DNA of 64,000 bases, from the NCBI GenBank assembly GCA_903851365.1, contig CAINOB010000064.1, forward strand, positions 62,001-126,000, in the 5' to 3' direction. The translations under genes were made by a program, and so were the position numbers. Source of the stretch: an uncultured Bacteroidota bacterium (GTDB lineage: Bacteria > Bacteroidota > Bacteroidia > Bacteroidales > UBA12481). A model generated the notes under the pieces. It worked only from the letters and a program-made list of their open reading frames with translations. It did no database searches and had not been told where the DNA came from. Shown piece by piece: positions 1 through 64,000 of the stretch. Positions within the stretch are counted from its first letter, which is position 1. Each line of letters opens with the position of its first letter.

Positions 1-472
1 CCATCACCCTGCGATCGTCGGTTACATGCTCCAGCACATGGTTGCACAGGATCATATCAAAGGAATCCTGATCAAAAGGGATGTCATGCAAATCAAAATG
101 GTAGTCGGCAAGCGGCGATTCCAGATCAGCAGTGATATATTCGATATGTTTTAATTGCTTGAACCGATTATAAAAACACTGTTCAGGAGCAACATGCAAC
201 AGTTTACGGGGCTTGGTGAGAAAGTCCGACTGGGTTTGCAGCCAGAGCCAGATCAGCCGGTGACGTTCGAGTGAAAGGCATTCAGGACATAAAACATTTG
301 ACCTTGAATACACTCCGTAGGGTAAAAATTTTCGAAAAGTTGATCCGCAAACCGGACATTCAACAGCATTACCCTTGAGGAATGGTTTGAAAAGTCCCAT
401 AAACAAATAGCTTACCCGGATCAGAAATGGCCTGGGAAAAATCCGAAGAGCCCATCGAATCAGGCTTTTCAT
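1..472 (-). CDS. Class I SAM-dependent methyltransferase, C-terminal part cut by window edge
   Basis: The reading frame starts at an ATG at 472 on the minus strand and runs off the left edge, giving about 157 residues. It opens with a basic, hydrophobic stretch, then CPVCG (about residue 39) and CPECLSLERHR, a probable zinc-binding pair of CxxC motifs. After that comes the start of a Rossmann methyltransferase fold (LLHVAPEQ, then DLHDIPFDQDSFDMILCNHVLEHV), which is the usual motif II/III region of class I enzymes. Its start overlaps the stop of the upstream glycosyltransferase (ATGA, 4 nt), so the two are translationally coupled. Surface polysaccharide or lipid-linked sugar modification is a reasonable guess; the substrate cannot be read. 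Confidence 0.8.
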   Translation of the reverse strand, partial: MKSLIRWALRIFPRPFLIRVSYLFMGLFKPFLKGNAVECPVCGSTFRKFLPYGVYSRSNVLCPECLSLERHRLIWLWLQTQSDFLTKPRKLLHVAPEQCFYNRFKQLKHIEYITADLESPLADYHFDLHDIPFDQDSFDMILCNHVLEHVTDDRRVM

Positions 473-1416
473 ATCTCTTCAGCGATCAGGTATTTATTCC
501 GGTCGGTGGCGGAGCGGGAGACCAGCTCAGCCAGGAACCCGGTCAAAAACAACTGTACTCCAATGATAACCGCCAATAACGCAAGATAAAACAGAGGTTG
601 GGCAGTTATTTCCCTGGGTATGATATGATGAGTGATATCATGAATCTTGATTCCAATTAACCAAGCAGTTACAATCGCACCAAAAAGCATCATAAGCATG
701 CCCATAGATCCGAAAAAGTGCATTGGCTTTTTGGCAAATCGGGTGATAAAACTTACAGTCAGCAAATCCAGAGCCCCGGTGAATAATCGGCCAATCCCGT
801 ATTTCGATTTTCCATATTTGCGCTCCTGATGAGCAACAATTTTCTCACCAATATGTCCAAAGCCGCTTCTTTTTGCCAAAATTGGAGTGTACCGATGCAT
901 ATCACCAAAAACCTCGATACTCTTAACCACTTCGTTCCGGTAGGCTTTCAGTCCGCAATTAAAATCATGGATCTTTATTCCGCTATTCAGCCGGGCGACA
1001 AAATTGAAAAACTTTGATGGCCAGCGTTTCGAAACCGGGTCTTTTCTTTTCTTTTTCCATCCTGATACGAGATCAAATCCATCCTGACGGATCATCTTCA
1101 CGAGGCCTGGAATCTCATCTGGGCTATCCTGAAGATCAGCATCCATGGTAATTACCACATCTCCTTTTGCCAGGCTGAAACCGCATTGCAGTGCTGCCGC
1201 CTTTCCGTAATTGCGCTGAAAACGAACACCCCTAACCTCAGGATATTGCGTTGAGAGTGCCCTGATTGCTGCCCAGGATCCATCGCGGCTGCCATCGTCA
1301 ACCAGAATGACTTCATGGGTCAGCCGTTCATTTTTTGTAACGCGTGTAATCCATTGAAGCAGTTCGGGTAAAGACTCAGCCTCATTAAATAAAGGAATGA
1401 TTATCGATAGGTCCAT
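469..1416 (-). CDS. Polyprenyl-phosphate glycosyltransferase, GT2 (DPM1/ArnC-like)
   Basis: This 315-residue family 2 glycosyltransferase probably moves a sugar from a nucleotide donor to a polyprenyl phosphate at the cytoplasmic face of the membrane. The N-terminal GT-A domain shows SIIIPLFNEAESL, DDGSRDGS at about 40-47 and the metal-binding MDADLQDSPDEI at about 91-101, all typical of the DPM1-like subgroup. Two C-terminal membrane helices lie at about 234-258 and 275-300, as in ArnC/GtrB-type enzymes. It sits 16 nt downstream of the DUF4199 gene and overlaps the methyltransferase start, so the three form one minus-strand operon. The sugar is unknown. Confidence 0.9.
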   Translation of the reverse strand: MDLSIIIPLFNEAESLPELLQWITRVTKNERLTHEVILVDDGSRDGSWAAIRALSTQYPEVRGVRFQRNYGKAAALQCGFSLAKGDVVITMDADLQDSPDEIPGLVKMIRQDGFDLVSGWKKKRKDPVSKRWPSKFFNFVARLNSGIKIHDFNCGLKAYRNEVVKSIEVFGDMHRYTPILAKRSGFGHIGEKIVAHQERKYGKSKYGIGRLFTGALDLLTVSFITRFAKKPMHFFGSMGMLMMLFGAIVTAWLIGIKIHDITHHIIPREITAQPLFYLALLAVIIGVQLFLTGFLAELVSRSATDRNKYLIAEEI

Positions 1417-1432
1417 AGCAGCTTGTAATTGA

Positions 1433-1987
1433 CTATTCCTCAGTATGATCTATTTCCGACATAGCCTGTTGGTAAGGATCGCCCTCTTTTTTAATAAAAA
1501 TGGATACAACGAGCGATATAATTACTCCGAGAAAGGTTGTGGAGATGATTACCGAAAAGAATTGCATTCCCGGGTTATGAAGCTTTGCAGCAAAACTCAT
1601 TGCGGCAGATACCTGTTCCTCAGTAAATCCTCGTTTGTAATATTCATCCTCCATAATACTGAGCATATGATCGATAGCTTTCGGATCGATCCAGGTCAGA
1701 TAGATCATATTATAAAACGCGTAGATTATTGAAGCGCAGAACATAAATAAAATACCTGCACTCAGCGCTTTTCCATAGCGGATATATCCTCCGTTATGTT
1801 GATCCCTCCAGTTTTTCAGGCAAAAATAGAGCACTACAAAATAGGCGGCCCAATTGATCCACTGCATCCACCAGGCACTTTCAAGTCCAAAAACCCATAC
1901 CGAAATAGCAAGTATGATGATAACCAAGGCAATAATCAGACCATAGGTCATGGCTGGTTTTAAAATCGGAGGACGATTGGATTCCAT
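1433..1987 (-). CDS. DUF4199 family membrane protein
   Basis: This protein has 184 residues and about four membrane helices. It carries the DUF4199 pattern: an early helix pair, then GGYIRYGKALSAG, a helix followed by WIDPKAID, an acidic loop with GFTEEQVSAAM, and a last helix ending in FIKKEGDPYQQ. The open frame continues upstream into the SRP RNA region, but the ATG at 1987 (MESNRPPILK) is preferred because it sits just after a Bacteroidota -7 promoter element (2014-2021). No activity is known for the family. In Bacteroidota it is often found next to a DPM1-like glycosyltransferase, as here. Confidence 0.85.
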   Translation of the reverse strand: MESNRPPILKPAMTYGLIIALVIIILAISVWVFGLESAWWMQWINWAAYFVVLYFCLKNWRDQHNGGYIRYGKALSAGILFMFCASIIYAFYNMIYLTWIDPKAIDHMLSIMEDEYYKRGFTEEQVSAAMSFAAKLHNPGMQFFSVIISTTFLGVIISLVVSIFIKKEGDPYQQAMSEIDHTEE

Positions 1988-2013
1988 ATTCTGTTGTCGA
2001 ATTTGCTGACAGG

Positions 2014-2021
2014 CAAATATA
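2014..2021 (-). promoter_or_regulatory. Bacteroidota -7 promoter element for the DUF4199/glycosyltransferase operon
   Basis: Read on the minus strand this is TATATTTG, a full match to the TAnnTTTG element. It lies about 27 nt before the chosen ATG. It is back to back with the SRP RNA promoter on the other strand. No clear -33 element is visible. Confidence 0.55.
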
Positions 2022-2053
2022 GCTTGAAAATCTCTCAACTGGAAAACATTTAC

Positions 2054-2061
2054 TATCTTTG
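2054..2061 (+). promoter_or_regulatory. Bacteroidota -7 promoter element for SRP RNA
   Basis: TATCTTTG matches TAnnTTTG exactly and ends 6 nt before the first base of the predicted RNA stem at 2067, which is the expected distance to a transcription start. Confidence 0.65.
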
Positions 2062-2066
2062 CAGCA

Positions 2067-2163
2067 GGGTAAGTCTTATACGGCCAGCTCCCGCCGAACT
2101 CCCCCAGGGCCGGAAGGCAGCAAGGGTACGCGGTCGTAGCGGCGCGATATAAGTAGCTTACCC
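2067..2163 (+). ncRNA. ffs: Signal recognition particle RNA, small bacterial type (4.5S)
   Basis: This is the RNA of the signal recognition particle, which binds Ffh and brings ribosomes making membrane proteins to the membrane. The tip of the molecule has the conserved SRP domain sequence: CCCAGGGCCGGAAGGCAGCA followed by AGGGTA, containing the GGAAG tetraloop region and the asymmetric loop. The ends pair: GGGTAAGTCTTATA at 2067-2080 with TATAAGTAGCTTACCC at 2148-2163. A run of T follows directly (2164-2175), acting as terminator. At about 97 nt it fits the short Bacteroidota form. Confidence 0.93.
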
Positions 2164-2187
2164 TTCTTTTTTTTATCTGCAGTTTCC

Positions 2188-2195
2188 TACATTTG
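2188..2195 (+). promoter_or_regulatory. Bacteroidota -7 promoter element for the PD40 lipoprotein gene
   Basis: TACATTTG matches TAnnTTTG and lies 22 nt before the ATG at 2217. It overlaps the TTG at 2193 that would be an alternative start, which argues for the ATG. Confidence 0.5.
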
Positions 2196-2216
2196 CAGAG
2201 TCTTAACCAAAAGCAA

Positions 2217-3218
2217 ATGAAAATATCAGTCAGGTTACTGCTTTCAGCATTATTGCTGTCCCTATTTCTTTTCAGCAGTTGCTTAAAAACACCAGTCATC
2301 AATTATGCCGATGGTTTCTTTTCAGATACGGTAAAGAACCTGTCCTCAGTAAACAGTGTTTATGATGACTATAACACATCAGGACCCGGAATTTTATCGT
2401 TTGCTTTCCCAATCGTCTTTTCAACCAATCGAAACAGTTTGGGTAAAGATTATGATCTGATTGCTTACCAGCTTTTACTTTCTTTCGATCAAACAACTGG
2501 AGCACTGTTGCTTACAGGATATGAGGGACAAGCCTATCCTTACAACTACCTCACCAGCTATGCAAACACCTCTTATGATGAGTTTGGTCCATTTACTTCT
2601 TATTTGGGTGGACAGGAATATATGTTCATGTTTTCGAGCAACCGCCTCAATAAAAACATGGAAATTTATTTTTCCTATTACGACGATGCCAGTTTTGGCG
2701 GAATGTCTCCAATCGATCCCACCCCTGCACGCCTGAGAGGATTAAATTCACTGGCATACGATGCTTATCCTGCTCTTGACGCAGCTCTTAAACAGGTGGT
2801 TTTTGCCTCCAATCGCAATGGAGATCTCGACCTTTACCGTGTTCGCCTGCCTGAAAAGGTGGATTATCTTACCTGGGCCAGAGCCGATACTACCTATCCT
2901 GCTGAAAGATTATCAGTTTTGGATTCCGATTCTGCAGATATGTTTCCATATATAAACGGCAATATTTTGGTATTTTCCTCCAAAAGAGCTGGTGGATATG
3001 GCGGGTACGATATCTATTATTCCATTCATGACGGCACGGAATGGGGCGCTCCTGTAAATTTCGGACCTACCATAAATACTCAATTTGATGAGTTCCGGCC
3101 AGCTGTTTTTGTTGCTTCCTATTTCACCAACAACATGATGATCTTTTCCTCGAACCGTCCCGGCGGCAAAGGCGGAGTCGACTTGTATTATGTTGGTATA
3201 TCCAAAACACTAAAATGA
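2217..3218 (+). CDS. PD40 (WD40-like beta-propeller) lipoprotein
   Basis: This 333-residue protein has a lipoprotein signal peptide (LLLSALLLSLFLFSSC), so it should be exported and lipid-anchored. The mature part holds repeated SN/SxR-type blades seen in PD40/TolB-like propellers: VFSTNRNSLGKDYDL, MFSSNRLNKNMEIYFS, VFASNRNGDLDLY, VFSSKRAGGYGGYDIYY and IFSSNRPGGKGGVDLYY. Related domains occur in OmpA-type envelope proteins of Bacteroidota, but there is no OmpA domain here. The ATG at 2217 is chosen over a TTG at 2193 that lies inside the promoter element. The role is probably envelope-associated binding; no ligand is evident. Confidence 0.85.
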   Translation: MKISVRLLLSALLLSLFLFSSCLKTPVINYADGFFSDTVKNLSSVNSVYDDYNTSGPGILSFAFPIVFSTNRNSLGKDYDLIAYQLLLSFDQTTGALLLTGYEGQAYPYNYLTSYANTSYDEFGPFTSYLGGQEYMFMFSSNRLNKNMEIYFSYYDDASFGGMSPIDPTPARLRGLNSLAYDAYPALDAALKQVVFASNRNGDLDLYRVRLPEKVDYLTWARADTTYPAERLSVLDSDSADMFPYINGNILVFSSKRAGGYGGYDIYYSIHDGTEWGAPVNFGPTINTQFDEFRPAVFVASYFTNNMMIFSSNRPGGKGGVDLYYVGISKTLK

Positions 3219-3241
3219 ATTAACCCGTCAGGTAAATCCAG

Positions 3242-3856
3242 ATGATCCGGAAGATATACCCCGAAAACCCAAATCCCAGAGAGATTGACAGGGTTGTGGA
3301 AATTCTGAAAGACGGAGGAGTGATCATCTACCCCACGGATACTGTTTATGGATTAGGTTGTGATATTACCAAAGTCAAGGCGATTGAACGTGTACACCAG
3401 ATAAAAGGGTTGAGGCCCGATAAAACAAATTTTTCCTTTATTGTTTATGATCTGAGCCATCTTTCGGATTACACTAAGCCCATTGACAACCAAACTTATA
3501 AACTCATGAAAAGGAATCTTCCCGGACCATTCACCTTTATCCTGGAAGCCAGCAACAATGTCCCAAAGATTCTGAAAAGCAAAAAGAAAACGGTCGGTAT
3601 CCGTATCCCTGATAATTCAATAATCCTCGAGATCATAAGGGTTCTTGGCAATCCTATACTTACCACCTCGGTCCACAGTGGCGACGTAATCCTCGATTAT
3701 ACCACTGACCCTGAACTGATTCATGAAGATATGGGGCATATGGTAGACCTGGTTATCGATGGAGGTTTCGGTAATAACGTTCCATCAACCATAGTCGATT
3801 GTACTGGTCCAGAAGTCGTAATCGTGAGGCAGGGCTTGGGAACACTTGAGTGGTAG
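3242..3856 (+). CDS. L-threonylcarbamoyladenylate synthase (Sua5/YciO/YrdC family)
   Basis: This 204-residue cytoplasmic enzyme of the YrdC fold forms threonylcarbamoyl-AMP from threonine, bicarbonate and ATP, the first step of t6A tRNA modification. The conserved signature is present: [17 protein letters not shown] at about 26-42, the KIKGLRP-like [10 protein letters not shown] segment, LPGPFTFIL, and the VGIRIPD strand. The length fits the single-domain TsaC/YciO group rather than the longer Sua5 with its extra C-terminal domain. YciO-type paralogues have a less certain role, and this protein cannot be separated from them by eye. The start is the ATG at 3242, 23 nt after the preceding stop. 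Confidence 0.85.
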
Positions 3857-3861
3857 GGCTG

Positions 3862-5436
3862 TCAGCCTGCTATAAATATTCCTGCATACCTAACCAGGAA
3901 AACTAATCCTGTACCAGCCAGCATTCTTTTTACTTTATCCGGATTCGGCTTATCGAGATAATATCTGATCGATAATAAGAGGAAGTAATAGAGGACCAGG
4001 TCGGACCATCTCAGGTTTTCGGGTTTGATAAGATTTCCCGGAAGATTACCCAGCCAGGCAGCGCCCGAAACTGACCAACCAATTAAAATATCCATTCCCT
4101 TATTGATCAAAGGAATCGCTATTCCAACAAAATCAAGTATCGTAATGACCAGGCCGAGATAAAAGGCTAAAACCAGAAAAGGTAACAGGAGGATATTACC
4201 CAGCAGAAAATAAAGGGGAATCCAGCCAAACCAGAAGAGGAGCAAAGGCACTATCAGGCTTTGGGCAGCCAGCGAGATGGCAACCGAACTGCTAAAATAT
4301 CTTCCCACCTTGCCCATTTTAGACAAAACCGGATTAAATACCGGATTCCAAAAAAATATTCCGGCGACTGCCAGGTAGGAGAGTTGGGCCCCTACACTGA
4401 AGATCGTATAAGGGTCAAGCAGACAATGAATAACAGCCGTTCCCGCCAAGACTTCCAACCCTGGAGTTCCCCTTCTGCCAATTCGGGATACTTCAAAAAG
4501 GGTAATCATACCAGCCGACCGGAGCGCTGAAGGACTGAACCCGGAAATCCCCGTATAAATCCATACGATCAGGAGTGCAAAAAAGGAACGAAATCGGGGA
4601 CCCAGGAAACCTGTTCCTTTTAATAACCAGGATATAATAAAGTAGATAATCCCAACGTGCAAGCCCGATACGGAGATAACATGAATTATCCCGGCTCGTG
4701 AAAAATCAGTCATCGTTTCTGCCGAAACATCGCTGCGGTCACCCAGAACCATTGCTTTGGTTAATGCCTTGCTGTCATCGGACAAATCAATTTTATCGAT
4801 CCTGTCACAGAGTTTCTGCTGCCAGCTTGCAAAAAAACTAACCACCGAAGGCAATCGGCTGGTCCTGATCAGTCTGGAATCCCGGGAAATAAGCCTGGCT
4901 TCATATTGGACCCCTCGTGACAGCCAGTAACGTTGGGGAACAAATCCGTTTTTTGAAGGTTTTGATGAAACCGCGGTGATTGTCAGTGAACCAAATTCCC
5001 AAAGATCACCGGGCCGAAAAATCAATGATGTGTCGGGCTTCAGCGAAAGTAAAATATTTCCCGTACGATTGTCCCAGGCTGCACCTATCCGCTCCTTTCT
5101 TACGCTGATCACCAATTGTCCCATCTTTGGGGTAACTGCACGATAGCTAACAATTCTCCCGACAATCTCAGCTTTACCTGGTAAGCTATCCCCTGGCTTA
5201 AAATTGTTTGTAGCAACCGAAATCCATCCGGCCAGAAAGAAGCAACAAAATCCCATGATTATTGTCAACAACCGTAGTCGAGTGACAACCAATTCTCCCG
5301 ACTTCCAAAGTAATGAAGCGGCCACTGCAACCAGCAATGGCAGGGAATAGCTCAGTTGATGCCCACCAGGAATTCCGCAAGAGAAAAGAATACCGGAGAT
5401 CAGACCGGCCAGACAAATCAGAATTTGATATCCCAT
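3862..5436 (-). CDS. ComEC/Rec2-family DNA-uptake channel protein, short form
   Basis: This 524-residue, multi-helix membrane protein would be the inner-membrane channel for single-stranded DNA in natural transformation. It has the N-terminal helices and soluble DUF4131-type (OB-like) region (about 25-180), then the Competence domain with the hallmark VISVSGLHVGIIYFI near 250-265 and the SPSALRSAGM segment near 318. The C-terminal metallo-beta-lactamase domain of long ComEC proteins is absent, as in many Bacteroidota forms. The start codon directly follows a terminator-like hairpin with a T tract (5437-5469), leaving no room for a ribosome-binding site. Expression may therefore be low, conditional or leaderless. 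Confidence 0.88.
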   Translation of the reverse strand: MGYQILICLAGLISGILFSCGIPGGHQLSYSLPLLVAVAASLLWKSGELVVTRLRLLTIIMGFCCFFLAGWISVATNNFKPGDSLPGKAEIVGRIVSYRAVTPKMGQLVISVRKERIGAAWDNRTGNILLSLKPDTSLIFRPGDLWEFGSLTITAVSSKPSKNGFVPQRYWLSRGVQYEARLISRDSRLIRTSRLPSVVSFFASWQQKLCDRIDKIDLSDDSKALTKAMVLGDRSDVSAETMTDFSRAGIIHVISVSGLHVGIIYFIISWLLKGTGFLGPRFRSFFALLIVWIYTGISGFSPSALRSAGMITLFEVSRIGRRGTPGLEVLAGTAVIHCLLDPYTIFSVGAQLSYLAVAGIFFWNPVFNPVLSKMGKVGRYFSSSVAISLAAQSLIVPLLLFWFGWIPLYFLLGNILLLPFLVLAFYLGLVITILDFVGIAIPLINKGMDILIGWSVSGAAWLGNLPGNLIKPENLRWSDLVLYYFLLLSIRYYLDKPNPDKVKRMLAGTGLVFLVRYAGIFIAG

Positions 5437-5469
5437 AAAAAAGCGCCTATCCGAGAGAATAGACGCTTT
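5437..5469 (-). terminator. Intrinsic terminator-like hairpin directly before the comEC start
   Basis: On the minus strand, AAAGCGTCTAT (5469-5459) pairs with ATAGGCGCTTT (5450-5440) with one mismatch. It is followed by a run of T that ends exactly at the ATG of the ComEC gene. It would end transcription of the upstream TPR lipoprotein gene, which is on the same strand. Confidence 0.65.
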
Positions 5470-5490
5470 ATCATGGTCTGATTGGAAAAA

Positions 5491-6018
5491 TTATTTGGAA
5501 TTATTTTTATCCCATTGTTTTATCAGCTCCTCGAGTGGCTTACCCATGTTATCGATAGATGCCTGGGCATCCTTTGCCAGCACATGATTGGGGTATTTAC
5601 TGATAAATTCCTGATACCGGACTTTGGCCTGATCATATTGGTTCATCTGGTTTTCCAAAATGAAAGCCTGTAAGAAAATGCAGTACGGCCTTTTCTTAAA
5701 ATTGGGATAGCAAAGCAATATCCGGTTATAATAATCGATCGCCATGGCCGATTTATTCAGGTTCATGGCAATTTCAGCTCCCTTGAAAAGATATTCTGCT
5801 GAAATGGTATCCTTTGGCCACGCTGTCGCATAATCGGTGTAAGCCTGGATCATCTCCAAACCTGTTTTTTCGTCAGGAATCGTAGCAGTCGAATCTCCAA
5901 AGATTTTAGCTTCATTAACCGCAATACGGTCAAGGACCTTTTTCTTCTCAGAGTTCACTCCGCAACCGGCTAAAAGAACCACTGAGACAGCTACCAGGAA
6001 AATTTTTACGGAGTTCAT
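5491..6018 (-). CDS. TPR-type lipoprotein
   Basis: This 175-residue protein has a lipobox (VSVVLLAGCG), so it is likely anchored in the envelope. The mature part looks like two to three tetratricopeptide-type helix pairs: AYTDYATAWPKDTISAEYLF, then AMAIDYYNRILLCYPNFKKR and YDQAKVRYQEFISKYPNHV. This resembles the BamD/YbgF-like outer-membrane assembly helpers, but at 175 residues it is shorter than BamD. It follows the deformylase gene by only a few bases on the same strand, so it probably belongs to the ruvX-def operon and is ended by the hairpin at 5437-5469. Confidence 0.75.
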   Translation of the reverse strand: MNSVKIFLVAVSVVLLAGCGVNSEKKKVLDRIAVNEAKIFGDSTATIPDEKTGLEMIQAYTDYATAWPKDTISAEYLFKGAEIAMNLNKSAMAIDYYNRILLCYPNFKKRPYCIFLQAFILENQMNQYDQAKVRYQEFISKYPNHVLAKDAQASIDNMGKPLEELIKQWDKNNSK

Positions 6019-6021
6019 GTT

Positions 6022-6582
6022 CTATTTTTTTAGAGGGAAATACATTTTATACTTAACGGCAACCTTTCCTTTCGAAATATCGCGAAGTTTGCTTCTCAAC
6101 AATGTCTTTTTCAATGGATTAACCAGATCCGGGAACATGATCCCATCAAGATGGTCATACTCATGCTGGATAATCCGTGCCACCATACCTTCGTACCATT
6201 CGTCAACAGGAGTAAAATTCTCATCAACATATTTTATACGGATTTTTCCAGGCCTGAGGATATCTTCATGAATATTGGGAACACTCAAACAACCCTCCTC
6301 AATAAGTTCTTCCTCACCGCCTTTTTCAAGGATATGAGCATTGATAAAGACTTTTTTAAAGTTTGCGAGGGCAGGTTCATGTTCAGCATATGCCCGTGCA
6401 TCCATGACAAACATCCTGATTGATAACCCTATCTGAGGTGCTGCGAGTCCAACCCCGTCGGCAGCCTTCATGGTTTCAAACATATTCCCTACCAATTCAT
6501 TCAGTCCCTGATAATCAGGGGTTATGTCAGCCGCGACTTTTCGCAGGACAGGGGATCCGTATGCATAAACCGGCAAAATCAT
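6022..6582 (-). CDS. def: Peptide deformylase
   Basis: This enzyme removes the formyl group from the N-terminal methionine of new proteins. All three family motifs are present at normal spacing in 186 residues: GVGLAAPQ at 43-50, EEGCLSVP at 96-102 with the metal-ligand Cys98, and QHEYDH at 139-144 with ligands His140 and His144 and catalytic Glu141. Its start overlaps the ruvX stop by 4 nt (ATGA), so translation is coupled. Confidence 0.97.
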   Translation of the reverse strand: MILPVYAYGSPVLRKVAADITPDYQGLNELVGNMFETMKAADGVGLAAPQIGLSIRMFVMDARAYAEHEPALANFKKVFINAHILEKGGEEELIEEGCLSVPNIHEDILRPGKIRIKYVDENFTPVDEWYEGMVARIIQHEYDHLDGIMFPDLVNPLKKTLLRSKLRDISKGKVAVKYKMYFPLKK

Positions 6583-7013
6583 AATTGTCTTTCTCGCTCG
6601 TTTATTTTTTGTTGTAACCAGGATTCCAAAATAATGGCAGCACTCACCGCATCGATATTACCTTTATCCCTTCGGTCGGATTTCGATGATCCACCCTCGA
6701 TCATTGATTGTAAAGCCATTTTCGATGTAAACCGTTCATCGACCCAAAAGATTGGGATTTCGGGAAATTTTTTCGCCAATCCTTTTGCAAAGGCCTGAAC
6801 CAGGGGAGCAGATTCAGAAGGCTGAAAGTTCATCTGCCGGGGAAACCCGATCACGAATCCTTCAACCGGTTCTTTGCTGACATATTTCGCCAGATATTCA
6901 TAGATATCATAGGACTCAACTGTACCTAAAACTCCAGCAATCCGCTGCTCAGGATCAGTCACTGCCAATCCGGTCCGTTTCCGGCCATAATCTATTCCTA
7001 TTAGTCGTCCCAT
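6579..7013 (-). CDS. ruvX: Putative Holliday junction resolvase / pre-16S rRNA nuclease RuvX (YqgF)
   Basis: This 144-residue RNase H-like nuclease has the first catalytic Asp in GIDYGRKRTGLAV (Asp8), a FVIGFPRQMN strand, WVDERFTS, and the last acidic site in RRDKGNIDAVSAAIIL. The family is described as processing the 5' end of 16S rRNA and as a Holliday junction resolvase. It is the first gene of a ruvX-def-TPR lipoprotein operon and has its own -7 element at 7028-7035, divergent from the pckA promoter. Confidence 0.93.
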   Translation of the reverse strand: MGRLIGIDYGRKRTGLAVTDPEQRIAGVLGTVESYDIYEYLAKYVSKEPVEGFVIGFPRQMNFQPSESAPLVQAFAKGLAKKFPEIPIFWVDERFTSKMALQSMIEGGSSKSDRRDKGNIDAVSAAIILESWLQQKINERERQL

Positions 7014-7027
7014 CTGCGATTTGCCTG

Positions 7028-7035
7028 CAAATATA
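7028..7035 (-). promoter_or_regulatory. Bacteroidota -7 promoter element for ruvX-def
   Basis: Minus-strand TATATTTG matches TAnnTTTG. It lies 14 nt before the ruvX ATG and is divergent from the pckA element 22 nt away. Confidence 0.5.
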
Positions 7036-7057
7036 TAACAACATAACGATCAATTTT

Positions 7058-7065
7058 TATCTTTG
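7058..7065 (+). promoter_or_regulatory. Bacteroidota -7 promoter element for pckA
   Basis: TATCTTTG matches TAnnTTTG. The pckA ATG follows 37 nt further on. No clear -33 element is visible. Confidence 0.55.
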
Positions 7066-7102
7066 TTCATTATCAACAAGGTCAATAATTAATAACTGGC
7101 TT

Positions 7103-8749
7103 ATGAAAGATCCAAAATTAATGGTGATGGATGTGCTGAAGCAGCATCCGAAAGTTTTTAGCAATATCTCGCGCAGGGAAATGATTAAAATCTCTGTCGA
7201 GCGCCATGAGGCAATGGTTACACAGTCTGGCGCCCTGGCAACCTGGACGGCACCCGAGTCGACAGGCAGGAGTCCAAAGGACACTTACATGGTGAAGAGG
7301 TCATCCAGCGAGAACAACATTGACTGGACGGCTGCGAATAATCTCCCGATTGATGAAGAAACTTTTGATTCGATATTTGCCGATGCTGTTGACTACCTGA
7401 GGAATTCAGGGCAGCTTTATGAGACTGACCGGGTGATCGGCGCCGACAGTAAATATGCCCTTCCAGTTAAAGTTGTTACTTACAGAGCTTTGCATACTCT
7501 TTTTATTGACAATATGTTCAGGCCGGTACCGGCAGATATAAATACGAGCTGTTATGCCGACAATGGATTTTTGTTGGTTGCCTTACCTTATCACAAACTC
7601 GACAGCGAAAAATATGCGGGAAAACTCAGGAAGCTGCCGAATGGCAAAACTTCCGACCTCATTGTTGCTATGGATTTCGATCGTCAGATTGGCATCGTAA
7701 TCGGCTCAGCCTATATGGGCAGCATGAAAAAGATGTTATTTACCGTGATGAATTATCTGCTTCCACTCAGGGGCATACTTCCTCTGCACTGTTCAGCCAA
7801 TGAGGGTGAGCATGGTGATTCTGCATTATTGCTGGGGTTATCGGGCACTGGTAAAACCACTTTATCGGCTGATCCTACCAGGGCATTGCTTGGCGATGAT
7901 GAGCATGGCTGGAGCGAGGATGGCATTGCCAATTTTGAGTTTGGATGTTATGCCAAAATGATTGATATCAACCCGAAAAAAGAGCCTGACATTTATGATG
8001 CTGTCATGCACAAGGTAGATTATCTTGATCATGGAGCTATGATTGAAAATGCGATGGTTTATCCTGATGGAACGTTTGATTTTTATGATAACCGTTTTAC
8101 CGAAAACTCCAGGGCTTCTTTTCCTCTGAGTTTTCTTAAGAACATCAAGCCTTCGTCAGTAGCCGGGCATCCTAAAACGATTCTTTTCCTCACCGCTGAT
8201 GCCTATGGTGTTCTGCCTCCGGTTTCGCGTTTGAACAAGGAACAGGCCATGCTGTGGTTTATGATGGGTTATACATCGAAATTAGCCGGCACCGAAACAG
8301 GTGTAACAGAGCCTCAGGTTGCTTTTTCCAGATTTTTTGGCGCTCCTTTCATGCCCTGCAAGCCGCATATTTATGCCTCCATGCTTGGTGATAAAATGGA
8401 ACAGTTCCAGACGCGTGTCTTCCTGATCAACACTGGCTGGAGTGGTGGCGGATATGGAGTTGGTAAGCGCATCGACCTGACTTTAACTCGCAGAATGGTA
8501 AATGCTGCACTTAATGGCGAACTTGATGTTGTTCAATATACTGAAGACCCGATTTTCCACCTTCAGGTTCCTGCAAGTTGTCCGGGAGTACCATCCGAAA
8601 TACTTAACCCGATAAATACCTGGGGATACCATGAGGCTTATCACGCTGCTGCAGAGAAACTTGCCAAGCAGTTCAGCGATCATTTCGATAAAGCTTACGG
8701 AAATAATAATTTACCAGAGTCAATGGTTAGCCAGTGCCCGGGTAAATAG
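7103..8749 (+). CDS. pckA: Phosphoenolpyruvate carboxykinase (ATP)
   Basis: This 548-residue cytoplasmic enzyme interconverts oxaloacetate plus ATP with phosphoenolpyruvate, CO2 and ADP. In fermentative Bacteroidota it often runs in the carboxylating direction toward succinate. Visible motifs are YMGSMKK at 204-210 (substrate/metal site), the P-loop GLSGTGKTTLS at 245-255, and GDDEHGW at 264-270, all in the usual order for the ATP-dependent family. The length is normal. It is monocistronic: its own -7 element lies upstream and a strong terminator downstream (8846-8879). Confidence 0.97.
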   Translation: MKDPKLMVMDVLKQHPKVFSNISRREMIKISVERHEAMVTQSGALATWTAPESTGRSPKDTYMVKRSSSENNIDWTAANNLPIDEETFDSIFADAVDYLRNSGQLYETDRVIGADSKYALPVKVVTYRALHTLFIDNMFRPVPADINTSCYADNGFLLVALPYHKLDSEKYAGKLRKLPNGKTSDLIVAMDFDRQIGIVIGSAYMGSMKKMLFTVMNYLLPLRGILPLHCSANEGEHGDSALLLGLSGTGKTTLSADPTRALLGDDEHGWSEDGIANFEFGCYAKMIDINPKKEPDIYDAVMHKVDYLDHGAMIENAMVYPDGTFDFYDNRFTENSRASFPLSFLKNIKPSSVAGHPKTILFLTADAYGVLPPVSRLNKEQAMLWFMMGYTSKLAGTETGVTEPQVAFSRFFGAPFMPCKPHIYASMLGDKMEQFQTRVFLINTGWSGGGYGVGKRIDLTLTRRMVNAALNGELDVVQYTEDPIFHLQVPASCPGVPSEILNPINTWGYHEAYHAAAEKLAKQFSDHFDKAYGNNNLPESMVSQCPGK

Positions 8750-8772
8750 AATACAATCTATTATATCTTGAT

Positions 8773-8797
8773 GTAGAGACGCCTTGAGCGTCTCTAC
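8773..8797. repeat. Palindromic repeat, copy 1
   Basis: GTAGAGACGC and GCGTCTCTAC form perfect 10-bp arms around a 5-nt loop (CTTGA). It shares both arms with the copy at 9095-9120. Confidence 0.85.
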
Positions 8798-8845
8798 GTG
8801 TTTTACGGGGGTTGGTTTTAGATGGGATCACCGTTATAAATTGCT

Positions 8846-8879
8846 AAACCCCGATCTCCTGGAGGAAATCGGGGTTTTT
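8846..8879 (+). terminator. Intrinsic terminator of pckA
   Basis: AAACCCCGAT (8846-8855) pairs with ATCGGGGTTT (8868-8877) and a T run follows. It is nearly symmetric, so it may also serve the convergent pyruvate:ferredoxin oxidoreductase gene. Confidence 0.85.
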
Positions 8880-8919
8880 GCAACTTTAACCGGATAACTC
8901 AATTTAGATAACATTATGA

Positions 8920-8939
8920 CAGAAAACCTTGGTTTTCTG
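8920..8939. repeat. Short inverted repeat
   Basis: CAGAAAACC and GGTTTTCTG form perfect 9-bp arms around TT. It has no T run and its role is unknown. Confidence 0.6.
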
Positions 8940-9094
8940 ACGGCCCACACCTAAACGGCGCGGATATAGAGAAATAAAAATCTTAAATCAGAACGCAGTA
9001 TATCACCTGCCAAATGACGATATAATTTTTATAACAACCAAATATTTAGACAAGTATTTTTCTAATAATACCGAAATAAATACCAGTAAAACAA

Positions 9095-9120
9095 GTAGAG
9101 ACGCATAAATGCGTCTCTAC
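9095..9120. repeat. Palindromic repeat, copy 2
   Basis: GTAGAGACGCAT and ATGCGTCTCTAC form perfect 12-bp arms around AA. The outer 10 bp are the same as in the copy at 8773-8797, and the loop differs. Confidence 0.85.
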
Positions 9121-9145
9121 AATGTTGATTATATGGTATTTAAAC

Positions 9146-12100
9146 CTATTTCGTGAAATCCATAGCTGCCAATCTCTGGTAGCTCTTATATCTCCATTTG
9201 GCATTTTCTTCAGCAACTCCGAATAGCTCGTCTGCCACTTCCGGGAATTGTTGTTTTAATGAGGAGAAACGAACCTCGCCCAGGAGGAAGTCTTTAAACA
9301 TCGACCAGTCTGGGTCTTTGGAATCGAGTTCAAACGGATTCTTACCAGCACTTTCCATCATCGGATTATAACGGTAGTTGGCCCAATAACCGCATTTTAC
9401 AGCTGATTCCTCTTCCAACTGTGTTTGTCCCATACCAGCCTTCAGGCCATGATTGATACATGGTGAGTAGGCAATGATAAGAGATGGTCCCTTATAGGCT
9501 TCGGCCTCCTTAAGTGCCTTCATGAATTGATTCTGACTGGCACCCATGGCAACCTGTGCAACGTAAACATATCCATAAGACATTGCCATCATACCAAGAT
9601 CTTTTTTACGGATCCTTTTACCTGCAGCCGCAAATTTGGCGATAGCAGCAACCGGGGTTGATTTAGATGACTGACCGCCGGTATTGGAATAAACTTCGGT
9701 ATCAACAACCAAAACATTCACATCTTCACCTGAAGCGAGAACATGGTCGAGGCCGCCATATCCGATATCGTATGCCCAACCGTCACCACCAAAGATCCAA
9801 ACCGATTTTTTGATCAGGTATTGCTCAAGTGCCGCAATCTCTTTGGCAACAGCATGAGGTTCATTTTTCAGAGCAGCTAAAACCTTTTCAGAGGCAGCCT
9901 TTGATCCGGCAGCATCTTCACGGCTGGCAATCCATTCGCCAAATGCTTCTTTTGTAGCAGCATTTACAGACTCCATGGTTTCGCCCATCAGTTTTTCGAT
10001 CCTGTCGCGAAGCTTGTTGATGCCTAACGACATACCATAACCATACTCAGCGTTATCTTCGAAAAGTGAATTACCCCAGGCTGGTCCTTTACCGTCCTTG
10101 TTGGTGGTATAAGGAGTTGAAGGAGCTGATCCACCATAAATGGAGGAGCATCCTGTTGCGTTGGAGATGATCATGCGATCACCATATAATTGGGTAATCA
10201 GCTTGATATAAGGTGTTTCCCCGCAACCAGCACAGGCTCCCGAAAATTCAAACAGTGGCTGAGCGAACTGTGAATTCTTAACAGATTTTTCTTTACCAAG
10301 AACGGTATCCTTATATCCGACTTTCTCGTGCATGTATGTCCAACGATCAACTTCTTCCATCTGGGTACCCAGTGGTTTCATGATCAATGACTTCTCTTTT
10401 GACGGACAAACATCAGCGCAGTTACCGCAACCGGTACAATCCAGAACGCTTACCTGCATACGGAACTGGTATTCTTTAGTTCCGCCTGTTCCTTTAGCTG
10501 CAACGGTTCCTGCAGGTGCACCGGCGAGTTCATCGGCGGTCATCAGGAATGGACGGATAGCAGCGTGAGGGCAAACATAAGCACACTGGTTACATTGGGT
10601 ACAGCTGCTAACCTGCCATTCAGGAACGTTAACTGCGATACCGCGTTTTTCGAATCGTGTAGTTCCGGACGGGAACGTACCATCTTCGCGGCCAATAAAT
10701 GCGCTAACCGGCAGGTCATCGCCTTTTTGTCCGTTGATCGGTTCCACAACATTCTTAATGAATGCCGGGATATTCCGATCATCCTTATCATTTTTCAGTA
10801 CTATATTTTTCCATTCAGTCGGAATGGCAACCTCAACATAATCACAACCGCGGTCGATAGCGGCATTGTTCATTGCGACAACATTTTCTCCTTTTTTACC
10901 GAAGGATTTCTTGATGGCATCTTTCATCTGAGTAACTGCCAATTCATAAGGAATCACATTGGCAATCTTGAAGAAAGTCGACTGCATGATTGTGTTAGTA
11001 CGGCCACCAAGACCGATTTCCTCTGCAATTTCGGTTGCATTGATCGTATAGAAACGGATGTTCTTTTCGGCCAGAGTTTTCTTCATATGATCTGGCAGGC
11101 GCTTCTTAGTTTCCTCAACATCCCAGATTGAATTGAAAAGGAATGTACCTCCAGATTTCAGGCCTTTCAGCATGTCATATTTATCAAGGTAGGATGGAAC
11201 ATGGCAGGCTACGAAATCGGGTGAGTTTACCAGGTAAGGCGAGCGGATTGGTGAATCGCCGAAACGAAGATGGGAGGTTGTAAAACCACCTGATTTCTTG
11301 CTGTCATAAGCAAAGTAAGCCTGGCAGTATTTCTCGGTGTTTTCTCCAATAATCTTGATTGAATTTTTGTTGGCACCAACTGTACCATCTGCACCCAATC
11401 CATAGAATTTTGCCTGAAAGGTTCCTTTTGTGGAAAGGTCGATATCAGGTAATAAAGGAAGTGACTTATAGGTAACATCATCAACGATACCCAAGGTAAA
11501 ATCACTTTTCGGCTCGTTCATTTTCAGGTTTTCAAAAACTGAAAGGACCATTGCCGGGGTGGTATCTTTTGAACTCAGGCCGTAACGTCCGCCGATGATC
11601 ATAGGAGCATCTTTCTGTCCATAGAACAGGTTTCTTACGTCGAGGTAAAGCGGTTCACCCGGAGCTCCAGGTTCTTTTGAACGATCAAGGACTGCAATTC
11701 TCTTAACCGATTTCGGGAAAATCTTCCAGAAGTATTTTGCCGAGAAAGGACGATAAAGATGGCAGGTGATCAAGCCAACTTTTTCCCCTTTTGAATTCAG
11801 GTAATCAATAACCTCTTTAGTGGTTTCGGTGATGCTGGCCATCGCCAGGATAATATTTTCGGCATCCGGGGCACCATAATAGGTAAACGGATGATATTCA
11901 CGTCCGGTGAGTTTGCTTAATTCCTGCATGTAATTTTCTACAATATCAGGAACGTTATCATAGAATGAGTTTGAAGCTTCTTTTGCCTGGAAGAATATAT
12001 CCGGGTTCTGAGCTGTACCTCTGGTTACCGGGTGCTCGGGGTTAAGTGCGCGATCCCTGAATTCCTGAAGTGCTTTATAATCAAGCAATGGAGCCAATTG

Positions 12101-12670
12101 TTCTTTTTCGAGCACCTCGATTTTCTGAACTTCAGCGGATGAACGGAATCCATCGAAGAAATGCAGGAAAGGCACGCGTGATTTGATTGCTGAAAGGTGT
12201 GCTACTGCTGCCAGGTCCATAATTTCCTGAACGCTGCCGGTAGCGAGCATGGCGAAACCGGTTTGACGTGTTGCATATACATCGCTATGGTCGCCAAAGA
12301 TTGAAAGGGCATGAGCCGCAACGGTTCGTGCGCTGACGTGGAAAACAGCTGGCAACAATTCACCGGCCATTTTATACATATTAGGGATCATCAGTAAAAG
12401 ACCCTGGGAGCAAGTATAGGTTGAGGTTAAAGCTCCAGCCTGGAGACTTCCGTGAACGGCACCTGATGCTCCACCTTCCGATTGCAACTCGGCAACGCGA
12501 ACAGTTTCACCGAAAATGTTCTTACGGCCGTGGGCTGCCCATTCGTCCACATTCTCAGCCATCGTGGAGGATGGAGTGATGGGGTAAATAGCAGCAACTT
12601 CGCTGAACATATAGGCTATATGCGAAGCTGCCTGATTCCCGTCACAGGTGATAAATTTCTTTTTTGACAT
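9146..12670 (-). CDS. nifJ: Pyruvate:ferredoxin (flavodoxin) oxidoreductase
   Basis: This single-chain enzyme of about 1174 residues makes acetyl-CoA, CO2 and reduced ferredoxin from pyruvate, central to anaerobic metabolism. It has the full domain order. The N-terminal pyrimidine/pyrophosphate-binding domain starts at GNQAASHIAYMFSEVAAIYP, and domains II and III follow. An 8Fe ferredoxin insert carries CTQCNQCAYVCP and CTGCGNCADVCP. The C-terminal TPP domain shows CAGCGETPY, ATGCSSIYGGSAP and GGDGWAYDIGYGGLDH. The ATG at 12670 (MSKKKFITCDGN) is preferred to one eight codons upstream because family members begin near this K-F-x-T-x-D-G-N. A -7 element lies at 12712-12719. Confidence 0.97.
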   Translation of the reverse strand: MSKKKFITCDGNQAASHIAYMFSEVAAIYPITPSSTMAENVDEWAAHGRKNIFGETVRVAELQSEGGASGAVHGSLQAGALTSTYTCSQGLLLMIPNMYKMAGELLPAVFHVSARTVAAHALSIFGDHSDVYATRQTGFAMLATGSVQEIMDLAAVAHLSAIKSRVPFLHFFDGFRSSAEVQKIEVLEKEQLAPLLDYKALQEFRDRALNPEHPVTRGTAQNPDIFFQAKEASNSFYDNVPDIVENYMQELSKLTGREYHPFTYYGAPDAENIILAMASITETTKEVIDYLNSKGEKVGLITCHLYRPFSAKYFWKIFPKSVKRIAVLDRSKEPGAPGEPLYLDVRNLFYGQKDAPMIIGGRYGLSSKDTTPAMVLSVFENLKMNEPKSDFTLGIVDDVTYKSLPLLPDIDLSTKGTFQAKFYGLGADGTVGANKNSIKIIGENTEKYCQAYFAYDSKKSGGFTTSHLRFGDSPIRSPYLVNSPDFVACHVPSYLDKYDMLKGLKSGGTFLFNSIWDVEETKKRLPDHMKKTLAEKNIRFYTINATEIAEEIGLGGRTNTIMQSTFFKIANVIPYELAVTQMKDAIKKSFGKKGENVVAMNNAAIDRGCDYVEVAIPTEWKNIVLKNDKDDRNIPAFIKNVVEPINGQKGDDLPVSAFIGREDGTFPSGTTRFEKRGIAVNVPEWQVSSCTQCNQCAYVCPHAAIRPFLMTADELAGAPAGTVAAKGTGGTKEYQFRMQVSVLDCTGCGNCADVCPSKEKSLIMKPLGTQMEEVDRWTYMHEKVGYKDTVLGKEKSVKNSQFAQPLFEFSGACAGCGETPYIKLITQLYGDRMIISNATGCSSIYGGSAPSTPYTTNKDGKGPAWGNSLFEDNAEYGYGMSLGINKLRDRIEKLMGETMESVNAATKEAFGEWIASREDAAGSKAASEKVLAALKNEPHAVAKEIAALEQYLIKKSVWIFGGDGWAYDIGYGGLDHVLASGEDVNVLVVDTEVYSNTGGQSSKSTPVAAIAKFAAAGKRIRKKDLGMMAMSYGYVYVAQVAMGASQNQFMKALKEAEAYKGPSLIIAYSPCINHGLKAGMGQTQLEEESAVKCGYWANYRYNPMMESAGKNPFELDSKDPDWSMFKDFLLGEVRFSSLKQQFPEVADELFGVAEENAKWRYKSYQRLAAMDFTK

Positions 12671-12711
12671 GTTGAAAATATTTAGATAAAACAACCTTCG
12701 TAAATCGCGGG

Positions 12712-12719
12712 CAAAAGTA
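12712..12719 (-). promoter_or_regulatory. Bacteroidota -7 promoter element for the pyruvate:ferredoxin oxidoreductase gene
   Basis: Minus-strand TACTTTTG matches TAnnTTTG and lies 41 nt before the ATG at 12670. Confidence 0.5.
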
Positions 12720-12761
12720 CTAATTATAGATCAAAAAATCTATGATAAATACCATAAAATA

Positions 12762-12854
12762 GTGACAAGTGACTGGTGACTGGTGACCGGAAGAAGAAGA
12801 CCGGGGGACGAAAGACAGAAGACCGATAGACGGGAGACGAGGAAGAAGAACGGG
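12762..12854. repeat. Degenerate heptanucleotide tandem repeat
   Basis: About 13 units of roughly 7 bp follow one another. The first four are the clearest: GTGACAA, GTGACTG, GTGACTG and GTGACCG. They grade into GAAGAAG, AAGACCG, GGGGACG, AAAGACA and GAAGACC, with an occasional one-base slip. The repeat lies between the end of rho and the promoter of the oxidoreductase gene and does not appear to code. Confidence 0.7.
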
Positions 12855-12874
12855 ATTCGAAGTAATAGGTTCTT

Positions 12875-14590
12875 TTATTCGCTGTTCATGCTGATCAGAA
12901 ACTCCTCATTGGTGCGCGTTCCATTGAGCTTATCACGCATAAACTCCAATGCTTCTGCCGGGTTCATATCGGATAAATAGTTTCGGAGCACCCACATTTT
13001 ATTGAGGAAGTCTCTGGAATGCAGAAGGTCTTCGCGACGGGTGCTGGAGGCTTGTATATCGACAGCCGGCCAGATCCGTTTGTTCGCGAGTTTACGGTCG
13101 AGCTGGAGTTCCATATTTCCGGTCCCTTTAAACTCTTCGAAGATGACCTCATCCATTTTTGAGCCCGTATCAATAAGTGCGGTTGCCAGAATCGTTAGGC
13201 TTCCGCCATTTTCAATGTTCCTGGCAGCGCCGAAGAAGCGTTTGGGTTTGTGAAGGGCATTGGCATCCACCCCACCCGACAGAACCTTGCCAGATGCTGG
13301 CTGAACGGTATTGTATGCACGGGCCAGCCTGGTAATTGAATCCAGGAGAATGACAACATCGTGACCGCATTCGACCAATCTTTTGGCCTTTTCAAGAACG
13401 ATGGTAGCTACCCTGACATGTTTTTCAGCAGGTTCGTCGAAGGTACTGGAGATAACTTCAGCATTCACCCCGCGGGCCATATCGGTAACTTCTTCAGGCC
13501 TTTCATCCACGAGGAGGACCATCAGGTATACTTCCGGGTGATTGGCTGCAATAGCATTTGCAATTTCTTTCAGCAGAATGGTTTTACCAGTTTTCGGCTG
13601 GGCAACGATCAATCCGCGCTGACCTTTACCGACCGGGCAGAACATATCAACAATACGGGTTGAAACCGTACAATCAGCATGACTGGTAATGTCAAATTTC
13701 TCGTCGGGGAACAAAGGGGTGAGGTAATCAAAAGGCACACGGTCGCGAACAAATTCAGGACTGCGGCCGTTGATCTGCAGAACCTTGATAAGAGGGAAAA
13801 ATTTCTCCCCTTCTTTTGGAGGCCTGACAGTTCCGGTAAGAGTATCACCTGTTTTGAGTGCAAACAGCTTTATTTGGGATTGTGACACATAAATATCGTC
13901 CGGTGAATTCAGATAATTATAATCAGCCGAGCGAAGAAAACCGTAACCTTCCTGCATGATTTCCAGAACGCCTGTGCTGGATATATATCCATCAAAATCA
14001 TAGGGTTCCGATTTTTTTGCTTCGTCGATTTCCTTTTGTTTGATTTCTTCCGGGGATTTTTCACGGATGGTGATTTCCCTTGCTTTCGGAGGTGCGGCCT
14101 TTACCTCTTCCGTTTCCTTCTCAACCCTGGCGTGCCTTTTAAAGGCCGGAGCAGGGGGAGCAGGAGCCTGTGCTGCCGGTCCGGCAGGATCAACGGGCTG
14201 TGCCGGGGTAACAATCGGTTTCACAACAGTGGGCGCAGGTGCGAGCACAATGGTAACCGGAGGTTTTGGCTGAGCTTCTTCTTCCTCTTTCAGCGGTTTA
14301 ATTTCTGGCCGCGTAGTAAATAAGGGTCCGGAATCCTTTTTTTCAATTGTTATTCTTTTGCGGGTTGGTTTTGGTGCATCATCAGCAATAGCCGACTCCA
14401 CTTCTTCCGTTTTAACCTTGGTGGCCAGCTTCTTGGATTTGCTTTCTGAGGCTTGGATAGCTTGTTGATCAAGTATCTGATATACAAGATCCTGCTTCTT
14501 AAACGACTCAACTCTTTTAATGCCCAGCTCCTTGGCAATATCTCTCAGTTCAGTCAACAATTTATTGTTGAGTTCGAGAATATCATACAT
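12875..14590 (-). CDS. rho: Transcription termination factor Rho
   Basis: This 571-residue hexameric RNA helicase ends transcription. The N-terminal Rho_N (SAP-like) domain spans about 1-45. It is followed by a long charged and Pro/Ala-rich insert (about 50-195), then the RNA-binding cold-shock-like domain ([22 protein letters not shown], split by the family turn). The ATPase domain has Walker A PKTGKTIL at 332-339, Walker [17 protein letters not shown] and the [13 protein letters not shown] end. The insert makes it longer than E. coli Rho (419 aa) and is common in Bacteroidota. The leader from the -7 element (14711-14718) is about 115 nt, consistent with autogenous control. Confidence 0.97.
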
Positions 14591-14710
14591 AAAATCATCA
14601 TTTTGAAATTAACCACATCAAAAATTGGTTCGGGGAAATTTTCGAGATTCTTCAAATGAATTATCCGAGTAACTCCTGTAGCTACCTGTCATAGATTATT
14701 GTAGCCGCGT

Positions 14711-14718
14711 CAAAGTTA
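14711..14718 (-). promoter_or_regulatory. Bacteroidota -7 promoter element for rho
   Basis: Minus-strand TAACTTTG matches TAnnTTTG. It implies a leader of about 115 nt before the rho ATG at 14590. Confidence 0.45.
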
Positions 14719-14822
14719 TGAATTAATTATAAGAATAAAAAAACATTGTTTTTACTTTCTATATGCAACATTTAGAAATCATTGCCGTAAAGAATCTGTA
14801 GGAACACTAATCACCTGGCGCC

Positions 14823-15686
14823 ATGCGACAATTAAAAATCACCAGGCAGGTCACTAACCGGGAGCTTCCCTCTCTGGACAAGTACTTGCAAGAGATTGGC
14901 CGCAAGAACCTCATCAATCCAAACGAGGAGGTTGAACTGGCCCGCCGGATCAGAGAAGGAGATAGAAAAGCAGTTGAAACACTGGTTCTGGCAAATTTAC
15001 GTTTTGTTGTCTCAGTGAGTAAACAGTATCAGAACCAGGGATTAACACTGCCTGACCTGATTAATGAAGGCAATATAGGATTGATAAAGGCGGCGGAAAG
15101 ATTTGACGAAACCAAGGGATTTAAATTTATCTCCTACGCTGTTTGGTGGATCAGGCAATCAATTCTTCAGGCGATAGCAGAACAGTCGAGATTGGTAAGG
15201 CTTCCCCTGAACAAAATTGGTTTAATGAACAAACTGAACCGGACCATTTCGAAGATGGAACAAAACCTCGGACGCATGCCTTCGGAAGATGAAATTGCAG
15301 AAACTGCCGGTATTGAAAAGGAGGATATTCTAAGATATCTTAACAATCACGGACGGCATTTATCGATGGACGCTCCACTATCTCCAAGCGACGAAACCAA
15401 TTTATACGATGTTATTCTCAATGCCGATGCGCTAAATCCGGAAGAAAAACTTTTGAACGACTCGCTGAATCTGGAAATAGAAAGAGCGCTCAAACATATA
15501 GGGGAACGGGAAGCCGATATTATCAGGTTGTTTTATGGACTGCATGGGATCCCCCCCCACTCCCTCGACGAAATCGGCGAAAAATTTAATCTCACCCGTG
15601 AACGGGTGCGTCAGATCAAAGAAAAATCGATCCAGAAACTGAAGAGCCAGACTCGGAGCTGTTTGCTGAGGAATTACCTTGGTTAA
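14823..15686 (+). CDS. rpoD: RNA polymerase primary sigma factor (RpoD/SigA)
   Basis: This 287-residue protein is the short primary sigma of Bacteroidota, which lacks most of region 1.1. Region 1.2 is PSLDKYLQEIGRKNLI, region 2 includes LVLANLRFVVSVSKQY, DLINEGNIGLIKAAERFD and YAVWWIRQSILQAIAE, region 3 follows, and region 4 ends with HSLDEIGEKFNLTRERVRQI for the -33 helix-turn-helix. The protein start (MRQLKITRQVTNRE) is the family standard. It is transcribed divergently from rho across 232 nt. This is the factor expected to read the TAnnTTTG elements listed here. Confidence 0.96.
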   Translation: MRQLKITRQVTNRELPSLDKYLQEIGRKNLINPNEEVELARRIREGDRKAVETLVLANLRFVVSVSKQYQNQGLTLPDLINEGNIGLIKAAERFDETKGFKFISYAVWWIRQSILQAIAEQSRLVRLPLNKIGLMNKLNRTISKMEQNLGRMPSEDEIAETAGIEKEDILRYLNNHGRHLSMDAPLSPSDETNLYDVILNADALNPEEKLLNDSLNLEIERALKHIGEREADIIRLFYGLHGIPPHSLDEIGEKFNLTRERVRQIKEKSIQKLKSQTRSCLLRNYLG

Positions 15687-15715
15687 CAAGAAGACGGATG
15701 AAGCAAAAAGGTTGA

Positions 15716-15757
15716 GATTCCAATTCAGAGTTCCGAATTCCGATGCAGGAGATTCAA
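15716..15757. repeat. Degenerate heptanucleotide tandem repeat after rpoD
   Basis: Six consecutive 7-bp units can be read: GATTCCA, ATTCAGA, GTTCCGA, ATTCCGA, TGCAGGA and GATTCAA. They lie just downstream of the sigma factor stop. An inverted repeat, GTGCACT-GA-AGTGCAC, follows at 15760-15775. Confidence 0.55.
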
Positions 15758-15794
15758 GTGTGCACTGAAGTGCACTCAACATCCAGAAAATTTG

Positions 15795-15802
15795 TATGTT
15801 TG
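15795..15802 (+). promoter_or_regulatory. Bacteroidota -7 promoter element for rpe-cysQ
   Basis: TATGTTTG matches TAnnTTTG and lies 55 nt before the rpe ATG at 15858. Confidence 0.45.
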
Positions 15803-15814
15803 CTTAAGTGCTCA

Positions 15815-15849
15815 ATATTCTATTGTCTTCTGTCTAATTGTATAATTGT
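15815..15849. repeat. Possible heptanucleotide repeat in the rpe leader
   Basis: Units of 7 bp such as ATATTCT, ATTGTCT, TCTGTCT, AATTGTA and TAATTGT can be aligned. The match is weaker than in the other heptamer tracts. It lies between the promoter and the start codon of rpe. Confidence 0.4.
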
Positions 15850-15857
15850 CTACGAAA

Positions 15858-16523
15858 ATGCCGCACCTTGTAGCCGCATCATTGCTGGCAGCCGATTTCG
15901 GGAATCTCCAGCGTGATATAAACATGGTTAATCAAAGCCAGGCCGACTGGTTTCACATTGATATCATGGATGGCAGTTTTGTTCCAAACTTCTCGATCGG
16001 AACACCTGTTGTGGAAGCCATCCGCAAGCATGCCAACAAACCTCTTGACGTGCACCTGATGATCAATGAACCAGAAAGATATCTCGCACATTTTATGCAA
16101 TTGGGAGCGAATATCCTGACTTTTCATATCGAGGCAACCAATCACGTTCACCGGGCAGTTCAGGTGATAAAGCAGGGAGGGGTAAAAGCTGGCATAGCGC
16201 TGAATCCCCATACTCCGGTTTCGTTGTTAGAAAATATTCTGCAGGATGTTGACCTGGTATTAATAATGTCGGTAAATCCCGGATTTGGTGGTCAGAAGTT
16301 TATTCCTTCCACCCTGGAAAAGATTAAGAAGCTCAACCATATCCGCAAGACTATCGGTGCCGGATTTCTTATCGAGGTTGACGGAGGTGTTGATGAGCAC
16401 AATGCACCGGCGCTTATCGAGAGTGGTGTTGATATACTTGTCGCCGGCAATACAATTTTTTCGTCGGCCCATCCGGATAAAACTATCCAAAATTTAAAAA
16501 ACTGCTGCAATCGTGTTGAATGA
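15858..16523 (+). CDS. rpe: Ribulose-phosphate 3-epimerase
   Basis: This 221-residue TIM-barrel enzyme of the pentose phosphate pathway interconverts ribulose 5-phosphate and xylulose 5-phosphate. Signatures are ASLLAADFGNL at the N-terminus, FHIDIMDGSFVPNFSIG with metal ligands His and Asp, DVHLMINEPERY, MSVNPGFGGQKFI, IEVDGGVDEHN and LVAGNTIF near the phosphate-binding end. The ATG at 15858 (MPHLVAASLL) is chosen over an in-frame TTG at 15846. It overlaps cysQ by 11 nt. Confidence 0.96.
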   Translation: MPHLVAASLLAADFGNLQRDINMVNQSQADWFHIDIMDGSFVPNFSIGTPVVEAIRKHANKPLDVHLMINEPERYLAHFMQLGANILTFHIEATNHVHRAVQVIKQGGVKAGIALNPHTPVSLLENILQDVDLVLIMSVNPGFGGQKFIPSTLEKIKKLNHIRKTIGAGFLIEVDGGVDEHNAPALIESGVDILVAGNTIFSSAHPDKTIQNLKNCCNRVE

Positions 16524-17319
16524 CAAGCAACTGGATGTTTTAATCGAAGGAATCCGTAAAGCATCTGAAATTATTTTGACCTTTTATAAGAATTCCAGTT
16601 TATCCATTGAAACTAAGGAAGATCATTCACCAGTTACCGAGGCAGATACGGCATCTCATGATTACCTGGCGGCACTGCTTGAACGAGAGTTTCCGGGCAT
16701 TCCACTGATCAGCGAAGAGGCATCAAAACCAGGGTATGACATCCGAAAAAATTGGGAATATTGCTGGATACTGGATCCGCTTGATGGGACCAAGGAGTTT
16801 ATCGCGCAGAATGATGAATTTGCGATTAATCTGGCACTTGTGCACAAGGACCGGCCGGTATTCGGAATCATCGCCATCCCGGCAAAAGAGCTTATATATT
16901 ATGGGGCCAAAGGAAAGGGAAGCTGGAAGCTGTTTCCCGACGGGACTTTCCAGAGGCTTCCCATCTTCAAGAGCGACTATAAGAAAACCAAAAACCTCAT
17001 CGCTCTCATCAGCCGCTCCCACTCCGGCGACAAGGAGAAAGAGTTTGTAAAAATTCTGGAGGCAAAAGGCTGGAAGGTGGAAATCCAGCCGACTGGGTCC
17101 TCCTATAAGCATGTTATTCTGGCGGAAGGGGCAGCTCATTTATATGCAAAACCCGGAAAATGCTGGGAGTGGGATACGGCGCCGGGGCAGATCATTCTGG
17201 AAGAGGCCGGTGGTTCGGTGGTTCGAATGGATGACGGGACCCCGCTGGTTTACAACAAGGAGAATTTATTAAATCCCGATCTGATCATGTGGGCTCCCGG
17301 GGTAATTATTCCCCTCTGA
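16513..17319 (+). CDS. cysQ: 3'(2'),5'-bisphosphate nucleotidase CysQ
   Basis: This 268-residue enzyme of the inositol monophosphatase superfamily removes the 3'-phosphate of PAP, the by-product of PAPS-dependent sulfotransferases. Metal-site motifs are SEEASKPG (about 72-79) and ILDPLDGTKEF (about 91-101), and the C-terminal WEWDTAPGQIILEEAGG is the second signature. The start is a GTG at 16513 or the TTG three bases on, inside the end of rpe, so the two genes are coupled. Its presence fits the sulfotransferase/APS-kinase cassette at 33.5-35 kb in the same window. It overlaps the convergent next gene by 14 nt at the stop. Confidence 0.9.
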   Translation: MLNDKQLDVLIEGIRKASEIILTFYKNSSLSIETKEDHSPVTEADTASHDYLAALLEREFPGIPLISEEASKPGYDIRKNWEYCWILDPLDGTKEFIAQNDEFAINLALVHKDRPVFGIIAIPAKELIYYGAKGKGSWKLFPDGTFQRLPIFKSDYKKTKNLIALISRSHSGDKEKEFVKILEAKGWKVEIQPTGSSYKHVILAEGAAHLYAKPGKCWEWDTAPGQIILEEAGGSVVRMDDGTPLVYNKENLLNPDLIMWAPGVIIPL

Positions 17320-18520
17320 GAAAAGAATCCAGATATAAGAAATGTTCATTCAGATGTCCATCGCGGGTGATGGTTGCCCTATCAACAACATGACATGGAT
17401 CTTTCCCGATCAGGCATGGAAAAACTTTTTCAATAAGCACGCTGGAAAATTCCTGTGAAGCATCGCGAGGCAGTTCACCCGGAAGATTATCGATCGACAT
17501 CACAGTAACAGCATCGGAATCGGTAAAAGGCGGCAATTCTTTCAGATGGTATCGATGCCAGTCGTAGAAAGGTTCAGCGATTGTTGTTGCTCTTACAGTT
17601 GAAGGGACAGAGCCATTGATATCGCAGCTGACATCGGCAATCACCTTGATCTTGAAATCCTTATTTCTCATTTCCTCAGGTTTCCAGAGTTTTGGTGATG
17701 CCGGGTCCCAGAAATGAGCTGCAATCAGCATATCTGTATTAGAGCTGAACTTGTTGAAAGACGAATTATATTCCCATGGTTTGCTGCAGAAATGGTCATA
17801 TTCAAATGACTTACCGTCCTTATGTTCAGCATAATGCCATGGATCGATCCTACAAATGGCTGGTGATTGTTCAGGGTCATTCAGATATTCATCGGGTGAC
17901 AGGAGTGGGATTCCCAGTTTGCCAAGAGTTTCCATGGCGCCCAGAGCCACCCGGCCGCCACCGGTGACTAAAATTCTGATCTTTCCGATATTCAGATTTT
18001 CGAGTTGTTTTTCCATCTCTGCCCGGTCGTGGCATTCATGAGCAGGAGTTAAACGATAATGACCGGTTTTCAATCCCCAGGCCAGTAATCCATTGAAAGA
18101 GCCGATAATACCGGCCCATCGCCCGAAGGCTATCAGCCGGCAGTTTTTATCGTCTTTCAGATATTCATAATCAGCAAGGGTGATTTTCTTTTTAACAATT
18201 TCCTGGAGCAAAGGTCTGTTATATATCTGTTTTTTTGCGACATGAGCAAAGAACAGGTATTTTTTCCCGGCTATGAGATCGGGAATATGAACTTCTTTAA
18301 CACCGATGAGCCAGTCGCAGTCGGATAGGTCTTCCTGAAGGGTTACACCTGCAGCGGTGTATTCCTCATCGCGGAAGCAGCGAAGCGGGCTTGGCTGAAC
18401 AACAATATTCACATTGTGATAGCGGGCAATAACTTCGGCGACTGCCTGCGGGGGCAGTGCCACTCGGCGATCCGGCGGTATTTTCGTTTCTCGTAGAATT
18501 CCGATTTTTATGCGTGTCAT
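17306..18520 (-). CDS. Alanine dehydrogenase/PNT-like NAD(P)-dependent enzyme, LYS1 saccharopine dehydrogenase type
   Basis: This protein of about 404 residues starts with the AlaDH/PNT N-terminal pattern (IGILRETKIPPDRRVALPP, then CDWLIGVKEV and YLFFAHVAKKQ). A nucleotide-binding region follows, ILVTGGGRVALGAMETLGKLG at about 185-205, in which the glycine pattern GxGxxxxGA is visible. FGRWAGIIGSFNGLLAWG matches the lysine-forming saccharopine dehydrogenase branch better than true alanine dehydrogenase. The exact substrate is uncertain. The ATG at 18520 is preferred to a TTG just before it. Its end overlaps cysQ tail to tail. Confidence 0.7.
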   Translation of the reverse strand: MTRIKIGILRETKIPPDRRVALPPQAVAEVIARYHNVNIVVQPSPLRCFRDEEYTAAGVTLQEDLSDCDWLIGVKEVHIPDLIAGKKYLFFAHVAKKQIYNRPLLQEIVKKKITLADYEYLKDDKNCRLIAFGRWAGIIGSFNGLLAWGLKTGHYRLTPAHECHDRAEMEKQLENLNIGKIRILVTGGGRVALGAMETLGKLGIPLLSPDEYLNDPEQSPAICRIDPWHYAEHKDGKSFEYDHFCSKPWEYNSSFNKFSSNTDMLIAAHFWDPASPKLWKPEEMRNKDFKIKVIADVSCDINGSVPSTVRATTIAEPFYDWHRYHLKELPPFTDSDAVTVMSIDNLPGELPRDASQEFSSVLIEKVFPCLIGKDPCHVVDRATITRDGHLNEHFLYLDSFLRGE

Positions 18521-18566
18521 CAATGTGTATGCTGTTTTGAGGCTCTGAAAATAGCATTTTTTTGTG

Positions 18567-18574
18567 TATATTTG
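18567..18574 (+). promoter_or_regulatory. Bacteroidota -7 promoter element for tmRNA
   Basis: TATATTTG matches TAnnTTTG and ends about 11 nt before the first base of the mature tmRNA at 18585. Confidence 0.6.
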
Positions 18575-18584
18575 CGGGCTTATC

Positions 18585-18982
18585 GGGGCTGACCTGGTTT
18601 TGACAGCAAGGTGAACTGGTAGACAAGCATGTCGAGCAACGCAAAAACGCTCGTTAATCAGGATTGCAAAATTTCAACTGGCGAATCTAATTACGCTCTC
18701 GCCGCTTAATCGAAGTAATAGTAGATTAGGCATAACTCCCGGCACCAGGTGCTGGGACGGGACATCACGCCGGAGGTAATGACCTGTTCCATCCGGATCC
18801 CGTGGTGCTGACCAATACAGGGATAGTTTCTGCCCCGCCCCGTGGCAGCGATGAAAATCAGGGGATAGGTTCATGATCGGTTGCCGTATACCAGCCATGG
18901 AATGAAAACTCAAATCCGGCTAAGCATGTAGAAACCCTATGGGTTCCTTGTCTGGACGCGGGTTCGATTCCCGCCAGCTCCA
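18585..18982 (+). ncRNA. ssrA: Transfer-messenger RNA (tmRNA)
   Basis: This RNA of about 398 nt rescues stalled ribosomes. The 5' end GGGGCTGACCTGGTTTTGAC and the 3' end GGTTCGATTCCCGCCAGCTCC form the tRNA-like domain. Acceptor stem 18585-18591 pairs with 18975-18981, including one G-T pair, and the CCA is not encoded. The tag frame starts at the GGC at 18680 and reads GESNYALAA followed by a TAA at 18707-18709, a typical Bacteroidota tag. The middle has the expected pseudoknot-rich stretch. A -7 element lies upstream and an intrinsic terminator downstream. Confidence 0.97.
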
Positions 18983-19001
18983 CGGAGTACCAAGAATCTT
19001 C

Positions 19002-19030
19002 AAAAAACCCATCCGACCGATGGGTTTTTT
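19002..19030 (+). terminator. Intrinsic terminator of tmRNA
   Basis: AAAAAACCCATC (19002-19013) pairs with GATGGGTTTTTT (19019-19030) around a 5-nt loop, giving a perfect stem ending in T. Confidence 0.9.
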
Positions 19031-19075
19031 GGTGTCAACTTATAATAGGATCTGTCGTAAAACCTTTTTAACATG

Positions 19076-19473
19076 TTATAACAACCTTTTTGTAATTACC
19101 TGTTTAACTTGGATCCTCAGGAAGTAAACGCCCGGGTTCAATGTTTCGGTGTTCCAGCGTTCCTGATATTCGCCAGCTTTCCGGGTTCCACGAATTAATT
19201 CATCAACTATACGACCAGAAAAATCAATCACCTGAATCATTACAGGCTGATCTGTATTAACGTAGTATCTAATGTTAGCCTGGTGACTTCCCGGATTTGG
19301 CCAGACTTCAATTGAAGGTTCAGGTTTAAGTCCCGAGACACTAGTAAAGTTGAATTTCTTAAAACAAAGGGATTAAGGGCAGTGCCAATGAGCATCTCAG
19401 CACTGAAGACAACGTATTCCTCAAAATCATACCACTGATCGGAATCTGACCCTGCTTTTATATATGTTTGCAA
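19076..19473 (-). pseudogene. Remnant of a T9SS-secreted protein: C-terminal sorting domain, frameshifted
   Basis: Reading the minus strand to the TAA at 19078-19076 gives a clear type A T9SS sorting domain: PSIEVWPNPGSHQANIRYY, then VMIQVIDFSGRIVDELI, GEYQERWNTETLNPGVYFL and RIQVKQVITKRLL. This is the signal that directs proteins out through the type IX secretion system. The frame is open only back to about 19370, where a stop occurs. A second frame (to 19473) upstream reads DSDQWYDFEEYVVFSAEMLIG, so at least one frameshift separates them. No start codon or signal peptide is left. It is most likely the decayed end of a larger secreted protein. Confidence 0.75.
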
Positions 19474-19475
19474 TC

Positions 19476-20324
19476 ATGACAAAAAAAATTGCCGGCTGGA
19501 TCAATACACACAAATATCCCCCATTGGTGTATCGCTATCCCAGGTTATTGGGTTTACAGTTTCTGCTGAACCGACTGCTTTACCTCAGGACATGGGTAAT
19601 CCGGCATGGGGTTAAACGGGCCATGAGGGAACAGAGCGAACCGGTTCATTTTTTGGATGCGGGATGTGGGGCAGGAGATTTTTTACTGACATTCGCCAAA
19701 CGGTTTCCCAATGCAGAATTCACGGGGGTGGACATCTCCGAAAGCAACATACGTATTGCCGGATTATACAGTGACGCCCGAGGAATTCGAAATGTAAGAT
19801 TGAATCATGCCGACATTCAGGTATTTAAAACAGAGGATCTCTTTGATGTCATTCTTTGCGCCTCAGTATTGCACTGTTTGCCAAATAGCGAAGTAGCAAT
19901 AAAGAATTTTTATAACGTACTTAAACCAGGTGGGGTTCTTTTGATTTACGTGCCAATAGCGAATAACAGAATGATATATGGGTACACCTGGTTAAAAAAG
20001 CGATTTTTTCAAGCTGTGGATTATGATTTGGTTAACCAGATACAACATTTTAACAATTTAAATGATCTGGTTGATAAGGTTAAAAAGGCCGGCTTTTTAG
20101 TTGAAACCATTGAAAATGCGAATGGACCTTTCGGTCAGATTGCCTATGAAATCACTTCTCTAACCCTATTCATCATTCAACGGTTTAATGCTTTTGTTGG
20201 GATTATATCTACTTTGATTTATACAGCGTTATACCCGTTAGTGGCTCTTTTGATGGGGATTGACTTTTTGTCGGCGAAAAAATCGGGAAATTCGGTGTTC
20301 CTGACGGCAAGAAAATGCAATTAA
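19476..20324 (+). CDS. Class I SAM-dependent methyltransferase
   Basis: This protein of about 282 residues has motif I FLDAGCGAGDFLLTFAKRFP near residue 56, the acidic loop GVDISESNI, and the later VILCASVLHCLPN and VLKPGGVLLIYVP segments of class I methyltransferases. The C-terminus contains a hydrophobic stretch (about 235-265), which suggests contact with the membrane and perhaps a lipid or quinone-like substrate. The ATG at 19476 (MTKKIAGW) is preferred to one four codons earlier. It is divergent from the T9SS remnant and overlaps the next gene tail to tail by 4 nt. The substrate is not evident. Confidence 0.8.
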   Translation: MTKKIAGWINTHKYPPLVYRYPRLLGLQFLLNRLLYLRTWVIRHGVKRAMREQSEPVHFLDAGCGAGDFLLTFAKRFPNAEFTGVDISESNIRIAGLYSDARGIRNVRLNHADIQVFKTEDLFDVILCASVLHCLPNSEVAIKNFYNVLKPGGVLLIYVPIANNRMIYGYTWLKKRFFQAVDYDLVNQIQHFNNLNDLVDKVKKAGFLVETIENANGPFGQIAYEITSLTLFIIQRFNAFVGIISTLIYTALYPLVALLMGIDFLSAKKSGNSVFLTARKCN

Positions 20325-20539
20325 TTGGAACCTTTAGTCTCTAAATTTAAATCAGAGAACGAATAGCAATCAAAATATCTATCGACCTGACTTTCAAGAT
20401 CGGCCCTTTCTTCCGGTGTCAGTACCCTTAGGCTAAAGGTCCCTGCCACACCTTTCGGATCGAAGTAAAGGTATTTATTAACAGGGCAGTAATACCATAT
20501 TTTGTTTTGAATTCTCACTTTGATAAGCTGCTTTTCCAT
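20321..20539 (-). CDS. Small protein of unknown function
   Basis: A 72-residue frame starts with MEKQLIKVRIQNKIWYYCPV and contains YLYFDPKGVAGTFSLRVLTPEE, with an acidic C-terminus. The start at 20539 is preferred to an ATG five codons earlier because a purine-rich GGGGGGAGA lies a few bases before it. No domain is recognised. There is one Cys near residue 18 and another near 57. It shares its last 4 nt with the convergent methyltransferase gene. It could be a spurious frame. Confidence 0.45.
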   Translation of the reverse strand: MEKQLIKVRIQNKIWYYCPVNKYLYFDPKGVAGTFSLRVLTPEERADLESQVDRYFDCYSFSDLNLETKGSN

Positions 20540-20780
20540 GGTATCTCCCCCCAATAATTTGATGATTAATTAAGTCTTCTATATATCCTCTTTCCGGATG
20601 AAAGGTTACCTGTCATTTTCGAATATTCAGCTCCACGAAAGGAATCCAACCCACAAGTTTGAGTCTTTCTTCTACTACCCGCAAAAGGTGCACCATCGCT
20701 CTAATAAGTTAAAATATATTTACTTTTAGTAGGCTTATACATGGATTGTGTCCTATGTTAAGAAATAATACTTACGAATT

Positions 20781-21335
20781 ATGATTGACCTCCTGTTTGA
20801 TAAAATAAAAAATGATAAAATAAACTGGACAAAATTTCAAGATTTACTTGTTGAGAGAGAAATTGCTTCCAAAACAATTTTACTGAATGAAGGGGAAATA
20901 GCCAACCAAGTTTTTTATATAAAAAAGGGGTGTTTACGTGAATGGTTTAATAAAGATGGTAAGGATATTACATTCCAATTCTTTTTGGAAGGTCAGGCAG
21001 TTGCATCAATTGATAGTTTTATAAGCAACCAACCCAGCATGTATACTATTGAAAGTATTGAACCTTCAACAATATTTTCATTGAGCAAGGAGAAATTTGA
21101 ACAACTTCAGGTGTTATACCCTGAGTTTAGAGAGGATTTTCAAGAGTATATATTTCAACGGTTCAGAAATTATACCCATCTTTTTCTCTCTCGGATTAAG
21201 GATTCACCACGGGAACGTTATGAGGATTTAATTAATAACCATCAGGAAATCATAAAACGAATCCCACAACATTATATCGCTTCTTATTTAGGAATTACAC
21301 CCATTTCATTAAGCAGAATAAGAAACAGAAAATAG
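20781..21335 (+). CDS. Crp/Fnr-family transcriptional regulator, short form
   Basis: This 184-residue protein has an N-terminal cyclic-nucleotide-binding fold: ILLNEGEIANQVFYIKKGCL, then FQFFLEGQAVASIDSF and IESIEPSTIFSLSKEKFEQL. A long helix follows, and the C-terminal helix-turn-helix reads IPQHYIASYLGITPISLSRI. This is the usual compact Crp/Fnr type of Bacteroidota, and the effector is unknown. Fnr-type cysteines are lacking. The gene is noticeably A/T-rich compared with its neighbours. It lies just upstream of a ferredoxin gene on the same strand, which it may control. Confidence 0.85.
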   Translation: MIDLLFDKIKNDKINWTKFQDLLVEREIASKTILLNEGEIANQVFYIKKGCLREWFNKDGKDITFQFFLEGQAVASIDSFISNQPSMYTIESIEPSTIFSLSKEKFEQLQVLYPEFREDFQEYIFQRFRNYTHLFLSRIKDSPRERYEDLINNHQEIIKRIPQHYIASYLGITPISLSRIRNRK

Positions 21336-21408
21336 CCTTCATTTTTTAACAATTGTTATCGTCAAGATGCTTCATCCTATGGCATTTTTGTGTTAAACAG
21401 ATAACAAA

Positions 21409-21642
21409 ATGAAACCAAGATCCCTCAGAAGTGAACATCTACGGACATCATACATTCTGCTTGATACCAGAAAATGTAAAGCATGTTGGAAATGCCTTGG
21501 AACTTGTCCTAATAAAGCAATAGGCAAAATTAATTTTCCTGGACACAGTCATGCACGTATAAAGGAATCAGATAAATGTTCAGGTTGTTTGAAATGTGTG
21601 AAAATATGTGAAAATGGAGCCTATATTTCAATAGGCATATAA
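21409..21642 (+). CDS. Small 2[4Fe-4S] ferredoxin
   Basis: This 77-residue protein has two cluster motifs: CKACWKCLGTCP near residue 23 and CSGCLKCVKICENGA near 58. Each has the C-x2-C-x2-C-x3-C spacing. The first ends CP as usual; the second lacks the proline. A 20-residue basic loop with HSHAR separates the motifs. It should carry electrons in the cytoplasm, but the partner is not obvious from the neighbours. The pyruvate:ferredoxin oxidoreductase is 9 kb away. Confidence 0.85.
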   Translation: MKPRSLRSEHLRTSYILLDTRKCKACWKCLGTCPNKAIGKINFPGHSHARIKESDKCSGCLKCVKICENGAYISIGI

Positions 21643-21690
21643 ATTGCTGTCAGGGGTAGAATATTTCAAGGTAAGGATTGTTGGCTTTCG

Positions 21691-22770
21691 TCAATATAAA
21701 AAAGGAATGATCCGGTATTTAACCTTTCTTACATATTCCTTCCATAAATCGCCATATTTGGAGGAGCAGCGATTGTCATCATCCATCTGACGTGTGAGCA
21801 AAAGCGCAACATAATACAAGGGGTAAAGCCATACCCAAAAAACTCCCGGATAACCGACACTCAGGGCAATGGCCACGCCCATCAGAATTTCGCCCAGATA
21901 GTTGATGTGCCTGCTGATACCCCAAAAGCCGTTGACAAGCAGAGTCCTTTTCCCGTCAGTAATGGTTTCGGGTTTAATTCCGAGAAAAACTTTCGCCGGT
22001 TGGGTTTTAAAAAAGTAATTCTGCATGTTGGCTCCCCGCGACAATGTCCAGCCACACAGGAAAATAAGGGCATAGCAAAACAGGAGCCAGGTGGGTGTAT
22101 TTGCGGGGTCCAGGTCAGTGGCCGACCATAGGGCAACGAGATAGAAATAAGGATAAAAGGTAAGACATCCCCAGCCTAATTTTACACCTACACGTTCCGC
22201 AAAGAAATCGTAGGTATACAGGTGTACCTTTTCGAAAGTTAAATAGTCGAAAACGAAATAAGTCAGCATGGCTGCACATAACCATATATTTGCACCCATG
22301 TGGCCAAGTGCCAGATATTGGTGTGCGGCAAAACTCAGCACATTTAATTGGAGCATGACGGCACCGATAAGATATAGCCAGACTTTGGCGTCGATCCTGC
22401 CATTCCGGAATTGCGGATTTTCAAGCCTGCCAAAAAAGAAATCGGCCAGCCATGATCGACCGGTGGAAGGAACGGGCACAACGATCAGGACAGAGAAAAT
22501 AAATCCAAAAACGCATGCACCAGCCAGACTGGACCATCGGATAGTATAAAGCCAATCATAGGGCACCCACCCGAGATGACCAAGCAAAAACCAAAGGACG
22601 CTTGAGGTAATCAGAACAAATCGTCCGTTGAGCCGGTATTTTAATAATTCACCTGTTTTGAAATGCCGCACATAGCCGGTCATCCATTTTCCAGGCAGGA
22701 AGTAATGCAGGAAGGTAATCACTGCATAAATTACCCAGGGTGTGAAGAAACCAGCCAATTGAGTCGTCAT
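21691..22770 (-). CDS. ERG4/ERG24-family sterol-reductase-like membrane protein
   Basis: This 359-residue protein has about nine membrane helices. The C-terminal third carries the family signature: TLLVNGFWGISRHINYLGE near 280-298, then the end block DDDNRCSSKYGDLWKEYVRK followed by VKYRIIPFLY. This matches the NADPH-binding region of delta-14/delta-24(28) sterol reductases and related isoprenylcysteine methyltransferase-fold proteins. The N-terminal KWMTGYVRHFKTGELLKYRLNG also resembles the sterol reductase pattern. The gene overlaps the upstream dehydrogenase by 4 nt (ATGA). No sterol-synthesis gene is visible in the window, so the substrate could be a sterol, hopanoid or another isoprenoid lipid. 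Confidence 0.8.
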   Translation of the reverse strand: MTTQLAGFFTPWVIYAVITFLHYFLPGKWMTGYVRHFKTGELLKYRLNGRFVLITSSVLWFLLGHLGWVPYDWLYTIRWSSLAGACVFGFIFSVLIVVPVPSTGRSWLADFFFGRLENPQFRNGRIDAKVWLYLIGAVMLQLNVLSFAAHQYLALGHMGANIWLCAAMLTYFVFDYLTFEKVHLYTYDFFAERVGVKLGWGCLTFYPYFYLVALWSATDLDPANTPTWLLFCYALIFLCGWTLSRGANMQNYFFKTQPAKVFLGIKPETITDGKRTLLVNGFWGISRHINYLGEILMGVAIALSVGYPGVFWVWLYPLYYVALLLTRQMDDDNRCSSKYGDLWKEYVRKVKYRIIPFLY

Positions 22771-23549
22771 GATAAATCTTTTGTATTTCTGTCCATAATC
22801 GAGATGGCCAATTTCCTCGGGAATAATCTTCCCATGAAAAAATGAGCCATCTTATTTGTAAAACCGGGAATTGTTGTAGGACCTTTCCCCAATGATTTCA
22901 ATGTGGCTTCTACCACCTTTTCGGGGTCAAGGGTACCGGGAGCATCTTTTGAATTTTGAGCATTTTTATAGCCGGGTGTAGTGATCGCGCCGGCACAGGT
23001 CGCCAATACATCTATTCCCTTTCCCTTCAATTCATGCCAGAGTCCTTCTGCCAGGATTGCGTTAAAGGCTTTTGAAGCCGCGTAGGTTGCGATTTTAGGG
23101 CTCCCCTGTGTACCGGCAAGCGATGACATCAGAACAATTCCCCCGCTTCCTTTTTCTATCATTTTTGGTACCATCAATCTGGTAAGCAGTAAAGGCGTCT
23201 TGATATTCACATCAATTATTTTCTCCAGGTTGTCATCCGGAATATTTTCGAAATAGCCTATCGGGGCATAAGCTGCGTTATAAATTAATAACCCGATATT
23301 TAAATCTAGGTGGGAAACAAATTGCTTAGTCTGCTCAAAATCTGCTAAATCCAGTGCCTGATACTTAATTTCAACCGGATAATTGCTTCGCAGTTTATTG
23401 GATAGGAATTCCAGTTTTTCTGACCGCCGGGCGATTAAGATTAGGTGTAGTCCTCTTTTTGCTAATGCTTCGGCATAAGCGGCGCCTAATCCCTCGGAGG
23501 CACCGGCGACTAATGCCCAGGGTCCATACTTAAATTTGAAATCTGGCAT
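22767..23549 (-). CDS. Short-chain dehydrogenase/reductase
   Basis: This 260-residue SDR has the cofactor motif GASEGLGAAYAEALAKRG near 17-34 (TGxxxGxG variant with GASEGLG), YNAAYAPIG for the NNAG-like strand, and the catalytic SSLAGTQGSPKIATYAASKA with Ser-Tyr-x3-Lys. The form resembles the DltE/17-beta-hydroxysteroid dehydrogenase 12-like subgroup, which acts on long-chain or steroid ketones. It is translationally coupled to the sterol-reductase-like gene, suggesting they act on the same lipid. The substrate is unknown. Confidence 0.85.
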   Translation of the reverse strand: MPDFKFKYGPWALVAGASEGLGAAYAEALAKRGLHLILIARRSEKLEFLSNKLRSNYPVEIKYQALDLADFEQTKQFVSHLDLNIGLLIYNAAYAPIGYFENIPDDNLEKIIDVNIKTPLLLTRLMVPKMIEKGSGGIVLMSSLAGTQGSPKIATYAASKAFNAILAEGLWHELKGKGIDVLATCAGAITTPGYKNAQNSKDAPGTLDPEKVVEATLKSLGKGPTTIPGFTNKMAHFFMGRLFPRKLAISIMDRNTKDLS

Positions 23550-23689
23550 TGATGATAATTAAGTGCGACAAATATCATATATCTTTTGGATTAAGCTCCT
23601 TTTTGCCCTGCTTAATAATGCCGTTTTATCTGTAAAGCAATTTAATGATCACTTTTTTAACGAAAAGAATAAACTCTATGCGAATGCAA

Positions 23690-23697
23690 TAATTTTG
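23690..23697 (+). promoter_or_regulatory. Bacteroidota -7 promoter element for lacI-type regulator
   Basis: TAATTTTG matches TAnnTTTG and lies 40 nt before the ATG at 23738. Confidence 0.5.
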
Positions 23698-23715
23698 TAT
23701 TTTTACACGAGTAAG

Positions 23716-23726
23716 TTACCGCGTAA
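23716..23726. promoter_or_regulatory. Possible operator of the LacI regulator
   Basis: TTACCGCGTAA is a near-palindrome (TTAC/GTAA arms, CGC centre) between the promoter and start of the LacI gene, where an autoregulatory site would sit. GTAAGT is also repeated around it. Confidence 0.3.
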
Positions 23727-23737
23727 GTAATAATTAT

Positions 23738-24757
23738 ATGCGACAAATCACACAGGAAGATATCGCAAGAAAATTAAATGTTACCAGGATCACTGTATCC
23801 AAGGCTTTACGGGATTATCCTGATATATCAGCAAATATGAAAAGGCGGGTGCTGGAAACCGCCGAAGAGATGGGCTATCTGCCCAACGAGATTGCTCAGC
23901 AACTGACTACCAGAACGACAAAGACTATTGGAGTAATTGTACCAGACCTTGAAAACAGCTTTTTCAGCCATGTAGTAAACAGCATTATCGATACTGCAAC
24001 CAGCCGGGGCTACCAGGTATTACTGGCGGTATCCAGGGAAAATGTTGAGCTGGAGAAAAAAAACATTAGGAACCTGATTGGCAAAAGAGTGGATGGATTA
24101 CTGGTTTGCCTTTCGCAGTTAACCTCTGATCCTGAATCCTTTGATTTCGTCAGGAAGATGGAAATTCCATTGGTCTTCTTCGATCGCGCGTTTACAGATT
24201 GTGGCTTCAGCAGTGTTACCTTTGATGATAAACAAGGAGTATCGATGGCTCTGGATAATTTGGTACAGGCGGGATATTCGAAAATCGCTCATTTTGCCGG
24301 ATATCAGACCACAAACATTGGTAAGGAAAGACTCGAAGGCTATAGGTTGGGATTGATGAAACACGGACTTTCCACGAGGGAAGACTGGATTATCGAAGGG
24401 GGATATGAGCTGATGGATGGATACCGGTCCTTCATGAAATTGGGTGAAACAGCTAGTTTTCCGGAGATCATACTGGCGGTAAACGATCGGGTGGCTTTAG
24501 GGGTTTATAAAGCCATTGCTGAGTTGGAACTGGCAGTGCCGGACGATATCGGTGTGGCAGGTTTCGGCTTTATGGAAACGGTTGAGATGTTTACGCCACC
24601 ACTGGCTATCATACATCAGGACCCCAGAGAAATGGGGCGTCTTGCGGCCGATCGCCTCATCGATGAGATTCAGCAGTTAGCCAAGCCTGGCGAAAAAATC
24701 AAACTTGAGGAGAGCTTCCATTGGAACAAATCTATTTTAAAAAATAAGAAGAAATGA
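23738..24757 (+). CDS. LacI-family transcriptional regulator
   Basis: This 339-residue repressor has the LacI helix-turn-helix at the N-terminus (ITQEDIARKLNVTRITVSKA), a hinge ending QQLTTRTTKTIGVIVPDLEN, and a periplasmic-binding-protein-like sugar domain (VDGLLVCLSQ, ILAVNDRVALGVYKAI, VAGFGFMETVEMFTPPL). It should bind an operator in the absence or presence of a sugar. It overlaps the next gene by 4 nt and is followed by three glycoside hydrolase genes, so it probably controls them. The effector is unknown. Confidence 0.93.
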   Translation: MRQITQEDIARKLNVTRITVSKALRDYPDISANMKRRVLETAEEMGYLPNEIAQQLTTRTTKTIGVIVPDLENSFFSHVVNSIIDTATSRGYQVLLAVSRENVELEKKNIRNLIGKRVDGLLVCLSQLTSDPESFDFVRKMEIPLVFFDRAFTDCGFSSVTFDDKQGVSMALDNLVQAGYSKIAHFAGYQTTNIGKERLEGYRLGLMKHGLSTREDWIIEGGYELMDGYRSFMKLGETASFPEIILAVNDRVALGVYKAIAELELAVPDDIGVAGFGFMETVEMFTPPLAIIHQDPREMGRLAADRLIDEIQQLAKPGEKIKLEESFHWNKSILKNKKK

Positions 24758-25749
24758 AAAAAGTAGTAGTAGCCGGAGCTGGTGGATTCATCGGCGGACA
24801 TCTGGTAAAAGCATTAATAGCACGCGGCTATCAGGTTCGGGCAGTGGATAAAAAGCCGCTTAATCAGTGGTATCAGGTCACTGAAGGTGCCGATAACCTG
24901 ATTCTTGACCTTACGTTGAAAGAAAACTGTTATCAGGCGCTGAACGGCTTTCACGAAGTGTTTAATCTGGCTGCCGATATGGGGGGCATGGGCTTTATCG
25001 AAACCCATAAAGCGGATTGCATGCTCAGCGTGCTGATTAATACCCATTTGCTGATGGCCGCACGGGATAAGGGTATCAGAAGGTTCTTTTATGCCTCATC
25101 AGCCTGCGTTTACAATGCATCCAAACAGACTGATACCGACAATCCCGGTCTGCGCGAAACCGATGCTTATCCAGCCATGGCCGAGGACGGATACGGATGG
25201 GAAAAACTTTTCAGCGAGCGCATGTGCCGGCATTTCAGCGAGGATTACGGAATCACGGTCAGAATAGCCCGTTTTCATAATGTTTATGGTCCGTTCGGCA
25301 CATACGACGGTGGCCGGGAAAAAGCTCCGGCAGCACTTTGCCGCAAGGTAATTGATGCAGAAGTGAATGGGGTGAAAGATCTCGTGATCTGGGGCGATGG
25401 CCTTCAAACCCGGAGTTTTATGTATATCGATGATTGCATCAAGGGGATTCTCGATATCATGTACAGTAATATCGAGGAACCGATAAACCTGGGCAGCAGT
25501 GAAATGGTATCTATCAACCAGCTGGCCGACATGGCCGAGGATATCGGCGGCGTGAAGCTGGACCGTTTATATGACCTGACCGCTCCAAAAGGGGTTCGCG
25601 GGCGAAACAGCGAAAACACCCTGATCAGGAAATATCTAAACTGGGAACCATCAACCCCGCTTATCGACGGGTTGCGGCAGACTTACGCATGGATACGAGA
25701 GCAGATGATAGCTGCCAAGGAATCCAATAAACCGGTAAGGTTCAACTGA
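24754..25749 (+). CDS. GDP-mannose 3,5-epimerase-like NAD-dependent epimerase
   Basis: This 331-residue extended-SDR enzyme has the NAD motif VAGAGGFIGGHL at 6-17. NLAADMGGMGFI at 71-82 is characteristic of GDP-mannose 3,5-epimerase. The catalytic set fits that enzyme with exact spacing: Cys118 in SSACVYN, Tyr147 and Lys151 in YGWEK, and Lys190 in GGREKAPAA. RIARFHNVYGPFGTYDGG also agrees. The plant enzyme makes GDP-L-galactose and GDP-L-gulose for ascorbate; bacterial relatives exist. The 4-nt overlap with the LacI gene and the following galactosidases suggest a role in handling an unusual hexose, but this is inference. Confidence 0.8.
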   Translation: MKKVVVAGAGGFIGGHLVKALIARGYQVRAVDKKPLNQWYQVTEGADNLILDLTLKENCYQALNGFHEVFNLAADMGGMGFIETHKADCMLSVLINTHLLMAARDKGIRRFFYASSACVYNASKQTDTDNPGLRETDAYPAMAEDGYGWEKLFSERMCRHFSEDYGITVRIARFHNVYGPFGTYDGGREKAPAALCRKVIDAEVNGVKDLVIWGDGLQTRSFMYIDDCIKGILDIMYSNIEEPINLGSSEMVSINQLADMAEDIGGVKLDRLYDLTAPKGVRGRNSENTLIRKYLNWEPSTPLIDGLRQTYAWIREQMIAAKESNKPVRFN

Positions 25750-25806
25750 TACTTCTGATCGCATCCGGATTCAAGTTACAATATTGAACACTTTAGTGCC
25801 TGACTT

Positions 25807-27288
25807 ATGAAATCTTTCTTGAGACTTACTTCTTTCCTTTTGCCATTTGCCCTCTGCCTCCTGCCTACTTTAGTTATAAGGGCCCAAAGCTCAGATTATA
25901 TCCTCACACCGACGCCAGGCAAAATCCCGCGTATCAACGGCACAACGGTATTTGGTGTCAGGCCGGGTTCGCCAGTTGTTTTCAAAATCGCGGCGACCGG
26001 CGAAAAGCCCTTGAAATATGAGGTTCTCAATTTACCGGTGGAATTAAAGCTCGACTCAAAGACAGGCATAATATCCGGGAGATTTTCAAAGGAAGGAATC
26101 CATATTCTGAAAGTCAGGGTATCAAATAAATCCGGGAAAGCTGAAAAAGAATTGACAATCAAGGTTGGTCAAACCATTTCATTAACCCCTCCAATGGGTT
26201 GGAATAGCTGGAATGCATTCGGAGAATCGGTATCCCAGGAAAAAGTTAAAGCGGTTGTGCAAGCCATGATTGACAAAGGCTTGGTTGATCATGGCTGGTC
26301 GTATGTAAATATCGACGACGGCTGGCAAGGAGTCAGAAATGCGACCGGTGTTCTCGAACCCAATGACAAATTTCCTGACATGAAAGGACTGGCAGACTGG
26401 ATCCATTCGCAGGGTCTCAAATTCGGAATTTATTCATCACCCGGACCCACTACCTGTCTTGGTTTGCCCGGTTCATGGCAATATGAAGAAAAGGATGCGG
26501 CAACATGGTCGGGCTGGGATATCGACTACCTGAAATACGATTTATGCAGTTATAAATGGGATATTTTCGACAAAGCAGGAGACACTTCACAGGCTGCCTG
26601 GATGAAGCCCTTTTTATCCATGCGTAAACCGTTGGATGCAATTCCCCGCGACATAATTTTTTCCATATGTTCATACAATACTATTCCATGGGCTGCCAAA
26701 GTGGGTGCGAATCTTACCCGGCTTTTAGGAGATAACAGGGACGAATGGAAGCCCATCAGTACGTCCGGTTCAAAGGTTGACAAATATTGGGCTCACCAAA
26801 AGCCCGGATTATGGAATGACGAGGATTTGCTGGTTGTGGGTTCCTCGGGCGGCTGGGAAGGGAAAGCAAGGCCAAATCATCTTACCCCTGACGAACAGTA
26901 TTTTCACATGAGTTTATGGTCCCTTTTGGCAACCCCGTTGTTTATCAGCTGCGACCTCGCCTCTGCGGATGATTTTACAATTTCATTGCTGAGCAATGAC
27001 GAAGTGATCGAGGTTAATCAGGATCCACTTGGCAAAGCGGGCCGTTTGAAAATCAGCACACCGGAGTACCAGGTTTGGGTAAAAGAATTAGCAGACGGAA
27101 CACACGCTGCCGGTATTTTCAATTTAAAAAACGAATCACAGGCTATTAATGTAAAATGGTCTGATTTGTCAATCGAAGGCGGCATCGTTAGAGATTTATG
27201 GAAACAGAAAAATATGGGAAAGTTTTCTTCTGAATTTAAGGTAGAAGTTCCACCTCATGGAGTGATGCTTATCAAAATATTCCAATAA
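25807..27288 (+). CDS. GH27 alpha-galactosidase, exported
   Basis: This 493-residue protein has a signal peptide (FLLPFALCLLPTLVIRA, cut near AQS), an Ig-like putative carbohydrate-binding domain (about 30-122) and a GH27 barrel. Family motifs are PPMGWNSWNAFGE near 129-140, NIDDGWQG near 168-175, the nucleophile Asp245 in YLKYDLC, and the acid/base Asp340 in WNDEDLL. A C-terminal beta domain ends the protein. It should release terminal alpha-galactose from oligosaccharides in the periplasm or outside. Two nucleotides separate it from the GH42 gene, so the cluster is an operon. Confidence 0.93.
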   Translation: MKSFLRLTSFLLPFALCLLPTLVIRAQSSDYILTPTPGKIPRINGTTVFGVRPGSPVVFKIAATGEKPLKYEVLNLPVELKLDSKTGIISGRFSKEGIHILKVRVSNKSGKAEKELTIKVGQTISLTPPMGWNSWNAFGESVSQEKVKAVVQAMIDKGLVDHGWSYVNIDDGWQGVRNATGVLEPNDKFPDMKGLADWIHSQGLKFGIYSSPGPTTCLGLPGSWQYEEKDAATWSGWDIDYLKYDLCSYKWDIFDKAGDTSQAAWMKPFLSMRKPLDAIPRDIIFSICSYNTIPWAAKVGANLTRLLGDNRDEWKPISTSGSKVDKYWAHQKPGLWNDEDLLVVGSSGGWEGKARPNHLTPDEQYFHMSLWSLLATPLFISCDLASADDFTISLLSNDEVIEVNQDPLGKAGRLKISTPEYQVWVKELADGTHAAGIFNLKNESQAINVKWSDLSIEGGIVRDLWKQKNMGKFSSEFKVEVPPHGVMLIKIFQ

Positions 27289-27289
27289 G

Positions 27290-29332
27290 ATGAAAAGGAT
27301 TCAATTATTATTGATCGTTCTCTTTGGCGCTTTGACAGTGAACGCTCAGAAAACTCAACTCGGGACAGAGATATGGATCGAGCCAGGGTATACAAAAACT
27401 GATATCATAGGTTGGGTACGACAAGCTTCTGAAGCCGGATTTAAAGACATCAGGATATTCATGATGTGGACTCACGTTGAGCCTCAATTGGATAAATGGG
27501 ATTTTGAGGTATATGACTGGATGTTTGATGCCTGCGCCAAATATCATCTAAAATTACAGGTTACGTTAAATCCAAATCAGCCAGCCTGGCATTACGGGAA
27601 AGAGTATTGGGGATCGATCCATTCGCATGGTATTTTTTCGGATCCAAAAATGAAAGAAGCAGCGGCAAAATACATCAAGATGGTTGTTGAAAGATATAAA
27701 GACAGTCCGGCTTTGGATTATTGGTGGCTGATGAATGAGCCCTATCCCTCCGACAATGAAAGTCCTATTAAGCTGGTTGGTTTCAAGAAGGAAATGAAAG
27801 AGAAATATCACAACATTCAGGCGCTGAATAAATTATGGAACTCAAATTTCAATTCATTTGATGAAATCAAGGATATAAAGGCAATATATAGTGCAGAATG
27901 GGCAGCTGCAGTTCCTTATTACGACTGGACAAATTATTCAAATCACTTCCTCACCGATTTTCAACATTGGGTCAGGGATGAAGTTTACCGTTACGATAAC
28001 CGCCATCGCTTTACAACGAATCCGGGAGCCTATCTTTCCTTGTATCACCGGCAGGAGGCATCGGAATGGATGCCATTTTTAGATGCTTTCGGGCTCTCCA
28101 TCCATCCGATATGGCACTTCGATATGTTTACGAATGAGCAATATGACATGGGTGTTGCAGCCACCTGCGAATTGGGAAGAAGCGTAGCCAGCCCAAAGCC
28201 TTTCTGGGTAGCTGAGTTATCGGGCGGCAACAGCATTTTCTATTTTTGTCCATCGGCCAATGAAATAGCGCAGTGGACCTGGACAGGCATCGCGGAGGGA
28301 GCCCAAAAGATTATTTACTGGCTTCTGAATGCCCGGACATCTGGCAATGAATCTGGAGAATGGGCGCTTCTCGACTTTCAAAATGAACCTACAGACCGGT
28401 TAAACATGGCGATTAATATTGCCGGATGCTTAAATCAGGATTCCGTATTCTTCAATAAAGCAAAACCTCTCGAAAGTAATGTTTCGATCCTTCTCAACCG
28501 GGAATCAAGCCTCATCTATGCACGCAAAAAACAGGGGGAAGAGCACATTGAGGCCGTAATGAGCTGTTATCAGGCGCTGGCTGAAAAGGGAATATCAGTA
28601 AAATTGGAACAGACGCAAGATTTTCCGTGGGCGAAAAGTTCAGGGAAGGCAGTTATTTTGCCCAGTATGATTACCATCCCTGATATCCTGGTGGATTCCA
28701 TTAAGACATTCCTTCGCCATGGGAACAAGCTGATTGTTCTGGGACCGACAGGATATTATAATGAAAAGGAAGATTGCCAGTTTTTAAAATTTCCTTTCAA
28801 GGACGAATTTGGGGCTCAACCGAAAGAAATCCGGTCGATCCAAAACAGCTTTTCCATTTCCACCATGGATGGGAAATACCATTTTGAAGTCAGCAAAAAT
28901 TTTGGGATCATAAATAATCTCACTGCTACGTCCATTGCCCTATCTGAAGGCAATATTACCGGTATACGGAATAAAACCGGTAACAGCGAAGTTGTTTGGA
29001 TTCCTTCGAATATTGATTTGGGAGCCTGGAAGTCAGACAACTCGGAGTTGTCACAATTCCTGTCGGATGAGCTTATTCAATACACAAAGTCACAGCCCTT
29101 TGAATTTGTCAACAAAACCAAACATGTCGGAATGCGAACCCTCATCAACGGGCAATCCTATCTAACGGTGATCAATAATGGAGATGATGCAGCCAATATT
29201 ATCAGGCTGAAAAATAAATTAAACAAAAAGCCTTCCATTCTATTCTGCACCGATAAAACCAGAAAAGAGATCAATCCCGATCAGCAAATCATTTTGTCGC
29301 CGAAGGAGTGCCTGGTTATCCTTTGGAATTAA
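27290..29332 (+). CDS. GH42 beta-galactosidase, exported
   Basis: This 680-residue protein has a short signal peptide (LLLIVLFGALTVNAQ). The GH42 TIM barrel shows the acid/base Glu150 in WWLMNEP and the nucleophile Glu309 in WVAELSGGN, followed by the trimerisation-type domain (about 400-560, with ILPSMITIPDILVD) and a small C-terminal sandwich. Most GH42 enzymes act on beta-galactosides. An exported form is somewhat unusual and fits the other hydrolases in this operon. The preceding GH27 gene ends 1 nt before its start. Confidence 0.9.
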   Translation: MKRIQLLLIVLFGALTVNAQKTQLGTEIWIEPGYTKTDIIGWVRQASEAGFKDIRIFMMWTHVEPQLDKWDFEVYDWMFDACAKYHLKLQVTLNPNQPAWHYGKEYWGSIHSHGIFSDPKMKEAAAKYIKMVVERYKDSPALDYWWLMNEPYPSDNESPIKLVGFKKEMKEKYHNIQALNKLWNSNFNSFDEIKDIKAIYSAEWAAAVPYYDWTNYSNHFLTDFQHWVRDEVYRYDNRHRFTTNPGAYLSLYHRQEASEWMPFLDAFGLSIHPIWHFDMFTNEQYDMGVAATCELGRSVASPKPFWVAELSGGNSIFYFCPSANEIAQWTWTGIAEGAQKIIYWLLNARTSGNESGEWALLDFQNEPTDRLNMAINIAGCLNQDSVFFNKAKPLESNVSILLNRESSLIYARKKQGEEHIEAVMSCYQALAEKGISVKLEQTQDFPWAKSSGKAVILPSMITIPDILVDSIKTFLRHGNKLIVLGPTGYYNEKEDCQFLKFPFKDEFGAQPKEIRSIQNSFSISTMDGKYHFEVSKNFGIINNLTATSIALSEGNITGIRNKTGNSEVVWIPSNIDLGAWKSDNSELSQFLSDELIQYTKSQPFEFVNKTKHVGMRTLINGQSYLTVINNGDDAANIIRLKNKLNKKPSILFCTDKTRKEINPDQQIILSPKECLVILWN

Positions 29333-29364
29333 ATGTTCTGAGGGGAAAAGCTATATTAGCATGC

Positions 29365-32358
29365 ATGAAACCTATTACAATTTTTTGTCTGCTGTTTGCA
29401 GTTTTTTTAGCAAACTCAACAGCATTGTTTCCTGCAAATTACCAGGACAAAACCATTGATCAGGGAACCTGTCGAATTGAATCAAAGGTCCTGCGAGTCA
29501 GCCTCGACCGGTCATTTCCAGCCATTATTGATTATACGCGGATACCAGGCGGACAGATGTTCTATGGTCGTGAGGAAAAACAATCTCAGGTAAAGATTAA
29601 CGAAAAGCTCTATTCCCCGGTAATAACCTCTGTAAAAGCAAAAAATTCAGTGGATTACATCCTAAAGATCCCTGAAATTGATGTTGAGATAAATATCCGG
29701 ATTAAAGTAATCGATAATGTTGTGGATTTTGATGTCACGCGGATTTTCGAGAAAGGAAAATTCAAGGTAAGCACCTTTGAGATCCCTGATCATCAATTAC
29801 TTTCAGTTAGAAGCACTCAGCCAGGAGCTTCCTTTTCAGGAGCGAAAATGTATACGGCAGTCAAAGGCAGCGGGGATACATTCGCGCCATTGAGCGGTGT
29901 GACAGGGACAGACAGCATTCCAAAGGACTTTTTATACGGGATTGTAAATACAGATCAACTGGCAGCAAGCTTGTGGACCAACTCGGTGAATGAGAAATCG
30001 GACAATAACCGGATTCAGAAGCAAACCATCAGAAAGGATGGTTATTACCAGACCGGTATCTGGAGCGGACCCTGGATTTACAGGGCGCAGGGCATGACCT
30101 CAACGGATCCGTTACCCTCTTTAAAGATCATTATTACCAATGATAAAAATGGAGATCAAAAGGTTGATTGGCAGGATGGTGCGATTGCTTTCCGGGAGAT
30201 CATGAATAATCCGCAGGGCAGCGAAAAGATACCCGACCTGGTAGTTCAGAGGATTCCTATGAATTTTGCCAGTCAGGCAACCAATCCTTTCACAAAAACT
30301 CTCGATGAAACCAAGAGGATTTTTTTAAATACCGATGGATTGGGTCAATTTGTGATTCTAAAGGGTTATGGATCAGAAGGTCATGATTCCAAACACCCTG
30401 ATTATGGCGATATCGGCAAAAGGCAGGGCGGAGCTGCTGATATGGAGTTGCTTTGCAGGGAGGCACAGAAATATAATGCTTTTATGGGCGTGCATATCAA
30501 CGGAACCGAATCGTATCCGGAAGCCGTGGCATTTGATGATTCGCTGGTCAACAAAACCAAGAAAGGATGGGATTGGCTCGACGCGTCTTATTATATCAAT
30601 AAAAGGTATGATGCAACCTCCAATAACCGGATGCTGCGGCTTCAGTCGCTCAAGGACCAGGTGCCCTCACTTAACTTTATTTATTGTGATGTATGGTATG
30701 GACGCGGGAGCTGGGACAGCCGCAAGCTCGCCCGCGAAATCCACTCGCTGGGATTAACCCTGGCAACGGAGTTTCCAACTGATCATGAGAACGATGCTGT
30801 CTGGAACCATTGGGCGGTGGATTATAACTATGGCGGCAAAACTATCAAAGGCTTCAACAGCCAGATCGTCCGATTTATACGCAATCACCAGAAAGATACC
30901 TGGGTTGGCCGTCATCCGCTGCTGGGTGGAAGTGAAATGAAGGATTTTGAGGGATGGCAGGGGCGTATCGATTACGACAGTTGCATAAACATGACTTTCC
31001 AAACTGATTTACCTACAAAGTATCTTCAGCATTTTAAAATTATGCAGTGGAACGATGATAAGATCAGTTTCTCGGATCAAGTTATTTCTAAACTTATTCA
31101 GGGTGAGCGGGTGATCGAAAAAGACGGCAGAATTATATTGAAAGGGGATGCTTACCTCCTGCCCTGGAATCCACAAACCGAAGACAAACTTTACCACTGG
31201 AACCCTAAGGGCGGAACCGGCGTATGGGAGTTGCCAAAGGCCTGGAACAACCTGAATTCAGTGGAATTATACAAGCTCACCGATGAGGGACGGCAATTCA
31301 TCAGGAGCCTGAAAGTGGAAATGGGAAAAGTAACTATTGAGGCCGAAGCGGGCATTCCCTATGTGATTTACAAAAAGAAAGTCGCACCAAATTCCATGAT
31401 CGACTGGGGTGAAGGTTCCCTGGTAAAAGATCCGGGATTCAATAATGGTGATTTAAAATATTGGCGAGCTGAAGGGTCCGGAGCAACGACCAAACACAAT
31501 GAGAACGGACAATATGAGCTCGTCATGAACGGCCAGGCAGCGGTCAAGGTAAGCCAGACAATTACCGGTCTGACTCCGGGTTCCTGGTATGCTTCCGTTT
31601 ATGTTTCGACCGGTTCAGGTCGGAAAGCAACATTCGGTATCAACGATTATGGCGGTACTGAAGTCGCCGCCTATGCAACCAGCTCATTATGGGAAAATTA
31701 TATCGCCGCAGATTCCAAGCATGACTCCTTTATGCAGCGGATGTACGTGTTCTTTAATGTTCCGGAAGGCCAGACTACTGCCAACCTGTTTTTAAAGGCC
31801 GATGAAGGGACGTCGCAGGTTGTTTATGATGATGTTCGTGTTGCACGCACCCAGCATCCAATCAGTGCGGACAGTGCATTTTTCCGGGAAGATTTCGAGA
31901 ATATTCCGGATGGCCTGTATCCATTTGTCAAGGGACCTTCAGGCGGAGTGAATGATCCGCGAACGCACCTTTCGGAGCTTCACGCGCCCTATACGCAGAA
32001 AGGATGGAACGGAAAAGCCATTGATGATGTAATCGCCGGACACTGGTCGCTGAAGGCACATGGAGAGCCCACGGGATTATTGCTTCAAACGATCCCGCAA
32101 ACCATCCATTTCACAGCAGGAAAAACGTATAAAGTGACTTTCACCTATGAAGCAACCGGCTCTGATTACGCGCTGGCGGTGGGAGAAGGAACCTCCATAC
32201 AGTCCTCCTTTATTCTCAACTTTGCGAATGTACCGACGCTGGCGACGGTGACATTTATTGCCGGCAAAAGCGGAGATTCCTGGTTTGGGATCGAAAAACT
32301 CAATGAGAAAGAAACCGATTTGGTCATTGATGATTTAGTGGTTACCGAAAAAAACTAA
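29365..32358 (+). CDS. GH101 endo-alpha-N-acetylgalactosaminidase
   Basis: This secreted enzyme of about 997 residues (signal ITIFCLLFAVFLANSTA) should cleave the core-1 disaccharide Gal-beta-1,3-GalNAc from Ser/Thr of mucin-type O-glycoproteins. The catalytic domain carries GYGSEGHDSKHPDYGDIGKR, HINGTESYPEA, the nucleophile Asp442 in FIYCDVWYGRG and the acid/base Glu469 in TLATEFP, in the GH101 order. Two beta-sandwich carbohydrate-binding-type domains follow (about 650-820 and 830-990). The ATG at 29365 is chosen over an in-frame one at 29308 that overlaps the GH42 stop and would lack a signal peptide. GH101 is well known in Firmicutes and Actinobacteria and less common in Bacteroidota. Confidence 0.87.
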   Translation: MKPITIFCLLFAVFLANSTALFPANYQDKTIDQGTCRIESKVLRVSLDRSFPAIIDYTRIPGGQMFYGREEKQSQVKINEKLYSPVITSVKAKNSVDYILKIPEIDVEINIRIKVIDNVVDFDVTRIFEKGKFKVSTFEIPDHQLLSVRSTQPGASFSGAKMYTAVKGSGDTFAPLSGVTGTDSIPKDFLYGIVNTDQLAASLWTNSVNEKSDNNRIQKQTIRKDGYYQTGIWSGPWIYRAQGMTSTDPLPSLKIIITNDKNGDQKVDWQDGAIAFREIMNNPQGSEKIPDLVVQRIPMNFASQATNPFTKTLDETKRIFLNTDGLGQFVILKGYGSEGHDSKHPDYGDIGKRQGGAADMELLCREAQKYNAFMGVHINGTESYPEAVAFDDSLVNKTKKGWDWLDASYYINKRYDATSNNRMLRLQSLKDQVPSLNFIYCDVWYGRGSWDSRKLAREIHSLGLTLATEFPTDHENDAVWNHWAVDYNYGGKTIKGFNSQIVRFIRNHQKDTWVGRHPLLGGSEMKDFEGWQGRIDYDSCINMTFQTDLPTKYLQHFKIMQWNDDKISFSDQVISKLIQGERVIEKDGRIILKGDAYLLPWNPQTEDKLYHWNPKGGTGVWELPKAWNNLNSVELYKLTDEGRQFIRSLKVEMGKVTIEAEAGIPYVIYKKKVAPNSMIDWGEGSLVKDPGFNNGDLKYWRAEGSGATTKHNENGQYELVMNGQAAVKVSQTITGLTPGSWYASVYVSTGSGRKATFGINDYGGTEVAAYATSSLWENYIAADSKHDSFMQRMYVFFNVPEGQTTANLFLKADEGTSQVVYDDVRVARTQHPISADSAFFREDFENIPDGLYPFVKGPSGGVNDPRTHLSELHAPYTQKGWNGKAIDDVIAGHWSLKAHGEPTGLLLQTIPQTIHFTAGKTYKVTFTYEATGSDYALAVGEGTSIQSSFILNFANVPTLATVTFIAGKSGDSWFGIEKLNEKETDLVIDDLVVTEKN

Positions 32359-32370
32359 TATTTTTAGGAG

Positions 32371-33561
32371 ATGAACAAACCACTGAAGCTTTCCCATTTA
32401 TTTTTCACTTTTCTCAAAATAGGATCGATCTCCTTTGGCGGATTCATGGCGCTTATTTCTTCGGTACAGAAACAAGTCGTTGACCGGGATAAATTAATCA
32501 GCAATGAAGATGTTTTGGATGGCATTTCCCTGGCATCTGTTCTGCCCGGACCACTTGCAGTTAATGTGATTGCATTCATCGGCTACCGGTTGAAAGGAAT
32601 TAAAGGTGCAATAGTATGTTTCAGCGGAATTCTTATTCCTTCGTTCCTGCTGATGTTGATTCTCTCCGCCCTGTATCAGAGATTTGGGAATATTCCTGAA
32701 TTCGGATCCTTCTTTGCCGGGGTATTGCCAGCGGTGGCAGCTATTATTGTCAGTGTGGCTGTAGGCATGTTCAGGAAGAATGTTAAAGATTGGAAGCAGA
32801 TTATACTGGTTATTCTATCCGGAGTGATCACCTTTTTCTCCAAATCCTATTTCTCAACTTTGGGGATCATTATAATTTCGGCGCTTATCGGATACTTTCT
32901 GTACCGGACAAACGCAGTTGGCAGCGGGCAGTCGGCAGTTAGCAGTAAGAAGTTAATAGTAAGCAGTAGGCAGTGGGCAGTTGGCCTTATATTGATGGTG
33001 TTTATCTTACTGCTGGCTATTATACCTGAAAATGAAACCTTACTGTGGCTTCACCGAAAAATCACGCTGACATTTTCCGGCATGAGCTTAAGCCTTTTCG
33101 GAGGCGGTTATGTTGCGGTACCGTCGATGCACAAAATAATTGTTGATACCCTTCACTGGCTTACCAATAAGGAGTTTGTCGATGCAATTGCCTTAGGCCA
33201 GGTGACTCCAGGTCCGATTCTGATCAGTGCCACCTTTATTGGCTTTAAGCTTGCCGGATTTTTCGGCGCCCTGAATGCTACTCTTTCTATATTTCTGCCT
33301 ACCGCAATTCTTATGGTCATCTGCTCCCGGTTTTTTGCAATAATCAATAACGCACCTGCCTTGAAAGCTGCCTTTAAAGGATTGCGGCCCGCGATCATCG
33401 GCATGATACTTTCGGCAGCTGCTACCATTCTTGTAAATGCCGGTATTTCCTATAAAACAATTATTCTGTTTTTAGCGATATTGTCAGTGGCAATAAAATA
33501 TAATCCAGATACGGTGTTCATTATCCCTGCAGCCGGGATTATTGGACTAATCTTTCTATAA
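32371..33561 (+). CDS. chrA: Chromate/sulfate-type transporter, ChrA (CHR) family, two-domain
   Basis: This 396-residue membrane protein has two homologous halves. The first has FLKIGSISFGGFMALISSVQ, LASVLPGPLAVNVIAFIGY and the helices after it. The second has LSLFGGGYVAVPSMHKIIV, IALGQVTPGPILISATFIG and its helices. This is the long-chain CHR family, described as exporting chromate and possibly moving related oxyanions. The linker between halves (residues about 182-205) is coded by a heptanucleotide repeat (32914-32983). It starts 13 nt after the GH101 stop and 1 nt separates it from the sulfotransferase gene, so it is within a sulfate-related run. Confidence 0.9.
   Translation: MNKPLKLSHLFFTFLKIGSISFGGFMALISSVQKQVVDRDKLISNEDVLDGISLASVLPGPLAVNVIAFIGYRLKGIKGAIVCFSGILIPSFLLMLILSALYQRFGNIPEFGSFFAGVLPAVAAIIVSVAVGMFRKNVKDWKQIILVILSGVITFFSKSYFSTLGIIIISALIGYFLYRTNAVGSGQSAVSSKKLIVSSRQWAVGLILMVFILLLAIIPENETLLWLHRKITLTFSGMSLSLFGGGYVAVPSMHKIIVDTLHWLTNKEFVDAIALGQVTPGPILISATFIGFKLAGFFGALNATLSIFLPTAILMVICSRFFAIINNAPALKAAFKGLRPAIIGMILSAAATILVNAGISYKTIILFLAILSVAIKYNPDTVFIIPAAGIIGLIFL
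32914..32983. repeat. Ten-unit heptanucleotide repeat inside chrA
   Basis: Ten consecutive 7-bp units follow the pattern GCAGTNN: GCAGTTG, GCAGCGG, GCAGTCG, GCAGTTA, GCAGTAA, GAAGTTA, ATAGTAA, GCAGTAG, GCAGTGG and GCAGTTG. They encode AVGSGQSAVSSKKLIV plus VSSRQWAVG-like linker sequence between the two transporter halves. Gain or loss of one unit would shift the reading frame. Confidence 0.9.
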
Positions 33562-33562
33562 T

Positions 33563-34579
33563 ATGCAAAACCAGCCGTTTACTGCAGTTCAGATGGTCGG
33601 AACCCAGCGTTCCGGATCAAATTTGCTCCGACTGATGCTCAACCAGCTCGAAAGCGTTTCGGCACCCCACCCTCCTCATATCCTGGAGAGATTTGTGCCG
33701 TTATTACCCGCTTATGGCAATTTAAATGACCGATCAGATTTTTTGGAGCTGGCGACTGATATTTGCAAATTGATTGAATGTAATCCTGTTCCCTGGGATG
33801 GAATGGAATTAAGCGGGGAAAAGATCATCAGCCGATGCCATAAAAACAGCATTGAAGAGATTTTCAGGGTGGTGTACGAGCTGCGCGCTGGGAGCCAGAA
33901 TGCTCATATCTGGATCTGTAAAAGCATGGTAAACATTCAGTTTGTCGACCTTTTGGAGCCGGATATCAAACCGCTGTACCTTCACCTGTTCAGGGACGGG
34001 AGGGATGTTGCATTGTCATTCATGAAAGCCATTGTTGGTGAAAAACATATCTATTTCATAGCAAAACAATGGCGCGAAGAGCAGGAGGCGGCGATCAGTC
34101 TGATGGAAAATATTGACAGCAAACGATTTGCGCAGGTGAGGTACGAAAATCTCCTGGCAAATCCGGAAAGGGAAATAAAAACTATTTGCAGCTTCATTGG
34201 GGCGGATTACGACCCTTCCGTTTTAAGTTTTTTTAAATCAAACGAATCAATTAATACTGCCCATTCAGGTGAAATGTGGAAGAATGTTGAGAAGCCAATT
34301 TTGAAAGATAATTTCAATAAGTTCACCAGGGAGATGTCAGCAGCTGATATACAATTATTTGAACAGGTAGCCGGGGAAACTTTGGTTAAACTTGGATATC
34401 CCTTACAATTTCCTGCCAACAACACGCCTTTCACCCAAGATCAGGTGAATGAATTCTCAGCCATCAATGATCAGCGAAAAAAAGATATCAGGTCCAAAAT
34501 AAAGGCAGAAGATCTGGAGAAAAGACAAAGGCAAGATGATCTGCTGAAGAGTATAAGGTGCAGAGTACCGAATTACTGA
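33563..34579 (+). CDS. PAPS-dependent sulfotransferase family protein
   Basis: This 338-residue cytoplasmic protein has the 5'-phosphosulfate loop GTQRSGSNLLR at about 13-23 and the 3'-phosphate strand LYLHLFRDGRDVALSF at about 138-153 (Arg144 and Ser152 in canonical positions). RYENLLANPEREI near 190-205 is typical of Sulfotransfer_1/3 domains. It should move sulfate from PAPS to a hydroxyl or amino acceptor. The APS kinase gene follows 17 nt later, giving a local PAPS supply. The acceptor is unknown; a surface glycan, sulfolipid or small molecule are possibilities. Confidence 0.88.
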   Translation: MQNQPFTAVQMVGTQRSGSNLLRLMLNQLESVSAPHPPHILERFVPLLPAYGNLNDRSDFLELATDICKLIECNPVPWDGMELSGEKIISRCHKNSIEEIFRVVYELRAGSQNAHIWICKSMVNIQFVDLLEPDIKPLYLHLFRDGRDVALSFMKAIVGEKHIYFIAKQWREEQEAAISLMENIDSKRFAQVRYENLLANPEREIKTICSFIGADYDPSVLSFFKSNESINTAHSGEMWKNVEKPILKDNFNKFTREMSAADIQLFEQVAGETLVKLGYPLQFPANNTPFTQDQVNEFSAINDQRKKDIRSKIKAEDLEKRQRQDDLLKSIRCRVPNY

Positions 34580-34596
34580 ATTAATTCAAAGAAATC

Positions 34597-35136
34597 ATGA
34601 CAGAGAATTGTCGCGTATTCTGGTTGTTTGGACGTCCCTGTTCAGGAAAGACGACTATCGCCGAACAGCTCATCGAACAATTATCACAAACAGATCGCCG
34701 TGTCATTTTTATTGACGCAGATTTTCTGCGTACCGGACTGAATCGCGACCTTGGATTCAGCATGGAGGATCGGTATGAAAATATTCGCAGAGCAGCCGAA
34801 ATGGCTTCTTTCATCGCATTAAAAGGGGATACAACGGTTATCTGCGCCTTTATTACTCCAATGAAGGCCTTGCGGGATCTGGCGGCCTCCATTGCCGAAA
34901 GAAACGGAGTGCCTTTTTATCCGGTTTTTGTTGATACCCCCCTGGATGAATGCGTGCGCCGCGATGTCAAGGGGCATTACAAATCTGCCAGCCAGGGGTT
35001 GATGGTACAGTTCACGGGGATTTCTTCACCGTTTGAAGAACCTGCCGGGGATGAACTGAGGATTTCGACCCTGAACCTCACACCGGCAGAATGTGCTCAG
35101 CTGATTATTTCGAAATCGGGGACTGAAGTCAGTTAG
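34597..35136 (+). CDS. cysC: Adenylylsulfate (APS) kinase
   Basis: This 179-residue enzyme makes PAPS from APS and ATP. The P-loop is GRPCSGKTT at 12-20, followed by FIDADFLRTGLNRDLGFS and RYENIRRAAEMA, the APS-binding core, and FTGISSPFEEP near the C-terminus. The usual SPxR segment that holds the phosphoserine in E. coli CysC reads ITPMKALRD here, so Ser is replaced by Thr. No ATP sulfurylase (CysD/N or Sat) is in the window. Its stop overlaps the convergent ASST-family gene by 8 nt. Confidence 0.92.
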   Translation: MTENCRVFWLFGRPCSGKTTIAEQLIEQLSQTDRRVIFIDADFLRTGLNRDLGFSMEDRYENIRRAAEMASFIALKGDTTVICAFITPMKALRDLAASIAERNGVPFYPVFVDTPLDECVRRDVKGHYKSASQGLMVQFTGISSPFEEPAGDELRISTLNLTPAECAQLIISKSGTEVS

Positions 35137-36553
35137 CCAGGATATATGGTTTCAAGCGATCAGCGGGAATAAATTCAACACGGTACGGCATAAATCCGGT
35201 TCTCATTACCCACAGATAACGGCCTTCGAGATTTGTCAGAACGACCACATTCTTTTTAGAGCAACTTTGCAAAACCGTTGAATCACTTACGTAATAAGCG
35301 CTTCCCATTCGTTCGCTGTAAAGCTCCGCCGGCAGGGGAATATTCAATGCCAGCGTTGCCTTCCGGTTTTTTTCATCCATGTTGAATGCAAGCGTCCTCG
35401 ACATCAGCTTGCTTGTACCATTATCAAACAGCATTAATTGATTGCGGAAATTAATATGTACCGCGTGGCTGTTATCAAAAATCCCATTTGCCGGCATTTC
35501 GAAATCACCGCCTTTACCGAATTTCCAGATTACCTTACCTGTTTTGACGTCGATCTTCCAGATTTGCCCGTTATTATAGAATGAAAGTAAGTAGTTACCG
35601 TCGGTGTCATAATTCAGACAATTTGCGTGCATCCAATCGCTCTTATTTTTAACAATATTTTTATCATCAAGAGGATTGAGTGTGTCAAATACGGTCCATT
35701 TCCAAATTTGCTTACCTGCTTTATCCATTACCAGGATTCCATCGCTCTTAACTGTATCTGCCTCTTTGCCACCCCTGGAGCGAAGATCCAGTATCCGCTC
35801 TTCACAGCAAATGGTTACCACCTGATTGAGATCATTGATCAGAACCTCATGGTGGATAGTCTGTTTAAAATCGCCCTGGCCTTTTTTGATATGGAATACG
35901 GTATCACCGGACAAGGTGAGCTCGAGTATCTCATTGCCATAGCTGGTCTGGTAATCCTCTGTTCCGAGCAGGGCAATGATTGTATTGTTTTTGGTGAAAT
36001 GTGCCGTTTTAAATCCGGTCCCATTGATTTGATGATACCATACAATTTTACCCTTTGGATTCAGAAAAAACAGGATCCCGGGAGTTTCTCTTCTGAAAAT
36101 CATGTTATATCCACCCAGAAAATTAGCAGGCAGCACTGTTGTATCCGGGCAAATCACTTTGAAAATATCATTTAGCCACATAGGATAATCCAAAGTGGAA
36201 AAAGTATAATCCCTGCTTACGGATGAGCATTTATCATTGCTGGTAACAATTCGATATCCGTATTCCGTGAGTGGTTTCAGGTTAGTCAGGACCACCCTGT
36301 GATTCTTTGCCAGGGGTGAAACCGGGGTGGAGAAAGGCTCTTTTTCATGACCCTTTGGCCAGTATTTAACGCAAACATCGAGGTTTTCCGTGGTACTGAT
36401 TCCAACAGCTACTTTTAACGCATTGCCATCAGGTGAGCTGAGATGAATTTCTTTAATTTTATTCTCACAAGGGTTAGAACACCCAAAAAGTATCAGGGAA
36501 ACCACGATAACGGCAAGTCTGAAAATTACCATTTCTCTTTTTCTGAGGTTCAT
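35129..36553 (-). CDS. Arylsulfate sulfotransferase (ASST)-family lipoprotein
   Basis: This 474-residue lipoprotein has the signal VSLILFGC with lipid-anchored Cys25. A fibronectin-like region (about 40-120) is followed by a beta-propeller with repeated blades (ILFFLNPKGKIVWYHQ, ILVMDKAGKQIWKW, IWKIDVKTGKVIWKFGKGG). SDWMHANCLNYDTDGNYLLSF near 305-325 corresponds to the ASST block with catalytic His309, and IHHEV near 233 is a second conserved spot. ASST enzymes move sulfate between phenols without PAPS. The placement next to a PAPS-dependent sulfotransferase is notable. It lies downstream of a SusD gene but after a strong terminator, so it is probably separately transcribed. Confidence 0.85.
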   Translation of the reverse strand: MNLRKREMVIFRLAVIVVSLILFGCSNPCENKIKEIHLSSPDGNALKVAVGISTTENLDVCVKYWPKGHEKEPFSTPVSPLAKNHRVVLTNLKPLTEYGYRIVTSNDKCSSVSRDYTFSTLDYPMWLNDIFKVICPDTTVLPANFLGGYNMIFRRETPGILFFLNPKGKIVWYHQINGTGFKTAHFTKNNTIIALLGTEDYQTSYGNEILELTLSGDTVFHIKKGQGDFKQTIHHEVLINDLNQVVTICCEERILDLRSRGGKEADTVKSDGILVMDKAGKQIWKWTVFDTLNPLDDKNIVKNKSDWMHANCLNYDTDGNYLLSFYNNGQIWKIDVKTGKVIWKFGKGGDFEMPANGIFDNSHAVHINFRNQLMLFDNGTSKLMSRTLAFNMDEKNRKATLALNIPLPAELYSERMGSAYYVSDSTVLQSCSKKNVVVLTNLEGRYLWVMRTGFMPYRVEFIPADRLKPYILAN

Positions 36554-36575
36554 ATTTGCGATTTATTTCTTTGAT

Positions 36576-36615
36576 AAAAAAAGATGAGTCAAAGGTAAAA
36601 ACCTTCGACTCATCT
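36576..36615 (-). terminator. Intrinsic terminator after susD
   Basis: On the minus strand, AGATGAGTCGAAGGT (36615-36601) pairs with ACCTTTGACTCATCT (36596-36582), with one mismatch, followed by seven T. It ends the SusC/SusD transcript just before the ASST gene. Confidence 0.88.
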
Positions 36616-36647
36616 AAATACAACCAAAACGCTAGATTAGGAAAATT

Positions 36648-38183
36648 TTACTGCCTTCTGTCAGCATTACTGAGGTTCGCATCCAGGTCAACCTGTTTCT
36701 GCGGATACGGGAAGTATTTATCCCTTGGAAGGGTAATGCTTGGCTGTTGCTTGATAGCAGTCAGGTAGGCATTAACAACTTCTTCATATTTACCCATACG
36801 CAGGAGATCCTGGCGCCGTTTACACTCGAAATAGAACTCAAAGCCCCTATCGAGCAGAATGGCATCTCTCAGTGTCTGTTGAGTAAACCCGCTGGCACCG
36901 CCGAGCAGGGTGGCATGCGAACGACCTTTTACCTGATTGATCAGGTTAATGCTTTCCGCATTCGGGCCATTAAGTTCGTTTAAGGCTTCAGCCCTGCACA
37001 TCAGTACATCGGCATACCTCAGGATGGGAAAACCGTGGCCATCATAATAGGTGGTTGAACCGGTTGGGTCGGCATATTTCTTAGAGTAAGCATAAGGCAT
37101 ATAAGTTGATCCTGCAGGGGCAGTTGCCTGACCGGGAATCGGCTCGATATATTTCAAACCGTCGGTTCCCATATAATCAACGAAAAACATATCCTTCCGG
37201 CGATCATCTGTTTTTTCCATCTGATCATAGAAGTACCAGGAAACTCCCAGCCATCCCCAGCGATCAGTGACTTCAGCATTATTGACCGGGCCAAAATGGT
37301 TCATGATTTCCACGCCGTCGACAATTGAATTTGCCATAGCGTTGAAAATATTCTCGCTGCACCACAGGTTGGATTCCTTGAATAATCCTGAATAGGAAGG
37401 ATAAAGTGCGTAAATGTTCAGATCCATGATCTGTTTCGAAAGGTCGGCGGCTTTTTGCCATTCCTTTTCACGCATATACAATTTCATAAGCAGAGTCATA
37501 GCTGCACCCTTACTGGCACGACCAACATCGGTAGTAGGATAAATCGTATGAGAAGTATAGTCAACCGGAAGGTTTGCGGCTGCATATTCCAGATCGGCAA
37601 TAATCACTGCGTTAATATCAGCAACTGGTGTTGTTGACAGCTTGGCCTCATAATCGGCATGAAGAATGTTATTCTCGATATCCTTATCCGTCTGCAGGAT
37701 TACCGGACCAAAGGCATCTGTCAGGTCGACATAGCCCAATGCCCGCAAAAACCTGCATTCTCCAAGAAACTGGGCCTTTTCGGCTTCAGTGATGGAGGTC
37801 ATGTGCGAGATATAATAGATCGATGTATTTGCATCAAACACCAGCTTGTATTGCTGCTGCCATGAAAATGCCAGATACTGATTACTTGGGCCCCAGAGGC
37901 AATTTGTCATATTCTCAACATCGGTACCTCCGTTCGACTGTCCGATATCGGTAGTTAAGTCCGATATAATTGTCTGAAATCCGGCATAATACATCCATGA
38001 ATCGGATATACCGCTTGGTGCTTTCAACCTTGCATATACAGCATTCACTCCAGCAATAGCATCTGCGCGTGACAGGAATGCATTGGTACTCATCAGTGAG
38101 CTGTACACTTTTGGTTCGTCTATCTTGCTACAGGAAAGGATGACCACCAAAACTGCAGGCAATATTATTCTTAAGTGTTTCAT
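36648..38183 (-). CDS. SusD/RagB-family nutrient-binding lipoprotein
   Basis: This 511-residue outer-membrane lipoprotein (signal LPAVLVVILSC, Cys18) binds glycans at the cell surface together with its SusC partner. Family features include ADAIAGVNAVYARLKAPSG, the TPR-like helices FLGECRFLRALGYVDLTDAFG and GAAMTLLMKLYMREKEWQKA, and the C-terminal FPILRYADVLMCRAEALNE and ILLDRGFEFYFECKRRQDL. It lies 20 nt downstream of susC, and the pair ends in the terminator at 36576-36615. The ligand is unknown; no CAZyme shares the operon after it. Confidence 0.93.
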   Translation of the reverse strand: MKHLRIILPAVLVVILSCSKIDEPKVYSSLMSTNAFLSRADAIAGVNAVYARLKAPSGISDSWMYYAGFQTIISDLTTDIGQSNGGTDVENMTNCLWGPSNQYLAFSWQQQYKLVFDANTSIYYISHMTSITEAEKAQFLGECRFLRALGYVDLTDAFGPVILQTDKDIENNILHADYEAKLSTTPVADINAVIIADLEYAAANLPVDYTSHTIYPTTDVGRASKGAAMTLLMKLYMREKEWQKAADLSKQIMDLNIYALYPSYSGLFKESNLWCSENIFNAMANSIVDGVEIMNHFGPVNNAEVTDRWGWLGVSWYFYDQMEKTDDRRKDMFFVDYMGTDGLKYIEPIPGQATAPAGSTYMPYAYSKKYADPTGSTTYYDGHGFPILRYADVLMCRAEALNELNGPNAESINLINQVKGRSHATLLGGASGFTQQTLRDAILLDRGFEFYFECKRRQDLLRMGKYEEVVNAYLTAIKQQPSITLPRDKYFPYPQKQVDLDANLSNADRRQ

Positions 38184-38203
38184 AATTTCTTAGTAGTTAA
38201 ATA

Positions 38204-41200
38204 TTAGAAATTCAATTGTACACCAAAAGTCAGGATCCGGTAGGCTGGGAAAGCGGTATAGTCTTCACCGCCAGCCAGGTTTGCAGCGCCTCCTCTTGTA
38301 TTAACTTCAGGGTCAGCTCCCTTATATCCGGTCAATGTCAACAGGTTTTGTCCGGTAACATAAACTTTCAGGGTTTTAACTGATTTTAAAACCCCACTGC
38401 CAATCTTGAAGTCGTAGCTCAGGGTAACCACTTTCAGTCGAAGGTAAGAGGCATTCTCAACAAACTTGTCAACGACGCCAAAACCATAACCAGCCTGTAA
38501 ATAACCATCCCTTGGGATATCGGTATTTTCGTTGGTAGTGGTCCAGCGGTTCAATGCATCGACACCAAGACCAGTTTCTAATAAATACCGGCTCACGTTA
38601 AATAACTTGTATCCAGTTGCTCCCTGGAGGAAGACATTCAGTGTGAATCCTTTGTATTTAAAATCGTTGTTAAGACCAAAGATAAAATGCGGGTTGGCAT
38701 TTCCTAAATAAGTACGGTCAGCAGCGGTAACTTTTCCATCGCCGTTGACATCTGCAAAGTGGGCATCCCCGACTTTTGAACCAGGCTGTGACGAACGGTC
38801 ATCTCCGGTTTTGAATACGCCTAAGTACTTATAGCCCCAGATTTCGCTCAATTCATGACCAACTTCCACTTTGGTATAGTCAATGGCACGGCCGCCGTAA
38901 GGAGCAGCGATCTGAGTGATGATGTATGGCCGGCCCCCAAGGTCGAGGCAAGACTGTTTGTTGTATGCCATGTTCAGCTGAGTGCTCCAGCTGAAATTCT
39001 TGGAGATAAAGTTTTCTGTATTGATGCTCCACTCGACACCGTGGTTTTCAATGGCACCTGCATTTACAGTTTGTGTAGCAAATCCTTCCCAGTCGCCGAT
39101 TGGAATATCAAACAGCAGATCGGATGTTTTTTTACGATAGTAATCGATGGTGGAGGTGATCCTGTTTTTGAAGAATCCCATATCCAATCCAATATCCAGC
39201 TGTGCTGTGCTTTCCCATTTCAGGTTGGGATTAGGCAAGCTTCCTGCTGTTGTTCCTGCATAACTGTTATTTCCGTCCAAGGTAACACGGGTTGGAACAA
39301 ACGTGGTCAGATACAGATAATCAGGAATACGGTCGTTACCGGTTACCCCGTAACTGGCACGCAACTTCAGGTTCGACATGATATTCTTAGCTCTGAGTCC
39401 GCTCATGAAATCCTCTTCGAGAATTCTCCAGGCAACGGAACCTGACGGGAAATAACCAGTACGGTAGTTAGGGCCGAACCGGGAGGATGCGTCAGCACGC
39501 ATCGTGAAAGTGGCCATGTATTTATCGAGGAATGAATAATTCAAACGACCATAAGCCGAACTCATTTTGGTTTCGATCATGGAGCTCTGTGAAAACAACC
39601 TTTCAGATGCTGCGCCCAGGTTATAGTATTTAAAGGCGTCGGTCGAGAATTTCTGCACCTGAGCATAAAGTCTCTGTGTATTATCATATTGGCTGGATAC
39701 CCCGAGTACGGCATTGATTTTATGTTTTGCAGCAAACTCATGAGTATAGTTGAAGTAGCCTTCAATCAGGCTTCGTGCCGCGGTGAGGTCAGTTACACCG
39801 GCCCGGCCTCCAACGTCCTGTCCTGAAACAAGTCCGGTTGGGAGGTAGGTTCCTTCCTTGGTAACCTGATATTCAGTACCGCCGTTTACATTAAAAGAGA
39901 GATCCTTAAGAATCTTGTATTCTGCATTGGCGTTGATGGAAAATTTATCGATATACCTTTCGTTCGTCGGGAGCATCAGCCAGGCCATCGGATTATCGCG
40001 GCCTTTCCAACGAGCATAGGTACCATCAGAGTTCAGGTAAGGAGCAGCGGGATTTACCGTGATCAGTCCATACATAACATTGGATGGAACAATTGATCCA
40101 TCATAGTTTTTAAAATCAGAGAAGGTATGGCCGTAATAAACATTGCCACCAACCTTGAATTTTTTACTGAAGGTTTTATCAATATTTAAGCGAGATGTAT
40201 AACGCTTGTAATCAGTGCTCTTCAGAACGCCGTCCTGTGAGAAGTAATTACCCGAGAAAGAGATTCGGGTATCTTCGTTCCCACCGCTGACATTAATATT
40301 ATGACTCTGGACATTTGCCAGGCGGGTTGCGAGTGCAAACCAGTCATTGTTGTTACCATTGGCCAGGTCCTGCGAATTATATGGATGTACCTTGCCGGTT
40401 TCATCAGCCTTGGCATTAGCAACCGTCATAGCTTCCAGTCCGGTCATGAGCTGGAAAGGATTATGCGTTTGTTGAACACCATAATAGCCGTCGTACTGAA
40501 CATTCGTTTTACCTGCCAAACCTCTTTTGGTTGTGATCATGATAACCCCGTTTGCACCGCGGGCACCGTAGATAGCAGTTGCGGAGGCATCTTTAAGTAT
40601 CTGGATATCTTCAATATCATTGGGGTTGATATCCATTCCGGAGGAGGATGGGAAGCCATCGACGACATATAAAGGTTCGTTGGTCGACTTGATCGAGTTT
40701 CCTCCACGCACGCGGATGATCGCCTGATCGCCCGGGGCAAAACTACCCTGACTAACCTGCACACCGGCGGCACGACCCTGGATGGCCAATGCAGCATTGG
40801 CTGTTGTTCCTCCCAGGTTGAGTTTATCTTTCGGAATGGAACTGATTGAACTGGTCAGGTTAACTTTCTTCTCTGAACCGTACCCTACGACAACCACTTC
40901 TTCAAGTGTGGCCACAGATTCCGCCAAAGCAATGTTAATAACACTCTGGTTACCAACTGCTACAGACTGACTGACATAGCCCAAAGAGGAAAATTCCAGA
41001 ACCGCATTCGCATCCGGCACATCAAGGGAATACTTCCCATTGGCATCGGAGTTAGTCCCGGTCTTTGTACCCTTGATAAGGATACTCGCACCAGGCAGAA
41101 CATTACCAGACTTCGAATCCGTGACCGTTCCGGTGACCTTCTTTGGGGAAAGTCCGCCGGCACTTGCCACAGCGACATTGAGGCTGGAAGCAACGAGGAA

Positions 41201-41284
41201 AAGCATGAAAAGACTTAAAACCCCTCGCAGGGATTTTAAACAAAACCCAGTAAGCCGGGCCTGTTTGGCATTGCTTTCTTTCAT
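38204..41284 (-). CDS. SusC/RagA-family TonB-linked outer-membrane transporter
   Basis: This 1026-residue transporter of the SusC type imports oligosaccharides across the outer membrane using TonB energy. After the signal peptide comes a carboxypeptidase-regulatory-like domain (KVTGTVTDSKSGNVLPGASI to IALAES), then the TonB-box-like VATLEEVVVVGYGSEKK. The plug follows (VRGGNSIKSTNEPLYVVDGF and DIEDIQILKDASATAIYGAR), and the beta-barrel ends in aromatic FGVQLNF. No N-terminal extension domain for an anti-sigma signal is seen, so control is more likely by the nearby ROK regulator. A -7 element lies at 41338-41345. Confidence 0.96.
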   Translation of the reverse strand: MKESNAKQARLTGFCLKSLRGVLSLFMLFLVASSLNVAVASAGGLSPKKVTGTVTDSKSGNVLPGASILIKGTKTGTNSDANGKYSLDVPDANAVLEFSSLGYVSQSVAVGNQSVINIALAESVATLEEVVVVGYGSEKKVNLTSSISSIPKDKLNLGGTTANAALAIQGRAAGVQVSQGSFAPGDQAIIRVRGGNSIKSTNEPLYVVDGFPSSSGMDINPNDIEDIQILKDASATAIYGARGANGVIMITTKRGLAGKTNVQYDGYYGVQQTHNPFQLMTGLEAMTVANAKADETGKVHPYNSQDLANGNNNDWFALATRLANVQSHNINVSGGNEDTRISFSGNYFSQDGVLKSTDYKRYTSRLNIDKTFSKKFKVGGNVYYGHTFSDFKNYDGSIVPSNVMYGLITVNPAAPYLNSDGTYARWKGRDNPMAWLMLPTNERYIDKFSINANAEYKILKDLSFNVNGGTEYQVTKEGTYLPTGLVSGQDVGGRAGVTDLTAARSLIEGYFNYTHEFAAKHKINAVLGVSSQYDNTQRLYAQVQKFSTDAFKYYNLGAASERLFSQSSMIETKMSSAYGRLNYSFLDKYMATFTMRADASSRFGPNYRTGYFPSGSVAWRILEEDFMSGLRAKNIMSNLKLRASYGVTGNDRIPDYLYLTTFVPTRVTLDGNNSYAGTTAGSLPNPNLKWESTAQLDIGLDMGFFKNRITSTIDYYRKKTSDLLFDIPIGDWEGFATQTVNAGAIENHGVEWSINTENFISKNFSWSTQLNMAYNKQSCLDLGGRPYIITQIAAPYGGRAIDYTKVEVGHELSEIWGYKYLGVFKTGDDRSSQPGSKVGDAHFADVNGDGKVTAADRTYLGNANPHFIFGLNNDFKYKGFTLNVFLQGATGYKLFNVSRYLLETGLGVDALNRWTTTNENTDIPRDGYLQAGYGFGVVDKFVENASYLRLKVVTLSYDFKIGSGVLKSVKTLKVYVTGQNLLTLTGYKGADPEVNTRGGAANLAGGEDYTAFPAYRILTFGVQLNF

Positions 41285-41337
41285 AAATTTTAGGTTTAGT
41301 ATTTCAAATCAATAAAATTCAATAGACATAGGCTATC

Positions 41338-41345
41338 CAAAGATA
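41338..41345 (-). promoter_or_regulatory. Bacteroidota -7 promoter element for susCD
   Basis: Minus-strand TATCTTTG matches TAnnTTTG and lies 53 nt before the susC ATG. Confidence 0.55.
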
Positions 41346-41424
41346 TAATTGACTTTTTAATTTCCTATTAATAAGTCACTTTTTTTTACCTGTAAGGGGA
41401 TTTTGAAGCAAGCCTATTCCGCGA

Positions 41425-42645
41425 CTACCCTATTTCAAGTCCGAGGATAGCATCGAGGACCATTGCCAGTGAACCGACCACCGTATCATATTCCTTAAAT
41501 TCGGCTGGCAGGATTTTTACCTCACGGTTAGGAACCATCAGGCGGTTCCTAATACCGTCGGTGAGGGGATTCCAGAATTCATCGCCATTTAAGCTTAATC
41601 CCCCGCCAATGAAAATATGTGTCGGATCGAGCAAATGAATCAGATTTGCCACGCCGATACTCAGATATTCAATTGCATTCATACAGATAGACAGGGCATT
41701 GGGGTCGCCTCTCCGGCAGGCTTCAAAAACGGTTTTGGCCTCGATACGGTTAATAGGCACCTGACAAAGTTCAGAAATTGATCTGGCGGCGTCTGGATTT
41801 TGCCTGGCAGCCAGGGCAATACTCCTGCCTGAGGCAAGGGCTTCCAAACAACCTTTCCTGCCGCAATCACAAATAACCGGGCTCGTTGGGTCGACCGTCA
41901 TATGGCCAAACTCTCCTGAGAAACCCTGACCTCCATGGCTTAATTGTCCTTCAACAACAGTACCCGCCGCAATTCCGTGGCCAGCATTGACAATAATAAA
42001 ATTCCTCAGGTCCTTTCCCTGGCCAAAGGTTTTCTCTCCCAGGGCCATTAATCTTGTAGAGTTTTCAACAAAAATGGGCATCTTGATTCTTGCTTCAAGA
42101 TCCTCCTTGAATTTCACATTATTCCAATTGAAGGCGGAAGAAAAGGTCACCATCCTTTTCGCTTTATCCAATAAACCTGGAACCCCGATACCTACTCCAA
42201 TAACTTTATCAGTATCCAATCCTCTTTTTGCAAGAAGTCTTTCTGTGACAGCAACAACCTGGTTTACAACAGCCTGATATCCCTGTTCAATATCAGTCTG
42301 AAGTTGCACTTCCATTTCAATTTCAGCATCGAGATCCGCCATTACCCCACGGATCAGTGTTGCGCCAAGATCTATTCCAAGAACATGTTTTCCCTTTGAA
42401 TTAAATTCCAGAATCACGGGTGGGCGACCCCCGCTACTATCCCCAATTCTTCCATAGCGAACCAAATTCTCATCATTTACGAGCCGGTCCACTATCCGCG
42501 ATACGGTAGGTGCTGCCAATCCGGTGAATTTAACCAGCTCGGCCCTGCTAATCAAGTGTTTCTGCCGGATAAGCTGAAGAATGATCCTACGATTAACCCG
42601 GATCATCACCTCAGAATCAACCTTTTGGGTTACTCTTCTTACCAT
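41425..42645 (-). CDS. ROK-family transcriptional regulator (NagC/XylR type)
   Basis: This 406-residue protein has an N-terminal MarR-like helix-turn-helix (QKHLISRAELVKFTGLAAPT, then VSRIVDRLVND) and a ROK sugar-binding/kinase domain. The latter has GKHVLGIDLGATLIRGVM, HGIAAGTVVEGQLSHGGQG and the zinc motif CDCGRKGCLEALAS. It should repress or activate sugar genes depending on a sugar effector. It lies 140 nt upstream of susC, which has its own promoter, and downstream of the GH2 operon. It is probably the local regulator of either or both. Its own -7 element is at 42663-42670. Confidence 0.92.
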   Translation of the reverse strand: MVRRVTQKVDSEVMIRVNRRIILQLIRQKHLISRAELVKFTGLAAPTVSRIVDRLVNDENLVRYGRIGDSSGGRPPVILEFNSKGKHVLGIDLGATLIRGVMADLDAEIEMEVQLQTDIEQGYQAVVNQVVAVTERLLAKRGLDTDKVIGVGIGVPGLLDKAKRMVTFSSAFNWNNVKFKEDLEARIKMPIFVENSTRLMALGEKTFGQGKDLRNFIIVNAGHGIAAGTVVEGQLSHGGQGFSGEFGHMTVDPTSPVICDCGRKGCLEALASGRSIALAARQNPDAARSISELCQVPINRIEAKTVFEACRRGDPNALSICMNAIEYLSIGVANLIHLLDPTHIFIGGGLSLNGDEFWNPLTDGIRNRLMVPNREVKILPAEFKEYDTVVGSLAMVLDAILGLEIG

Positions 42646-42662
42646 GGGTGCATTTGCTTAAA

Positions 42663-42670
42663 CAAATATA
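42663..42670 (-). promoter_or_regulatory. Bacteroidota -7 promoter element for the ROK gene
   Basis: Minus-strand TATATTTG matches TAnnTTTG and lies 18 nt before the ATG. It is flanked by inverted TTTGCT/AGCAAA (42653-42658 and 42670-42675), a possible autoregulatory site. Confidence 0.45.
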
Positions 42671-42728
42671 GCAAAGTGAAAATTGATTTCTTACTTCGTA
42701 TTAAAAACAGGTACGAAAGCCCGAGATC

Positions 42729-45700
42729 CTATTGGTATTTATGAATCAAAGCTAATTTTGTGATCATTAAGTTTGGCCCGGACGTGCAATTGACAGAAAA
42801 GGATATTTTACCATCAAGGCAGTTCTCACGTGATACAGGCACAGAAATCCAGGTTTCCTCGGCCAGATTTCCAAGCGTTATTTCAGGGATATCTTCGCAT
42901 TGCAGGGTACCCTTTCGATTCTTTTTATCCGAGTCGGAAAAGCAAATCCGCAGTTCCCTTAAAGCTGGATTTTTCAATTCAATCTCGATTTTCATCTTTT
43001 TCCCAGTCCAGTATCCGCGCTTACTATCTTTCCAAACGTCACTGCAGTGAACTTTATAAGCAATTCCTTCATCAGCGATTGATTCATCCATATCGGCCGA
43101 CCAATCGGCAGTCGCTGATTCCTCCAGGTAATATCCCGCTGATACGTACAAACAGGAGGATTCAAAACCGGCTTCCTTTTTAAGGGGGATGAAAAGATCT
43201 GCGAAAGTTTCGCGCAGCCAGTCCTCAGCTACCTCCTGTCGAGGTTGAAAATCAGCCGTTTCCATATAATTCAGCAGACTTTTTTTGAATTGCCGGGTAG
43301 CAGGCCGTTTATCCAATCCATCGGTAATATTGTATCCACAGATGAGCATTTTCCCTCCAGCAGGGCTTTTAAATTCAAAAACGGTACCCAGCTTATTTCC
43401 GTAATGATAATCGTTAACCGGCTGCACTATTGGAAAGTAGTCCTTAGGCAGATTATTTAAAACGAATCCCCGGCCTCCCCGGCAGATATCTTTCCACTGC
43501 CAATCGATAGATTCCTGCGTCGGGAATAGTTTTAATGCCGGATGTTGGTTTTGAACCACAGCACCAGACACCTCGGTTTGCTGGCCTGTAAACCAGGTTG
43601 CCGACCAGAATACAGGGCCAAAGGAAGCATAGATTCTGTTCTTTACCGGGCCCAGTTTGTCGGCAGTTAAAAGCACTTTTCCCCCTTCATTAAAGCGGAC
43701 CAGAGCCTTACTGATATTATTGGTTACCAGAATATCGCCAGGAGTGGGATAATCCTTGGCTGTAGGAAACACCCAGATATCCCATTTGTTGGAGTATTCT
43801 GTTCCCGGGATTTCAAGCCTCAGGGTAAGTTTCCTCCCATAGGCACCTGACTCAAGTACCTGCCTGAACTCTCCGATCGAAGTAATAGTTCCCTGGATGA
43901 TATCGATTGCGGGGAATTTCTTGTCCAGGAGTATCCGGTTCTCCTCACAGATCATAAAGCGGACTTCTTTTTGCTTCAGCGTTTCAGGGCCATAATTTGC
44001 CACTTCAATCTTTGCTGAAAATTCCTCTCCATTTTCCCAAACGTACTTTTTGAATCTCAAAAGTGGTACGGTATGATTTCCATAACATCTGAATTCTTCG
44101 GGTGTAAGGAAATTTTTATTTTCATAAAAGGGATCGACCCAACCTATCAGGGCCTCGCCCTGTCCGGGATAATCGACCATGGCAAGTAACCCGTAACCGG
44201 CACTCATCCGTGTCTTTAAAGTTGCTTCAATCTCGCCTTTATAGTAGATGCGGTTCATATTTCCGGATGCCTTTTGAAATTTCCCATCCATTTTATCGAT
44301 TCCATTTATTTCGGCTAATCTTTTAAAATACAGTAAATTACGGGGTGATAAAACTCCATTATATTTATTGATTTCACTCCACAGAGGGTGTACAATGCTT
44401 TGTCCGGTTTCATGGCTGTACTCCGCCATTTTTTCCCGTCGAAAGGTCACATCATAATTATGCATGGCAGGGACCGTGTAATTGGAAGTATAATCCCAAT
44501 CGGTTCCATCATTCTGCATCACAAGACCTTTGCCACCATATTCCACAAAATCATCCGCGGTGGTGATATTATGCGCTGCCCCGGCGGCATACAAATGCCG
44601 TGAATCCCTATTTTTTATCTCTGCGATCCAGGAACCCATCTTATCGAAGTTTCCCCCCAGTTCGTTGCCGAATAATACCATAACCATGGAAGGATGGTTC
44701 CCATAAATCTTCAGGGCCTGAAGCATTTCGGAATGCACAAATCTATTAAGGGTATCGTTCTTATTGCCAATCAGGTCCTTAAGTCCCATCCAGCCATCCA
44801 TCCAAAAAAATTCAGACTGGATGTAAAGCCCAAGCTCATCAGCTGCTGTAAAAGCAGCCTCTGGCGGGCAAGAAGAATGAAACCTCACTGCATTCAGTCC
44901 ATGCCGCTTGTACAAACCAAAAACCTTTTTCCAATAATCCACCTCCATCGCCGGGTATCCCGTTTTGCCAAAAAACATGCCCTCATGGCTGTTCCGCACA
45001 AGAATTTTACGGCCATTAATTGTAAGGTGCTTATCAGCTGTTCCCAGATCTCGAAACCCAAAGGTGTTTATCAGGCATTGCGACTGATTCCCATATTTCG
45101 ATTCAGCAGTGAGTTCATACAGGTTGGGGGTGAACTCATCCCATGGTTTTGCTTCTTTCAGGTCAAAAAGAATGGTCTGTGTATAGTCCCCTGCAGGAAC
45201 GATAACCTTAACTTCTTTAACAGCAATCATTTTATTTGACTGCTTCTCTTTTATAGTACATTGGATCACGAGGGTTTGCTGATCGGAAAGTGCATTATTC
45301 AGCCTGACATCGACGACCACTCTTTTATCTGCAAATGATGGAGTTATCATGATATTCTCCATCGAGACGGCAGGTTTGGCAATCAGTTCAATTTTGCCAA
45401 CCGCGCCGTTCCATTGGGTTTGCATATGTGGGCAATATGAATGCGCCAGTGTACCCACCGGAAAGATCAGACGGTTGTCGATCATCACGGTGATGACATG
45501 CTTTCCCGGAGAGAGCTCGCCCAAAGTATGAACATGCGGTGTACTCAGAAAATCTATAGGTTCTCCTACCGATTTACCGTCAATCCAGACTTTACTTCTC
45601 CACAATACCCGCTCGAGCAAAAGGGAATAAATTTGTCCGGCTTTTTGTCCGGAGATAACAATATCCTTCTGATACCAGGCTTTCCCAATGTACTTGTGTA

Positions 45701-46004
45701 ACCGAGTCAGCATCCCAAAATCTGCATCAGGGGGATAACCAGGTAAAGTTTTCATTCCAAGCGGAGAAACAAACAGGGGAAAACAGTTTCCCAGGCCAAT
45801 TTCATCAGTACTTCCAGGCAACTGGATGCTACCTTTTAAGGACATTTTTTCCCAATGGTTGCGCTCACCGATACCCATCGAATCAGCGGCAAACCGCCAG
45901 CTCCCGCTGAGGCTAAATGTTGTGGATTCATTTTTTTGCGCGGATGCCCAACCGGTATCCAGCAACAGAAATACACACAAAACCAATTTAATCAGTCTGC
46001 ACAT
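42729..46004 (-). CDS. Glycoside hydrolase family 2 enzyme, exported
   Basis: This 1091-residue protein has a signal peptide (LVLCVFLLLDTGWASAQ). The GH2 layout is visible. The N-terminal sugar-binding domain (about 25-210) and Ig-like domain (about 215-320) are followed by the TIM barrel, with VRNSHEGMFFG and YKRHGLNAVRFHSSCPPEA, the acid/base Glu448 in VLFGNELGG and a likely nucleophile Glu532 in SHETGQ. A long C-terminal beta region follows (about 640-1091). GH2 covers beta-galactosidase, glucuronidase, mannosidase and others, and the substrate cannot be read from sequence. It is the last gene of the sugar operon starting at 49496. Confidence 0.88.
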   Translation of the reverse strand: MCRLIKLVLCVFLLLDTGWASAQKNESTTFSLSGSWRFAADSMGIGERNHWEKMSLKGSIQLPGSTDEIGLGNCFPLFVSPLGMKTLPGYPPDADFGMLTRLHKYIGKAWYQKDIVISGQKAGQIYSLLLERVLWRSKVWIDGKSVGEPIDFLSTPHVHTLGELSPGKHVITVMIDNRLIFPVGTLAHSYCPHMQTQWNGAVGKIELIAKPAVSMENIMITPSFADKRVVVDVRLNNALSDQQTLVIQCTIKEKQSNKMIAVKEVKVIVPAGDYTQTILFDLKEAKPWDEFTPNLYELTAESKYGNQSQCLINTFGFRDLGTADKHLTINGRKILVRNSHEGMFFGKTGYPAMEVDYWKKVFGLYKRHGLNAVRFHSSCPPEAAFTAADELGLYIQSEFFWMDGWMGLKDLIGNKNDTLNRFVHSEMLQALKIYGNHPSMVMVLFGNELGGNFDKMGSWIAEIKNRDSRHLYAAGAAHNITTADDFVEYGGKGLVMQNDGTDWDYTSNYTVPAMHNYDVTFRREKMAEYSHETGQSIVHPLWSEINKYNGVLSPRNLLYFKRLAEINGIDKMDGKFQKASGNMNRIYYKGEIEATLKTRMSAGYGLLAMVDYPGQGEALIGWVDPFYENKNFLTPEEFRCYGNHTVPLLRFKKYVWENGEEFSAKIEVANYGPETLKQKEVRFMICEENRILLDKKFPAIDIIQGTITSIGEFRQVLESGAYGRKLTLRLEIPGTEYSNKWDIWVFPTAKDYPTPGDILVTNNISKALVRFNEGGKVLLTADKLGPVKNRIYASFGPVFWSATWFTGQQTEVSGAVVQNQHPALKLFPTQESIDWQWKDICRGGRGFVLNNLPKDYFPIVQPVNDYHYGNKLGTVFEFKSPAGGKMLICGYNITDGLDKRPATRQFKKSLLNYMETADFQPRQEVAEDWLRETFADLFIPLKKEAGFESSCLYVSAGYYLEESATADWSADMDESIADEGIAYKVHCSDVWKDSKRGYWTGKKMKIEIELKNPALRELRICFSDSDKKNRKGTLQCEDIPEITLGNLAEETWISVPVSRENCLDGKISFSVNCTSGPNLMITKLALIHKYQ

Positions 46005-46032
46005 CTTGTTAATTTGAATAGTGGAAATGTTG

Positions 46033-46881
46033 CTAGGACTTCATTCCAGCCAGCACTCCTTTAAAATACCCGATTGATTCAGCGATCCCGGGCAAGGGAT
46101 CAGACATATCCTTCGTGTATTCGAGACTAACTGTACCCTTATAGTTAACTTGCCTGAGAGCCTTAAAGAACTTTGGAAAATCGATAATCCCACGTCCGGC
46201 TTCCACACAGCCACCCGCTTTTTCAGGCTTATCTGTATCCCACACATGTAAATCGAAGATTCGCTCATGGTATTTTTTAACGGCAGCAACCGGATCAAGG
46301 CCCAGTCGGGTAGTGTGTCCGATATCGATGCAAAATCCGATACGCTTATCCAGGTTCTTAATGGCTTCCCAGGTATCATCGGGACCCGGATACAATTTTT
46401 GGTCGGGACCATGATTATGGATACCCAGGCGCATATCATATTCCCTGACCTTCTTTTCCACATAAGGCAGCATATTCACATCCGGTGCTCCCACGATCAG
46501 GGGTACACCAACCATCCTGGCATAAGCAAACGCCTGATCAACAGCAGCTTCGGTTTTCATGTAGATAACCCCAACACCGTAAGGTTTTACACCGAACGAT
46601 TCTGCCTTGGCCAGGAATGCGTTGATCGCCTCCTGGGTACTGTTCAGCGGCAGGTGCATATCCTTAACGCCAAGAAGACTCATGCCGCACCTCTTCATAT
46701 CAGCCAGGGCCTGATCGAGAGTCAACTGGGCAAAGGTATATCCGGCGATAGCCAACCGGAAGGAATCGGCCTTAATTGGCGTCGGAGGGGTTGTCCCCAT
46801 TCCTGAAGCCAGTACCGGCATTCCGGCGACCATTGCTCCGGCTCCGGTGACTTTGATAAAATCGCGTCTGTTGAATGTCAT
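46033..46881 (-). CDS. Tat-exported sugar phosphate isomerase/epimerase-like TIM-barrel protein
   Basis: This 282-residue protein starts with a twin-arginine signal (NRRDFIKVTGAGAMVAGMPV), so it is folded before export to the periplasm. The mature part is an AP-endonuclease-2/xylose-isomerase-like barrel: LLGVKDMHLPL, GVKPYGVGVIYM, MRLGIHNHGPDQKLYPGPDD, IGFCIDIGHTTRLGLDP, IFDLHVWDTDKPEK and TVSLEYTKDM. His, Asp and Glu at strand ends are the expected metal ligands. Such exported family members are frequent in Bacteroidota carbohydrate clusters, mostly without known reaction. It lies between the GH2 gene and the fusion gene in one operon. Confidence 0.85.
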   Translation of the reverse strand: MTFNRRDFIKVTGAGAMVAGMPVLASGMGTTPPTPIKADSFRLAIAGYTFAQLTLDQALADMKRCGMSLLGVKDMHLPLNSTQEAINAFLAKAESFGVKPYGVGVIYMKTEAAVDQAFAYARMVGVPLIVGAPDVNMLPYVEKKVREYDMRLGIHNHGPDQKLYPGPDDTWEAIKNLDKRIGFCIDIGHTTRLGLDPVAAVKKYHERIFDLHVWDTDKPEKAGGCVEAGRGIIDFPKFFKALRQVNYKGTVSLEYTKDMSDPLPGIAESIGYFKGVLAGMKS

Positions 46882-46896
46882 GGTAATTATTGGTTT

Positions 46897-48024
46897 TTAA
46901 TATCTTACCTTGATTTTTATTGCTCCCGGCACCTCTTTGTCTGATGCCACCATTACATACCCACCACCACTGCCCGAGGTAATGGAACCCGGATAATAAG
47001 GGAAATAGTTAGTCTCTAATTCATGCAAAACCCAATCGGGAACAGTGTAAGGCAGCATTTTACGCCAGGTCAGCAGCGTATTTTTCATTGATTTACCGAG
47101 ACCGTCGACGTCTTTCCGGAGGATACTCTCCCAGCACTGATCGCCCGCTTCACCGAGCTCCCTCACGGTTTCCGGGGTAAGGTGCTTATCAAGCAGCGGG
47201 TTATAACCTTCGGGCCTTGGTTTTAAGGGGACCAGATGGATAACACGGGACAGCCAGTCGCAGATTTCCGGATCTATTGTTGATTCGATTTTTTGGGGCC
47301 AGTAACCACCATTATAGCATAGCTGATTGCAACCTGATTTCAATAGCCCGATGTGATCCTGGCTCCCGGAAACATAAGTTTTTCCAAAGTTTTCTGCTCC
47401 GAAAAGTAGCCGGGCGTTTCGCATCGGATCGCCTGCCGGCAACTGGTTTCCCCACAATTCAATGGCCACGCTCCTCGAGCTGGTCGCCATGCCGCTCCGG
47501 TCGTTAAAATCAATGGTAGGCCATATTTGCGCAACTACCACAGATCCAGGATGCACCTCCGAAACCCAGGGTTGATCCATCCATCCGCCGGCAATACAAA
47601 TCCGATAAGGAAAACTGAGTTCCTTTTTTGTACCCGAACTCGAGCGGGCCGGCAACCCATCCTCTGGAATCCTTTCGAGAACAATATATTCCACCCCGTT
47701 CTTTTCACACAGGTCCTTTTTTTCGGGTGTGCTTCCATCAAAATTAACCACAAAAATATCAGGTTTCAGCAGGGCCATATCCTCAGCAAAATCAAGGATA
47801 CCCATACCCGATGAGATGATTGCCTGCTCAACATATCGGATGGAACCCACCATGAATTTGCGTTCCTCCTGTGAGAAATAAGGAGCTTTTCCTTTTAATT
47901 GAAGGATATTCTCATCGCGCCCTAAAAAAACGTACAATTTCCCATAAGCAGCCGCCGTTTTAAAAAATGCTATGTGACCTGCATGCAACAAGTCGTAGCA
48001 GCCGCTGACCATTACTTTTTTCAT
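46897..48024 (-). CDS. Fusion of cytidylyltransferase-like and GHMP-kinase-like domains
   Basis: This 375-residue cytoplasmic protein has two parts. Residues 1-137 are a nucleotidyltransferase of the HxGH class: MVSGCYDLLHAGHIAFF with His14-x-x-His17, EERKFMVGSIRYV, and ISST-like ARSSSGTKKE. Residues 139-375 resemble GHMP sugar kinases: RICIAGGWMDQPW, a shortened and degenerate ATP loop RSGMATSSRS (176-185), SGSQDHIGLLKSGCNQL like the GxQDQ motif of fucose/heptose kinases, and SGSGGGYVMVASD as motif 3. Together they could phosphorylate and nucleotide-activate a sugar. The kinase part is about 80-100 residues shorter than usual, so it may be altered. It overlaps the upstream gene by 4 nt. Confidence 0.75.
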   Translation of the reverse strand: MKKVMVSGCYDLLHAGHIAFFKTAAAYGKLYVFLGRDENILQLKGKAPYFSQEERKFMVGSIRYVEQAIISSGMGILDFAEDMALLKPDIFVVNFDGSTPEKKDLCEKNGVEYIVLERIPEDGLPARSSSGTKKELSFPYRICIAGGWMDQPWVSEVHPGSVVVAQIWPTIDFNDRSGMATSSRSVAIELWGNQLPAGDPMRNARLLFGAENFGKTYVSGSQDHIGLLKSGCNQLCYNGGYWPQKIESTIDPEICDWLSRVIHLVPLKPRPEGYNPLLDKHLTPETVRELGEAGDQCWESILRKDVDGLGKSMKNTLLTWRKMLPYTVPDWVLHELETNYFPYYPGSITSGSGGGYVMVASDKEVPGAIKIKVRY

Positions 48025-49496
48025 TCAGCCTCCGCCGTTATTACTGATTTTGCTGTTACACTGACATCCACGAAGCTGTGGATATTTCCGGTGGCATCCT
48101 TAAAATGTTCGGAAGGCATTGATTTACCATTGACTTTTATGTGTTCGAAAGATCCCTGAAAGGTTGCCCTCCATGTGAAACTTTTATCTGACTTATTTGC
48201 AAAAATGGTTTTTGAAGGAGAATCATGACTGACAGATATCAATCCCGAAAAAACAGGAATATTCTCCACCGTAACACCGATTTTTTCATTTGCCAGCCTT
48301 GGACAAGTTGCGATCCTGTTTTCTGCTGCCGATGGCTCAACGCCCATCAGTCCACGGACGATTCCCTCAATAGCCCCACAGGAGGCTTCAGGATACATCC
48401 TTCGCTTATCCCTGAAAATTTTAACCAGGTAATCATATCCTTCCGTGTTTAATCCATATCTGTAAAACAACATTGGCAGGTAGGATAATACTTCCACCTG
48501 GGAATTGCTGATATCGTGCAATGATTTAATAATCCGGGCAGGATCTTCAATGACATTATACCAGAGCAGAAATTCACTGTTACTGATGCCCCCGGTAGAG
48601 AACTTTTTATCGGTTTTATAAAAGGCGGAATAGGATTGTGAACCCTGATTCCACCAAAGTGAGTCGATCAGGTGCCGGTATTCGGCAGCTTTGCCGGCAT
48701 ATCTTTCGCTCAGGCCATTTTCTCCACGCAGCTTGAGGATCTTTGAATAGGTTTTAAAACCATTATAAATCATGCCGAGCAGATCACCGCTGACTGCCAG
48801 ATTATCCTGCGATTCGTCGTAGGAAGGAATTCCCCTGGCCTGCTTGTACTTTACGGTTTCCGGCTTGAGATTCATCATTCCGGGGCGATCCATAATTTTT
48901 TCGGCTTGCAATTGCCATTTTTCGACGTACTGATTCAGTGTGAGTTGAAAAAATTTATCGAATGCCTGATCATTGATATAGGATTTGTTACCCGACCATT
49001 CATACAATTTATAGGAGGCATCGATAATATCGAAATTTGCATTCAGATTGTACCAAAAATCCTTATCAGAGGCATAGTCTACAGGTGCCGGCTTGTTATA
49101 CCTGTTGATTTCCCAGTAGGAGCAAAAGTCCTTTTCTTCGGATATGTTTTCAACAAATTTCCTGAACATATTCAGATTCTGCTTACCCTGCCAAAGGATT
49201 TCGGCCCCGATACACTGATGAGAAACATCGCGGATGCAGAATGCCTCCCGCTTAGGCAGCGCGGCTTCGTACCAGGGTCCCACCGGATCGCTGTCTTTTC
49301 CGACATAACCATTGGAGGTCTTTCTTGCCCAGTTGAAAATCTTGACAAGCACCGTGTCGGATGAAGAGATGCGAATAGTGTCGCTGCCCGCAAAAAGAAG
49401 GTCATTCGATGAGCTGGTTTTACAGGAAGGGAACAAGGCAATTCCGAGGAAGATCAGCATCCAGCAAGTGATTTTATTGGGATAGAGCTTTTTCAT
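48021..49496 (-). CDS. Lipoprotein of six-hairpin-glycosidase-like type
   Basis: This protein of about 491 residues has a lipoprotein signal (CWMLIFLGIALFPSC). The middle is rich in aromatic helices with KREAFCIRDVSHQCIGAEIL, DFWYNLNANFDIIDASYKLY, NLAVSGDLLGMIYNGF and SNSEFLLWYNVIED, which resembles the (alpha/alpha)6 barrel of glycoside hydrolases, then a beta-sandwich C-terminus (VENIPVFSGLISVSHDSP). The exact family cannot be assigned by eye. The ATG at 49496 is chosen because the upstream one lacks a proper signal. It is the first gene of the operon ending with GH2. Confidence 0.65.
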   Translation of the reverse strand: MKKLYPNKITCWMLIFLGIALFPSCKTSSSNDLLFAGSDTIRISSSDTVLVKIFNWARKTSNGYVGKDSDPVGPWYEAALPKREAFCIRDVSHQCIGAEILWQGKQNLNMFRKFVENISEEKDFCSYWEINRYNKPAPVDYASDKDFWYNLNANFDIIDASYKLYEWSGNKSYINDQAFDKFFQLTLNQYVEKWQLQAEKIMDRPGMMNLKPETVKYKQARGIPSYDESQDNLAVSGDLLGMIYNGFKTYSKILKLRGENGLSERYAGKAAEYRHLIDSLWWNQGSQSYSAFYKTDKKFSTGGISNSEFLLWYNVIEDPARIIKSLHDISNSQVEVLSYLPMLFYRYGLNTEGYDYLVKIFRDKRRMYPEASCGAIEGIVRGLMGVEPSAAENRIATCPRLANEKIGVTVENIPVFSGLISVSHDSPSKTIFANKSDKSFTWRATFQGSFEHIKVNGKSMPSEHFKDATGNIHSFVDVSVTAKSVITAEAE

Positions 49497-49595
49497 GGTG
49501 GCAAAATGAAAGTTTATCAAATAGATGGCGACTTAAAATTGTTTTCCAATCTGAGTTGTTAAAATTACAATCTGATCGATTTACAAAGGACTAAT

Positions 49596-49811
49596 ATGAA
49601 CAAAGAGTTTAACAGGATCGACAAGATTCAGATTGCTAAGTTCGATAAAAACTATATCATGTACCATTGCTCAGAGCATGGCGTTTTTCAATTAAGCAAA
49701 GATTTCAACAACGGTGAATGTCCTTGGTGTCATATGAAGTGCAGGCCGATAAAAAACGTTGACCAATTGCAGGTAAAATTCAAAAATGAACTTCGCGAGA
49801 CCGTTCACTGA
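49596..49811 (+). CDS. Small zinc-ribbon-like protein
   Basis: This 71-residue protein, KYIMYHCSEHGVFQLSKD-like in its first half, has CSEHG (about 25-29), then CPWCHMKC near 42-49. This gives a Cys/His set able to bind zinc. Basic residues follow (RPIKNVDQLQVKFKNEL). No family name can be given. It starts with an ATG after a short A/G-rich stretch, is divergent from the barrel lipoprotein gene, and converges on pantothenate kinase 12 nt away. Confidence 0.6.
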   Translation: MNKEFNRIDKIQIAKFDKNYIMYHCSEHGVFQLSKDFNNGECPWCHMKCRPIKNVDQLQVKFKNELRETVH

Positions 49812-49823
49812 GCATTTCCACTT

Positions 49824-50636
49824 TTATTGTTTTTGCGAAAGTGCCGCTCCAATTGCAGTTGCGTAAGCTGCATGGTCAGGATAGATAAAAGTAAGGTTGT
49901 AAATATCAGCGATTGCATCCAATATTCTTTTACCGATGGAGACGTTGCTGGCGGTTCCGGTCACCACGATAGTATTCATGTTTCTGCTTTTTGCCGCGAA
50001 CGCTGAGACTGTACCGATCACCTGATAAACCATATTAAAGATACCCAGGGCAATATCTTCGTCTTTCGCGCTATCCAGCAATTTGCCAAAATTCGACGCG
50101 GTCATCTCTTTTTTCAGAAAACCAATATCTGAATCGGCTATATCGCCAATCAGGAGGTCAACCTGGCCGATGCGGCCTCTGCCCGCCATGTCAAAAAGCA
50201 CATCAAGATCAGAAATTTTAAGTATGGCTTTTGCCAGTCCAAGGATGGTGCCCCCACCAACTGCTGTGCCGCCGATATGGATGATGTTGCCCTCATGTGC
50301 TTCCACAAGAGCTGTTCCCGTGCCGAGATTGGCAATGATCAAATCAGCTTTTCCTGAAAGGTACATGCCACCCAGTCCGATTGCCTGGATTTCCTCGATT
50401 TTTGTTGTTGGGATGCCGAATAATTGGCCCCCGATACCGGAAGCACCAGCGCCTGTAAGTACTACATTTTTTACCGACGATATTTCCAGATGGTTGTCCA
50501 TCAGAATTTTCCCCAAAGCTCCGGTAGCGGAGGTAATTGGATCAAATGCCTTGGTTATCTGTGTTTTAAACGAAGCGTCAGGATAAAAAACCACACTTTT
50601 GGTAGTGGTACTTCCGATATCAATCCCTATGACCAT
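49824..50636 (-). CDS. Type II pantothenate kinase-like ATPase (BadF/BadG fold)
   Basis: This 270-residue ASKHA-fold kinase has the phosphate-1 loop GIDIGSTTTKSVVF at 4-17, LTGAGASGIGGQLFG, the TKIEEIQAIGLGG segment and NLGTGTALV. These match CoaW-type pantothenate kinases, which make phosphopantothenate for coenzyme A. It lies 29 nt downstream of araA, so it is in the arabinose operon, where a ribulokinase would be expected instead. By sequence it is not a FGGY kinase. Whether it has a role in sugar metabolism is unclear. Confidence 0.8.
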   Translation of the reverse strand: MVIGIDIGSTTTKSVVFYPDASFKTQITKAFDPITSATGALGKILMDNHLEISSVKNVVLTGAGASGIGGQLFGIPTTKIEEIQAIGLGGMYLSGKADLIIANLGTGTALVEAHEGNIIHIGGTAVGGGTILGLAKAILKISDLDVLFDMAGRGRIGQVDLLIGDIADSDIGFLKKEMTASNFGKLLDSAKDEDIALGIFNMVYQVIGTVSAFAAKSRNMNTIVVTGTASNVSIGKRILDAIADIYNLTFIYPDHAAYATAIGAALSQKQ

Positions 50637-50665
50637 TTAAATTCTGTTTAAACACTAAAGTTAAC

Positions 50666-52180
50666 CTATAGAAACTTCAGTGCACCAGCCTGATGATAAT
50701 ATAAATCATTCCATTTAAGCTCCTTTTTGAACGAGGAGAGACAGGTCTCTTTGCCGATATGGACAAATTCGATTCCAGCCATCTCGCAGAAATCTTCCAT
50801 TACCCGGGCATCAATAGCCTGGCTGAAAGCAGTATGATGAGCGCCACCGGCATAGATCCAGGCACCAGCTCCCGTTTTAAGATCTGGCAGTGGCACCCAC
50901 AGGGCGCGTGCAACAGGCAATTTTGGCAGATCAGCTTCAGGAACTACGCATTCCACCGAGTTTACGATCATGCGAAAACGGTTGCCCATATCGATCAGGC
51001 TGGTGTTTATTGCCGGACCAGCGGGAACATTAAATACGAGCCGTGCAGGAGCTTCTTTTCCCCCAATTCCAAGAGGATGAACCTCCAGCTTAGTTTTACC
51101 ATCTCCGATAGTCGGACAAATTTCCAGCATGTGAGCGCCTAGCACCATCATGCCTTTGGGGTTCAAATGATAGGTGTAATCTTCCATAAAGGAACAACCG
51201 CCTTTCAATCCTTTTCCCATAACCTTGCAGATACGCACCATGGCTGCATGCTTCCAGTCGCCTTCGGCGCCAAAGCCATAACCCGCTTCCATCAGGCGCT
51301 GAGAAGCCAGACCGGGAAGCTGTTTTAATCCGTGCAGGTCTTCGAAAGTGGTGGTGAATGCACCGAATCCGCCCTTCTTCAGGAAGCTGAGAATTCCAGC
51401 TTCCAGGCGAGCCTGATAGCGCACATTCCCATGATATTTACCGCCCTTCTGGCTTTCTGCCGGCAGTTGATAAATATCAGCGTACTCCTTTGTTAAATGA
51501 TCAATTTCCGATTCAAGAACATCGTCAACACACTTAACCAGGTCGCCGACACCATAACCGTTTACCGACATGCCAAACTGAATTTGGGCAGCAACTTTAT
51601 CCCCTTCGGTCACTGCGACTTCGCGCATATTGTCACCAAAGCGGGCGATTTTCAGATTTTGCATCTCATTCCATCCGGCAGCGGCCCGAGTCCAGATGGC
51701 AATATTTTCAACCACATCAGGATCCTGCCAGTGGCCAACAACCACCTTGCGATTGATCCGCATTCGGGTCATGATGAAACCGTGTTCCCTGTCGCCATGA
51801 GCCGATTGATTCAGGTTCATGAAATCCATATCGATCTCCCCCCATGGCAAATCGCGGTTAAACTGTGTGTGCAGGTGAAGGATTGGTTTCTGGAGTTTTT
51901 TCAAACCGTTGATCCACATTTTCGAAGGGGAAAATGTATGGCACCAGGTTATTAAACCAATACAATTTACTGCCGAATTGGCTTCCATCAGCAGCCGGGT
52001 GATTTCATCAGGGGTTGTCAATACCGGCTTAAAAATCACATGAACAGGAATCTCGTCTGACTGGCTGAATGCTTCGGCGATTACTTTAGAATCTTCTGCA
52101 ACTTGTTTTAAAGTTTCCGGTCCATATAAGTGCTGGCTTCCGGTAACAAACCAAACTTCTAACCCTTTAAATGCTTTCAT
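50666..52180 (-). CDS. araA: L-arabinose isomerase
   Basis: This 504-residue enzyme converts L-arabinose to L-ribulose. Active-site residues are at the same numbers as in E. coli AraA: Glu306 in FGAEGDWK, Glu333 in SFMEDYTYH and His350 in [15 protein letters not shown] near 450 carries the last His. The N-terminus [14 protein letters not shown] is also standard. It lies between the symporter and the pantothenate kinase-like gene. araB and araD are absent from the window, so the next steps must be encoded elsewhere. Confidence 0.97.
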
Positions 52181-52198
52181 GATATATTAAATTATTTA

Positions 52199-53833
52199 TT
52201 ACCAAAAGATTACATAAAATGCCACACAAGTTCCTACCACTACGAGTGAAGTTACCACGTCGATAGCGCTCCAACTATTCCTGGTCTCGGCTATTTGTTC
52301 AGGCGACTGCGAGAAGTAGGTTAAACCCTGGAGCTGCTGTTCACCTGCTTTCGGGGTAAACATACTGATGACCACCATCGCTGCCATAGTAAAGAAGAAC
52401 AGGAACAGGCAGAAATGCAGCCAGTTTATACCCAGGAGCATACCAAATATGCTATCAGGAGAGATGGAACTCTTGAAAATCATCAGGGTTAAACGGAACA
52501 TACCGATAAAGAATCCGAGGAGGAGGCCCCATTCGCCGGCTTTTGGAGTTATCCGCCGGTTAAATACCCCTAAAACAAATACTGCAGCGATTGCAGGGGC
52601 GATGAGTGACTGAACGTTTTGCAGATATTCATAAAGGACACTGCCCAAGCCTCTCATGATCGGAATCCAAACCAATCCCAGCACGACCACAACAATGGTC
52701 GCAATACGTCCTACTACCACTAATTTATGCTCCGAAGCCTGAGGTTTGTAATTTTTATAAAAATCGATCGTAAACAAGGTGGCGGATGAATTAAAGTGAG
52801 CAGCGAGCGAAGTCATCAGGGCTGCGATGAATCCAACTACCACAATTCCTTTTACGCCCATCGGTAACAGGTTGGTTACCATGCTTCCATAGGCCTTATC
52901 ATTGGTATCAAAATTAAATCCTGCAACACCTTTGGCTTTTAAAGCAGCTGCTATCATGCCCGGAATCAGGAACATGAATACGGGAAGGATTTTCAGGAAG
53001 CCGGCAAATATGGTTCCCTTGCGGGCATGGCTGAGGTTCTTTGCAGCAAGTGCCCGCTGAACGATATGCTGGTCGGTACACCAATACCAGAAACCAATGA
53101 TGGCTGCTCCGAAAAAGACACCCACACCAGGAAATTTATCGTACCAAGGGTCACCTTTGGAATGAATGAGGTGCATATTATTTCCTGCATACTTGGTTAC
53201 TTCGTGCCAGCCGTCGATAATGCCGCCACCACCGACTTTCAGGAGCCCGAGGATCAAAATCGTAAAAGCGCCAACGATCAGAATCGGAGTCTGAATCACC
53301 GAGATGGTCATAATCCCTTTCATGCCTCCGAGTACAGTAAATATCCCGGTAAGCAGAACCAGTCCGATAGCTCCGTACCAGAAATCAATACCCAGCACCG
53401 ATTCGAGAAAAATCCCACCGGTGAAAGCTGTTACCGAAACTTTTGTCAACACATAGCTTATCAGGGTAATGATCGACAAAGTTGAGCTGGTATTCTTATT
53501 GTATCTTTTCAGGAGAAACTCGGGCATGGTAAATACTTTACTATGGGCATAAAATGGAACGAATACCCAACCCAGAACGAGAATCATCCAACCCTGCATT
53601 TCCCAGTGAGCCATGGCCAATCCGCTTTCAGCACCGGCGCCTGCCAAGCCTACAAGATGTTCCGAACCGATATTAGCGGCAAAAATAGCCGCACCCACGG
53701 CAAGCCAGGTTTCACTTCGGCCGGATAGAAAATAATCACTCGTATCATCTTTACCCCGTTTAACAACCCAAATTACTATTCCAATCAGGCAGAACAGGAA
53801 AATGAGAATGATCGCCCAGTCAAGTATTGCCAT
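52199..53833 (-). CDS. Sodium:solute symporter (SSS family, SGLT-like sugar transporter)
   Basis: This protein of about 544 residues has about 13-14 membrane helices and shows the sodium/glucose symporter pattern: YFLSGRSETWLAVGAAIFAANIGSEH split over helix 1, GWVFVPFYAHSKVFTMPEFL, YWCTDQHIVQRALAAK (the SGLT-type QR motif), and SLAAHFNSSATLFTIDFY. The start at 53833 (MAILDWAIIL) is preferred over one 15 codons earlier without a membrane segment. Its place before araA suggests L-arabinose uptake. An inverted repeat (53864-53892) lies just upstream. Confidence 0.92.
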   Translation of the reverse strand: MAILDWAIILIFLFCLIGIVIWVVKRGKDDTSDYFLSGRSETWLAVGAAIFAANIGSEHLVGLAGAGAESGLAMAHWEMQGWMILVLGWVFVPFYAHSKVFTMPEFLLKRYNKNTSSTLSIITLISYVLTKVSVTAFTGGIFLESVLGIDFWYGAIGLVLLTGIFTVLGGMKGIMTISVIQTPILIVGAFTILILGLLKVGGGGIIDGWHEVTKYAGNNMHLIHSKGDPWYDKFPGVGVFFGAAIIGFWYWCTDQHIVQRALAAKNLSHARKGTIFAGFLKILPVFMFLIPGMIAAALKAKGVAGFNFDTNDKAYGSMVTNLLPMGVKGIVVVGFIAALMTSLAAHFNSSATLFTIDFYKNYKPQASEHKLVVVGRIATIVVVVLGLVWIPIMRGLGSVLYEYLQNVQSLIAPAIAAVFVLGVFNRRITPKAGEWGLLLGFFIGMFRLTLMIFKSSISPDSIFGMLLGINWLHFCLFLFFFTMAAMVVISMFTPKAGEQQLQGLTYFSQSPEQIAETRNSWSAIDVVTSLVVVGTCVAFYVIFW

Positions 53834-53863
53834 AGTATTTTTAATTAAATTTCGATAAAGATA

Positions 53864-53892
53864 GGAATAAATGTACATTTAACATTTATTCC
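53864..53892. promoter_or_regulatory. Perfect inverted repeat, candidate operator for the arabinose operon
   Basis: GGAATAAATG (53864-53873) and CATTTATTCC (53883-53892) are perfect 10-bp arms around a 9-nt spacer. It lies 31 nt before the symporter start and 15 nt before the divergent hydrolase start. No TAnnTTTG element is seen beside it. No regulator gene is in this unit. Confidence 0.45.
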
Positions 53893-53906
53893 AAAAATGA
53901 AATAAA

Positions 53907-54785
53907 ATGACCGCCGGATCTGCAATAATTCTGTTCTTTCTCAGGCTGTTAAACGCAAAAAAGTTCTTTTCGAACCAATTCAAAAATCCCCCACGGGGCT
54001 CCGGACATTTTAAAAAAGAAAAATTTGGCAGCCAGTTCATCACGGAAGTATGGACCGTGGAAGGGTTCGATGTAATTACCATTAAAAGCAGTGCCAGTCC
54101 ATCGGGCCAGCACATCGTATTTTTTCATGGGGGAGCTTATGCCGTTGAGGCATCCGCCATCCATCGTCAGATTGTCAAAGCATTTGTGTTAAAGCATGGT
54201 TTTACTGTAACTTTCATCGATTACCCGAAAGCGCCGGAGCACACCTTCGAAACTACCCACCGCGTGATCCTTGAAGCTTATCAGGATATCATCATAAAAA
54301 ACCCAACCGATGAAATCTACTTTTTCGGCGACTCGGCGGGTGGAGGCTTAGCCCTGGCATTCCTTCAGGTTTTACGGGACAAGAAGGTTATTCCGATGCC
54401 GAAGAAAACCATTCTGATGTCGCCCTGGGTGGATGTCACCATGGGAAATAACAATATCAGTGAATATGTAACTAAAGATCCTATTTTAACTGTCGACGGA
54501 TTGAATATTGCAGGAAAAAGGTATGCCGGTAGTGGTGATGCGAAAAATCCGCTGATTTCTCCGATTTATGGTGAAATGGCTGGTCTTGGACTGATTCAAA
54601 TTTTCATCGGAACAAACGAAATTCTCTATCCCGACTGCATGAAACTTGCCGAAAAACTGGAGCAGGCACTCGGGAGTTCTGTTGAGTTGATCGTGGAACC
54701 CGGAATGATACATGATTGGATTATCATGCCGACCAGCGAAAGCAAAAAAACGATAAACCAGATGGCGGAGTTTTACCGGAGGTGA
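53907..54785 (+). CDS. Alpha/beta hydrolase, HSL-type esterase/acetyl hydrolase
   Basis: This 292-residue protein has the hormone-sensitive-lipase-type oxyanion motif FFHGGAYAVEAS near 74-85, the nucleophile elbow FFGDSAGGGLAL near 135-146, and the catalytic His in GMIHDW near 270. The first 25 residues are hydrophobic and basic (IILFFLRLLNAKKFF), perhaps a membrane anchor. It would cleave short acyl or acetyl esters, possibly from glycans or small molecules. It shares the divergent region with the symporter gene and overlaps the GH106 gene tail to tail by 13 nt. Confidence 0.85.
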   Translation: MTAGSAIILFFLRLLNAKKFFSNQFKNPPRGSGHFKKEKFGSQFITEVWTVEGFDVITIKSSASPSGQHIVFFHGGAYAVEASAIHRQIVKAFVLKHGFTVTFIDYPKAPEHTFETTHRVILEAYQDIIIKNPTDEIYFFGDSAGGGLALAFLQVLRDKKVIPMPKKTILMSPWVDVTMGNNNISEYVTKDPILTVDGLNIAGKRYAGSGDAKNPLISPIYGEMAGLGLIQIFIGTNEILYPDCMKLAEKLEQALGSSVELIVEPGMIHDWIIMPTSESKKTINQMAEFYRR

Positions 54786-57697
54786 GAAACTTTTATTTCT
54801 ACCGGCCCGAGAAGGCCTGATTCGCGAAGATATTTTTCAGCATCAGGTGCATTGAACTTTATAATATTCGTTTTTGTCAGTCTTTTTTCAGCTGGCAATT
54901 TACCATCGCCAATCAAACGGTTGACCCACAAATTCACCACCTCCACCTCCAGCTCATTGGTTCCTGACCTCACCCAGTTTGAAATATCGAACCGAAACGG
55001 GGCGCACCACATCACTTGCGACTGATAGCCGTTGATTTTGATTGAGGCCATTTCCTGAACATTGCCGAGATCAAGCATCAGCTTTTGGCCCTTAATATCC
55101 TTTGCCGACAGGTTGAATTTTTTAAAGTAATGTGCTGCTCCGGAATAATAACGGATACCCTGATCGGCAAATTCGGTCCATGATTTTAGTCCGTCGATTT
55201 CCACTTTTTCAGGGGCACCCCATTTTGGATCAAAGTGAAGCTCCCATTGACCATTGAGTTCCATTAACCTGGTGGGTGGCTCCTCAGTAAATGACCCTTC
55301 TTCCCCGTTTTTAGCAGCTTTTTCAGGTAATCGACCCGATTTAAAAATTACGAAAATCGATCCTTCGGAGGCAAAATGCAGCGGTATATATATTTGTCCG
55401 TTCTCCTCGCGATAGCTGGAGACTTCCTTCATTTCCCCGGTCACCGGATCCCAGATTTGCGGCACTTTCCCGTTGACCCGGAAGCTGGCCATAACATCCT
55501 CATTGTTTGCTAATCTGTTTGCGATAAAGAAGATATCATCCGTGGCGGTTGTACGATGAATGTAATCGAGGAAAGTCTCCGCCCGCTGGCTATGATATCC
55601 GAAATCAGGCAGCACCTTCATTGCAGCAAGTACCTCATTGATATTTTGTCCCCAGATCACCCGACCCTTGCCTACCCTGTTTTCGGTGACTGTTGTACCA
55701 TCGATTTTGCCCCATAAACGACTGGCAATGGTACTCAATTCACTGTCATAAGCAGGATAACCCGTTAGCCCGGTAGCTTCCGACGGACGGGGTCCGATCA
55801 CCGTCATTCCTGCATTAACCAATGAATCGATTTTTTTCAAAACGCTTAGACTGATTGCCTTTTCCGGCGTCAGCATCAGAATCCGATAGCTCATGCCATC
55901 GGGTAAAACAATCCTGCTGCCATCAAAGGAAAGGCGGTTAAGAATAACATCCTCAGAGCATTTATCCCAGTCGTAACCGAATTTCAATTCAGGCAAATCC
56001 TCTTTAAGAAAAACAAAATTCGGAACATCATCGCCATAATAACAGAGTACATCAGCCACAAATAATCCTTGCTGCAATAGGTAACTGCAGCGATCGAGGT
56101 AACTGATAAAATCTTTGGATTGTTCCCACCAGGTGACATTCGGGTTCAGGTGGGTTCCGGCAAAATACTCATTGCCCGGACGACCGAACTCCTTGGGTGA
56201 AGAGGTGAAGGTATGCCAAACGATGCGATTTACCCCTGAACAAAAAATACGATCGATATTTCCTTTCAGATCTTTTGGCGAGCGTTCCCATTGTGGGCCG
56301 ATACTCGTTGGCCCTTCGGCTGCTACAAAGCGCTTGCCATTGGTATGAGCCACACTGGCGCTTTGCCGAACGGAGAGCCTCTCATCGTCCTTTACGCGAT
56401 GGGTATTTGAGACCGCCCAAAATTCGCCTTGCGGAAAATCACTGATTGCCATTACCTTGAGTCCATCGACCGGGGCCGAGTGAGGCCCGCCGGATTCTGG
56501 ATGAATGCCCAATCCATATTTATGAGCGACGTTATAGAATTGCCGGTAATGATTTTCGTTCACGCAATCACCAATAGTTTTCCTGAAATCATGTAAAAAG
56601 CGGTCAGTGACATCGCGGTTTTCAATGATCCGGCCGGCTAAAACAGGCATGAATTTATCCATATCATATCCCCTGAATTTCCGAAATTCCTCAGGAAAGT
56701 TATCGGTCCAGTTAACCGTACCCATTTCCCAGCTGTCGGTCTGTAAAAACTTCACACTATGTCCGGCCGACTGTGCGGTTTCGATTAACGGAATGATTAC
56801 TGTTTTACTGAACAAATCGAAAGCTTTTTTACTCAGGTGATCAAGTGACAGCCCTTCCCATCCATCGCTGTTTGTTGAGGTGCGCGCTCCGGTGCAGGTG
56901 TAGCCATATCGGATAATTGTCCAGTTTCCGGCGGGAGCATCCCACTCCAACCTGCCGTTTTTAAAATTATTGGACAGGTCGATGACCTGGTCCTTTTTTA
57001 TGGCTATGTCGCTTCCGTCGCCGGAAAAATCATCTCTCAATTCATGAAGAGGATAAATGCCTTTCCAGCCCATTGCATCATTGAAGGATTTTTTCTTCCA
57101 GTTCTGAATTGCCTGATTCTGGACCGGCATGCCATCCACTTTAGGAATTGCCTGAACCATGATATCCCTGTATAACAATAGGGAATCAGGTTTTTTTAAT
57201 TCGATGCTGATTTTTTGCCCACCGGCTACATCTGCTTCCGTCCACACCAGGTTCTTCATGGCAAATTCGGGAGTGATGGACGGTCCGCCCGGATTCCAGC
57301 CACTCTGGGCATTTACACTAAGCTCGATACCGATCCGATCGGCTTCCCTCACCGCATGTTTATACAGCTCCATCCAGGCCGGACTCATGAAGACAGGCCC
57401 GGCTGGTGTTTTCAGGGCCACCTGATAATTTGAGCTTCCGGCATCAACAATCGATGCGCCACCGTACCCTTTTGCTTTCATTTCCTGCAGATCGCGCGTG
57501 ATCGATTCTTTGGTAGCCATGCTGTTCAGCCACCACCAGTAGCAGCGCAAACGCGACTCGGGCGGAGGGTTTAAGAAGCCCGCTTTTAACTGATCATAGC
57601 TTAGAAACCGATCGGTTAGTATTCCACGATTTCCACTTTGCGCCTGAAGTTGAAAGCTCAGGGTTGAAGCTATGATTATTAGGAAAATTCTATTCAT
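54773..57697 (-). CDS. GH106-type alpha-L-rhamnosidase-like hydrolase
   Basis: This protein of about 974 residues has a signal peptide (RIFLIIIASTLSFQLQAQ). The N-terminal barrel has the GH106 hallmark PPPESRLRCYWWWLNSMATK followed by DLQEMKAKGYGGASIVDAG, then IELSVNAQSGWNPGGPSITP, GIHPESGGPHSAPVDGLK and AEGPTSIGPQWERSPKDLK. The C-terminal region is a galactose-binding-like sandwich with IKINGYQSQVMWCAPFRFDI. GH106 enzymes remove alpha-linked rhamnose from pectin-like or other polymers. The start at 57697 is preferred to the ATG at 57748, which would put a basic stretch before the signal peptide. Confidence 0.85.
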   Translation of the reverse strand: MNRIFLIIIASTLSFQLQAQSGNRGILTDRFLSYDQLKAGFLNPPPESRLRCYWWWLNSMATKESITRDLQEMKAKGYGGASIVDAGSSNYQVALKTPAGPVFMSPAWMELYKHAVREADRIGIELSVNAQSGWNPGGPSITPEFAMKNLVWTEADVAGGQKISIELKKPDSLLLYRDIMVQAIPKVDGMPVQNQAIQNWKKKSFNDAMGWKGIYPLHELRDDFSGDGSDIAIKKDQVIDLSNNFKNGRLEWDAPAGNWTIIRYGYTCTGARTSTNSDGWEGLSLDHLSKKAFDLFSKTVIIPLIETAQSAGHSVKFLQTDSWEMGTVNWTDNFPEEFRKFRGYDMDKFMPVLAGRIIENRDVTDRFLHDFRKTIGDCVNENHYRQFYNVAHKYGLGIHPESGGPHSAPVDGLKVMAISDFPQGEFWAVSNTHRVKDDERLSVRQSASVAHTNGKRFVAAEGPTSIGPQWERSPKDLKGNIDRIFCSGVNRIVWHTFTSSPKEFGRPGNEYFAGTHLNPNVTWWEQSKDFISYLDRCSYLLQQGLFVADVLCYYGDDVPNFVFLKEDLPELKFGYDWDKCSEDVILNRLSFDGSRIVLPDGMSYRILMLTPEKAISLSVLKKIDSLVNAGMTVIGPRPSEATGLTGYPAYDSELSTIASRLWGKIDGTTVTENRVGKGRVIWGQNINEVLAAMKVLPDFGYHSQRAETFLDYIHRTTATDDIFFIANRLANNEDVMASFRVNGKVPQIWDPVTGEMKEVSSYREENGQIYIPLHFASEGSIFVIFKSGRLPEKAAKNGEEGSFTEEPPTRLMELNGQWELHFDPKWGAPEKVEIDGLKSWTEFADQGIRYYSGAAHYFKKFNLSAKDIKGQKLMLDLGNVQEMASIKINGYQSQVMWCAPFRFDISNWVRSGTNELEVEVVNLWVNRLIGDGKLPAEKRLTKTNIIKFNAPDAEKYLRESGLLGPVEIKVSHLR

Positions 57698-57819
57698 TTC
57701 AACTTTCAACTTTTTAACTAAATCATGGATAGAAACGAAAGTACTCATCAGGTAAAATTAATATAGTTATCGATTCTAAACTTCATGGCTGTTAACCAAA
57801 GGTGTCACTCGTCACTCTC

Positions 57820-57861
57820 TTCACAGATTCTTCACACAACCACTTCGCTTCTTGACACCTT
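57820..57861. promoter_or_regulatory. Paired direct repeats before the two-component operon
   Basis: TTCTTCACAC (57828-57837) and TTCTTGACAC (57849-57858) are 21 bp apart, that is two helical turns. They lie 49-90 nt before the histidine kinase start and also in the region divergent to GH106. The same decamer pair with the same spacing lies before the FISUMP-PQQ gene at 60594-60635. A response-regulator operator is the best reading. Confidence 0.6.
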
Positions 57862-57909
57862 ATCAATGAAAATGATCCATTTTTAAGGTTAAGTCGATAT
57901 CTTAACGTC

Positions 57910-59925
57910 ATGAAAGCCGGACCCGCCATCAACCGCCGCAACAGAATCCTGATATTTTACAGCCTGGCTATGCTGATACCCGGATTGGTGCTGGGATATC
58001 TGGCCTATCGGGGAATACTCAACGACCAGGCTCTGCGGGAAAAACAAACACGCCAGGAAATGGAATCTGTTTCCCGGGAATTTTTTGCAAACCTCGATTC
58101 ATTATTCAATTTGCAGGTAAAGCTTGACCAGGATTCATTAATAAAGAAGGATGATCAGAGTTTTCTCCTCTCCTTTACAAATACCACAGGTCAGAGAAAA
58201 CGCATCATTCAGCACAAATTACTCTATCTGCCGGCCGACCAGCTTGAACCTCAGGCACGTAATGAAAACAGTCCAGATCAGTGGATAAAAGGCTGGGAGC
58301 TGGAGTATAAAGGGGCAAATCTGAAAGATGCTTATGATTTTTATAAAAGAATAGCGCTAACAGAAACTCTGCCGGAGAGTAAATTCAAGGCTCTCGTGGC
58401 AATGGCCCGTATCCGTAATAAGCAGGAAAAATCTTCTGAGGCAATTCAACTATATCGGGAAATCGCTCAAACATATGCTTCCTATAAACTGAATGGACAA
58501 ATTCCGGCAAATGCACTGGCGCTTTCTGAGATCGCCGCAATCAATTCCAGGTTACATGATGCATCGGCTTTAAAATCCACTATTGATGAACTCACTGATT
58601 GTCTTATTCATCCCAAAACGGGATATAACAAGTCGCAATACCAATTTTTTAAAGACCTGGCCTCGGAGTACCGAAATTCGCATGACCCTGATTCGCTTGG
58701 CAAATTGCTTGATATTAAGCAACTGCAGACAGAACAATTGCTCCGGATTTTTGCAGAATCCGATATGCTGGGAAACAATTCATTGAATGCAGCATTTCAT
58801 CGGAAATTCATATTTCAGGATAATTTTAATGTAGCCTATAACACTTCGCTTTCCGCCTCCGGAGAAAATTGCAATGTGGTTCTTGATCTTATCTCCTGGA
58901 TGAACAAAAATCGTGACCGGATTTTTTCCGTGCTAAATCGGGAGAAGAACATTTATTGGAAAATTGCCGGAACGCAACCGTTAGCCAGTTTTACGAATAA
59001 TGGGGATATGCCGGCCGACTGGCTGGCATTCAGTTTTCCTGAAAATCTTCCGCCCTGGAAACTGCAACTGGCCACCCGGAACATCGGCTGGCTGGCCACC
59101 CTTTTTCAACCGGGCAATGGAGTCTTTGTCCTGATTTTTACCTTCATCATTCTCATTATGCTGATGGGTCTTGCCTTTACCATCCACATCCTGAACCAGG
59201 AAATGAGGCTCAATAAGCTCAAAACCGAGTTTATCTCCAATGTTTCTCATGAGCTGAAAAGTCCGCTCACCTCGATGCGTCAGATGACGGAAATGCTTCA
59301 CGAAAAGCGCATCGATTCTGAAGATCAGCGCGATGATTATTATTCTATTATGCTCGACCAGAGTGAGCACCTGAGCCACCTGATCGATAATATACTTGAT
59401 TTTTCCCGGATGGAGGAGCATCGGAAATTGTATCATTTTGAACCACTCGATCTCGTGCCGGTGATTGAAAAAATGACCGATAATTTCAGACGGCAATTCA
59501 GCGAAAACGGATATGAATTCCAGCTTAAATCAGATACTCATCATATTCTTGCTATGGCTGATAAGGAAGCTTTCCGGCAGGTTTATTACAATTTGATTGA
59601 TAATGCGATCAAGTATTCGGGTAATTCGAGAAAGATTGAAATTTCGTTGGCCTTGCAAGGTGATCTATGTATTTCGATAAGGGATTTTGGGATCGGGATT
59701 GAGAGGAAGGATCTGGATAAGATTTTCGATCGGTTTTATCGGAGTGAGGAGAGTCAGAAGCTGGGAATCAAGGGAAGCGGGATCGGTCTAACGCTGGTCA
59801 AGCGGATTGTGGAGGCGCATGAGGGCAGGGTGAAAGTGGAGAGCCAACCAGGGAAAGGAACTGTAATATATATTTATCTACCTGTATATAAGGAGGGTAT
59901 AAATGAAAAAGATACTTCTGATTGA
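57910..59925 (+). CDS. Sensor histidine kinase with large periplasmic TPR-like sensor
   Basis: This 671-residue membrane kinase has helix 1 at about 11-33 and a periplasmic part at about 34-395 with TPR-like helices (KFKALVAMARIRNKQEKSSE and YREIAQTYASYKLNGQIP). Helix 2 is at about 405-430. The kinase core follows directly, with no HAMP domain seen: H box FISNVSHELKSPLTSMRQM, N box NLIDNAIKYS, G1 RDFGIGIERKDL and G2 GSGIGLTLVKRI. It pairs with the following response regulator, whose start lies 23 nt inside this gene, so translation is coupled. The signal is unknown. Confidence 0.93.
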   Translation: MKAGPAINRRNRILIFYSLAMLIPGLVLGYLAYRGILNDQALREKQTRQEMESVSREFFANLDSLFNLQVKLDQDSLIKKDDQSFLLSFTNTTGQRKRIIQHKLLYLPADQLEPQARNENSPDQWIKGWELEYKGANLKDAYDFYKRIALTETLPESKFKALVAMARIRNKQEKSSEAIQLYREIAQTYASYKLNGQIPANALALSEIAAINSRLHDASALKSTIDELTDCLIHPKTGYNKSQYQFFKDLASEYRNSHDPDSLGKLLDIKQLQTEQLLRIFAESDMLGNNSLNAAFHRKFIFQDNFNVAYNTSLSASGENCNVVLDLISWMNKNRDRIFSVLNREKNIYWKIAGTQPLASFTNNGDMPADWLAFSFPENLPPWKLQLATRNIGWLATLFQPGNGVFVLIFTFIILIMLMGLAFTIHILNQEMRLNKLKTEFISNVSHELKSPLTSMRQMTEMLHEKRIDSEDQRDDYYSIMLDQSEHLSHLIDNILDFSRMEEHRKLYHFEPLDLVPVIEKMTDNFRRQFSENGYEFQLKSDTHHILAMADKEAFRQVYYNLIDNAIKYSGNSRKIEISLALQGDLCISIRDFGIGIERKDLDKIFDRFYRSEESQKLGIKGSGIGLTLVKRIVEAHEGRVKVESQPGKGTVIYIYLPVYKEGINEKDTSD

Positions 59926-60589
59926 GGATGATGCTGCCATCCGGAGGGCCTTGAACGATGATTTCACCCATGAGGGTTATGAGGTGGATTTTGCCGTCAA
60001 TGGGGAGGATGGTTTGAAAAAGGGGCAGAATCTGGACATTGATATCATTCTTCTCGACCTGATGTTGCCTGGGATCGACGGACTGGAGATCTGCAAAGAG
60101 CTAAGGAGGAAAGATATTGGTACACCGATAATCATGCTGACGGCAAAAAGTCAGGATTGGGATAAAGTGATTGGGCTTGAGCTGGGAGCTGATGATTATG
60201 TCACCAAGCCATTCAGTCCGCACGAATTGCGTTCGCGGGTTAAGGCAGTACTCCGCCGCACAGGTAAGGCGCTGAAATCAGAGTCAGGACATACTATTCA
60301 GCGGGGACCCTTTTTCCTGAACTCGATGAAGCATGAGTGCACCATGGAAAACGCCCCTTTATTACTTACGCAAATTGAATTTAACCTGATGGAATTGTTC
60401 CTTAGCCGGCCGGGAATCGTATTAAACCGCGATGAGATTCTGGATTATGTGTGGGGTGAAAATGTGGTGGTCACATCGAGAACCGTGGACACCCATATTG
60501 GTAATTTGCGACGGAAGATCGGCGATAATCCCGATGATCCGAAATGGATTTTCAGTGTCAGAAATCTGGGTTACAAATGGATCGGATAA
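59903..60589 (+). CDS. OmpR/PhoB-family response regulator
   Basis: This 228-residue regulator has a receiver domain with acidic pair Glu8-Asp9-Asp10, phospho-acceptor Asp52 (IILLDLMLPG), Thr80 (IIMLTA) and Lys102 (VTKPF). A C-terminal winged helix follows with LLLTQIEFNLMELFL, SRTVDTHIGNLRRKIG and RNLGYKW. It is translated from a start with an unusually good GGAGG-type site inside the kinase end (AAGGAGGGTATAAATG). It should bind the direct repeats at 57820-57861 and 60594-60635. Confidence 0.95.
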   Translation: MKKILLIEDDAAIRRALNDDFTHEGYEVDFAVNGEDGLKKGQNLDIDIILLDLMLPGIDGLEICKELRRKDIGTPIIMLTAKSQDWDKVIGLELGADDYVTKPFSPHELRSRVKAVLRRTGKALKSESGHTIQRGPFFLNSMKHECTMENAPLLLTQIEFNLMELFLSRPGIVLNRDEILDYVWGENVVVTSRTVDTHIGNLRRKIGDNPDDPKWIFSVRNLGYKWIG

Positions 60590-60593
60590 TAAC

Positions 60594-60635
60594 TTCATCG
60601 GTTCTTGACACGATTTCATCGCTTCTTCAAGTCCG
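60594..60635. promoter_or_regulatory. Paired direct repeats before the FISUMP-PQQ gene
   Basis: TTCATCG occurs at 60594-60600 and 60615-60621, each followed after one base by a TTCTT-containing decamer (TTCTTGACAC at 60602-60611 and TTCTTCAAGT at 60623-60632). The two units are 21 bp apart. The last one ends 19 bp before the -7 element at 60652-60659, a usual activator position. The decamer TTCTTGACAC is identical to that before the kinase gene. Confidence 0.65.
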
Positions 60636-60651
60636 GGCAGGTGGCAGTATC

Positions 60652-60659
60652 TAATTTTG
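60652..60659 (+). promoter_or_regulatory. Bacteroidota -7 promoter element for the FISUMP-PQQ gene
   Basis: TAATTTTG matches TAnnTTTG and lies 22 nt before the ATG at 60682. Confidence 0.55.
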
Positions 60660-60681
60660 GATAGTACCAAAAATCAAGATC

Positions 60682-62877
60682 ATGAAAACACTCCTAACCA
60701 CTTTGCTTTTTTTGTTTTTCCTGGGAACGGCCATTCAGGCTCAGGAGAAAACTGCCGACCAAAAAATTGTTGAAGGTATTTACCAGGAAGAGGTCACCGG
60801 CGACCTCGACAAAGCCGCTGTTATCTTTAATGATGTTCTCAAAAATTGCGCTGGCGACCGTGTCATTTGTGCCCGTGCCCTGTACCATCTCGGCTTGGTG
60901 GCCGAGAAGAAGGCAGGAGCGAAGGAGGGCCAGAAAGCAGAAAGTTATTACGTGCAGCTGATTGAGAAATATCCCGATGCCGGCGAATATACCGACCTTG
61001 CGCGCAATCGCTTATCCAAACTCCGTGATGCCAACACCTTTATTGATCCCCGCGACGGGCATAAATACCGGACGGTAAAAATCGGTAGCCAGGTCTGGAT
61101 GGCGGAAAATCTGGCATACATGCCGCATGTAAATCCAAATAACAAGCAGGAATGGGGTATCTGGGTATATGATTATGACGGAGATGATGTAGCCGCAGCT
61201 AAGGCCACCGGTAACTATCAGAAATATGGATGTCTTTATGATTGGGCTATGGCAATGGACATAGAACCTAAATATTTAGAACAGCCATGGAACGGAAACT
61301 CTCAAAATCACCAGGGAATCTGCCCTCCGGGTTGGCATTTGCCCATGGATGAGGATTGGAAAATATTGGAAAAGAGCATGGGTTTGCCGGATTCGTTGGC
61401 AAATGACCTTGGTAATTGGCGAGGCAAGTCAACAATAGGCCGAAAATTGAAATCATCCAGTGGGTGGAATAGCGATGGGAATGGGGATGGTTCCAGTAAA
61501 TTCGATATTGTCCCTGCCGGAGCCCGCTGGGCGGGACGGTCGGTTAGACCAGAGCTATTGGGCTACGAAGCTGATTTTTGGAGTTCTACTGAAGGAGATT
61601 CAGCTGAACTCAAGGAATCCGATTATTCGAACGCATCTTTGTACCGAGATTTTATAGGAACAGGGATATGGAAAGACGGCATATTCCGAGACTGTGAGAC
61701 AAAACAAAATGGATATTCAGTCAGATGCATTAAATCAATATTAAAACCAGGAGATCCAATGCATTTGCAGGAATCAGCACTTGAAAAACGGGTGGTTCCC
61801 TTGACAATTAAAAGGCAGCCGAATGATCCTGCTGTCAAACGCCCAACGCCTGACCTCCTCTGGGTTCTCAAGACCCAGCCAGGCTGGGATGTGTTTCCTG
61901 AAAAAAACATTGTATTTTATAGTACGACTGAAGGGATGGTTGGCCGAGATAGTACTAATGCAGTTTATAAGATAAATGCAGCCGATATCATTACGGGGAA
62001 ATTGCTCTGGAGTACGAAACTGAGCTCTTCAGTCTGGGGTAATCATCCGGCTATTGAAAATGGGATAGCCTATTTTTGTACCTTCAATGGGACATTTTAT
62101 GGTATTTCCTTGAGTTCAGGTCAAATAGTTTGGGAAAACAAAGCTATTAGAAGGTCTGTGTATATTCAGGTATTAAACAATGTTTTATATAAAATAGGAC
62201 CTGAGTTGATTGCTTTGGATCTTAAGACCAATAATGTAATCTGGAAGTTTGGATTGCAAGGCAACCTAATCTCTGGTTTTGTCATCGAAAATGATAGGAT
62301 TTATGCAACTGTTAAATCAACGAACAATAAAATTAATTCGACTGATACAGGTCCGACTTTGTGTGCCTTAAGAATTACAAATGGTGAAAAATTGTGGGAG
62401 TACTCGTGTCCGGCTAACCAAATGATGACTTTACCAATCATTTCCGATAGCTTGGTATGCTTTTGGAATGAAAATGGCTATATATATGGGATTGATAAGG
62501 TAAAAGGCATTAAAGCATGGAGATCTTACGCAGGTGCTGGTTTTGGCCCAGAATTGGTAAAATCCGGAAGTTTTATTTATGCCATTAGCATGAATAAATC
62601 AGAGTTGCTATCAGTGGATTCAAAACTGGGCAATGTCGTATGGTCTTTTTCTACAGCAAAATTATCTTACCGATCGCCACTTATTCATAAAAATCAGGTC
62701 ATACTTTTCGATGACAAGGATAAATGTGCAATTGGAGTAGACCAATTAACAGGAAAACAATTATGGGAATTCCAGTTGCCCGGTATTGTAAGAGGCAGGG
62801 GTAAAATCGAAAACGACAGATTATTCGTTTTCCTTGCCGATGGACTTTACTGTTACGATTTATCCAAACTGAAATAG
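60682..62877 (+). CDS. Exported FISUMP domain plus PQQ-like beta-propeller protein
   Basis: This 731-residue protein has a signal peptide (LTTLLFLFFLGTAIQAQ). Residues about 24-110 look like TPR-type helices (VIFNDVLKNC, ICARALYHLGLVAEKK). A FISUMP (major paralogous) domain follows, with DGHKYRTVKIGSQVWMAENL near 116-135, GICPPGWHLPMDEDW and FWSSTE, ending in YSVRCIK. The C-terminal 360 residues form a PQQ-like propeller with repeated blades (KLLWSTKLSSSVWGNHP, GQIVWENKAI, EKLWEYSCPANQMM, KQLWEFQLPG). It is probably surface-exposed or periplasmic; the role is unknown. It has operator-like repeats shared with the upstream two-component genes and its own terminator. Confidence 0.85.
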   Translation: MKTLLTTLLFLFFLGTAIQAQEKTADQKIVEGIYQEEVTGDLDKAAVIFNDVLKNCAGDRVICARALYHLGLVAEKKAGAKEGQKAESYYVQLIEKYPDAGEYTDLARNRLSKLRDANTFIDPRDGHKYRTVKIGSQVWMAENLAYMPHVNPNNKQEWGIWVYDYDGDDVAAAKATGNYQKYGCLYDWAMAMDIEPKYLEQPWNGNSQNHQGICPPGWHLPMDEDWKILEKSMGLPDSLANDLGNWRGKSTIGRKLKSSSGWNSDGNGDGSSKFDIVPAGARWAGRSVRPELLGYEADFWSSTEGDSAELKESDYSNASLYRDFIGTGIWKDGIFRDCETKQNGYSVRCIKSILKPGDPMHLQESALEKRVVPLTIKRQPNDPAVKRPTPDLLWVLKTQPGWDVFPEKNIVFYSTTEGMVGRDSTNAVYKINAADIITGKLLWSTKLSSSVWGNHPAIENGIAYFCTFNGTFYGISLSSGQIVWENKAIRRSVYIQVLNNVLYKIGPELIALDLKTNNVIWKFGLQGNLISGFVIENDRIYATVKSTNNKINSTDTGPTLCALRITNGEKLWEYSCPANQMMTLPIISDSLVCFWNENGYIYGIDKVKGIKAWRSYAGAGFGPELVKSGSFIYAISMNKSELLSVDSKLGNVVWSFSTAKLSYRSPLIHKNQVILFDDKDKCAIGVDQLTGKQLWEFQLPGIVRGRGKIENDRLFVFLADGLYCYDLSKLK

Positions 62878-62897
62878 GTACCGAATTTTAATTTTTC

Positions 62898-62933
62898 AAG
62901 CCCCTGCCAGTCTCTTCTGGTGGGGGCTTTTGG
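62898..62933 (+). terminator. Intrinsic terminator after the FISUMP-PQQ gene
   Basis: AAGCCCCtgCCAG pairs with CTGGtgGGGGCTT around a short loop, followed by TTTTGG. It lies 20 nt after the stop. Confidence 0.75.
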
Positions 62934-63026
62934 TTAGTGGTTGGTGGTTCTGAGATGCACCCACCCCGGCCCTCATCTATGGATTCATAAGCTGAATTAG
63001 GACTTAATATGCCCTAGAGTCTTACC

Positions 63027-64000
63027 CTATTTCCCGGCAGGTTTATCACTGGTTTCAATCACCAGTGTTCCGCCCTTTAATATATCAGCAAAACGGAGCT
63101 TCAACTTATCCAGTTTGTGCCCATTCAGCGTAGCCGACTGTATATAAAATGAATCATCTGAGAGGTTCCTGGTCTCAATGATAAAGGTTTTCCCACCATA
63201 ATATTTATCGTCCAGCTTAATCGTGATTTTATCAAACAAGGGAGTACTCAAATCGAAAGCCGGGTCTGCGGTAGTTCCTCCATCCATCGAAAACAAACCC
63301 ATGGCACTCATCACAAACCATGCGCCCATCTGCCCTTCATCCTCATCGCCTTCCCAGCCATGATAAGGATCGGAGCCATAGTAAGAGTTCATGATCTCCC
63401 TGACATATTTTTGAGTGAGCCAGGGTTTTCCAGAGTAATTAAACAACCAGGCCGCCTGCATATTTACCTCATTGCCATGGTTGACATAAAACTCAGCCGT
63501 TTGTCCTTCAGTCCGGTCCAGGGCATGAGCGGCGAAATTATATTGCCTTGATTTTTCAAATCCCTCCACCAAACGCTTATTAAATAAATCCTTCCCCATG
63601 GCTTCGACCAATCCAGGCACATTCTGGGGAACGTAAAAAGAGTATTCCCAGCCATTGCCTTCGATCCAGTATTTAGCCGAAAACGGGGAATAATCAGGCA
63701 GCCATTTTCCCATCGAATCACGTGGTACCGACCATTTCAAGTCGGGGTGAAACAGGTTTCTCCAGTTTTCCGACCGCTTAAGGTAAAATTCATAATCAGC
63801 CTTTTTTCCCAGTGCGTTAGCCATCTGCGCAACACAATAATCATTAAAGGCATAATCAAGTGTCTGGCAGGCAGGCCCTACCTCATAGGGAACATAGCCA
63901 AGTTTTTTATAAATATTTTGAAAAGCGTTACCTGCCGGACCCGAATAGGGTGTCAGTCGCCCTCCCTGGTAATCAACTGTATGTTTTATTGCCTGATACA
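63027..64000 (-). CDS. GH92 alpha-mannosidase, C-terminal part cut by window edge
   Basis: The last 324 or so residues of a GH92 enzyme are visible; the frame stays open to the right edge (upstream reads LDYAFNDYCVAQMANALG). Conserved blocks include KYWIEGNGWEYSFYVPQNVP, GNEVNMQAAWLFNYSGKPWL, WEGDEDEGQMGAWFVMSAMG with the catalytic acidic Asp region, and FDLSTPLFDKITIKL. GH92 enzymes are calcium-dependent exo-alpha-mannosidases that act on N-glycans and other mannosides. It converges on the FISUMP-PQQ gene. Confidence 0.92.
   Translation of the reverse strand, partial: YQAIKHTVDYQGGRLTPYSGPAGNAFQNIYKKLGYVPYEVGPACQTLDYAFNDYCVAQMANALGKKADYEFYLKRSENWRNLFHPDLKWSVPRDSMGKWLPDYSPFSAKYWIEGNGWEYSFYVPQNVPGLVEAMGKDLFNKRLVEGFEKSRQYNFAAHALDRTEGQTAEFYVNHGNEVNMQAAWLFNYSGKPWLTQKYVREIMNSYYGSDPYHGWEGDEDEGQMGAWFVMSAMGLFSMDGGTTADPAFDLSTPLFDKITIKLDDKYYGGKTFIIETRNLSDDSFYIQSATLNGHKLDKLKLRFADILKGGTLVIETSDKPAGK

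Follow-up and report, generated by a model that had tools for sequence, protein, structure and literature searches.

A sulfate-transfer gene set that stays linked across distant bacterial lineages

The window, i.e., the whole stretch of 64,000 nucleotides of Bacteroidota DNA that was analyzed, carries a cassette of four genes coding for a chromate-type (ChrA) transporter, a sulfotransferase (ST), an APS kinase and an arylsulfotransferase (ASST), set among the following features:

16513–17319, plus strand: CysQ-like PAP phosphatase, outside the window's cassette (Pfam, TIGR01331)
23738–24757, plus strand: LacI-type regulator that opens a plus-strand run (named from sequence and clustering)
24754–25749, plus strand: NAD-dependent epimerase/dehydratase, in the run before ChrA (ORF, profile/sequence)
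25807–27288, plus strand: GH27/melibiase-type glycosidase, in the run before ChrA (ORF, Pfam)
27290–29332, plus strand: GH42-type glycosidase, in the run before ChrA (ORF, Pfam)
29308–32358, plus strand: GH101-type endo-alpha-N-acetylgalactosaminidase (ORF, Pfam)
32371–33561, plus strand: ChrA-type transporter of the CHR superfamily with two PF02417 domains (ORF, Pfam, TIGR00937)
33563–34579, plus strand: PAPS-type ST (ORF, Pfam, loop and Arg/Ser motif, fold match)
34597–35136, plus strand: APS kinase, CysC (ORF, PF01583, TIGR00455)
35129–36553, minus strand: ASST/Cpz4-type arylsulfotransferase lipoprotein of the propeller type (PF05935, histidines, fold match)
36582–36615, minus strand: terminator-like hairpin between SusD and ASST (15-pair stem and T run)
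36648–38183, minus strand: SusD-like lipoprotein (clustering, profile and sequence; window copy without its own Pfam run)
38204–41284, minus strand: SusC-like TonB-dependent transporter (clustering, profile and sequence; without its own Pfam run)

The earlier note on this DNA had described a ChrA transporter, an ST and an APS kinase facing a convergent ASST lipoprotein, and this description is borne out: all four genes (32371–36553) are intact ORFs with Pfam or TIGRFAM matches, and the N-terminus of the ASST closes in a lipobox-like LFGC. Only 1 nt separates ChrA from the ST and 17 nt the ST from the APS kinase, and the reading frames of the APS kinase and the ASST overlap tail to tail by 8 nt. 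Two sets of neighbors were absent from that note. The SusD gene lies 94 nt upstream of the ASST with SusC beyond it, both on the ASST strand, and the GH101 gene, which closes the run begun at 23738, ends 12 nt before ChrA. The hairpin that separates SusD from the ASST has the longest stem among 20 such sites in the region (18.8 are expected by shuffling), and the separation counts against the reading that we favor below.

The transporter matches PF02417 (Chromate_transp) in two stretches (4.8e-82, 274.4 bits against a cut-off of 28.6) and scores 242.1 bits against the chromate efflux model TIGR00937, above the cut-off of 171.7. The ST matches PF13469 (Sulfotransfer_3; 3.3e-20, 73.7 bits against a cut-off of 27) as well as PF00685, and no signal peptide is seen in its sequence. 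It combines the sulfotransferase fold with the 5'-phosphosulfate loop (GTQRSGSNLLR) and R144/S152, which by their spacing we take to be the 3'-phosphate Arg/Ser pair; most of the loop and both of these residues are invariant in 43 rows. In structure comparisons of its model, tyrosylprotein STs and the CurM/Ols STs tie as matches with Z scores of about 20.5, the comparison with PAP-bound TPST-1 giving 20.8. The APS kinase, with a P-loop of the form GxxxxGKT, scores 148.7 bits against PF01583 (1.7e-43) and 144.8 bits against TIGR00455 (apsK; cut-off 138.7), and the CysQ-like protein scores 216.7 bits against TIGR01331, just below the cut-off of 228.8. The genome has this one APS kinase and a single PF13469 ST. 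The genome-wide search for ATP sulfurylase proposed in the earlier note found CysD and CysN on the same contig as the cassette, and a profile search for the PF01747 sulfurylase returned none in the genome. The CysH of this genome, with its ECC and CxPC motifs, is closest to the Pseudomonas APS reductase; together with CysDN, this implies that cysteine can be made without PAPS and hence without the sole APS kinase, so that we reject cysteine synthesis as the role of the kinase.

The ASST matches PF05935 (Arylsulfotrans, 1.5e-24) and has both the propeller fold and the active-site histidines: H235, H309 and H363 align with H252, H356 and H436 of Escherichia coli AssT (3elq) and are kept in 40 of 40 sequences. 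The aligned AssT histidines comprise the sulfated residue and supporting ones; His436 is treated in PMC13426309. The position of the E. coli Arg374, a residue that we do not take as defining the family, is a Tyr in the window and an Arg in just 13/40, which counts against our preferred reading. By profile and fold the ASST is nearest to Cpz4, the closest solved structure, and the top Foldseek matches are Cpz4 and AssT.

We surveyed 82 ST loci, comprising the best 80 of 111 confirmed relatives without L118 (an apparent duplicate of the contig of L044) and with L044, L045 and the window added; their ST orthologs are 42–83% identical. As contig ends cut some loci (e.g., L054, L055 and L075), counts of absence are upper bounds, and one locus labeled Heimdallarchaeota (L109) carries SusCD, making its bin label doubtful. 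ChrA accompanies the ST at 69/82 loci, on the same strand in all 69, with a median gap of 4 nt (at most 250 nt in 65 and at most 50 nt in 57). An ASST is encoded together with the ST at 58 loci, window included, and all three genes are found at 51; SusC is present at 49 and SusD at 47. APS kinase is seen at only 28 loci and CysQ at 18, with one or the other at 31, and at one locus (L129) ST and CysQ are fused in a single gene. What looked like a second ST in the neighbor clustering is CysQ, which this fusion had drawn into the ST cluster. The kinase, CysQ and the fusion point indirectly to the use of PAPS by the ST. Hexosaminidase-type enzymes occur at 33/82 loci, and some loci have sigma/FecR or LacI regulators beside SusC-SusD and glycosidases. 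A sulfatase-like signature is found at just 3/82, and on this ground we reject an ordinary sulfated-glycan locus. Carriers of the cassette include the cultured Parabacteroides gordonii, Dyadobacter fermentans and Pedobacter soli.

As a control, we took the surroundings of 20 non-orthologous STs from the same order (20 of the 29 genomes with non-orthologous matches only, several stretches being short at contig ends), which held no ChrA, no ASST, one APS kinase and one SusC. This rules out chance neighbors, and the comparison across relatives for which the earlier note had called thus comes out in favor of linkage. In an unselected sample of the order, an ST ortholog is present in 3/247 genomes, with ChrA adjoining in all three; in that of the class it is present in 6/395, with both ChrA and ASST adjoining in four. 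The remaining two are without both at the ST, which counts against the preferred reading; three of the class-sample loci (L204, L205 and L208) appear to be the scan loci L097, L117 and L085. The gene set, which would make, probably export and then pass on activated sulfate, stays linked across bacteria of widely separated lineages.

Within this set the genes fall into two modules, as ChrA co-varies with the ST and the ASST with SusD: their pairwise-distance correlations are 0.86 and 0.87, respectively, against 0.50–0.67 between modules and at most 0.20 in shuffles (n=40). The ST-linked ChrA proteins form one clade apart from nine unlinked ChrA of the order. At proteobacterial and cyanobacterial ST loci, ChrA is found in 12/13 and ASST in 0/13, indicating that ChrA-ST does not require the ASST. 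Conversely, L209 and L210, two of the five class-sample genomes whose ASST scores above 300 bits, have SusC-SusD-ASST and GH123 with a di-haem cytochrome c in place of the ST, and a profile search of both genomes found neither an ortholog of the ST nor any other PF13469 ST; one of them lacks ChrA, and its APS kinase match reaches just 25 bits. These argue against an obligatory relay. On the ST tree, trait correlation had too few independent pairs for sign tests.

We favor, at a probability of roughly 0.48, the view that the cassette couples a unit devoted to sulfation and export with a second one that transfers sulfate in the envelope. CysDN would make APS in the cytoplasm and the cassette kinase would convert it to PAPS, from which the ST may load a sulfuryl group onto a small, probably phenolic acceptor, with CysQ clearing the PAP. 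Linkage across phyla and the efflux role of the family suggest that the ChrA-type protein exports the sulfated product. In Bacteroidota, the envelope-anchored, Cpz4-like ASST would then take the sulfuryl group onto its active-site histidine and might pass it on; the acceptor would be a hydroxyl on a sugar of some glycan that the co-inherited SusCD pair and hexosaminidase-type enzymes (GH123, GH20, GH101) handle. The earlier note had gone on to suggest that a molecule sulfated in the cytoplasm serves as donor in the envelope. We hold a specific form of this relay only tentatively, namely that the ST charges a recyclable phenolic carrier, which the CHR protein exports and from which the Cpz4-like ASST, with SusCD, sulfates envelope amino-sugar glycans. 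The idea gains from the proximity of the ASST to Cpz4, which naturally works with a PAPS-dependent ST (PMC4257720 and PMC6731281) and sulfates a sugar hydroxyl (PMC6731281 and PMC13426309); it loses from the occurrence of each module without the other. Among the clustered neighbor families we recognized no recurrent carrier-making enzyme, such as a polyketide synthase, which also tells against the preferred reading.

That same separability would be expected if two independent units merely shared a locus, with ChrA-ST exporting a sulfated small molecule (a signal, an osmolyte or a detoxified phenol) and SusCD-ASST forming a separate unit for the uptake of glycans or phenols, with an ASST that uses exogenous aryl sulfates. 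Higher co-variation within than between the modules, the 12 of 13 non-Bacteroidota loci with ChrA-ST and no ASST, the PhnD-type binding protein at eight of those 13 and chemotaxis genes at some, and the SusCD-ASST of L209 and L210 without ChrA-ST all fit such an arrangement. We nevertheless consider it unlikely, given the 51 loci with all three genes, often at near-zero gaps in the order SusC-SusD-ASST-ChrA-ST, and given that the closest ASST structure, Cpz4, uses a donor made by a partner ST (PMC4257720 and PMC6731281).

Two other readings reassign individual proteins. CHR proteins handle tetrahedral oxyanions, and APS kinase or CysQ is present at more than a third of the loci, so that ChrA could import sulfate for PAPS synthesis in a supply and sulfation unit; however, the ST has ChrA beside it at 69 loci and APS kinase at only 28, and the transporter passes the chromate efflux model, making this distinctly improbable. 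Least probable of all is a locus for degrading sulfated glycans with the ASST mainly stripping sulfate: while SusCD and hexosaminidase-type enzymes nearby would suit it, the rarity of sulfatase-like signatures does not, and the presence of APS kinase, of CysQ and of a gene fusing CysQ to the ST speaks for adding sulfate.

CHR transporters are known mainly for chromate, and to our knowledge the natural roles of chromate-type transporters and bacterial arylsulfotransferases are largely unknown. The cassette offers testable jobs for both: the transporters gain a possible everyday class of substrate, and this ASST clade is accompanied by a transporter, a pair of proteins for uptake across the outer membrane, and a candidate enzyme for making its donor together with the enzymes for that enzyme's cofactor. 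If true, the relay would provide a physiological function for a CHR transporter clade and a natural donor system for an ASST clade. As the cassette is present in cultured bacteria, donor, acceptor and transporter cargo are directly testable. In the literature searched, which comprised few subscription titles and no bioRxiv preprints, we found no prior description of a ChrA/ST/ASST/SusD cassette or of a polysaccharide utilization locus with an ST and APS kinase; the one paper that came up for an ST together with a chromate transporter concerns an unrelated organism.

The nearest parallel is the two-step sulfation of caprazamycin in Streptomyces, in which the PAPS-dependent ST Cpz8, a triketide pyrone carrier and, as second enzyme, the ASST Cpz4 take part. 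Both systems pair an ST of the PAPS type with an ASST that needs no PAPS, the two acting in series in the caprazamycin case, and the window ASST is closest to Cpz4; however, the window shows no sign of an antibiotic cluster, adds ChrA and SusCD, and belongs to a bacterium with a Gram-negative envelope. The window ASST has the propeller fold of E. coli AssT and, in its active site, the sulfated histidine and two others, yet the two are only ~14% identical in the fold match, Arg374 is not kept, and a lipoprotein linked to SusCD and an ST stands against an enzyme linked to dsbLI. Polysaccharide utilization loci likewise combine SusC and SusD with glycosidases, and sigma/FecR or LacI regulators are a further common feature at some loci, whereas the cassette holds sulfate-adding genes and very few sulfatase-like ones. 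Finally, the window ChrA has the two-domain architecture and PGP motifs of the chromate efflux proteins (CHR superfamily, TIGR00937), but, unlike the unlinked ChrA of the order, the cassette version belongs to a separate clade tied to a sulfotransferase.

The four genes that the earlier note had grouped as a sulfate-transfer cassette have intact frames at the coordinates it claimed, and their family models pass above curated cut-offs:

32371-33561, plus strand, ChrA, a CHR-type transporter (PF02417)
33563-34579, plus strand, ST, a PAPS-type sulfotransferase (PF13469)
34597-35136, plus strand, APS kinase
35129-36553, minus strand, ASST, a PAPS-independent arylsulfotransferase (PF05935)

ChrA and ST are spaced by 1 nt, ST and the APS kinase by 17 nt; the APS kinase frame shares 8 nt with that of ASST, which it meets tail to tail. 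Absent from the earlier note are SusD, which lies with SusC on the minus strand 94 nt upstream of ASST, and a GH101 gene 12 nt ahead of ChrA. The plus-strand run leading up to ChrA opens with a LacI-type regulator at 23738. Between SusD and ASST is a long terminator-like hairpin (36582-36615), possibly an attenuator.

Drawing on the observed genes, linkage, motifs, folds and co-variation, we give a probability of about 0.48, a little under even odds, to a two-step scheme, the likeliest reading. The APS kinase would make PAPS, ST would sulfate a small molecule, ChrA would export the product, and in Bacteroidota the ASST beside SusC and SusD (SusCD) would transfer the sulfuryl group to glycans; GalNAc-type glycosidases may also take part.

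The cassette is patchily distributed, since both ST and the APS kinase are absent from two genomes of the same genus and from one of the same family. ST orthologs scoring >290 bits occur in 3 of 247 genomes of the order, that of the window included. In the other two, ST adjoins ChrA, and Pfam-confirmed ASST genes lie directly after ST in one (L045) and ~2.4 kb off in the other (L044). Among 198 genomes, these three yield the best ChrA matches (100, 46, and 42% identity), the next-best full-length matches reaching 28-31%. When the three STs were used to scan GTDB representative contigs, 80 loci were kept, the best 80 of 111 confirmed relatives; removing one duplicate (L118) and adding the window, L044, and L045 made a profile-annotated set of 82. 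The neighborhood comparison proposed in the earlier note bore out the association: ChrA is found at 69 and ASST at 58 of these loci, versus none of either, by the same profiles, around 20 control STs from the same order, just 24-32% identical (APS kinase 1, SusC 1). SusC (49), SusD (47), APS kinase (28), and CysQ, the PAP phosphatase (18), are also seen. ChrA always shares the strand of ST (69/69), mostly within 250 nt (65; median gap, 4 nt). SusC-SusD-ASST-ChrA-ST is a common arrangement, and in many cases the genes after it are CysQ-APS kinase, or else GH123 with a DUF5107-TPR protein. One locus with an 83% identical ST (L107) has the same layout as the window, and in another (L129) a single 621-aa frame joins ST and CysQ. 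In an unselected sample of the class, ST occurs in 6 of 395 genomes; ChrA and ASST adjoin it in four (the window, L204, L205, and L207) and neither does in L206 or L208.

GalNAc-type glycosidases occur in 33 of the 82 loci (GH123 in 24, GH20 in 6, GH101 in 3). Sulfatase-like genes are few (3/82), which counts against a plain sulfated-glycan locus. The DUF5107-TPR protein recurs in 13 loci and an M1-type peptidase in 10 (L076, L090, L098, L099, L108, and L130 among the loci concerned). Three ST orthologs without ChrA (L084, L092, and L100) lie beside glycosyltransferase-like genes, joined in L084 and L092 by related dioxygenase-like genes in a row (identified by eye); a different use of the same ST is possible there.

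The cassette resolves into two pairs. Across 40 loci holding all parts, pairwise distances correlate at 0.86 for ST-ChrA and 0.87 for ASST-SusD and at a lower 0.50-0.67 between modules, while none of 999 shuffles exceeded 0.20. ST-linked ChrA form one clade versus nine unlinked full-length ChrA. Of 13 proteobacterial and cyanobacterial loci, 12 have ChrA and none has ASST or SusC; a PhnD-type periplasmic binding protein is present in eight (L087, L094, L103, L105, L110, L111, L115, and L120), some with methyl-accepting chemotaxis and CheA/CheW-type proteins nearby. Conversely, two loci, L209 and L210, carry SusC-SusD-ASST with GH123 and without ChrA-ST, and no PF13469 sulfotransferase was found in their genomes. 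ASST there adjoins a di-heme cytochrome c with a SoxA/TsdA-type domain:

L209, 7816-8817, di-heme cytochrome c
L210, 10197-11210, di-heme cytochrome c

Thus, of the two pairs, ChrA-ST is the more widespread; in Bacteroidota it is usually, but not always, joined by SusCD-ASST.

The cassette holds the sole APS kinase and the sole PF13469 sulfotransferase of its own genome, which spans 5.23 Mb in 130 contigs and is 99.4% complete. The ATP sulfurylase that the earlier note suggested seeking is present as CysD-CysN, in a CysH-CysD-CysN cluster ~81 kb upstream on the same contig; PF01747 sulfurylase was not found in this genome. CysH best matches an APS reductase from Pseudomonas (2goy, 1.6e-47) and has both motifs typical of APS reductases, ECC and CxPC. 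From family knowledge, cysteine can therefore be made directly from APS here, which would leave PAPS free for sulfation. CysH-CysD-CysN adjoins genes for two large repeat proteins, one of 2001 aa and the other of 750 aa (L005:10703-18973). Contig 14 encodes two additional, distant ASST-type proteins in tandem (L211:7936-11465); the one run against Pfam (7936-9618) has a Por secretion-tail domain.

The ST structure model (pLDDT 94.4) matches tyrosylprotein sulfotransferases and CurM/Ols domains equally (Z 20.3-20.8), so the acceptor is not narrowed; a phenol would fit the former likeness. In ASST, H235, H309, and H363 are conserved in 40/40 sequences and align to H252, H356, and H436 of Escherichia coli AssT, whose Arg374 is not conserved. 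A lipobox-like pattern marks 19 of the 40 N-termini, and most others have a hydrophobic start.

Our literature search found no account in which two-step sulfation goes together with SusCD and a CHR transporter, and none of CHR and ST conserved as a pair all the way from Bacteroidota to cyanobacteria. Two-step sulfation itself is already known from caprazamycin, and the solved structures nearest the window ASST are, by profile (Cpz4, 165 bits versus AssT, 60 bits) and by fold (Foldseek ranks 1 and 2), those of Cpz4. Two reports on this enzyme give its sulfate donor as a pyrone sulfate, the product of the PAPS-dependent Cpz8, and its acceptor as an aminoribose (PMC4257720, PMC6731281).

Follow-up and report, generated by a model that had tools for sequence, protein, structure and literature searches.

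The DNA analysed here, a stretch of 64,000 nucleotides (the window), contains a gene for a 375-residue protein that joins an HxGH nucleotidyltransferase to a compact GHMP kinase. Judged from its sequence, the protein very probably is a real kinase and nucleotidyltransferase, acting in good likelihood on a sugar of the L-galacto type. On balance, it is predicted to be an L-galactose kinase and L-galactose-1-phosphate guanylyltransferase, which would feed a GDP-mannose 3,5-epimerase (GME) also encoded in the window. Bifunctional kinase/nucleotidyltransferases are a known kind of enzyme; the pairing of an HxGH with a GHMP domain, and a deletion in the latter, appear to be new.

Table 1. Position of the fusion gene, of its domains and motifs, and of neighbouring genes in the window
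Feature	Position	Strand	Remarks
Whole fusion gene, type i	46897..48024	-	375 codons and stop, one open frame
HxGH nucleotidyltransferase domain, about residues 1-137	47614..48024	-	Pfam PF01467; structure match 1coz
HAGH (14-17), HxGH nucleotide-binding motif	47974..47985	-	His14, Gly16 and His17 invariant in 72 sequences
RSSS (127-130)	47635..47646	-	Probably corresponds to the RTEGISTT-type loop in HxGH enzymes
Compact GHMP-kinase domain, residues 138-375	46900..47613	-	Profile, Pfam relatives, predicted structure
Motif 1, RICIAGGWMDQP (141-152)	47569..47604	-	Arg141, Trp148, Asp150 = FKP Arg592, Trp599, Asp601; invariant in 72
P-loop, RSGMATSS (176-183)	47476..47499	-	= FKP GSGLGTSS, matched manually; Ser182 invariant in 72
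GSQD (220-223)	47356..47367	-	Gly220, Gln222, Asp223 = FKP Gly759, Gln761, general base Asp762
SGSGGG (350-355), GHMP motif 3	46960..46977	-	GAGGGG in type ii
GME homologue, 331 aa	24754..25749	+	2c59, E 1.9e-97; 21 kb from the fusion
LacI-family regulator	23738..24757	+	Next to GME/fusion at most loci of type i
Putative hydrolase, weakly MGH1-like	48021..49520	-	Pfam match below cut-off
Xylose-isomerase-like TIM-barrel protein	46033..46881	-	Directly downstream of the fusion; weak Tat-signal match
GH2 exo-beta-1,4-galactosidase-like enzyme	42729..46004	-	Same strand as the fusion
ROK-family regulator	41425..42645	-	Homologue directly downstream of GME-GHMP in genome G006

The fusion gene

The fusion is read from the minus strand in a frame free of internal stops, and over this interval the opposite strand is stop-rich; on the strand the original prediction had to be corrected. 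Its description of the protein as an HxGH nucleotidyltransferase fused to a compact GHMP kinase agrees with Pfam, with the profile searches and with the structure match, and a search of other genomes recovered the same domain order many times, which rules out a frameshift or assembly artefact. The stop codon of the upstream hydrolase gene overlaps the ATG of the fusion by 4 bases; further upstream are found a type-II-pantothenate-kinase-like gene, an L-arabinose isomerase and a sodium/solute symporter. The first of these, located between the isomerase and the hydrolase (49824-50636), encodes a 270-residue protein that is also BadF-like. With the curated models searched, the fusion is recognized as no more than a generic cytidylyltransferase-like protein, and the GME as an Fcl-like epimerase below threshold.

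The nucleotidyltransferase half

The first domain matches CTP_transf_like (PF01467) above the cut-off, with an E-value of 8e-10, and residues 1-136 of the predicted structure superimpose on the glycerol-3-phosphate cytidylyltransferase (GCT) 1coz with a Z-score of 17.8. The N-terminal domain of fucose pyrophosphorylase, PF07959, has no match anywhere in the organism's own genome. In sequence, the domain comes closest to glycerol-3-phosphate and ethanolamine-phosphate cytidylyltransferases, and its nearest solved relatives use CTP or ATP, which counts against GTP as the coupled nucleotide; to our knowledge, no HxGH enzyme is a sugar-1-phosphate guanylyltransferase. The use of GTP is suggested by the neighbouring genes.

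The kinase half

Pfam finds no match in the kinase half of the window protein, which is not among the 11 of 14 relatives matched by GHMP_kinases_C. The family profile retrieves the FKP fucokinase 9iip with an E-value of 6e-11, and the kinase half alone does so at 9.5e-12. In the structure model of the fusion (pLDDT 91.5), residues 136-375 give Z-scores of 17-22 to GHMP kinases, which identifies the GHMP fold; the value is 22.1 for the heptose kinase WcbL and 20.3 for FKP, the latter having the highest identity, 22%, among the kinases listed in the structure search. All three GHMP motifs are present (RICIAGGWMD, RSGMATSS and SGSGGG).

The sugar site of FKP is formed by Arg592, Trp599, Asp601, Thr602, Gly759, Gln761 and Asp762; the W599A and D601A mutations lower kcat/Km more than 3000-fold and D762A is inactive (PMC11982464). 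The equivalents of six of these residues, R141, W148, D150, G220, Q222 and D223, are invariant in 72 of 72 members, while Thr602 is replaced by Gln in the fusion; the position of FKP Glu751 holds Glu or Asp in all 72 sequences. In the heptose kinases 3k85, 4n3o and 4usk a Gly occupies the position of the motif-1 Trp.

As originally noted, the kinase is shortened. Most of the loss is a single deletion that follows motif 1 and precedes the P-loop: the distance from Trp148 to Ser177 of the loop is about 28 residues, compared with about 116 in FKP. Since the deletion lies next to the P-loop, MAFFT placed the loop wrongly, and it was aligned to FKP by hand. The loop had been described as degenerate; however, it retains the SGxxTSS pattern. 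Doubts about the ATP site were thus half justified, as the triphosphate loop and the catalytic residues are kept, but the adenine contacts of FKP (Asp644, Met645, Pro666 and Ile669; 644-669) fall, according to the alignment, inside the deleted segment. This loss makes ATP less certain as the phosphate donor, and a different donor, GTP or PPi, may be considered.

Two types of fusion

A scan of species-representative genomes yielded 526 relatives; the best 80 of these, which were examined, come from Bacteroidota, Ignavibacteriota, Chlorobiota, Chloroflexota, Planctomycetota, Verrucomicrobiota and KSB1. In the tree, the sequences resembling the window protein form one clade (type i; 23 rows, support 100/100) apart from type ii, to which they are about 45% identical; the "noGME" colour of L085 in this tree denotes a genome that lay outside the GME search. 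The organism's own genome contains a second copy, of type ii, 44% identical to the first. The two types show fixed differences in or beside the conserved kinase motifs, at positions 143, 164, 320, 324, 327, 350 and 351, and type ii reads RSTT at positions 127-130. Two more distant fusions of the same domain order, L014:1405-2754 and L035:952-2694, possibly represent a third branch; the former, of 449 residues, carries the motifs GGWTD and GRQDQ, and its deletion is a little smaller. FKP occurs in 1 of 43 fusion carriers and in 3 of 37 non-carriers, numbers too small to argue by phyletic complementarity for a replacement of FKP.

Genes around type i

GME is found directly upstream of the fusion in 18 of 23 type-i loci; in the window, the LacI-GME pair is on the opposite strand, 21 kb from the fusion, which counts against a joint role. 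The best GDP-fucose synthase among the solved structures matches the window GME at only 3e-26 (compare 2c59 in Table 1). The best NCBIfam model for this gene is GDP-L-fucose synthase, below cut-off, and the gene is easily misannotated. The equivalents of Ser143, Cys145, Tyr174, Lys178, Asn203, Lys217 and Arg243 are present in 21 of 21 aligned GME copies, and so is the Cys/Lys pair by which GME differs from GDP-fucose synthase. At Arg306, which is Lys in GDP-fucose synthase, the window GME reads VRGRN as does the Arabidopsis enzyme; the count over the 21 copies covers the Arg two places earlier.

With a threshold of at least 45% identity, GME was detected in 24 of 25 type-i genomes, compared with 3 of 30 that carry type ii only and none of 25 non-carriers (3/55 altogether); the Fisher p of 4e-16 is optimistic, since related genomes are not independent. 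The three exceptions outside type i include G137 and G382, where GME lies beside a type-ii-like fusion. The type-i genome G389 has no GME at this threshold, which again counts against the proposed partnership.

The other neighbours of type i include GH29 (9 proteins), MFS transporters (7; those checked are FucP), ManC (5), mutarotase (5) and GH95 (4); no glycosyltransferase is found among the 25 commonest neighbour families. FucP, GH29 and GH95 are also compatible with L-fucose and in this respect weigh against L-galactose. The Thr/His marker of GH95 L-galactosidases is only suggestive as a test between the two sugars: beside type i it reads Thr in three cases and His in one, and Thr occurs also in two type-ii loci. 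Downstream of the LacI-GME pair, the window encodes a GH101 endo-alpha-N-acetylgalactosaminidase (29308-32358), beside GH42 and GH27.

Genomes of the same genus contain the GHMP domain as a separate gene of 237-239 aa (L004:1519-2238, L005:1510-2220 and L081:2984-3694), the ATG of which overlaps the stop of GME, an arrangement that speaks for the proposed reading. At these loci the nucleotidyltransferase domain is absent, a further point against the proposed coupling.

Genes around type ii

The neighbours of type ii include FucP, a GDP-mannose dehydratase (gmd), an RmlD-like/Fcl protein, a mutarotase and a GH29 alpha-L-fucosidase; the type-ii copy of the organism's own genome adjoins gmd and an fcl homologue. 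With only 228 codons, the latter (L143:7854-8540) is possibly a GDP-fucose synthase that has been truncated or split. In three genomes (L086:7341-9137, L098:7353-9137 and L120:7362-9137) an L-rhamnose/L-fucose-type mutarotase, the HxGH nucleotidyltransferase and the GHMP kinase form a single chain of 592-599 residues. From its neighbours, type ii probably converts L-fucose to NDP-L-fucose. Tannerella forsythia is without Fkp, and its delta-fcl mutant lost L-fucose from the O-glycan (PMC8698959); this result counts against a fucose role of type ii, with a weight that depends on the supply of free fucose in that study.

Proposed pathway and alternatives

The conserved FKP residues, the co-occurrence with GME and the neighbours of type i together support L-galactose, which is probably the substrate of this type; FKP itself phosphorylates L-galactose, with a Km of 3.3 mM compared with 34 uM for L-fucose (about 100-fold), and yields GDP-L-galactose (PMC11982464). 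In the proposed pathway, the GHMP half would phosphorylate L-galactose at the C1 hydroxyl, with Asp223 as general base, and the HxGH half would couple the sugar-1-phosphate to a nucleoside triphosphate, GTP from the context, with release of PPi. GME would then interconvert GDP-L-galactose and GDP-D-mannose. If the flux is catabolic, a direction to which we give slightly less than an even chance, ManC running backwards with PPi would produce mannose-1-phosphate and regenerate GTP. The net reaction, L-galactose + ATP -> D-mannose-1-P + ADP, would amount to a Leloir-like cycle that handles an L-sugar; with L-fucose, the first two steps would be performed by the relatives of type ii. The complete scheme, namely catabolism through fusion, GME and ManC, with GTP and PPi recycled, a kinase donor that is possibly GTP or PPi, and an HxGH enzyme as the GDP-sugar pyrophosphorylase, is advanced only tentatively. 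A salvage role of the protein, turning released sugar into nucleotide sugar as originally suggested, is supported by the GH29/GH95, FucP, mutarotase, ManC and GME neighbours and by the mutarotase fusions.

The same transporters, glycosidases and L-fucose-type mutarotase around both types, together with the conserved Trp that stacks on C4-C5-C6 of fucose, would also suit two L-fucose enzymes, both leading to GDP-L-fucose. The GME-like protein would then have a separate job or act on GDP-L-fucose, its 3,5-epimerisation giving GDP-D-rhamnose. This is unlikely, as GME is characteristic of type i and very rare outside it, ManC occurs in five type-i neighbourhoods, fixed differences set the two types apart in or beside the kinase motifs, and the organism's own genome retains one copy of each. 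Similarly unlikely is a biosynthetic direction, in which a cell-surface glycan would receive GDP-L-galactose that GME has formed out of GDP-mannose, with the fusion limited to recycling free L-galactose. Bacterial GME has been assigned to LPS or antibiotic synthesis (PMC6678494, PMC8787198) and ManC normally makes GDP-mannose; however, type i is surrounded by glycosidases, a sugar importer, a mutarotase and a LacI regulator, with the commonest neighbour families devoid of glycosyltransferases.

A CDP-sugar or ADP-sugar, as made by the closest solved relatives of the HxGH half, is a rather improbable product. The cytidylyltransferases at the top of the sequence matches favour it, as does the use of ATP by HldE and HldC, but the partner genes GME, ManC, gmd and fcl handle GDP-sugars. 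In addition, a literature search, with most subscription journals outside its scope, returned no CDP-L-fucose product of such an enzyme. The search also gave nothing relevant on an L-galactokinase, on CDP-fucose in general or on a fused enzyme of this kind, a negative result of little weight. Still less credit is given to a kinase half that is inactive and serves as a sugar-binding regulator of the nucleotidyltransferase, close to the altered sensor that the original prediction had considered: the adenine-contact segment is deleted and non-kinases of the GHMP fold exist (ForT, 6yqq, Z 15.2), but invariant equivalents of Arg592, Asp601 and Asp762, a Glu751 site that is always acidic (Glu or Asp) and a preserved triphosphate loop speak against the sensor.

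Comparison with known systems

The original prediction had placed the fusion in the logic of FKP or HldE with a different pairing, and the FKP sugar-binding and catalytic residues of the kinase half bear this out. FKP of Bacteroides fragilis (949 aa) is a bifunctional L-fucokinase/GDP-L-fucose pyrophosphorylase with the same domain order, nucleotidyltransferase then GHMP kinase, and the same fucose-binding Arg/Trp/Asp/Gln/Asp set. Unlike the HxGH domain, however, its nucleotidyltransferase is an alpha/beta domain with a beta-helix (PF07959), and the kinase of the fusion is about 88 residues shorter ahead of the P-loop. A 2025 phylogeny of FKP proposes one fusion event; a term search of that article returned no HxGH version (PMC12732313).

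HldE, a heptose kinase/adenylyltransferase, also joins an HxGH nucleotidyltransferase to a sugar kinase, but its kinase has the PfkB fold, the domain order is opposite and the nucleotidyltransferase is ATP-dependent; the fusion scores 32 bits with the curated HldE model (cut-off 521). TagD/GCT shares the HxGH fold, with 37% identity over the domain (2b7l), but TagD has a single domain and the fusion reaches 42 vs 165 bits, below the curated cut-off. GHMP heptose kinases (WcbL 4usk, 3k85) have the fold of the kinase half (Z 18-22), but these enzymes, 4n3o included, contain the complete adenine segment besides the motif-1 Gly and no nucleotidyltransferase domain.

The window GME is about 48% identical to the Arabidopsis enzyme and keeps the catalytic residues; plant GME and MfGM35E are known systems, linked, as known GMEs are, to ascorbate or LPS synthesis, whereas the GME of type i is linked to sugar import and glycosidases. 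Known bacterial catabolism of L-galactose, the presumed substrate of type i as well, is oxidative and proceeds via D-tagaturonate, in Phocaeicola vulgatus and with Lgu of Luteolibacter (PMC12632266), without a nucleotide sugar.

Implications

If the proposed reading is correct, bifunctional sugar activation of the FKP type has at least two origins, in which unrelated nucleotidyltransferases were recruited, and the preparation of GDP-L-galactose or GDP-L-fucose from the free sugar would gain a useful tool of 375 residues next to FKP with its 949. Bacterial GME would gain a salvage or catabolic role besides those proposed in LPS and antibiotic synthesis, and its partnership with the fusion would imply a previously undescribed conversion of L-galactose to mannose. 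Bacteria would also have a non-oxidative use of L-galactose from plant and algal glycans; the fusion and GME genes are carried by many genomes.
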